Virus record (IMG/VR): IMGVR_UViG_3300032011_000089
Location: 1 to 28,069 of that record
DNA from: a virus
Strand: one strand, 5' to 3'
DNA: 28,069 bases
The notes beneath the pieces are model-generated. The model made no database searches and had not been told where the DNA came from. It was given only the letters and a program-made list of their open reading frames with translations. A program made the translations under genes and the position numbers. Numbering within the stretch: the stretch's first letter is position 1; each line of letters begins with the position of its first letter. Positions 1 to 28,069 of this stretch are shown here, piece after piece.

Positions 1-573
1 CAGATCGATAACCAAGCCGCTAACGTGGGGTGGGCAATTATTAGAGCGCACAAAAGAGGACAACAAGAAGGGAATTTGTCGAGAAATAGCCCCTTGAAAG
101 GTGGCGAATTCTTTTATGAAAGTGGCCACATCTATTATTTTGTTTTTTATCTCGTGATGGGTAAAGTAATCAGACACAAATTTATCATATATCGTGTCCA
201 AGTATTTTCTATAGTGGGTCGCATAGTCCTCCCACCCTCTTGTCGGTGTTATGTTGCGATATACACTAACTTGAGAGCCAGGTTTGCGTAAAAACTTAAC
301 TTCCATAGATTCAACCATCTCTTCAAACGCTTTTGCTACAATGTCAACCACCTCAACACCATTTTCAGAGTCTATCGTGGCTAAGACATTCAAAGTGTTT
401 GCTGGAGACAAAATGCCCCCTGCTCTGTTGAAAAGTATGGTCTTTCCTGCTTGAGAAACCTTTCCATAGCTCGGCTTTTCAACGGAGTCAAAAAGCAAAT
501 CGGTCGAAGAGGTGTACTTTCCGGACATAAACTTATATTTATTCCTCTCGCTGAAGAGGTCTTTTGCATTCAT
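1..573 (-). CDS. Unrecognised virion-region protein, 3' end beyond the left edge
   Basis: Reading the minus strand from the ATG at 573-571 gives 191 codons without a stop to base 1, so the gene continues out of the window. The start lies 13 bases after the TAA of the large hub-like gene, with AAGGG upstream in the gap, which fits translational coupling. The protein begins MNAKDLFSERNKYKFMSGKY and is mixed alpha/beta in character, with no signal peptide or membrane segment. It is rich in aromatic and charged residues in its second half (around YRKYLDTIYDKF) and reaches SNNCPPHVSGLVIDL at the edge. I do not recognise the family. Its place directly after baseplate genes suggests another baseplate or tail structural protein, but this is inferred from context alone. 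The reading frame is sure; the function is not. Confidence 0.8.
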   Translation of the reverse strand, partial: MNAKDLFSERNKYKFMSGKYTSSTDLLFDSVEKPSYGKVSQAGKTILFNRAGGILSPANTLNVLATIDSENGVEVVDIVAKAFEEMVESMEVKFLRKPGSQVSVYRNITPTRGWEDYATHYRKYLDTIYDKFVSDYFTHHEIKNKIIDVATFIKEFATFQGAISRQIPFLLSSFVRSNNCPPHVSGLVIDL

Positions 574-586
574 TGTGTTTTTGCCC

Positions 587-3500
587 TTAGTCATTCTTTT
601 TCAGCCTGCCCTTTCCATATCGCTTTTCCACTATACCACCAATGCCTGTGCGGTCGCCAACACCCCTAGTGCTCGGATCGTCCTTGATGCTTGTTTCTAG
701 TAGGCCTCTTAACCCTATTTCGAGCACATCGCTCGGTATGGCCTGCACCTTTGCTGCGTCTTCCGCCTTGTCTATGGTCATGCTACCGGGGCCTAGACCA
801 TATGATTGAAATTTGCAGCCCAATTGGGTTTCATATTTTCCAGAAGCATCAATACTATTCAGAATCTCAACAACACGGTAGTATCCGCCGAGGCCAATTC
901 GAGCGGCGGCTGAATTGCTTTTACCGAGAGATCCGACGCCGGCCATGCTGGGGTTGATAAAAAGCATCTGACCTCTGCTAAAGAATGGGTTCCCCACCAT
1001 GTTAATAGTCGCATTATATGGCTTCCTGAGATAGACTGCTGCTGGTGAGGTGCTCTCTTCTGCTGCGGCCATGGCGTTTAGTACATTTGATTCTAGTTGC
1101 CCTGGAACATCTGCTTGTTCAAACTCTATACTTTTTATTATTCCGGAATCTTGACCAACGAAAAAGTGAGGTATGCCTTTGGCCATATCGCTAGTGTAAT
1201 TATAGAGCCTATTTTCTGGAAAACGACACCTGGATGTTATCAGGTGATAGTTGGTCATCTTTCTTCCTACAATTTGAGTGTCGTAAGCTACGTTTTTTGG
1301 CATCTTGTCCTTTATAAGTTCTGATGTGTCGTCATCGACCAATATTCTCGAACTCCAAGTTGGGTGCTTTTCGGGGCCGTAAAGCTCGTGTCTGCCATTC
1401 ATCAAGCCAAAGATGTCGGCGTCAGGATATCTTGAGGAGCGTTGCTTGTCATCAAGTAACATGAAAGTGTCCATCTCTGTTCCGAAATTTGCCCTGGGGA
1501 GTATCTGCCTGTATTCCCCAACCTGAGAGTACGCATCATCAAGCATGCTCGAAAGCAAGCTGGAAACGAACTTGTCGAATGTCATAAATGGGTTTTTATT
1601 TTCTGTTATGTTTTTTTGTACCCACAAAAGTAAGTTATCAAAAGAAATTGGAAGGTCTGCCAGATTGTATATTCTGTCTTCCCTGTTTTTTCTCTTCTCT
1701 TGTTCAAAGATAGAGTTCTCTCCATCGGTCTTTTTCAAGACCACGTTCAAATCTGCATCTCGACTCGAATACTGTATGGTAAAGTCTGCTGTATCACCGA
1801 TGACCCCCTTTGCCTCGTTTACCACAACTGGACCCATGATAAACTTGTGCTCTCGCAAGGCCGCATCGTTCCCGTATGCTGTCATTAAAAAGGCGTCGAA
1901 GATGTCCCCAACAGTGACATATCTGATATTGAGGTACTGTCCATCCTCTCTTCTTTCTGATCTAGTTTTTGAAATGTGAGCGAACAAGTCTGCAACAAAA
2001 CCATCGATATCTTCAAGGCCGCTCGTCTTTGTAACTCCTCCGGCGACATTGACGCCTTGAATCTTCTCTAGCTTAGTATCTGAAAACTTACCGTCGATCT
2101 CGTCGAGATCTCTCATCTTTTCTATAAAGTTAGTAGTTGAGCGATATACAGCATCGCTGTGCTGTTGTATAAGCTCTATATCACCGTATGTATCTGCTCC
2201 CTCGATGGCATCCATGACCGGATCATTATCGCCGATATAAACGGAAATCCAGTCGGCCATGTCTATCCTCCCGGTAGAGTCATCAGGAAAAGTGTTCTGG
2301 TATAAAGTTCCTGCCTCGTCAACATCCACACGGTAATGTGGCAGTTCAGCGCCTTTGGGTTGTATTTTCCATACCTGTATAAAAGCTGTGTCAATTGTGT
2401 CGTCTTCGCCTGGCGTAAAGGTCACTATCGGCACGTTGGTTGACAACATAAGCATGTCTTTCAGGCGGCCAGTGGCGTCAACTTCGGGACTGGTCGTTTG
2501 GGCGATGCCTCTGCCAACGGTACCGATAGCCTCCGAATACCTGTCATCAATACCGGGCTTGTGTCCAGCGACAACATATTGTTCGTAGTTATAGTCAGAA
2601 GCACTGAAGGCCCCGTGATCCATGTATACAGCTCTGGCGCTTTTTTTTGGCACCCTTCTGGTCTTCACGATCTTTTGTTGGGAGAGAACATCTTGTTTTT
2701 GCACTTGGAATAATTTTATTCTGTTTAGAGACAGTAAGTTGTTAACAATCCACTTGCAGTTCATTGCTGACTCTGCTTCTCTCGCTCTGGCGTCGATATC
2801 AGTGCGATGCTCTTGTTCGTACTTGGAGTAGATCTTTTTCATCTTCTCGTATGCTAACTTTGCTTCTTCGTTGTTAGCTAAAAGGTCAGAAGTAATGTTT
2901 CCAACGGCTGCCTCCAACATTCCTCCGGTGGCGCTGTTTTTTTCTCTAAGTTTTCTATGCTCTTCGTCAAAAGTTCTCTTATATCTCAAGAAAGCTTCTG
3001 CTTGTTTTTTGACTGCCTTATCTTCGCTCTTGCTAGCTTCGAATATTGCCTTCTCTACAACATTGGCTCTAATTTGGTCCCTAAACATGCCACTTTTTAA
3101 ATTAGAGAACAGAGGATTTTGAGCAGCTGCGGCAAGGCTCGCTATGTAGCTCAATGTGAGAGAGATAGAGCCATCCTGGTTGAAGTTGATGTCGTGGTTT
3201 ATGAGTGAAAGCTCAAAACGAACACAAGTCCTCTTTATTTCTTCCAGCACCTCAGTGCCGATGGATTGATATATCTCATTGTTGGCCATGGCTCCCTCTG
3301 CAACATTCCAACCTACCTCTACTAAAATTTTGTATTGGTTTTCGTCAACTTCTTCGCCTCTTCCTCTTTCCGGAGCAAAGAGTTCTTGAGCAGAGTACTT
3401 TCTTCCAACCTCATCGGTTCTTGTCACGAACAATTCATTTATGTTTTCCATTCGAAGTGTCAGGTCTGCAGCATAGGTTTGCAGTCTTTTGTCCGGGGTG

Positions 3501-3967
3501 TCTGTGATATCTCCGCTCAGTTTCCACTCGAACCTCTGGATGCCTATACCCGAGCCATTGAATGCCTCGCCATTCATTATTTTTCTCGGATCGTACCTGT
3601 TTGCTCCCGCCGTTGCTGGGTCGTCTTGACCTGAGCCCACAAAGCTGTCAAATGAAATTTCAGTGTACTCTCCGGACTTTAAGGTCTTCTTATAAAATCG
3701 CAGCTTAGGGGTAAACATAGCTAACTGATATGGTCGCAGATTAAGTATGGTGGAAAAGTTGTTTGAAAACATTTGATTGTGTAAAAAAACGGGGTCTTCG
3801 GTGGTCACGCAGGAAAAATGTTTATAACCTCTGCGGGTTGGGCGATGCAAAAGAGCCTCTTTAATAACTTCTTGCAAGTTAAGGAGCAAGACAGCCTGTT
3901 CTTTGGCGACCTCGGGCCTAACTTTGTCCAATTCCTCTTGAGAAATTTGTTTTGGTGCATTTGTCAT
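587..3967 (-). CDS. Large baseplate hub-like structural protein
   Basis: This 1,126-residue protein follows the LysM protein with one base between stop and start. The first ~300 residues are beta-rich, with the stretches RFEWKLSGDITDT and LINHDINFNQDGSISLTLSY. Residues of roughly 310-430 are highly charged and helical, probably coiled coil. A C-terminal beta domain near residues 990-1060 contains GGYYRVVEILNSIDASGKYE, which resembles the part of gp27/late-control-D hub proteins that ends in a 'G-Y-Y-x-V ... G-x-Y-x-T' strand pair. No lysozyme or peptidase motif was seen. It is much longer than T4 gp27 (391 residues), so it may combine hub functions or carry inserted domains. It ends in a basic tail (KRYGKGRLKKND). 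Structural role and baseplate location are likely from position; the hub assignment is tentative. Confidence 0.6.
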   Translation of the reverse strand: MTNAPKQISQEELDKVRPEVAKEQAVLLLNLQEVIKEALLHRPTRRGYKHFSCVTTEDPVFLHNQMFSNNFSTILNLRPYQLAMFTPKLRFYKKTLKSGEYTEISFDSFVGSGQDDPATAGANRYDPRKIMNGEAFNGSGIGIQRFEWKLSGDITDTPDKRLQTYAADLTLRMENINELFVTRTDEVGRKYSAQELFAPERGRGEEVDENQYKILVEVGWNVAEGAMANNEIYQSIGTEVLEEIKRTCVRFELSLINHDINFNQDGSISLTLSYIASLAAAAQNPLFSNLKSGMFRDQIRANVVEKAIFEASKSEDKAVKKQAEAFLRYKRTFDEEHRKLREKNSATGGMLEAAVGNITSDLLANNEEAKLAYEKMKKIYSKYEQEHRTDIDARAREAESAMNCKWIVNNLLSLNRIKLFQVQKQDVLSQQKIVKTRRVPKKSARAVYMDHGAFSASDYNYEQYVVAGHKPGIDDRYSEAIGTVGRGIAQTTSPEVDATGRLKDMLMLSTNVPIVTFTPGEDDTIDTAFIQVWKIQPKGAELPHYRVDVDEAGTLYQNTFPDDSTGRIDMADWISVYIGDNDPVMDAIEGADTYGDIELIQQHSDAVYRSTTNFIEKMRDLDEIDGKFSDTKLEKIQGVNVAGGVTKTSGLEDIDGFVADLFAHISKTRSERREDGQYLNIRYVTVGDIFDAFLMTAYGNDAALREHKFIMGPVVVNEAKGVIGDTADFTIQYSSRDADLNVVLKKTDGENSIFEQEKRKNREDRIYNLADLPISFDNLLLWVQKNITENKNPFMTFDKFVSSLLSSMLDDAYSQVGEYRQILPRANFGTEMDTFMLLDDKQRSSRYPDADIFGLMNGRHELYGPEKHPTWSSRILVDDDTSELIKDKMPKNVAYDTQIVGRKMTNYHLITSRCRFPENRLYNYTSDMAKGIPHFFVGQDSGIIKSIEFEQADVPGQLESNVLNAMAAAEESTSPAAVYLRKPYNATINMVGNPFFSRGQMLFINPSMAGVGSLGKSNSAAARIGLGGYYRVVEILNSIDASGKYETQLGCKFQSYGLGPGSMTIDKAEDAAKVQAIPSDVLEIGLRGLLETSIKDDPSTRGVGDRTGIGGIVEKRYGKGRLKKND

Positions 3968-3968
3968 C

Positions 3969-4310
3969 TTAGATATCCAATACCGCTAACAATCTAGACA
4001 CAGGGCCTGGGATGTATATCTCATCTCCTGCACTTGGGTGATGATCTGTCGGCTTTTGGTTAAACCACGCTATCACCCACCATAACCTAGAGTCACCATA
4101 ATACTTGTGAGCCAATTTGTAAAACTTATCGCCGGTGCTCCAGTAATGTAGAGTAAAGTCTAAGTTCTCCATCATCTCGTCAGTCACTGGCTCTATCTTT
4201 GGTGAAGAGAAATGAGTAATCGCTCTATCTAAGTTCCTGGCCTCTCTTGGCTTTTTATAAAGACTTAGAGTATTGTTTAAAATTGCTTTGTTAAAGTTTC
4301 TCCGCGACAT
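3969..4310 (-). CDS. LysM-domain baseplate protein (gp53-like)
   Basis: This 113-residue protein has a LysM-like segment over residues ~52-105: HYWSTGDKFYKLAHKYYGD, then RLWWVIAWFNQ and GDEIYIPGP. The pattern of G-D-x-xx-KLA-xx-YYGD, a tryptophan-rich helix and a final G-x-x-I-x-I-P is the LysM type found in phage baseplate proteins, including T4 gp53 of the inner wedge. In that setting it acts in protein assembly rather than in binding peptidoglycan. The N-terminal 50 residues are basic and probably extended. The Shine-Dalgarno AGGAG overlaps the TAG stop of the gene upstream, and the next gene starts two bases after this stop. A position between a tube-cap protein and a hub protein supports a baseplate role. 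It is shorter than T4 gp53 (196 residues). Confidence 0.7.
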   Translation of the reverse strand: MSRRNFNKAILNNTLSLYKKPREARNLDRAITHFSSPKIEPVTDEMMENLDFTLHYWSTGDKFYKLAHKYYGDSRLWWVIAWFNQKPTDHHPSAGDEIYIPGPVSRLLAVLDI

Positions 4311-4319
4311 AACTTACTC

Positions 4320-5051
4320 CTAATCAAATATTGGCTTCTTGTAGGGAAAAGCTTTTACTTGTGGTTTCTTTTCCGTTGTCCACCCCAGCTCGTGAGTGTG
4401 CAAGACAGTGAACTCACACTGAAGCTTTATTGTTTGCGGGAACAAATGATTTGTTCCTGACTTCTCAATGACGCCCTCTTCGAGTTCTGGTGTGTATGTG
4501 AAGCCGCTTATAACCCCCAAAAGGCCACTATCCTTAGCTGTTCCGATCTCTTTCCCTTCCTTGCTCGAATCTGTTATCAAGTTCATCATCTTCAACTTAA
4601 ATATCGGTGGTGCAACAAGAGTGTTGGCAGATATGCTAGAGTTTCCTGGATCTACCTCTTCATAAACCGGATATAGCATCGACATTAAACGTGAACACTT
4701 CTGCAAGTTTCTTTCTGCATCTGCTTCGCCAAAAGATGGAACTGTCCACCCAAGGCTCATGATCCTTTGTGTACCTTGGAAGTTGACCAAGGGGTCCATC
4801 CTGCCAAAAACAGGTGTCCTTTCCCATTCTGACATATACTGATCTTCAAACATTGTTAAAAATGCCTTGAAATAAACAGACTTACCACTTGGCACATGAA
4901 AAATTTCAATGTACTGCTTTTTATTTTGCGCTATTATGTCGGTTGGGTCCTGTCTGGTGCCCAAATGCTTAAAGGCCTCTTTGTGGGCCTCCTTTGGTGC
5001 CTTCTTGTCGTCTGACGTCTTGCTTGTTTTTCTATTTAAGTTCTTTACCAT
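4320..5051 (-). CDS. Baseplate tail-tube cap/initiator protein (gp48/gp54-like)
   Basis: This 243-residue protein has a lysine-rich, polar N-terminus of ~35 residues. A core follows, containing FKAFLTMFEDQYMSEWERT and VFGRMDPLVNFQGTQRIMS, then LGWTVPSFGEADAERNLQKC. The 'F-x-A-F-L-T ... W ... V-F-G-R-x-D-P ... F-Q-x-T-x-R' pattern is what I associate with T4 gp48/gp54 and related tube-initiator proteins, which sit on the hub and provide the platform on which the first tube ring forms. T4 also places 48 and 54 directly after the tape measure gene 29, as here. The start has a strong GGGGG ribosome site that overlaps the TAG stop of the tape measure gene. Which of gp48 and gp54 it matches cannot be decided by eye. 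Confidence 0.6.
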   Translation of the reverse strand: MVKNLNRKTSKTSDDKKAPKEAHKEAFKHLGTRQDPTDIIAQNKKQYIEIFHVPSGKSVYFKAFLTMFEDQYMSEWERTPVFGRMDPLVNFQGTQRIMSLGWTVPSFGEADAERNLQKCSRLMSMLYPVYEEVDPGNSSISANTLVAPPIFKLKMMNLITDSSKEGKEIGTAKDSGLLGVISGFTYTPELEEGVIEKSGTNHLFPQTIKLQCEFTVLHTHELGWTTEKKPQVKAFPYKKPIFD

Positions 5052-5059
5052 ATTTCCCC

Positions 5060-7354
5060 CTAAGTAAAGCTAATCTTTGGGCCGTTTGCGCCAGCAGAGC
5101 CGGGCTTTAATGCGCTATTCACAACGCTTCTAATACCTGCCGTCAACTTACCTGTATCATTCATCTCCAAGTTGCCGCCGACATCAAGCTTCAAGTTTAT
5201 ATTTTGTTGGGACATGGCCTGATTAGCTGCTACAGTATCCGCAACCAAGCCAGCAAAGTTTGTCGCTGCTGGAGTTGTTTGTATTGGAACCATAGCCTCG
5301 CCTGATTGGGCTGTAATGTTAACATCTTTACCTGTTCCATGCTTATGGCCAATGCCGCCGCCTTCGTGGAAAACAGCATCGGCGGCCATGCCGCCAAGTA
5401 TAGAGCCAAGAAGAGCTCCACCAGGGACGGGGATCAAGGCACCGAGGGCACCGCCAAGAGCTGTGCCCAAAAAGACTCCCCAGTCTTTCGCTTCCGGTGT
5501 TTCGCCAGCTGCAAAGCTTGACAACAAACCCAGGCCGCCCATCAACAAGCCGCCGAGTCCACCTCGGCCCATCTTGCCTAATTTGCCCATGCCTTTGCCG
5601 CCCTTTACGCCTCCGATGTCGCCACCAGACTTATCAGCAGCATTTAGCTGCGTGGCAGATTTAGCAGCTTGCAAAGTACTGGATGCCAGCGCCTTCATGC
5701 TGCCTGCTAATTTTGCAACTCCCATCGAGATAAGTCCGAGTGGCAGAACCATGCCCATCATTACCTTTCCGAATGTACCAGTTCCGTTTATTACCCAAGA
5801 CACACCTTGTATAAGTTTGTTGAACATATCCATCACTGGGCCGAAAGCCACACCGAAGGACTTACCAAGCTCAGTTAAGCTGGACATTAGTGTTTGTGAT
5901 TTATCTAACAACTCTTGGAACTGCTCTTGAGTTACTCCGTTTGGATCTCCGCCGTCAGGGAAAATACCTCCCTTGAAGGCTTTTTGAATCGTATCCACGT
6001 CTGTGCCGAGTATGTTTGCGAGACTGTTCAGTTCGGTGAAGTTCATGTTGGTAACATCTTTTCCAGTGGCCTGCAACTGTCCCCTCAGCATATTCAGGGC
6101 ACCGTTCATATCTCCTGTGGCTGCTCTCTTAAAGAGCTCCATTCCGTCAACACTGGTTCCGAACATTGCGTTAAGTTGTCCCGCTGCAGTAACCGAATCA
6201 TTAAAGCTTCCCGCAAAACGCAGGCCAATGTTAGCTAACTCGTCAATGGAAGCACCTGTCGCTTTTGCTTGGCGCTCAAGGTTTGCGAAAATCTTTACGC
6301 TATCCCTACCAAAAGCCTGAAGCTTTGGCATCAACCTTCCTAAGTCTTGGCCGATCTCATCAATAGATGCGCCTGTCTCCATAGAGAGGCCGGCAATATC
6401 CATCGTAAGTTGAGCTGCTTCTTGTGATGTCATCTCAAATGCTGAAATGAAAGTGTTCATTGTGGCCGAGGCTACATCTACAGAGAGGCCCAGTTCGTTA
6501 AGTAGGCCAATGTTCTGAGCTAGGTTTGAAGATAGCAGTTCTCCTGCATCTTGTCCTGCTAACGCGCCAATGTTTGTCTTTAGCTCTTTCGCAGCGGAAC
6601 CAAGGCTTTCCATGCCAACAAAAGTACCAATAGAGGAGTTATAGATATTATTTAATTGACTATTGAACTCTCCACCTGCAGAAGCAGCAAGATTAAACTG
6701 GGCTTTCATTGAGTCCAAGGCCAGCGACAAAGCTATAGATACTTCTGCGAACTTTTGAAACAATGACAAACCGACGGACAGTGGGTTCATCATCTCTTTG
6801 AAGCCGCCGGCCATGCCTGACAAGAAACTCTCTGTTCCTTCTTGGGTTGAAAAGACTTTTGCCATTCTTCCGACTACTGTGTTGTTGATATCTCTTTCTA
6901 TACCGAGAATGCCAGACATAGTGTCAAGAGTGCTTTCTGCTGCCGCTTTTCCGTCCTCTCTCTGATCTCTCGTGTTTTTCTGTGAGGATAAAACAGCTGC
7001 TGATGCTTTGGCTTTTCCTGCTATCAGATCTCTTTGTTTTCTAAGGTCTGCTATCTCTTCCTTACTTAGCTTTGACATAACCTCTCGGCTAGCCAACTGA
7101 GCGTCAAAAGCCTGAAGCTTTAACTGTTCTTCTTGCAGTATCTTTTCGTTGTCCTGAAGTTGTTGGTCTGATATCTCTGCCTTTAGTTGTTGTACTTTTA
7201 GTTCGGCTTGAGAACGTTCGTATGCCGTTGCCGCAGTATCGGCTATATCCTTTTGAATCTGTAGCTGTGCCTGCAATTGTGCTGTGTTTTGCTTATTGAG
7301 CTCAAATGCTTCTGCTATTTGTTCTTTTGTGGGTGGTGTGTTCTCTTCTGCCAA
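5060..7354 (-). CDS. Tail tape measure protein (gp29 position)
   Basis: This 764-residue protein sets tail length and is threaded through the tube. Residues ~1-150 are a charged, glutamine-rich coiled coil. The centre (~170-480) is alanine-rich and helical, with repeated 'MxTGASIDEIGQDLGRL' and 'ATGASIDELANIGLRF' units typical of TP901-type tape measures. Residues ~510-680 hold hydrophobic and glycine-rich segments (GMVLPLGLISMGVAKLAG and LGGALGALIPVPGGALLG) that could insert into membrane. The C-terminal FHEGGGIGHKHGTG followed by SGEAMVPIQT is a common tape-measure ending. At roughly 0.15 nm per residue the tail would be near 115 nm. The start is TTG, because an in-frame TAA lies just upstream, AGGAG sits 9 bases away, and no ATG occurs for ~90 codons. 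The Shine-Dalgarno overlaps the preceding gene's TAG stop. Confidence 0.88.
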   Translation of the reverse strand: MAEENTPPTKEQIAEAFELNKQNTAQLQAQLQIQKDIADTAATAYERSQAELKVQQLKAEISDQQLQDNEKILQEEQLKLQAFDAQLASREVMSKLSKEEIADLRKQRDLIAGKAKASAAVLSSQKNTRDQREDGKAAAESTLDTMSGILGIERDINNTVVGRMAKVFSTQEGTESFLSGMAGGFKEMMNPLSVGLSLFQKFAEVSIALSLALDSMKAQFNLAASAGGEFNSQLNNIYNSSIGTFVGMESLGSAAKELKTNIGALAGQDAGELLSSNLAQNIGLLNELGLSVDVASATMNTFISAFEMTSQEAAQLTMDIAGLSMETGASIDEIGQDLGRLMPKLQAFGRDSVKIFANLERQAKATGASIDELANIGLRFAGSFNDSVTAAGQLNAMFGTSVDGMELFKRAATGDMNGALNMLRGQLQATGKDVTNMNFTELNSLANILGTDVDTIQKAFKGGIFPDGGDPNGVTQEQFQELLDKSQTLMSSLTELGKSFGVAFGPVMDMFNKLIQGVSWVINGTGTFGKVMMGMVLPLGLISMGVAKLAGSMKALASSTLQAAKSATQLNAADKSGGDIGGVKGGKGMGKLGKMGRGGLGGLLMGGLGLLSSFAAGETPEAKDWGVFLGTALGGALGALIPVPGGALLGSILGGMAADAVFHEGGGIGHKHGTGKDVNITAQSGEAMVPIQTTPAATNFAGLVADTVAANQAMSQQNINLKLDVGGNLEMNDTGKLTAGIRSVVNSALKPGSAGANGPKISFT

Positions 7355-7366
7355 TTCTTATAGCTC

Positions 7367-7690
7367 CTATTTGAAAGGCCAAGTAATGCCAGTAGAGCGT
7401 TCGAATTTATCTATGGCAGATTTAAGCTTGAACTTACTTCGATATGTTTGAGGGTTATCGAGGCCATATTTCTTATAATTTTGAAGATATCTCTTCTCTC
7501 TTCCCAAAACTCTTGAGAAGTCCTTTATTTGACTTTTCGTTCCCTTGATGGTCATTGGAACCCTTGGTCCACCGAACATATAGTTCATGATACTCTTGAT
7601 ACCGAAGCCAAATGATTTCAACCAACTCTCGTTCATATCATCAGTTTTAGTTAAGTCAATTTCAATAGTTGTTAATTCTTCATTTTCCAT
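7367..7690 (-). CDS. Small protein of unknown function before the tape measure
   Basis: This 107-residue protein has an acidic N-terminus (MENEELTTIEIDLTKTDD) and a basic C-terminal two-thirds. The C-terminal part contains IKDFSRVLGREKRYLQNYKK and ends in FERSTGITWPFK. No membrane segment, cysteine motif or catalytic signature is visible, and I cannot name a family. The ATG start is preceded by GAGGG at a 7-base spacing. It is the first gene after a strong terminator and the ACTATTTA element, and its TAG stop forms part of the ribosome site for the tape measure. Adjacency suggests a tape-measure partner or chaperone, but this is inference from position only. Confidence 0.75.
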   Translation of the reverse strand: MENEELTTIEIDLTKTDDMNESWLKSFGFGIKSIMNYMFGGPRVPMTIKGTKSQIKDFSRVLGREKRYLQNYKKYGLDNPQTYRSKFKLKSAIDKFERSTGITWPFK

Positions 7691-7710
7691 AGCAAAACCC
7701 TCGTTCTAAG

Positions 7711-7718
7711 TAAATAGT
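7711..7718 (-). promoter_or_regulatory. Candidate late-promoter element ACTATTTA
   Basis: The minus strand reads GCGACTATTTACTTAG, placed between the terminator at 7734-7764 and the ATG at 7690, with 20 bases to the start. The same octamer lies after two other terminators in this window. Promoter function is inferred from position and recurrence; no -35 partner is claimed. Confidence 0.4.
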
Positions 7719-7733
7719 CGCATATTAAAAAAT

Positions 7734-7764
7734 AAAAGCCATGCTTTATCATCGCATGGCTTTT
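7734..7764 (-). terminator. Factor-independent terminator inside the end of the gp51-like frame
   Basis: An 11-bp perfect stem (AAAAGCCATGC at 7734-7744 paired with GCATGGCTTTT at 7754-7764) has a 9-base loop. On the minus strand it is followed by a T-rich run. T-runs on both sides would let it work in both directions. The stop codon of the small gp51-like frame (7751-7749) lies in the loop, so translation of that frame would run through one arm of the hairpin. Confidence 0.85.
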
Positions 7765-7970
7765 TTCTTTTCTTCGTTCTCCATCTTTATTTGTTTCACC
7801 AGTCTGTCCAAAAACCATCTTCGCAATTGTACCGGCAAATTATATGCCTCGGAGAAGCTCCAATTTCCATAATATTTCAAGTGAAATATTTCTTCGTATA
7901 CAGTTTCAGCATACTCAGAGTTCAGGCCAAAAAAAGTTGGCGGTAACAGGCACCTCCAGGGCCTGCTCAT
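7749..7970 (-). CDS. gp51-like baseplate hub assembly protein; start uncertain, possible frameshift extension
   Basis: This frame overlaps the 3' end of the gp26-like gene in the +1 (equivalently -2) frame. The recognisable part is residues after the T7 run: GLNSEYAETVYEEIFHLKYY, then GNWSFSEAYNLPVQLRRWF and a charged tail. Small phage proteins with the 'W-S/T-F-x-E-A-Y-N-L/M-P-V-x-L-R-R/x-W' pattern follow gp26-type genes in many contractile phages and are compared with T4 gp51, a hub-assembly factor. The ATG at 7970 is given as the start for lack of a better one. It has no clear ribosome site, and the first ~14 residues would be an out-of-frame reading of the gp26-like gene. The open frame extends to a TTG at 8009. 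Alternatively the protein is made only as a frameshift extension of the upstream gene, giving a product of about 341 residues. Confidence 0.6.
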   Translation of the reverse strand: MSRPWRCLLPPTFFGLNSEYAETVYEEIFHLKYYGNWSFSEAYNLPVQLRRWFLDRLVKQIKMENEEKKKAMR

Positions 7971-8775
7971 GACCGCACGAAGAGCATTGAAACTCTTGTG
8001 ACATGTCAATATTTGGTGCTAGTAGTGGATAGATTTTCCTTAACAGACGAGAATCTCTGGCTGGCATCATCTCAACAAAAGATTCTACATCTTGTCTGGA
8101 TGTCGAACCATTAACAGAGACAATGATCGTCTTCAAGAGATCTGTCAAGTTTGTATCTGGAAGTTTGTGTTTCTTTTTGTTTGCTTTGTTCTGCTCTATA
8201 AGCTTTTCATCTTTACCGGTGAGCAGTCTGACTTTCACTGTTGCTTCTGAACGTGCCAGCTTTATAGAGTACGTTCCATCATTATTATATGATACCCCCT
8301 CTAAGCCGCTCAGAGCCTCTCCCTTCAACAAAGGCTTTGGGCCGCATGTTGACAGGTCGAAAGTGTGCTCCTGCATTTTAAGGCAAGCTGGGCACGTCAC
8401 AGAGGTATCATAGTCCTCACCGTAACCAGTTATTCTTGCTGCAACGAATAGAGCGTTCTTATCGCCAACCAAAAGGTCGTTTACATTTACTGTTTTATCT
8501 AAGATAATATTCTGAAGCATTCTATCAAGGGCGATGCCTTTTCTAAGAAGACTTTCTGATGTTAATATATCTTCTTCCTTTGCTGTCATGTATTTTATTT
8601 CTACTGTTTCTTTTCCGCGCAAAGGATGTCCCTCTGGGTAGAACTCACCTCTTGATGGCAGGTCTACTATTTCAGTGGGAACGGAAAAGCTTAATTTGTC
8701 TTGTGTCTCAACAAGCGAAGGGGCATCCGCAGCATCGCTGGGAGCCCCCACTCTGTCTTCATTATTTCTCGCCAT
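7915..8775 (-). CDS. gp26-type baseplate hub/assembly protein with zinc-type cysteines
   Basis: This 286-residue protein matches what I know of the T4_baseplate (gp26) family. It has an N-terminal VDLPSRGEFYPEGHPLRG followed by EIKYMTAKEEDILTSESLLR (residues ~37-77) and a C-terminal ANFFWPEL. Two cysteine pairs, C128/C131 (TCPAC) and C264/C267 (CSSCG), probably bind one zinc ion. In T4, gp26 is needed for hub assembly with gp51 and the tape measure. The gene sits between the tube and tape measure genes, where other tailed phages encode tape-measure chaperones. AGAGG lies 5 bases before the ATG. The last codons contain a T7 run at 7935-7929 and overlap the small downstream frame. Confidence 0.75.
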   Translation of the reverse strand: MARNNEDRVGAPSDAADAPSLVETQDKLSFSVPTEIVDLPSRGEFYPEGHPLRGKETVEIKYMTAKEEDILTSESLLRKGIALDRMLQNIILDKTVNVNDLLVGDKNALFVAARITGYGEDYDTSVTCPACLKMQEHTFDLSTCGPKPLLKGEALSGLEGVSYNNDGTYSIKLARSEATVKVRLLTGKDEKLIEQNKANKKKHKLPDTNLTDLLKTIIVSVNGSTSRQDVESFVEMMPARDSRLLRKIYPLLAPNIDMSQEFQCSSCGHEQALEVPVTANFFWPEL

Positions 8776-8794
8776 TTAAACCTCTTAATAAATA

Positions 8795-9400
8795 TTAAGG
8801 CTTGAAGAATGCGTTTACACCGTCATAGTTGGTAACGCTATTTGCGTCGCCTCTGTTTGATGGCGTGTTTTCGCTTACAGCCGCATCACCTGCTGCTGCA
8901 GTCTTCAAGGTTGCATAATCATATCTTAACGTAAGTTCGAGATTTGTTAAGTCATCAGACTCATAATCTAGCGTTCCCCAGTTAATATCTTTAATGAATG
9001 CATTTCTCAAAGTCCATTCTTCTGTTGGCTGACCGTCAGCATCGATTTGAGTAATCTTTATTTCGCCCATAGCAGCAACTGACTTTTCCTTCGAAACACT
9101 TGTGGTGTCTCCTTGAGTTGGAACGTCGTAACCGTGGTTGCGAAGCATATTAGCCAAAAGGCCTGCTGCGTTTGGAGAAACTGGGTCAACTAACGTAACT
9201 GAGAGCGGTTCCCATGTAACTCTTCCTGGGTAATAGAACGTATGGTTGAGGTATTGGTGTTGTGCCTCTCCCACTGTTGCTCTTGGCTTATCTGTTTTCT
9301 TGATAAGCCATTCGGTGTTTTTTCCGTCCATGCCACCGATAGACATGAGAAACCTATAATTTCTCTTAGGTGCGTTATCTTTACTTGCCCAAAATGTCAT
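8795..9400 (-). CDS. 19: Tail tube protein (gp19-like)
   Basis: This 201-residue protein directly follows the sheath gene, as 19 follows 18 in T4, and is close to the usual length (T4 gp19, 163 residues). The N-terminus MTFWASKDNAPKRNYRFLMS, then YYPGRVTWEPLSVTLVDP and the C-terminal IKDINWGTLDYESDDL with LELTLRYDYATL give the beta-barrel strand pattern of contractile-tail tubes, where hexameric rings stack into the inner conduit. A polar tail of ~30 residues rich in A, S and N follows. The gene starts after TAGGAG at 9 bases. GATAAATA lies on the coding strand about 22 bases upstream. Confidence 0.88.
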   Translation of the reverse strand: MTFWASKDNAPKRNYRFLMSIGGMDGKNTEWLIKKTDKPRATVGEAQHQYLNHTFYYPGRVTWEPLSVTLVDPVSPNAAGLLANMLRNHGYDVPTQGDTTSVSKEKSVAAMGEIKITQIDADGQPTEEWTLRNAFIKDINWGTLDYESDDLTNLELTLRYDYATLKTAAAGDAAVSENTPSNRGDANSVTNYDGVNAFFKP

Positions 9401-9422
9401 TTTGTAGTTCTCCTATAAAGTG

Positions 9423-9430
9423 TATTTATC
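9423..9430 (-). promoter_or_regulatory. Possible T4-type late promoter GATAAATA before the tube gene
   Basis: The minus strand reads AGAGATAAATACAC, one base from the T4 late consensus TATAAATA, about 22 bases upstream of the tube start. It sits in the 52-base sheath-tube gap. Tube protein is needed in high copy number, so its own late promoter would make sense. The match is short and AT-rich, so chance occurrence is possible. Confidence 0.35.
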
Positions 9431-9452
9431 TCTAACTAGGTCACTTCCTCGA

Positions 9453-12326
9453 TTAATCATCGAAGGAAGCGCCACTTCTTTGAATAACAAAGTCAATAGC
9501 AATGAACTCGACGGCTCTAGTAGGCTTCAACATAACCTTTGCATAAAGGATGTTTCTGTCTACCAAGTCTGGAGTTGTTGTTGTTTCATCCAAGACGACT
9601 CGGAAGTCTTCTAGGCCAAAACGCTGTTTGATATCGTCCAAGAAAGGTACTGCTTGGTTCGTAAAACGTTCCCAAGTAACTTTCGTGTTTGGATCAAACA
9701 GAAGTCTCGCTGCAATGTTGGAGATGCCCTTCTTAACGTGAATCATCAACCTACGAACATTAATTCTGTCGAGAGCGGATGGGGTCACTTGTAAGGTCTT
9801 CTGACCAAACATGACAATCCCTTCTGCTGGAAACTTTGCAATGGGGTTAACATTTCTTTCGTACAACTTATCTCTGTTGCGCTTTGTCAATGTTTCCCTA
9901 ACGCCAGTAATGCTAATGCCTGCAGCGCCTTGATCTAAGCCACCTCTGGTAAAACCAGCAGGAGCAAACCAAGGAGCGTCGTTAGCGTCAACCGAGGAGA
10001 AGGTTCCAATAGCTGCGACTGATGGGGGTACCCAAATGCCGCCGCCTTCGTTTGTTTGAACCCAAGGATAGAAAGTACAAGCATAGCTTGAGTTAATTCC
10101 TCGTGTCTTCAAGGCGCTCAAAGTAGTTGAAACACTTCCTAAGCGGTTTGCTTCTGTTGCGGAGCTTTCGTGTGCGGCGATATAACCGTTTTCTAAGTCA
10201 ACAACAGCTAGAGCATCAGCTCTCTCTTCGCAGACCTGAATGATTCTATCGGTAACAGTAGTATTTGTGATACCAGGAGCTGAAAGAGCATTCATCTCAA
10301 CAACTTCTGGATCTTGCACTGTGTCGATAGCGCGGGTCATCGTGTGTTTTGCATAATTTGTTTTTTCTGTTCCCGAACCCAACGTGGTGTTGGAGAATGG
10401 GTCTTTTTTCTTAACGTTGACGCCATCAAAGCCACCTGCCAATGGCAAGGTGAATGAGTCAAAGCCTGCATCAAGAACGTGGTTATAAGCTGCAGAGCCA
10501 GTCACGCCAGGGCCTGCCGCCGTAAGGGACGATCCCGCTTTACGGCTACCTGCTTGATAGAGAGCGTCTGCTTCTACACCCGAAGAACTAGATACATACT
10601 TTACATCATCCAAGGAAAACTTAACAGAGTATTGAGTCTTGTTGGCCACTGGGTTGTGCGTATCATAAGAGGTTGGCAACATCTTCAAGATGTCAAGGTT
10701 ACTCTTGTCAAAATCATTAGTGCTCTTCATCGTAGAGTCAAAGCCAAAATATGCTGCCTTTGCATTTCCCGCTGAAAGTCCGTCCGAGGAGCTAACTCTG
10801 AGTGCCATAGAAGGAGCAGCAAGTTGAAGGGATGCCCAGGATACTTTCGCGCCTGCGTTTGTAGCATAGTTGGTTGACAACGTAATGTTAACGCCTGCGG
10901 AACCTGTGTTTCCTGTACCAAAGTGAGAGCCTGTTATGTAGTCTGTTGGCACAACGCCATCAAAAAGTGAGCCTGTGATGCCCAAGTTTGTGATGCGAGA
11001 GCCAGATATGTGGGAGTGTCCCAAAAAGCCGAAAGGAAGAAGCTTCTCATCAGCCGCCGCTTTTTCGACTGCATCTGAAACTTTAACGCGAATATATTGT
11101 GAAACGTTTGTGTGATTGCCGTATTCCTTGAAGCGGCGTTCGGTAGCATCCCACTCCTTGTATACGTCTCCGATCTTCCTGGAGATAAAATTGTCAGAAT
11201 TGGGGTCCAAGTTACAGTTAGTGTAACTTTCTAAGATTGTTGGGTTGCCGTCGTAGTCTTCCATGCTTCTAACCAAGACGCTAAAAGTGCCGTACTTGTT
11301 GAACCTGTTCGTTGAAGGTTTAATATCCGAAATAGAAATTTTAACTTTTCTTTGGATCTCTTCACCGCCATCTAGGGCATGAAATTTAAATAAGGTGTTC
11401 ATATTAGCAGGATCGAAGCTGCCAGTGCTTACTGACATATCCTGTGAGATGATCCATCCTGTCTGAGCAGTTTTATATCCTGTTCTGTGCCCATGCCCAT
11501 TTTCAATCGTCGTGATGAAGGCATAAGAAGACGCAGGGTTTCCGGCTGCTGCGAATGCATCCTCTACTGCTCTATCGAATGTTTGTCCCAACCAATATTT
11601 CTTTCTGTCGGCAACTGCAAGAGCGTCCGAGTCAAGAGAAGTTGGGTTTGTGTTGAAGACGTTTCTAATATATTTTTCGTCTCCAGCTCCCTGAAAATTG
11701 AATGAGGCAGTGATAACGCTGTTGGTGCCGTCTTCGACAACAACCTTGAATTCGTCTCTGTTGGTTGACTTCGCCAAGTGAAGAATGCCTTTGTCTGCTG
11801 GGATGGCTGTCCCCAAGGCGTCAGTGCCTTGAAGTCGAACACTACCTTGGTTGGTATACCAAACTGCAGCCAAAGTTCCCGTCATGTTAAGCGAAGCACT
11901 AGGGATAATAAAAAGTCCCATTGCGCCACCGTGATTAGCCTTAGTAGCGTTTGGTGTGTTGGTGGTATCCCAACCTGCGGCACCCGCTGTGGTTGCCTGT
12001 GGGTGCTGAACACCCAAAAGTCTTACGATGCTCAAGCCAGCAGAGTTTGCCAACCAAGCCTTCGCAGCTAAAGTACTATACATTGGAGAGGTCTTGTTGC
12101 CGTTTCTCCATACATCGTCACTGTTACCGCCAGTGATAACGTCACCGAATAACATTGAATATTCTAATTGAGAGTTGACCTTTACTGGTCGCATGCCAGG
12201 GCCTCGGTCTGTTCTTCCGATAAGAACAGGGCCAACTGGGGCTGCCTCTCTAGGGAGACGAGAGTTATCTATCTCATCTAAAAATACGCCTGGTGATACA
12301 AATCTAAACTTTCGAACGTTTGCCAT
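9453..12326 (-). CDS. 18: Contractile tail sheath protein (gp18-like)
   Basis: This 957-residue protein forms the contractile outer tail. The N-terminus has FRFVSPGVFLDEIDNSRLP, then GPVLIGRTDRGPGMRPVKVN, the hallmark of T4-type sheaths. The C-terminal ~170 residues hold EGIVMFGQKTLQVTPSALDR, VRRLMIHVKKGISNIAARLL and AKVMLKPTRAVEFIAIDFVI, the conserved domain that interlocks sheath subunits. It is about 300 residues longer than T4 gp18 (659). The excess is in the variable middle (about residues 150-640), rich in T, S, G and N, likely extra domains exposed on the outside. Strong ribosome sites (AAGGAG and GAGGAG) precede the ATG. The tube gene follows after 52 bases. Confidence 0.93.
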   Translation of the reverse strand: MANVRKFRFVSPGVFLDEIDNSRLPREAAPVGPVLIGRTDRGPGMRPVKVNSQLEYSMLFGDVITGGNSDDVWRNGNKTSPMYSTLAAKAWLANSAGLSIVRLLGVQHPQATTAGAAGWDTTNTPNATKANHGGAMGLFIIPSASLNMTGTLAAVWYTNQGSVRLQGTDALGTAIPADKGILHLAKSTNRDEFKVVVEDGTNSVITASFNFQGAGDEKYIRNVFNTNPTSLDSDALAVADRKKYWLGQTFDRAVEDAFAAAGNPASSYAFITTIENGHGHRTGYKTAQTGWIISQDMSVSTGSFDPANMNTLFKFHALDGGEEIQRKVKISISDIKPSTNRFNKYGTFSVLVRSMEDYDGNPTILESYTNCNLDPNSDNFISRKIGDVYKEWDATERRFKEYGNHTNVSQYIRVKVSDAVEKAAADEKLLPFGFLGHSHISGSRITNLGITGSLFDGVVPTDYITGSHFGTGNTGSAGVNITLSTNYATNAGAKVSWASLQLAAPSMALRVSSSDGLSAGNAKAAYFGFDSTMKSTNDFDKSNLDILKMLPTSYDTHNPVANKTQYSVKFSLDDVKYVSSSSGVEADALYQAGSRKAGSSLTAAGPGVTGSAAYNHVLDAGFDSFTLPLAGGFDGVNVKKKDPFSNTTLGSGTEKTNYAKHTMTRAIDTVQDPEVVEMNALSAPGITNTTVTDRIIQVCEERADALAVVDLENGYIAAHESSATEANRLGSVSTTLSALKTRGINSSYACTFYPWVQTNEGGGIWVPPSVAAIGTFSSVDANDAPWFAPAGFTRGGLDQGAAGISITGVRETLTKRNRDKLYERNVNPIAKFPAEGIVMFGQKTLQVTPSALDRINVRRLMIHVKKGISNIAARLLFDPNTKVTWERFTNQAVPFLDDIKQRFGLEDFRVVLDETTTTPDLVDRNILYAKVMLKPTRAVEFIAIDFVIQRSGASFDD

Positions 12327-12389
12327 TATAAAGTCTCCTCAAGGAATCTCCTTTATTGTCACAAAAAAATAAAGGGCTTTTACATGTAA

Positions 12390-12397
12390 TAAGTAGT
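12390..12397 (-). promoter_or_regulatory. Candidate late-promoter element ACTACTTA before the sheath
   Basis: The minus strand reads TAGACTACTTATTACATG, one base different from the ACTATTTA octamers at 7711, 22843 and 25730. It lies in the 107-base gap between the gp15-like and sheath genes, 63 bases from the ATG. No convincing terminator was seen in this gap. Confidence 0.3.
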
Positions 12398-12433
12398 CTA
12401 AGATATTCCCAAATGCTCGCTGCAGCGCAAAAA

Positions 12434-13255
12434 TCAAAGTTTTTTGTCAATATCTTCTTCTAAAATTGCTCTTTCTCTACCAATTTTAATTTCCACAGCG
12501 TTTTGATACTTTGCTATTTTTGGGCGATTATCAGAATCAACTTCTGTGAACGTGTAGCCAATAACTTGGAAATCTATGTTAGTGACATAGACCCTTTCGC
12601 CCTCGCCAATGTTTGAAATATTATTCTCATATGAAAAGTTCTGATCATAAAACGCTTCATATGCATGGCCGTCATGCTCAACATAAAAGCTGTTTAAATT
12701 TCCGGGTCGAACCAAGAAAGGTTGAGACATTTTATTCATGTGTTGTTGGTATTCTGTCCTAAGAGTTACCTTGTAGTTCACAAGCATATAGACGGGAGCA
12801 GGTATTGCGAGAGTCTCGTAGACAACCCTGTCATTCTTTCCCCTCATATTAACTTGGTTTGTTTTTGATAGTGCCTTAGCAGAAGCAAACTCACTCGTCT
12901 TGTCTTGTTTGATTCTTTTGTGAATATTGTACGCGCCACCCTGAACCTTGTCGTAAGGCATAATAAGAGACTGAAGTCTGCCTCTTCTTTGAAGATCTTT
13001 TTGGATAGATGTCCTCTCAACTGTTATGAGTGGATAAATGAGTGCTCCCTCGCTATCTCTCAGATCTTTATTGTTCTTTACTTGATATGCCCTCTCTGCA
13101 GTTACCCACAGAACTGGAACTTTCTTAAAGCCCTTGTTTGTGTCTACATGTATATCCATAGATTTATCAACCCACTGATAGAAGGCATAGTCTATTGTTT
13201 CTAGAGTCGATGGCTCTATTAATGGAATATCTTCAATGTCTTTTTCTTTTGCCAT
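12434..13255 (-). CDS. Tail completion/sheath stabiliser protein (gp15-like)
   Basis: This 273-residue protein sits immediately upstream of the sheath. T4 gp15 forms the ring that caps the finished tube and sheath and joins the tail to the neck. Visible similarities are KVPVLWVTAERAYQVKNN near the N-terminus (gp15 has a comparable 'V-P-I-x-Y-A-S-K-E'), then PAPVYMLVNYKVTLRTEYQQ with MSQPFL, and VYVTNIDFQVIGYTFTEVD near the C-terminus. These are the strand-helix-strand elements of the tail-terminator fold. It is close to T4 gp15 in size (272 residues). It starts 3 bases after the stop of the fibre-like gene, with only GGCGGG as a possible ribosome site, so coupling to the upstream gene is likely. 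Confidence 0.68.
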   Translation of the reverse strand: MAKEKDIEDIPLIEPSTLETIDYAFYQWVDKSMDIHVDTNKGFKKVPVLWVTAERAYQVKNNKDLRDSEGALIYPLITVERTSIQKDLQRRGRLQSLIMPYDKVQGGAYNIHKRIKQDKTSEFASAKALSKTNQVNMRGKNDRVVYETLAIPAPVYMLVNYKVTLRTEYQQHMNKMSQPFLVRPGNLNSFYVEHDGHAYEAFYDQNFSYENNISNIGEGERVYVTNIDFQVIGYTFTEVDSDNRPKIAKYQNAVEIKIGRERAILEEDIDKKL

Positions 13256-13258
13256 ATT

Positions 13259-14692
13259 TTATAACCCGCCAAATACCGATGGGAACCAAACCCCGTTTTC
13301 GTTGAAGTAGTGTTTGTTTGCTCTAACAAACGGGCCAATACTTCCTGAACTGCCCGTATTACTAATATAAATAGCTCTGCCAGAGTAAGAAGCCGAGTTT
13401 GCGTTGAAGTTAGTCAATATAGCGCGGTCTTCTTGGTTGTTTCCGTTTAGGTGCAGAATGTCATGAAGATCCGGCTTGGATACACTGGCAGTATTCGCAA
13501 CCGATGTATTAAGGCTGCTAAAGGAGGAAGGAAACCAGACTCCATTTTCGTTGAAATAAAATTTTCTCGGTATCGTAAACGGACCCACTGGACTCGATGC
13601 TGTATTAGCAAGGTAAATTATCTTACTAGAATAAGAGCTCGCGCTGACATTATAAAGAGTCAACAATGCGCGGTGGTTGCCGCCTGCTCCGTCGTCACTA
13701 AGAACAAGAATGCCGTTCCCCGTAGTGATAACTGTACTTGTTCCTCCGCCAGAACCCAGTGCTGACCAAGAGCCGTTCTGATAAAACTGAAAAACATTAT
13801 CTGTAGTGTTGTATATCATTGTCCCGTTAGCGTTACTGATACTGTTTCGCTGCGTTGTTGTCATTCTGGGAATAACAACTCCTCCGGTTGTTGAGCTGAT
13901 ATTAAGCGTACTTCCGTCAAAAGTTAAATTGGCCTCGCCCTGCAGCGTCGATGAATTAACTCCTGTGAGAATTCTATTATCAGCACCATTGTTGAAAGTC
14001 AGGCTGCCGCCGCCTGAGCCTGTTGTTTCCGCCACCATCTTGCCGACATATAGGAAGCCCCTAGCGTGTGTTGGTATACGACTTGCTTGATAGTCCTGAA
14101 GGAATACGATACCACTGTAATAATCTATTTGCCAGTCTGTTTCATCAAGAGAAGTAATTTCATTCGTGGCGTCAGTTGGATCTCCCTTGTACAGTTTAAG
14201 ATAATAAGGGTTTGCACCTTCGTTTGAAAAGCTGGGTGGTATTAGTTGCACCTTTCCCAAAGTCTCATAAACTGTTTTATCATCATCGAAATATCCGTTT
14301 CCGGCCTTGGAGTTGCTCGAAAGAGATTCATAGTTCCCGGTCATCACAAGTTTGTATCCATGTGTACCTGCAGAAGTTGCCTCGTCGCCACCACCGAAGC
14401 CGACATTACCAAACGAGCCTGTGTTCGCATCGTATGATGTTCCGGAAATTGCCTCCACTTTGAAGTTGACATATTCAACAGTTGCGCTTGCCCCTGCTGA
14501 TGCACTTTGCAAGGCATATAAGGTGAGAGAAGGGTTCTCCGGTATAGTTTCGCCAAAGATAGTTTGAGAAGAAACTTGAATATTGCTAGGTATAGATTCT
14601 TGTGCGTCTGACTTTAGGTTTGAGGTGTGAGCTCTTCCTAGTAATTTCTTTTGTGAGAACAGAGTTGCAGTTAAATTAGTTTTTCCGGCCAT
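13259..14692 (-). CDS. Fibre-like neck/collar-region protein with duplicated ENGxWFPS C-terminal domain
   Basis: This 477-residue protein has an N-terminal domain of ~220 residues beginning MAGKTNLTATLFSQKKLLGR that I do not recognise; it may be an attachment domain. After a GSGGG linker, a fibre-type segment holds VVIPRMTTTQRNSISNANGT and then IYNTTDNVFQFYQNGSW, a common tail-fibre motif. The C-terminal ~150 residues are two copies of a ~70-residue domain ending in YFNENGVWFPSSFSSL and YFNENGVWFPSVFGGL. A third copy ends the protein at 25832. In T4 the whisker gene wac neighbours 13, 14 and 15, so a gene between 14-like and 15-like may encode a collar appendage. This is inference; a tail or head fibre is equally possible. 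The start has no clear ribosome site and lies 7 bases after the giant gene's stop. Confidence 0.65.
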   Translation of the reverse strand: MAGKTNLTATLFSQKKLLGRAHTSNLKSDAQESIPSNIQVSSQTIFGETIPENPSLTLYALQSASAGASATVEYVNFKVEAISGTSYDANTGSFGNVGFGGGDEATSAGTHGYKLVMTGNYESLSSNSKAGNGYFDDDKTVYETLGKVQLIPPSFSNEGANPYYLKLYKGDPTDATNEITSLDETDWQIDYYSGIVFLQDYQASRIPTHARGFLYVGKMVAETTGSGGGSLTFNNGADNRILTGVNSSTLQGEANLTFDGSTLNISSTTGGVVIPRMTTTQRNSISNANGTMIYNTTDNVFQFYQNGSWSALGSGGGTSTVITTGNGILVLSDDGAGGNHRALLTLYNVSASSYSSKIIYLANTASSPVGPFTIPRKFYFNENGVWFPSSFSSLNTSVANTASVSKPDLHDILHLNGNNQEDRAILTNFNANSASYSGRAIYISNTGSSGSIGPFVRANKHYFNENGVWFPSVFGGL

Positions 14693-14699
14693 GTCTTAA

Positions 14700-17600
14700 T
14701 TATGATCCATATGTAAAAGATATTCTAGATAAATAGCCTGTCCAGTCTTTGTGGGCAGTTATTCTTACTAATAAATAGTCTGCATTTCCTCCTGAAGTGC
14801 CTTCTAGAGTTGCTGTACGAAAGTTTATTCCGTATGAAGTGCCGCTACCGTCCACTGTCTGGTCCACATCGGCACCGCCGCCATTGTACCCACCGGAGCC
14901 ATCTGTGGCAATATTTTCCGACAAAGATGCTGGCCTTGCCATGTCTAGCCAGCCTGAATCTCCTGGTATTTTCACTTCCAGGTGAAAGTTCTTGCTTGCA
15001 CCAAGAGAGCCTGTGTTGAATGCCCCACCTTTCGATATGAGGTTTGCATCTCCGCGCAAGGTTACAGTTGCCAAAGATACGTCGCCAACCTGGTTTGATC
15101 GAAAGTATCTGTAATATTCTCTTGTTGCAGCTGTTAGTGTTGAATAGTTCGGGTTTCCTGTGGGTGCCTGCAATGCTCCGCCATCATTAGCGCAGCGGAA
15201 GTCTCCAGACAAGCCACCAGTGAGAGGGGACATCAGTTTATCATTATATATTAACATCCCATTTGAATAAGTCGCATTGCCTCCGGCGTCATTAATGCTG
15301 ACCGTTGAGCTCCATGCGTTACCCGCATTAGTCACACTGTTTTGTGTCGCGTAACTACCAGACTGTAGCCTGTAGACCTCGCCATCAAAATGTTCAGTGG
15401 AGTTCAAGTCTGAACTTTGGCTTCCACTGAAAACTAAAAAGCTGTGCTTGCTTAATGTTGAAGTAGTGAGGTTTGACTTTAGGGGGTGCTTAACTCTGGA
15501 CGAGACAGATGCAGTATGAGCTGTTGTTGCATGTGCACCGACCAATGAAGCCGACGGGTCGAACGTTATTGTTCCGGTGATCTGAAGTACTTGGTCTTGT
15601 GAGTTCGCAGTTGTTGCTAAAGCTGGCAAGGCTTTTGTTGCACCAGAGGTTGTGCCTGTGGAAGCAAGCCCTGAGCCGAAAGTTCCGATATGTGAAACAG
15701 TTGTGTTTGTTGTGGTGGGAAACGAAATACCATCAGAAGATCTGTAATATACATTCTTATATACGTTCGAAGCTGCATAGGTAAACGAAGCAGAACAATC
15801 AACAAAGTACCTCACTCCAGACAAGGAATAGAATACGCTACCCGAAAAGTTTGTTAAATTTGTAGCAGCAGCAGATAAGGCGTTGCTATCAGGGTCATTA
15901 ACCCACTCTACATAATTTGTAATAGTCTGACTAATACCAGATCCAGTATGAACAACCCTTGCATAATTCCAGCCATTTCTCTGGTCTGCTGCTCCAACTT
16001 GATATTTTCCTGTTCTGTAGATTTTTGTATAATCTGGCAAACTATTGCCCGAATACAACCCTGGCTTATAAATACTCAGACTAACAAAACCTGAGCTGTT
16101 TGCATTTAATTCGCTGTCTGTTCCTGAGCCTGGGTTTCCTGACCCGACACTGGCACTGGCTAGGTCTATCGTATGAACAACCGCACCGTTCACTTCCAGT
16201 TTCAAACTTCCGGTTGCAGCATTCTTAAAAGAGTTCGCAACATAACTTGTTCCATTTGCAGATATATCTTCATTGAGTTCGCCGTCTATAACTGTGGTGC
16301 CATCAAAGACACCAGCAATGTCGCCACTATCAAGAAAGTTACCGTTAAGATCAACAGCAGAGTTTCCAGTGTTTGTTGATACATTTGTGTATCCAGTGAC
16401 GCCCTTTGAAGACCCAAAAGAAAGCTTAACGTCTGTGCCCGAATCATTGATGTCAATGTCGTCAAGGGCAGGGGCCTCAGTAGGGGCTGTTCCCGTACCT
16501 GCGCCGAAGGCTACAACAATGTCATCGACATAGCCGGTCCAAGATGTGTCTGCCTCTATTTTTAAAACAACATCGTCGCCATTCCCAACACCCTTTGTTC
16601 CGAAAGTTACATAGTTGGTAGCATCAACTGAGTTGTCAAAAGCAAGAACATATGCTCCCGAACCTGCCGAAGTCTGATCATAAGTAAAAGCGGCAGCAAC
16701 GTCCATGAAGCCAGTTGATCCTGGAATCTTAATGAATGCCCTAATTCTACCTGAGTTAAGTGCTGTTCCTGCTGGGACTATGGTCGTTCCACTGCCCTCG
16801 ATTGTCAAGGTGATGTCTCTCTTGGTTGCTCCAGTAGAGTTACGGAAGTACCTAAAGAATGTTCTAGTTCCTGACTCTCCGGAATAGTTTGGGTTTCCAG
16901 CTGGTGCCAGTCCGAATGGACCTCCTTCAGAGTTGTCTCGGAAATCCCCACTCTGAATTGTGTTCAGTGGAGAATATAGCCTTGCACTGTATAGTTGCAG
17001 GCCGTCGGAATGTGTACCTGATGCGGTCATGTGAGTTTGCGAGTTCCATGTGCCACTATCTACATCGGATTGAGAATCATAAGAACCAGAGAACAAGCGA
17101 TAAGTTTCTTCTTTAAACCGCTCTCTTAGTGCTGTTGAGTTTCCAGACGGGTTATAAATTAAGATACCAGTAGAGCTTGCAGAACCACCGTTGGACAAGT
17201 CCGATTTCAATGGGTGTGCAACATTCACAGAAGATTGAATGGAGCCACTCAATGATTGTGTGCTAGTTGTTGCACTTCCTGTTATCTTCAGTACCTTTGT
17301 CTCGTCTTCTCCCGCGCCAAAGTTTAGCTCAGGAAAAGCTTGTGCGGATATAGAACAGTTGGTGGTAGTAAAAGATATATTCTGTGATGTGTATACATTC
17401 CTATATGCATTGCTAACCTCGACAATATAGTTCGCTGATGCGCTTTTAAAATACTGTACCCCTGAGAGATATTTGCCGCCAAGTCCTGTCTCGTTTGCAA
17501 AACGAGCGTTGCTAGCTGCCAAAGCATTTGAGTTGTTGTCGTTAACCCACTGCACAAAGTTTGTTGTTTTGCTGCCCCATGAACCTGAGTGTTTTACCTG

Positions 17601-20600
17601 TGCATAGTTTAGGCCATTCCTTTGGTCTGCTGTGTGCACTCGATATTTTGCAGTCCTGTGTTGGAAAATACTAAAGGCATTCTGACTTCTGTCTTCTGCT
17701 GATGCAGTTACTGATACGTTTATAAACCCTGAACCGTCTCCATTGACGTGAGTTCCTGCTCCAGAGCCTGGATTTCCGGAACCAATTGCTGAGGACGTTA
17801 AGTTGATGCTATGCTCAAGAGTTCCGTTAACATAAAGCTCTAGAATTCCTACCTCTGCGTTCCCGAAAGAATCTACTGGGTAATTGTTTACAGCGTTGTC
17901 GTAGGTGTCTGCAGTGACGTGAAAGTTGACAATGCCCTCTATATTGGAAGCTCCGTTGTAAGTTCCTCGGCGGAAGTCATCTCCAGATGTTGCAGATTCA
18001 TATGTGCCGGTGACATTTAATGCAGAAAATGAACCTATAGAGGATACGTTCGTATATCCCGAAATTGCATTAGAGGAGCCAAAAGATAATTTTGAGGAAA
18101 CGCCTGCCCCAGTTGAAGCATTTATTCTACTGACATCAGGTGCTGGGGATGGTGCTAAGATTTTTAATATCTCGTTAAACCTATCGACTGCAGTGCCGAC
18201 TGGGGTTGTGGATATAAAGTCCGTAAAAAGGCCGTCGGTGTATGTGCCGTCTTCAGCTGTACCAATGTTTCCGGAACCACTAGCTGCACTACCAGAAGCT
18301 GCAGAGATCGTTACCTGTCCGGATGATCCAGTAACCAAAGATATGTTAGACCCTGCTCTAAGATAAGCAGTGCCATCTCTAAGTTTTGTCAAAGAGCCTG
18401 TTATCGAAGTGGAAATCATGTTTCCAATTGTTATATTGTTTGTAGTTACACTTCCATTGTCTGTAACTTGATCAAGAGTGGATGCGGTGGATATGCCTGT
18501 TAGATTTGAGCCGTCGCCATAAAAAGCAGAGGCAGAAATGTTTACGGATGCCGATAAGTTTCCTGTGATTGTGGCATTACCAGTATGACTCCCGTCCCAT
18601 TCTGCAGTGACGCCTGTTAGATTTGATCCGTCGCCATAAAAGGCGGATGCTGATATATTTGCCGAGGCAGAAATTCCTGCAACAGATAATGTCCCTGTTG
18701 TAGTGGCTCCTCTGGCTACCACAGTAGAGAGAGTGTCTGTTTCGGCGTAATAACTGGCAGTAGAAGCAAGAGCAACTGCGCCTGCAACATTGCTTCCAGT
18801 GATATAAGATGCAGTAAATGCACTTGCAACCGTTCCAACAACATTGGAAGCACTTATCGAATTGGCGAGGCCTGCAGTCGTTGCAAAAGAGGCGGTGATA
18901 CCTGTCAAGTTTGAGCCGTCTCCGTAAAAAGCGGAACCAGATACATTCCCTGTGATTGTGGCATTGCCAGTGTGGGTACCATCCCACTCTGCAGTGACGC
19001 CTGTTAGATTTGATCCGTCGCCATAAAAGGCGGATGCTGATATATTCACAGATGCTGAAATGCCTCCTACAGACAAGGTTCCTGTTGTCTGGGGGTTTCT
19101 TGAGACTACAGTATGGAGAGTGTCTGTTTCGACATAATAACTAGCAGTAGAGGCAAGGGCCACTGGGCCAACAACGTTGCTGCCAGTAACAAAAGAAGCA
19201 GTAAACGCACTTGCCACTGTTCCATCAATATTGGAAGCACTCACTGAGTTGGCTAGCCCTGCCATCTTTGCATAAGAGGCAGTGAGTATAAAAGATGCTG
19301 TTTGTGCATTTGTTGCATTTGCTGCACTTGCAACTGTGCCAGAGATGTTTGAAGCAAGAACATAGCTCGCAGTTAACGCAGTCACAACATAAGATGCAGT
19401 TTGTGCATTAATAGCGTTTGTGGCGTTTGCCACTGTTCCGAAGACTTTGCTCCCAGTAATAAAGGAGGCGGTAAATGCATTCGCGACTGTACCGACAACG
19501 TTGCTGCCTGTAATAAACGAAGCAGTAAACGCACTTGCCACTGTTCCGACGACGTTCGAGGCGCTTACTGAATTAGCGAGCTGTGCGGTCGTTGCAAAAG
19601 AGGCAGTCTGTGCGTTAACTGCGTTTGTCGCATTTGCAACTGTTCCGACAATGTTACCTGCTGTTATGTTTGTTAAGTTCGCGCCTGATCCATAAAATGC
19701 GGAAGCAGATATGTTTAACGATGCTGACAGAGAGCCTTGTATAGTCGCGTTGCCAACATGACTTCCATCCCACTCTGCAGTGACTCCAGTAATGCCAGAA
19801 CCATCGCCGACAAAAGCAGATGCTGAGATATGGCCAGAAGCGGATAAGTTTGCTGTTACAGCTAGACTACCAGTGATGGAGGCACTCCCGACGTGGCTAC
19901 CATCCCACTCTGCGGTGACTCCAGTGATATTTGCACCATCGCCGTAAAATGCTGATGCTGAGATATTTGCTGATGCTGAGATGCCTCCCACCGACAAAGT
20001 TGCCGTTGTGGTTGCCCCTCTTGCAGCCACAGTGGAGAGAGTGTCTGTTTCGGCGTAATAACTGGCAGTGGATGCCAGTGCAACTGCTCCGGTGACATTG
20101 CTTCCCAGAATATAAGAAGCAGTATGGGCCAAAGAAGCAGTATGAGCCAAAGAAGCAGTATGAGCCAAAGAAGCAGTGTGTGCGTTGTCTATTGTGCCAG
20201 TGAGTGTCGTAGTGGATGCAATTGTTATCTCATTTGCATTGGAAGTTATGGTTACGTTGTTCCCTTCCTTAAAAGACTTAAATTGTAGCTCTGATCCCAC
20301 TTTTTTGGCAAATGCGCCTTCTCCAGAGCCCAAATTCTTTACTGTGTTCTTTTCGCCCTCTACTTTTTGGATAAAAGACGCATTTTCGCATGCAGTAAGT
20401 GAATTTTCGTCTATTTCGTCGCCTGCAGGGACTTTCTTCTTACTTAAAGTGAAAACTCCCTGTCTAGCCCTGATACACTCTGCTATAATTTCGTATTTGT
20501 TGTTTACTTGTCCAAATAATAGCCTTGGGCTCTTCAAAATGGTGATTTCGTACAGAATATTGCCATATAAAAGGTAATCGCCCTCTCTTACAAACAAATT

Positions 20601-21542
20601 CTGGTCTTCAGTGAGTCTTTTCTTGTGAAACTTGACACTTATCTTAGATGTTTTGTCTAAGCCGAGGTAAGTTGTCTCTGTATCTGAACCTAACCACTCT
20701 ACAGCGGCAAAAATCCTCATAGGAGGAAGAAAAGTCTTATCAATGCTCTCGCCGTATAGGTTATGGTAGTTGCTGTGCTTGATGCTGACAGGAAAATATA
20801 CAACCTGCTGGCCAATGACCCTTTCTAGGACTTCATCACCAACTTGCTTTGTTAAATCTCTCTCTTTTTTACCAGTGAACAGTGGTGGTGGAGGACTATC
20901 CTGAGTTGTATACTCGTTATGCTTCACCTGATCATCTTTGCAGATAGCTCCGTTAACATCTCCTGAGCTTTCAACTATATTTATCTCGTTAACCGGGTCG
21001 TATGCATCAGCAATCAGCCTCGGGTCTTCCTCTTCTGATGCCACATAGTCCTGCTTTGGAAATGTGCCGTCCCTAGCTCTTACGCATTTCGCAGCTATTT
21101 CAATTTTTTCGTCTACTTGCCCGAACAATAGCCTTGGCTGTTGAAGTGTGACTACTTCGTAGTATTGATCTCCATAATAGACATAATCCCCTTCGCGCAC
21201 AAACAGGTTCTTGTCTTCGGTCAACCTTCTTTTTTGAAAATGTACTGTAATAGACGACTTTTTCTCTATTCCAAAAGAGTCTGTCGTTGTTTCTTCGCCG
21301 TTCCACTCTACATAAGCATCTATTTTAACGGGCGGCAGAAAGTTTTTATCTATGGCTTCCCCATAGAGATCATGAAAGTTAGTGTGCTTAACACTGATGG
21401 GATAATATACTAAAGCGGATTTAACAACTCTTTCAGAAATTTCATCTGAAACTTGTTTTGCTAAGTCTTTTTCTTTCTTTCCCGTAAAAAGCGGAGGGGG
21501 CGGAGCTTTCGGACGGTTCCAGACATTATCGTTATCTGACAT
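14700..21542 (-). CDS. Giant neck-adaptor/fibre fusion protein (two gp14-like domains plus repetitive fibre)
   Basis: This 2,280-residue protein has four regions. Residues 14-161 and 217-364 are two copies of one domain (period 203), each starting PPPPLFTGKK and containing the block LTED(K/Q)NLFVREGDY; residues 57-70 and 260-273 share NLYGE-type and FLPP motifs. The layout resembles T4 neck protein gp14 (LYGE near the front, 'EGD-x-x-Y', then F-x-x-G-Q). Residues ~446-1075 are low-complexity beta repeats with seven SASAFYGDGSNLTG-like motifs and many NVVGTVASAFTAS-type units. Residues ~1152-1680 and ~1707-2280 are a second tandem duplication (period 555) of a module from LSFGSS to W-T-G-Y. 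No peptidase S74 or other C-terminal chaperone was seen. TAGGAG at the upstream gene's stop serves as the ribosome site. It probably forms a trimeric or multimeric appendage at the neck. Confidence 0.75.
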   Translation of the reverse strand: MSDNDNVWNRPKAPPPPLFTGKKEKDLAKQVSDEISERVVKSALVYYPISVKHTNFHDLYGEAIDKNFLPPVKIDAYVEWNGEETTTDSFGIEKKSSITVHFQKRRLTEDKNLFVREGDYVYYGDQYYEVVTLQQPRLLFGQVDEKIEIAAKCVRARDGTFPKQDYVASEEEDPRLIADAYDPVNEINIVESSGDVNGAICKDDQVKHNEYTTQDSPPPPLFTGKKERDLTKQVGDEVLERVIGQQVVYFPVSIKHSNYHNLYGESIDKTFLPPMRIFAAVEWLGSDTETTYLGLDKTSKISVKFHKKRLTEDQNLFVREGDYLLYGNILYEITILKSPRLLFGQVNNKYEIIAECIRARQGVFTLSKKKVPAGDEIDENSLTACENASFIQKVEGEKNTVKNLGSGEGAFAKKVGSELQFKSFKEGNNVTITSNANEITIASTTTLTGTIDNAHTASLAHTASLAHTASLAHTASYILGSNVTGAVALASTASYYAETDTLSTVAARGATTTATLSVGGISASANISASAFYGDGANITGVTAEWDGSHVGSASITGSLAVTANLSASGHISASAFVGDGSGITGVTAEWDGSHVGNATIQGSLSASLNISASAFYGSGANLTNITAGNIVGTVANATNAVNAQTASFATTAQLANSVSASNVVGTVASAFTASFITGSNVVGTVANAFTASFITGSKVFGTVANATNAINAQTASYVVTALTASYVLASNISGTVASAANATNAQTASFILTASYAKMAGLANSVSASNIDGTVASAFTASFVTGSNVVGPVALASTASYYVETDTLHTVVSRNPQTTGTLSVGGISASVNISASAFYGDGSNLTGVTAEWDGTHTGNATITGNVSGSAFYGDGSNLTGITASFATTAGLANSISASNVVGTVASAFTASYITGSNVAGAVALASTASYYAETDTLSTVVARGATTTGTLSVAGISASANISASAFYGDGSNLTGVTAEWDGSHTGNATITGNLSASVNISASAFYGDGSNLTGISTASTLDQVTDNGSVTTNNITIGNMISTSITGSLTKLRDGTAYLRAGSNISLVTGSSGQVTISAASGSAASGSGNIGTAEDGTYTDGLFTDFISTTPVGTAVDRFNEILKILAPSPAPDVSRINASTGAGVSSKLSFGSSNAISGYTNVSSIGSFSALNVTGTYESATSGDDFRRGTYNGASNIEGIVNFHVTADTYDNAVNNYPVDSFGNAEVGILELYVNGTLEHSINLTSSAIGSGNPGSGAGTHVNGDGSGFINVSVTASAEDRSQNAFSIFQHRTAKYRVHTADQRNGLNYAQVKHSGSWGSKTTNFVQWVNDNNSNALAASNARFANETGLGGKYLSGVQYFKSASANYIVEVSNAYRNVYTSQNISFTTTNCSISAQAFPELNFGAGEDETKVLKITGSATTSTQSLSGSIQSSVNVAHPLKSDLSNGGSASSTGILIYNPSGNSTALRERFKEETYRLFSGSYDSQSDVDSGTWNSQTHMTASGTHSDGLQLYSARLYSPLNTIQSGDFRDNSEGGPFGLAPAGNPNYSGESGTRTFFRYFRNSTGATKRDITLTIEGSGTTIVPAGTALNSGRIRAFIKIPGSTGFMDVAAAFTYDQTSAGSGAYVLAFDNSVDATNYVTFGTKGVGNGDDVVLKIEADTSWTGYVDDIVVAFGAGTGTAPTEAPALDDIDINDSGTDVKLSFGSSKGVTGYTNVSTNTGNSAVDLNGNFLDSGDIAGVFDGTTVIDGELNEDISANGTSYVANSFKNAATGSLKLEVNGAVVHTIDLASASVGSGNPGSGTDSELNANSSGFVSLSIYKPGLYSGNSLPDYTKIYRTGKYQVGAADQRNGWNYARVVHTGSGISQTITNYVEWVNDPDSNALSAAATNLTNFSGSVFYSLSGVRYFVDCSASFTYAASNVYKNVYYRSSDGISFPTTTNTTVSHIGTFGSGLASTGTTSGATKALPALATTANSQDQVLQITGTITFDPSASLVGAHATTAHTASVSSRVKHPLKSNLTTSTLSKHSFLVFSGSQSSDLNSTEHFDGEVYRLQSGSYATQNSVTNAGNAWSSTVSINDAGGNATYSNGMLIYNDKLMSPLTGGLSGDFRCANDGGALQAPTGNPNYSTLTAATREYYRYFRSNQVGDVSLATVTLRGDANLISKGGAFNTGSLGASKNFHLEVKIPGDSGWLDMARPASLSENIATDGSGGYNGGGADVDQTVDGSGTSYGINFRTATLEGTSGGNADYLLVRITAHKDWTGYLSRISFTYGS
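14703..16424 (-). repeat. C-terminal module copy 2 of the giant fibre protein
   Basis: Approximate limits. The copy starts at LSFGSSKGVTGYTNV and ends near W-T-G-Y-L at the protein's C-terminus. Shared landmarks with copy 1, in the same order, are GSGNPGSG, KYxVxxADQRNGxNYA, WVND, LSGVxYF, HPLKS, YRLxSGSY, GDFR, GNPNYS, YRYFR and DxSWTGY-type ends. Confidence 0.7.
16503..18089 (-). repeat. C-terminal module copy 1 of the giant fibre protein
   Basis: Approximate limits. The copy starts at LSFGSSNAISGYTNV (residue ~1152) and ends at W-T-G-Y-V. It is about 555 residues ahead of copy 2. The landmarks are conserved in order but the copies have diverged strongly, so this is an old duplication. Confidence 0.7.
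18601..18659 (-). repeat. 59-bp perfect direct repeat, copy A
   Basis: Identical over 59 bases to 18988-19046. It encodes the end of the SASAFYGDGSNLTGVTAEW unit of the giant fibre. Identity at third positions points to recent duplication or gene conversion. Confidence 0.9.
18988..19046 (-). repeat. 59-bp perfect direct repeat, copy B
   Basis: Second copy of the 59-bp repeat at 18601-18659, 387 bp (129 codons) away, in the same frame of the same gene. Confidence 0.9.
20113..20184 (-). repeat. Four 18-bp tandem repeats encoding AHTASL
   Basis: Four consecutive 18-bp units (20113, 20131, 20149, 20167). The middle two are identical; the outer two differ at a few bases. On the minus strand they encode AHTASL hexapeptides at the junction between the N-terminal adaptor region and the long repeat shaft. 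Repeats in whole codons allow length change by slippage without breaking the frame. Confidence 0.9.
20451..20894 (-). repeat. gp14-like neck domain copy 2
   Basis: Codes for residues 217-364 of the giant protein. It shares with copy 1 PPPPLFTGKK, V(S/G)DE, HxNxHxLYGE, IDKxFLPP, KxRLTED, NLFVREGDY, RLLFGQV and the RAR-x-G-x-F end. Confidence 0.85.
21060..21503 (-). repeat. gp14-like neck domain copy 1
   Basis: Codes for residues 14-161 of the giant protein. Copy 2 lies 609 bp downstream in the gene. The copies are clearly related in protein but diverged in DNA. Confidence 0.85.
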
Positions 21543-21551
21543 TCATCTCTC

Positions 21552-22814
21552 CTATCCCATAAGAATAACTAATGGAACCTTCTGGTGAATTCTATTTGCA
21601 TTATCAACAAGATCTGCATCACCTTCCATCAACTTGGCGTATGTTAGTTCGTCAAGAACAGTCTTGAGTTCATCTCTCAAGGTTGTTTGTTCTTCTCTTG
21701 CCTGAGTCGCTAACTGCTCTCCATTGAGGGTTACTGAATCTCCCGGAATTGGAAGTGTTGCAAACTTGCTTCTTATGAGGCCCAAAGTCTCTTTACATAA
21801 TGATAGAGCGAACCTTCTTATCCATTGCTTGCCGATAGCGTTTATATTATCATAAGGCAAGTTGCCAAAAGGAATTGTGTTTATATTGTTAATTCCGGCG
21901 ACGCCAATAGATCTATCGGAGTCCTCTTGCCAAGAATCTGAAGGGATGGTAAACTCAAACCATATCTTATTATAGATGTTTGCTTCCGGAATAGGGAACA
22001 ATCTTATCTTGTTGTTTCTTAACTCGTAGGAGTAATGGCTGGTTCTTGTGTATAGACTGTCTTCATACGCCATTGCTTGTAGTTTATTTTGCCAAGGTGG
22101 TATAACCTCGTATGTAGAATCGTCTGCATATTGCCCATAAGTTGACATATTGCCAACCACGCCGAGGCCGCCATAGTAGCCATAAAAGCGCCACATGGTT
22201 TTTGGAGTCTTGTAAAAGACTTTCTTTACAAGTATCTTGTTCTTATTTGTTCCGGTTAAAGAGCCGCTAAAAGCTGGCATTGCGGAAACAATAGTTTGTA
22301 AATCATAGTCTTGTTTGCCTGTCTTAACATCTATTGAAGCGGAGTATGTAGTTTGGTTTCCGCCGACGCCAGCATCTTCGGAGATGCCATCTGCAACACG
22401 CCTTGCATAACTAAAATCAAAGGAAGGGTATTTTAACGAAACGTGCGAGCCGCTAAGGGACGAAGAGAGTTGACCGGACATTATATTGCCTTTGTGGTCA
22501 AAAGCTCCTGTGGTGTTCCCCAGGACGTCAGAGAGTATGTTTTTACTTTGATGTATGTTAACAAGGTAACTGTACTCTAAAACAGCCTCTTCGTAAGCCG
22601 CATATACTGTGTCTTCTTTTATTTCTAAGTCGAGGACGTCTCCCCCAAGTTTTTTATAAACATAGTTAACTTGGGCAGAAGCTCCGGATAAAAACTCAGC
22701 GTTCCCTGAATATACGCCATATGGCAAAGCAGCGTCAACGTTACCGATTGTTCCTGTGGCTGGCAGGGTTGATGCGTTAGTGGTGCTTTTTGGGTTTAAA
22801 TTTGGTAAAGACAT
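21552..22814 (-). CDS. Neck/connector protein (gp13-like)
   Basis: This 420-residue protein starts at the ATG at 22814, not at the upstream start at 22901. GGAGGA lies 8 bases before 22814, and the longer frame would read through the capsid gene's terminator. The segment VNYVYKKLGGDVLDLEIKED followed by VYAAYEEAVLEYSYLVN resembles the start of gp13-type neck proteins ('LG-x-P-V-I-x-I-E-V ... A-x-x-Y'). The middle has KILVKKVFYKTPKTMWRFYG, and the C-terminus is helical and charged around TTLRDELKTVLDELTYAKLM. The place between the capsid gene and the gp14-like domains fits T4 order 13-14. It probably binds the portal and closes the head. Its TAG stop overlaps the next gene's ribosome site. Confidence 0.62.
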   Translation of the reverse strand: MSLPNLNPKSTTNASTLPATGTIGNVDAALPYGVYSGNAEFLSGASAQVNYVYKKLGGDVLDLEIKEDTVYAAYEEAVLEYSYLVNIHQSKNILSDVLGNTTGAFDHKGNIMSGQLSSSLSGSHVSLKYPSFDFSYARRVADGISEDAGVGGNQTTYSASIDVKTGKQDYDLQTIVSAMPAFSGSLTGTNKNKILVKKVFYKTPKTMWRFYGYYGGLGVVGNMSTYGQYADDSTYEVIPPWQNKLQAMAYEDSLYTRTSHYSYELRNNKIRLFPIPEANIYNKIWFEFTIPSDSWQEDSDRSIGVAGINNINTIPFGNLPYDNINAIGKQWIRRFALSLCKETLGLIRSKFATLPIPGDSVTLNGEQLATQAREEQTTLRDELKTVLDELTYAKLMEGDADLVDNANRIHQKVPLVILMG

Positions 22815-22842
22815 ACATGTTTCCTCCGAGTGTCCAACATTA

Positions 22843-22850
22843 TAAATAGT
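22843..22850 (-). promoter_or_regulatory. Candidate late-promoter element ACTATTTA before the neck genes
   Basis: The minus strand reads CTTACTATTTATAATGTT, placed after the capsid gene's terminator and 28 bases before the ATG at 22814. It also contains TATAAT. It would restart transcription into the neck and tail block. Confidence 0.4.
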
Positions 22851-22868
22851 AAGAAAACACCGTAAATT

Positions 22869-22898
22869 GAAAAAAGAAACGCCCTCACAGGGAGGGCG
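22869..22898 (-). terminator. Terminator after the major capsid gene
   Basis: A 7-bp stem (CGCCCTC at 22880-22886 with GAGGGCG at 22892-22898) has a 5-base loop. On the minus strand it is followed by TTTCTTTTTTC. It lies about 30 bases after the capsid stop. Confidence 0.85.
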
Positions 22899-22928
22899 CA
22901 TCTATTAGTCATGTTTTAGGTTAGTATA

Positions 22929-24617
22929 TTAGCCCTGCATATCAGAGATAATAACCAAGCCGTACATGTCAGGACGTACCATTTTCTTAGCGTAACGAGT
23001 CATTACGCCTTTTCTTGGTACGAAGTCTTCAGGACCAAAAATGGTCGGTGTGACTTGCAATGGAACGTAAGGAGCATAAACATATCCACTTTCGAGGAAG
23101 CTGCTACCTTTACGGCCAACTAATACAACGTTACGTGGGAAGTATGGGTCAACATAAACTTCCAACTTACCGCTCAAACTACCGACGTTAACTGCACCAG
23201 TGGTACCTTTGTCGTCGTCATGAGTAACCTTAGCTTTGAAGCCAGCGGTGAATTCAAGCAAGTTAGCTGCTTCTGGGGATACAACGATGAAGTTGGCTCC
23301 GCCGCGCAACGTTTTGCGGTGAATCTGTGCTGAAACGTCATTGATGGTTTCGAGAAGAGTCTCGTACCATTCGCTAACAGTACCAGTGAAGTCTGCACCG
23401 AGCAAGGATTCGTTCGCGCTAGTGCTGATTTGCAAACCAGTTTCGCGGTTCAAGAACTTACCTGGGCGACGTGACCAGTAATAGGTTGATGCGGTTGCAC
23501 CGTTGATCAAGTCATTCAAGATTTCCTGATCGAGTTCAAGAGCAATGTGCTCGGAAAGAACGTTTGTTAATTCAACTTCAGCGTCTAAGTTGTGATAAGC
23601 GTTCAAGTCTTGTCCTAATTCAGGAGTCCACTTTGCTTTCAACTTCTTAGTAACTGCAGTAACAGCAATGCTATCAACGTTGATGTTGATCTCAGGGATG
23701 TTACCATCGTTCTCTAAGCCCCATTCAGCTGCACCAACAACAGAACCGATAGCACGAGGGCCAGCGTTGAAGTTGTCAACCAAAGGATAGCTCAAAGTAC
23801 CAGCAATGTTTGCTGCACCGATGTTTGCGCTCATACCAGAGAACATGATGTCAAGGTTGTTGCCACTAAGCGTAGTCAAACGACGAACTTGGTTAGCACC
23901 AGACAAATGACCTGCAGTAGTAGGCGTAAACACGATTTGAGTCAAGTTTTCTAAGTTAATTTCATCTCTAAAGGATGTGATAGCGATTCTCAACTGCTGA
24001 CACTTAGTAGTGCTAGCTGCAACCAAGTCAGGGTCATGACGAATAGCTTTCAATGAAACTTCGTTCATGCTGCCTGGAGCAACAGAAGCAGACAACTGAG
24101 TACCCGTTCTGATTGCGTTCAAAGACTGCGAACCAGTAGGTGAACTGTAAGAGTTGTTCAAGTTGTAGAAACCACCAGATGCTTCAGTAAGAGCAGCATT
24201 GGCAAGACCACCAGTAATTTGCTGGCCGAGGGTTCCGCCGCCATAAACTGATTTATCAGCAACACCACCACCACGAGTCTTGTCTAACTTGAAATCCAAG
24301 AAGAAGATAAGACCAGATGGAAGGCTCATAGGCTGAACACTTACCAGTTCATTTGCGATTAAGTTACCGAATACACGACGAACGATAGGAAATGCAACGG
24401 ATGCAAAACCTTCAACATCGGCACCAGCCATGGATGAAGCTTCACGGAGAAGTTCTTTTGCTTGGTTTTCGAGCAAGCGGCTCATATAATTTTTTGATTG
24501 TGAGGAAGTAAGACCTTCGAGAAGACCAGTATTTTCCCACTTATTCAGTAATGCAGCGCCTTCACCAGAGAGGTCACGCTCTACAATACCTTCAGTTAAT
24601 TTTTCAATAACAGACAT
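22929..24617 (-). CDS. 23: Major capsid protein (gp23-like)
   Basis: This 562-residue protein (T4 gp23 is 521) forms the head shell. Family signs are YMSRLLENQAKELLREAS near residue 45-60, then FPIVRRVFGNLIANELVSVQ with PMSLPSGLIFFLDFK. KWTPELGQDLNAYHNLDAEV and ELTNVLSEHIALELDQEI come later, and SGYVYAPYVPLQVTP is near the C-terminus. The sequence LRE|A at residues 57-60 fits the T4 prohead protease rule (L/I)-x-E before a small residue, close to gp23's cut after residue 65, so the first 59 residues may be a cleaved propeptide. AAGGAG lies 10 bases before the ATG. Codon use looks more uniform than in neighbouring genes, as expected for high expression. Its own terminator follows. Confidence 0.95.
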   Translation of the reverse strand: MSVIEKLTEGIVERDLSGEGAALLNKWENTGLLEGLTSSQSKNYMSRLLENQAKELLREASSMAGADVEGFASVAFPIVRRVFGNLIANELVSVQPMSLPSGLIFFLDFKLDKTRGGGVADKSVYGGGTLGQQITGGLANAALTEASGGFYNLNNSYSSPTGSQSLNAIRTGTQLSASVAPGSMNEVSLKAIRHDPDLVAASTTKCQQLRIAITSFRDEINLENLTQIVFTPTTAGHLSGANQVRRLTTLSGNNLDIMFSGMSANIGAANIAGTLSYPLVDNFNAGPRAIGSVVGAAEWGLENDGNIPEININVDSIAVTAVTKKLKAKWTPELGQDLNAYHNLDAEVELTNVLSEHIALELDQEILNDLINGATASTYYWSRRPGKFLNRETGLQISTSANESLLGADFTGTVSEWYETLLETINDVSAQIHRKTLRGGANFIVVSPEAANLLEFTAGFKAKVTHDDDKGTTGAVNVGSLSGKLEVYVDPYFPRNVVLVGRKGSSFLESGYVYAPYVPLQVTPTIFGPEDFVPRKGVMTRYAKKMVRPDMYGLVIISDMQG

Positions 24618-24634
24618 AGTATGTTACTCCTTGT

Positions 24635-25681
24635 TTATTTATTTTTTATTCCGGCTAATAATTTCCATCTATTAGCGACAGGATCAGTTTTAGTTTCTTG
24701 CGTTTTTCGAGACACTATTAAAGAACTCGGCTTGCTAACAACTTCGCTCAGTGATTCTGGGCCTTTAGAATTGGAGGCTCCCACTGCGCTTTGAAGTGTC
24801 TCAAAGACCATTTTTGCTTGTTCGGGTGTTTTTGTCTCTTCAATTGCACCAACTATTCTGTCCTTTTGTCGCTCATTCAAGGAGCTGACCTTCAAGACTT
24901 TGTTGGTATAAAGTAGCTTTGCGTTTTGCAAAGCAAGAGCATCGAAATGCTCACTCAAAGACTGGATAGTCTCTGTTAATTTGTTATTTTGACCTTCCAA
25001 CTTCTCATTGGCCGTTTTGAGAGTTTCGTTGTTACGGTTCAAAATATCAAAAGCTTGTTGCAGGGTATCGACGTCTTCTTTCAAGTCTTCTTTAACTGTT
25101 GGCTTTGCAGCTTCTTCAGCGACTTTTTCTTCGTCTTCTTCTCTTTCCTGCTGTAATTCTTTTGCCTTAGCTAATGGTTCTGTTTCTTCCATTGCAGGCA
25201 TCTCATGTTGCTCTGTCTTATCTTCTGTGACTTCAACTTCTGGGCCTTCGCCCTCATTAAGAGCAGATAAAATAGTATTTATTAGGTCTTCTTCCAGTTC
25301 TTCGTCTTCATCTTCAATAGGAAGCTCAGGTGCCATATCTAGTTCTGGCTCTAACTCGGAAGGTTCTATCTCGCCATCCATATCGGCAGCTGCAGCAATT
25401 GCTGGTAGGGTTATTTCAATCTCTTCGTCTTCTTCTGGACATCCACACATCTCTTTGTCGGCCACTTCGCCGTCCAATGCTCCAACTGGAATGCTGTTTA
25501 CAACATCTGAGGATGGGGAAGGACTCACTGAATCCATAGGGTCTTGTTCGTTGAGCAATGAGTCTACGGCTTGTTTAACTTCATCTGAGTATTTTTCAAC
25601 GATGGCAGTCTGAGCGTTCTTCATTGCTGCTTCTTTAAGTGCCTTTGCGTCTACTATTGCTTCTTCTAAAAGGTTCGACAT
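24635..25681 (-). CDS. 22: Prohead core scaffolding protein (gp22-like)
   Basis: This 348-residue protein lies directly before the capsid gene, as 22 precedes 23 in T4 (gp22, 269 residues). It is helical at the N-terminus (LLEEAIVDAKALKEAAMKN and IVEKYSDEVKQAVDSLLNEQ). A very acidic, low-complexity centre (~60-200) has runs of D and E and proline, and a coiled coil follows (~210-290) around LKTANEKLEGQNNKLTETIQ. The C-terminus is basic (VANRWKLLAGIKNK). Acidic centre, coiled coil and gene position are those of head scaffolds, which fill the prohead and are degraded on maturation; L-x-E|A sites such as LKE|A near residue 17 would suit that. GGAG lies 8 bases before the ATG. The portal and protease genes expected nearby are not in the window. 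Confidence 0.82.
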   Translation of the reverse strand: MSNLLEEAIVDAKALKEAAMKNAQTAIVEKYSDEVKQAVDSLLNEQDPMDSVSPSPSSDVVNSIPVGALDGEVADKEMCGCPEEDEEIEITLPAIAAAADMDGEIEPSELEPELDMAPELPIEDEDEELEEDLINTILSALNEGEGPEVEVTEDKTEQHEMPAMEETEPLAKAKELQQEREEDEEKVAEEAAKPTVKEDLKEDVDTLQQAFDILNRNNETLKTANEKLEGQNNKLTETIQSLSEHFDALALQNAKLLYTNKVLKVSSLNERQKDRIVGAIEETKTPEQAKMVFETLQSAVGASNSKGPESLSEVVSKPSSLIVSRKTQETKTDPVANRWKLLAGIKNK

Positions 25682-25729
25682 GTTTTAAACTCCATTAATA
25701 ATGAAAAGGGATTACTCCCCTACAAGTAA

Positions 25730-25737
25730 TAAATAGT
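25730..25737 (-). promoter_or_regulatory. Candidate late-promoter element ACTATTTA before the head genes
   Basis: The minus strand reads AACAACTATTTATTACTTG, 48 bases before the scaffold ATG and just after the terminator at 25771-25798. The surrounding 150-base gap (25682-25831) holds no gene. Confidence 0.4.
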
Positions 25738-25770
25738 TGTTTATTGGTCAAAAGTCATTTTTCAGAAATA

Positions 25771-25798
25771 AAAAAAGCCCGGCACATTGGCCGGGCTT
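25771..25798 (-). terminator. Terminator after the fibre-like gene
   Basis: A perfect 9-bp GC-rich stem (AAGCCCGGC at 25775-25783 with GCCGGGCTT at 25790-25798) has a 6-base loop and a T7 tail on the minus strand. It lies 33 bases after the stop at 25832. Confidence 0.93.
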
Positions 25799-25831
25799 GG
25801 TAAAATAGTATATTATGCTACTATTGGAGCA

Positions 25832-28069
25832 TTATAAGTCTGATGCAAATGGGGATGGATACCATTCACCATTCTCACAGAAGTACCATTTATTGACATT
25901 TCCAAATGTTTGTTGCGTAATCGCATCTGCACTTGCCCAGCTTGAGCCGGAGACAATATAGATCATCGAACCGTTGTATGCACCTGGAGCTGCTGCCATT
26001 GTGTCCAAAACATTAACATCAGAAGCGTTGTCCTGACGGAAGTGTGTAAGACTCAAAAGACCAGTAACCGTAGTAACATCAGTTCTAGCATTACCAAGAG
26101 CTGAGTCACCCTGGACAGTCAATGTGCTTATCGTTGAGCCACTTGCATAAATGTGTGATGCTGACAAAGGAGCTGAAGTAAAACTTACATTTCCTGTTGC
26201 GCCACCCAAAGATGCACTTGTTGTGAGGCCGAACTGAAAGCGGTCTGCTGACTCGTCCCAGATAAACAATGCGTCAACTGCTGTGCCTCTCTTCATGACA
26301 AGGCCAGTATCGTTGACGTTGGTCGCGCCATTGTCTGTATCACCACTACCACTGTTCAGCATAATCAAGTTATCGTAGAACGTTGTATTGGATGATGAGA
26401 CATAAGTAACAGAGCCCTGTACAGTCAAGTTTCCACCAACAGTCAAGCCAGTGTTCAAAGACAAGGAGTCATCTGAAGCATTGTGCGTGATAGTTGTTGG
26501 GGAACCAGCACCGAAGCTAAGAACTGCGCCGTCACTTAACAATTTAAGGTCGTCACCAATAACAGCGTCTAATGCAACAGACAAACCGCCGTCGGTCTGC
26601 AAAGAGCCGTCAGTTGTTGAAGTTGCGTTAGTTGTATCATCAGTCTTTAATACGCCAGAGAAAGTACCAGTAGTACCTGCAACTGTTGTAAACGTACCTG
26701 CCGCTGCAGAAGCTGCACCGATAACAGTGCCGTCAATCGCACCAGAGTCAATGTCAACGTTAGTTGAATTGTAGTTGGCATGATCAACGTTTGAGCCCAA
26801 CGTTCCAAGATTGGAAGTCGTTGCAGTCAAGGTTGTGACAGTTGCCGCTGCAGCACTTGCTGCACCGATGGTAGTACCGTCGATTGCGCCACCGTTGATG
26901 TCAACAGTAGTCAAAGTAGACGTGCCAGTTGCAGTGATCGCATCAATGTAACCGTGGTCAATATGAGCTTCGGCCCACTGCTTTGCAGATGTACCCAAGT
27001 CGCTTGTGCTATCCAAAATAGGAATCAAGTCACTATCAAACTGACCAGTTACAGTAACGCTGTCTGTGGTAGCGTTACCTAAGTCAACGTCACCAGTTGC
27101 AGACAATGTTGTTGCAGTCAAAGCTTGAACAGCAGTTGTACCAGCGGAGACACTTAGGCCACCTTTGGTCACTGCCAAAGCATTGTTTGCAGTCAACGTG
27201 CTCTCAACGTGCATCGTGCCGCCGACTGACGCATTGCCAGAACCAGAGACAGTGCCCATAACAGTTAAGTTATTACCCAGGCTTGTTGCACCAGCAATTT
27301 GCAGTGTGCTAGAACCAGAGATGGTTGTAAACTTTGCAGTTGTTGCAGAGTTTGCACCGATAGCAGTACCGTCGATAGCACCACCGTTGATGTCAACAGT
27401 AGTCAAAGTAGACGTGCCAGTTGCAGTGATCGCATCAATGTAACCGTGGTCAATATGAGCTTCGGCCCACTGCTTTGCAGTTGTACCTAAGTCTCTCGCA
27501 CTGTCAGTTGATGGAATCAAATCACTATCAAATTGTCCTGTTGCGGTGATGGTGTCCGTGGTTGCGTTACCTAAGTCAACGTCACCAGTTGCAGACAAGG
27601 TTGTTACAGTTGCTGCTGCTGCAGAGTTTGCACCAATAACAGCTCCATCAATAGCACCGGAGTCAATGTTGACGTTAGTCATTGCTTCATCAGAGAAGTT
27701 AACAGCACCAGCCTGCTCGTAAGCACCGAGCTTAGTAACAGTCAAAGTATTATTAACTTGATCAAAAGTAATACCACTATCGTAGTAAAGGTTTGCAGAT
27801 GAAGCTGCAGAGGCAGAAACCAATGCGAACGTCAATGTATCACCCGCCTCAACGCCGTCAGTTTGAGCAACACTCGCACCTACGCCTGTCAAGTTGGAGC
27901 CGTCACCATGAAAGGTTTTGGCATGCATTGCGGAAGCAGACAGTGGAGCTGAGTCAAAAGCTAAGTTTCCAGTCTGAGTTCCTAACGAGCCCGACTTTAA
28001 TGTTGCAATTTGGAAACGGTCTGCTGACTCGTCCCAGAACATTGCTGCATCAGTTGCCGCGCCGCGCTT
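25832..28069 (-). CDS. Repetitive fibre-like structural protein, 5' end beyond the right edge
   Basis: The frame is open to the last base. The nine codons beyond the ATG at 28042 (KRGAATDAA before MFWDESADRF) match an internal unit, KRGTAVDALFIWDESADRF, so that ATG is internal and the true start lies outside. At least 745 residues are present. The sequence is beta-rich, full of T, A, G, S and D, with a 164-residue tandem repeat around DSDLIPxxDSxxDLGTxAKQ and WAEAHIDHGYIDAITATG. One FHGDGSNLTG motif is shared with the giant fibre. The C-terminal ~70 residues end in NKWYFCENGEWYPSPF, the domain also found twice at 13259-13716. Repeats of this kind are frequent in marine myovirus structural proteins. 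It is probably a fibre or head decoration; a terminator isolates it from the scaffold gene. Confidence 0.7.
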   Translation of the reverse strand, partial: KRGAATDAAMFWDESADRFQIATLKSGSLGTQTGNLAFDSAPLSASAMHAKTFHGDGSNLTGVGASVAQTDGVEAGDTLTFALVSASAASSANLYYDSGITFDQVNNTLTVTKLGAYEQAGAVNFSDEAMTNVNIDSGAIDGAVIGANSAAAATVTTLSATGDVDLGNATTDTITATGQFDSDLIPSTDSARDLGTTAKQWAEAHIDHGYIDAITATGTSTLTTVDINGGAIDGTAIGANSATTAKFTTISGSSTLQIAGATSLGNNLTVMGTVSGSGNASVGGTMHVESTLTANNALAVTKGGLSVSAGTTAVQALTATTLSATGDVDLGNATTDSVTVTGQFDSDLIPILDSTSDLGTSAKQWAEAHIDHGYIDAITATGTSTLTTVDINGGAIDGTTIGAASAAAATVTTLTATTSNLGTLGSNVDHANYNSTNVDIDSGAIDGTVIGAASAAAGTFTTVAGTTGTFSGVLKTDDTTNATSTTDGSLQTDGGLSVALDAVIGDDLKLLSDGAVLSFGAGSPTTITHNASDDSLSLNTGLTVGGNLTVQGSVTYVSSSNTTFYDNLIMLNSGSGDTDNGATNVNDTGLVMKRGTAVDALFIWDESADRFQFGLTTSASLGGATGNVSFTSAPLSASHIYASGSTISTLTVQGDSALGNARTDVTTVTGLLSLTHFRQDNASDVNVLDTMAAAPGAYNGSMIYIVSGSSWASADAITQQTFGNVNKWYFCENGEWYPSPFASDL
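26889..26988 (-). repeat. 100-bp perfect direct repeat, copy A
   Basis: Identical over 100 bases to 27381-27480. It encodes AKQWAEAHIDHGYIDAITAT and the following TSTLTTVDINGG. Perfect identity over so long a stretch in a diverged repeat array indicates recent duplication or conversion. Confidence 0.95.
27381..27480 (-). repeat. 100-bp perfect direct repeat, copy B
   Basis: Second copy of the 100-bp repeat at 26889-26988. The offset is 492 bp, exactly 164 codons, so recombination between copies would delete or add one whole repeat in frame. Confidence 0.95.

Follow-up and report, generated by a model that had tools for sequence, protein, structure and literature searches.

Can the protein that plugs the neck of a tailed phage also be the root of a fibre? 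This question arises from a single open reading frame (14700..21542, minus strand) in the window, the whole 28,069-nucleotide stretch of IMG/VR record IMGVR_UViG_3300032011_000089 analyzed here, which encodes 2,280 amino acids (aa) from an ATG without an internal stop. The earlier note had proposed that the protein starts with two tandem domains resembling T4 neck protein gp14 and continues as a giant fibre, and the self-alignment agrees: residues 6-161 and 209-364 align without gaps over 156 residues at 60% identity and 78% positives (E 2e-71), with the motifs LYGE, FLPP, FVREGDY, and LFGQV present in both copies. Domain A (residues 1-163; 21054..21542, minus strand) is delimited by a hidden Markov model (HMM) of its relatives and by the clade that A domains form in trees, and domain B (residues 207-368; 20439..20924, minus strand) by the same HMM, the trees, an AlphaFold model, and structural matches. 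The linker between them (residues 164-206; 20925..21053, minus strand) is predicted by AlphaFold with low confidence and contains a DPRL/DP segment conserved among relatives. A domain search of the 28-kb window returned neither a third copy nor any other match, which agrees with the earlier reading that the window holds no separate gp14-like gene. An assembly artefact can be excluded because the same architecture occurs on 22 other contigs, including L001, whose protein is 63% identical to the 2,280-aa protein over its full length.

The gene lies among recognizable T4-type structural genes. On the minus strand, the order is the gp23 major capsid protein (22929..24617; Pfam Gp23, 3.8e-74), a gp13-like adaptor (21552..22901; PHROG head-tail adaptor Ad2, 1.5e-10), the 2,280-aa fusion, a 477-aa fibre-like open reading frame, a gp15-like tail completion protein (12434..13255), the tail sheath (9453..12326; PHROG profile match), and the tube. 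The window's gp15-like protein matches Pfam T4-gp15_tss weakly (0.0023), and its orthologue in L056 matches the same family at 5.3e-6. The fusion gene therefore does occupy the slot expected of gene 14, between 13-like and 15-like genes, but it does not directly adjoin the gp15-like gene because the 477-aa gene intervenes. In the window clade, the fusion gene lies between gp13 and gp15 on every contig that shows both neighbours. Two side observations concern the annotation of this region. The listed start of the gp13-like frame is probably too early, as relatives suggest an internal ATG near 22814 (MSLPNLNPKS), and two large frames in the structural region (587-3967, 1,126 aa; 25832-28042, 736 aa) have no convincing PHROG match.

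The likeness of the two domains to gp14 had first been seen by eye. Single-sequence HMM matches to the PHROG head closure family Hc2 were not significant (0.006-0.016), and a PDB sequence search with the domain alignment gave chance matches only (RelE, E 0.37). When a profile of 54 relatives was compared by hhalign with a profile of 12 T4-type gp14 proteins, the two aligned over 127 collinear columns with a probability of 81% (E 1.2e-5), while 50 column-shuffled controls reached 1.6% at most. The AlphaFold model of domain B (pLDDT 72) has an N-terminal loop, a helix (22-37), and a beta-barrel with a long beta2-beta3 hairpin (strands 70-86 and 89-103), the layout in which T4 gp14 has been described (PMC12270204). 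In a Foldseek search of the PDB with this model, the leading matches were phage neck stoppers, T4 gp14 ranking second (9mkb, E 6.7e-5); VIA ranked the phage 812 stopper best (Z 10.9) and gave T4 gp14 (9lu4) a Z score of 7.7; and neck, head-closure, and stopper are among the names of the predicted viral structures matched. The tandem A-B model (pLDDT 46) is too poor for placing A relative to B. Profile-profile homology, predicted fold, and gene slot thus agree with the visual impression, and they support assigning domains A and B to the head-closure/stopper type, related to T4 gp14.

What follows domain B has the makings of a fibre. A fibre start segment (residues 377-450; 20193..20414, minus strand; ENASF..NLGSGEGAF..LQFKSFKEGNNVTITS), conserved in fused relatives, leads into a shaft of SASAFYGDGSNLTG repeats (18243..20222, minus strand; Pfam Chlorovi_GP_rpt, 5.4e-9), in which the motif has seven matches between residues 531 and 1006. 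Two C-terminal fibre domain copies of ~590 residues complete the protein (residues 1093-1683, 16494..18266; residues 1684-2280, 14703..16493; both minus strand), and these are 36% identical to each other (E 1.9e-87). The repeat shaft and C-terminal domains of a fibre type common to other fibre genes identify this part as a fibre. PDB sequence searches with the shaft, the C-terminal part, and the fibre start segment gave nothing meaningful, and no fibritin family was listed when the whole protein was scanned against Pfam with E values up to 0.1.

The 477-aa gene that intervenes before gp15 (13259..14692, minus strand) appears to belong to the same fibre, as judged from how the genes are paired. 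Six fused proteins of the window clade end in the ~590-residue (TGYLS) domain, and each has a gene of 477-479 aa directly downstream, which ends in a YYFNENG-type tip, whereas none of the 13 fused proteins with a tip of their own has this gene. L210, from a second clade described below, shows the same split between fibre and partner, with its own tip. The tip is thus carried either by the fused protein or by its partner, and the simplest view is that the 477-aa protein probably forms the distal part of the fused protein's fibre.

As a separate matter, uncultured megaphages (L108, L109, and L111; LR756508, LR756502, and LR756500) too have the ~590-aa domain in their fibre gene clusters, where it is unlinked to gp14 and, in the cases read, is followed by a relative of the 477-aa gene. 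The domain and the 477-aa relative make up a mobile module for fibres that very different phages have in common.

Relatives of the domain were collected from IMG/VR scans and sorted by architecture. The earlier note had proposed a search for single-domain homologues without a fibre; these exist and are the rule, most relatives being a stand-alone domain of ~165 aa in the same slot (256 loci with one plain domain, some contigs being counted more than once). The form with two domains and a fibre was found on 23 contigs including the window; in two of these domain A is partial where the contig is cut, L064 is cut after domain A, and the complete proteins range from 615 to 2,479 aa. All A domains form one clade (support 100/95; 99/94 in a larger tree), as do all B domains (100/99; 100/97 in the larger tree), and a single duplication therefore preceded the radiation of the window group. 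Of the 61 positions with a conservation of 95% or more across 131 stand-alone relatives, each copy keeps 52, and dN/dS values of 0.015-0.051 for domains A and B point to strong purifying selection on both, so that, at the level of sequence, neither gp14 domain copy is decaying. A scan of a genome collection for hosts found no relative.

Two contigs of the fused type, 190 and 191 kb long and possibly incomplete, both carry a T4-type portal, and no other gp14 of the family was found on either. The T4-type gp14 profile had no match on large contigs, but this blank is no evidence of absence because the same profile also misses known stand-alone relatives; likewise, a PHROG 679 search had no match on the fused contigs and none in control genomes either.

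Fibre-bearing gp14 is not confined to the window group. In a second, related clade, gp14 has left its place between gp13 and gp15, which are direct neighbours there, and lies in a cluster of fibre genes upstream of gp22/gp23. Here, a single gp14 domain fused to a fibre was found at about 20 loci (361-1,243 aa where complete), and at 18 loci on about 14 contigs a plain gp14 gene accompanies the fibre-fused one. Several contigs that span the gp13-gp15 block yielded no gp14 other than the fibre-bearing one. The fibre-bearing domains of this clade cluster together in the tree, separate from the window clade, and one duplication common to both clades is rejected (AU p 2.5e-6). Judged from these trees and architectures, T4-like phages from metagenomes have evolved a fibre-bearing gp14 on at least two occasions. 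The view that duplication is obligatory for fibre fusion is rejected as well: the second clade has single-domain fusions, and duplication is therefore no precondition for a fibre-bearing gp14. Loci with the second-clade arrangement include L128, L129, L131, L134, L182-L183, and L344-L347. At L226, a plain gp14 adjoins a fibre-bearing gp14, apparently through a separate later duplication.

We consider it likely that the 2,280-aa protein is the phage's gp14 stopper, turned into the base of a neck appendage. It would dock under the gp13 adaptor and gate the DNA channel as a head closure protein or stopper; the two gp14 domains of each chain would fill the six-fold stopper ring, most likely as three chains forming a pseudo-hexamer; the C terminus of domain B would run on into the repeat fibre projecting from the neck; and the adjacent 477-aa protein would probably extend this fibre and carry its tip. 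The neck location, the occupancy of the ring, and a trimeric state of the fibre are what we infer, and there may be a role in host contact or in fibre folding. Against this reading, the large contigs may be incomplete, a very divergent stopper may have escaped the search, and ring and fibre may be separated by proteolysis.

How many chains such a ring would hold is a question of symmetry. The suggestion that a tandem pair could let six chains fill a 12-fold site does not fit the T4 neck, in which gp14 is a hexamer and it is gp13 that is the dodecamer (PMC12270204); long-tailed phage necks combine a dodecameric adaptor with a hexameric stopper (PMC12886913). A six-fold gp14 ring and two domains per chain favour three chains instead, and there is an analogy in the T5 tail tube protein pb6, a duplicated domain that forms trimers with pseudo-hexameric rings (PMC9022992). 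The analogy suggests that three chains of two domains would fill the six-fold stopper ring, a count that would also suit a trimeric fibre. The argument is weakened because the second clade bears fibre-gp14 without duplication, and if the stopper of that clade is a hexamer, its ring would hold six fibre chains. We therefore put forward only tentatively, and at rather less than even odds, the full arrangement in which three chains contribute six gp14 domains to a pseudo-hexamer that closes the DNA channel and one trimeric fibre to the neck.

It is possible, though doubtful, that six chains are present, each placing one domain in the six-fold stopper ring and the other in a second ring or elsewhere, for example at gp13, with six fibre chains or two trimeric fibres as the outcome. 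This is a variant of the stopper-and-fibre reading, and confidence in the two overlaps. The single-domain gp14-fibre proteins of the second clade, which imply six fibre chains if the ring is a hexamer, speak for it; the equal conservation of A and B, with few diagnostic differences, is as expected for equivalent positions and speaks against it, as does T5 pb6, a precedent for domain duplication cutting the number of chains by half (PMC9022992).

A reading that we regard as unlikely is that the gp14-type domains only anchor the fibre to the neck while another, undetected protein makes the stopper ring. Roles could be divided in this way on those second-clade contigs that pair a plain gp14 with a fibre-bearing one. 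Yet no other gp14 was found on the ~190-kb fused-type contigs, several second-clade contigs spanning the gp13-gp15 block showed no gp14 but the fibre-bearing one, and both window-type domains retain the conserved positions of stand-alone gp14.

Several head proteins of T4-like phages are proteolytically processed, and cleavage during maturation, for example by a prohead-type protease, would set the fibre free from the gp14 domains, to attach elsewhere. The low-confidence linkers in the AlphaFold model would be compatible with such cleavage, but the fusion has been kept across 23 contigs despite very different fibre lengths and two endings, and a gp14-fibre fusion arose a second time; we give this reading little credence. 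That the domains are a beta-barrel of the baseplate or tail tip rather than a neck protein is highly improbable: some lower-ranked structural matches are baseplate proteins, but neck stoppers top both structural rankings (Foldseek and VIA), and the profile match to T4 gp14 and the 13-x-15 slot point the same way.

Several known systems share parts of the stopper-and-fibre reading. T4 gp14 (stopper I; PDB 9LU4-9LU7 and 9MKB) has a homologous profile, the same predicted fold, and the same gene slot, but it is a single-domain protein of 256 aa that forms a hexamer and carries no fibre, and the whiskers of T4 consist of fibritin, a different protein, which is bound to gp13. In T5 pb6, too, a domain with hexamer-forming relatives is duplicated in tandem (PMC9022992), but pb6 is a tail tube protein with no fibre, and for the window protein we only infer a trimer. 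Anabaena phage A-1(L), a contractile cyanophage, also has multipart fibres rooted at the neck, but these consist of separate fibre proteins, gp82-gp81-gp80, on the gp5 pentadecamer, and its six-fold neck protein gp7 carries no fibre (PMC10966104). The best VIA match, gp97 of Staphylococcus phage 812, forms a hexameric stopper and has an additional domain on its outside; this domain, however, is a small beta-sandwich, and the putative whiskers of that phage are probably attached via separate decoration proteins (PMC12886913). The gp14 proteins of cyanophages S-H9-1, S-CAM4, and ACG-2014f also have an appended C-terminal segment, but on a single gp14 domain, with an extension that does not exceed a few hundred residues and with other repeats. 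These cyanophage gp14 loci (L099, L100, and L105/L107) encode 375-493 aa with C-terminal extensions, and those of S-H9-1 and S-CAM4 contain GGTGYTSAPTVTI-type repeats.

In the literature searched, we found no stopper described as fused to a fibre or as serving as a fibre base. Known neck fibres, such as T4 fibritin and A-1(L) gp82, are separate proteins on adaptor rings, whereas here the channel plug is apparently itself the fibre base. One protein thus appears to be both DNA plug and root of a neck fibre, in T4-like phages known only from metagenomes, and a design with two or more origins is likely to be useful. The domain duplication may be a way to fit a three-stranded fibre onto a six-fold ring. 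If the arrangement of three chains is true, the genome gate and a surface fibre would be a single covalent assembly, and contact made by the fibre could be felt directly at the DNA plug. These phages would offer a natural test case of whether contact at the fibre can be relayed to the genome gate.
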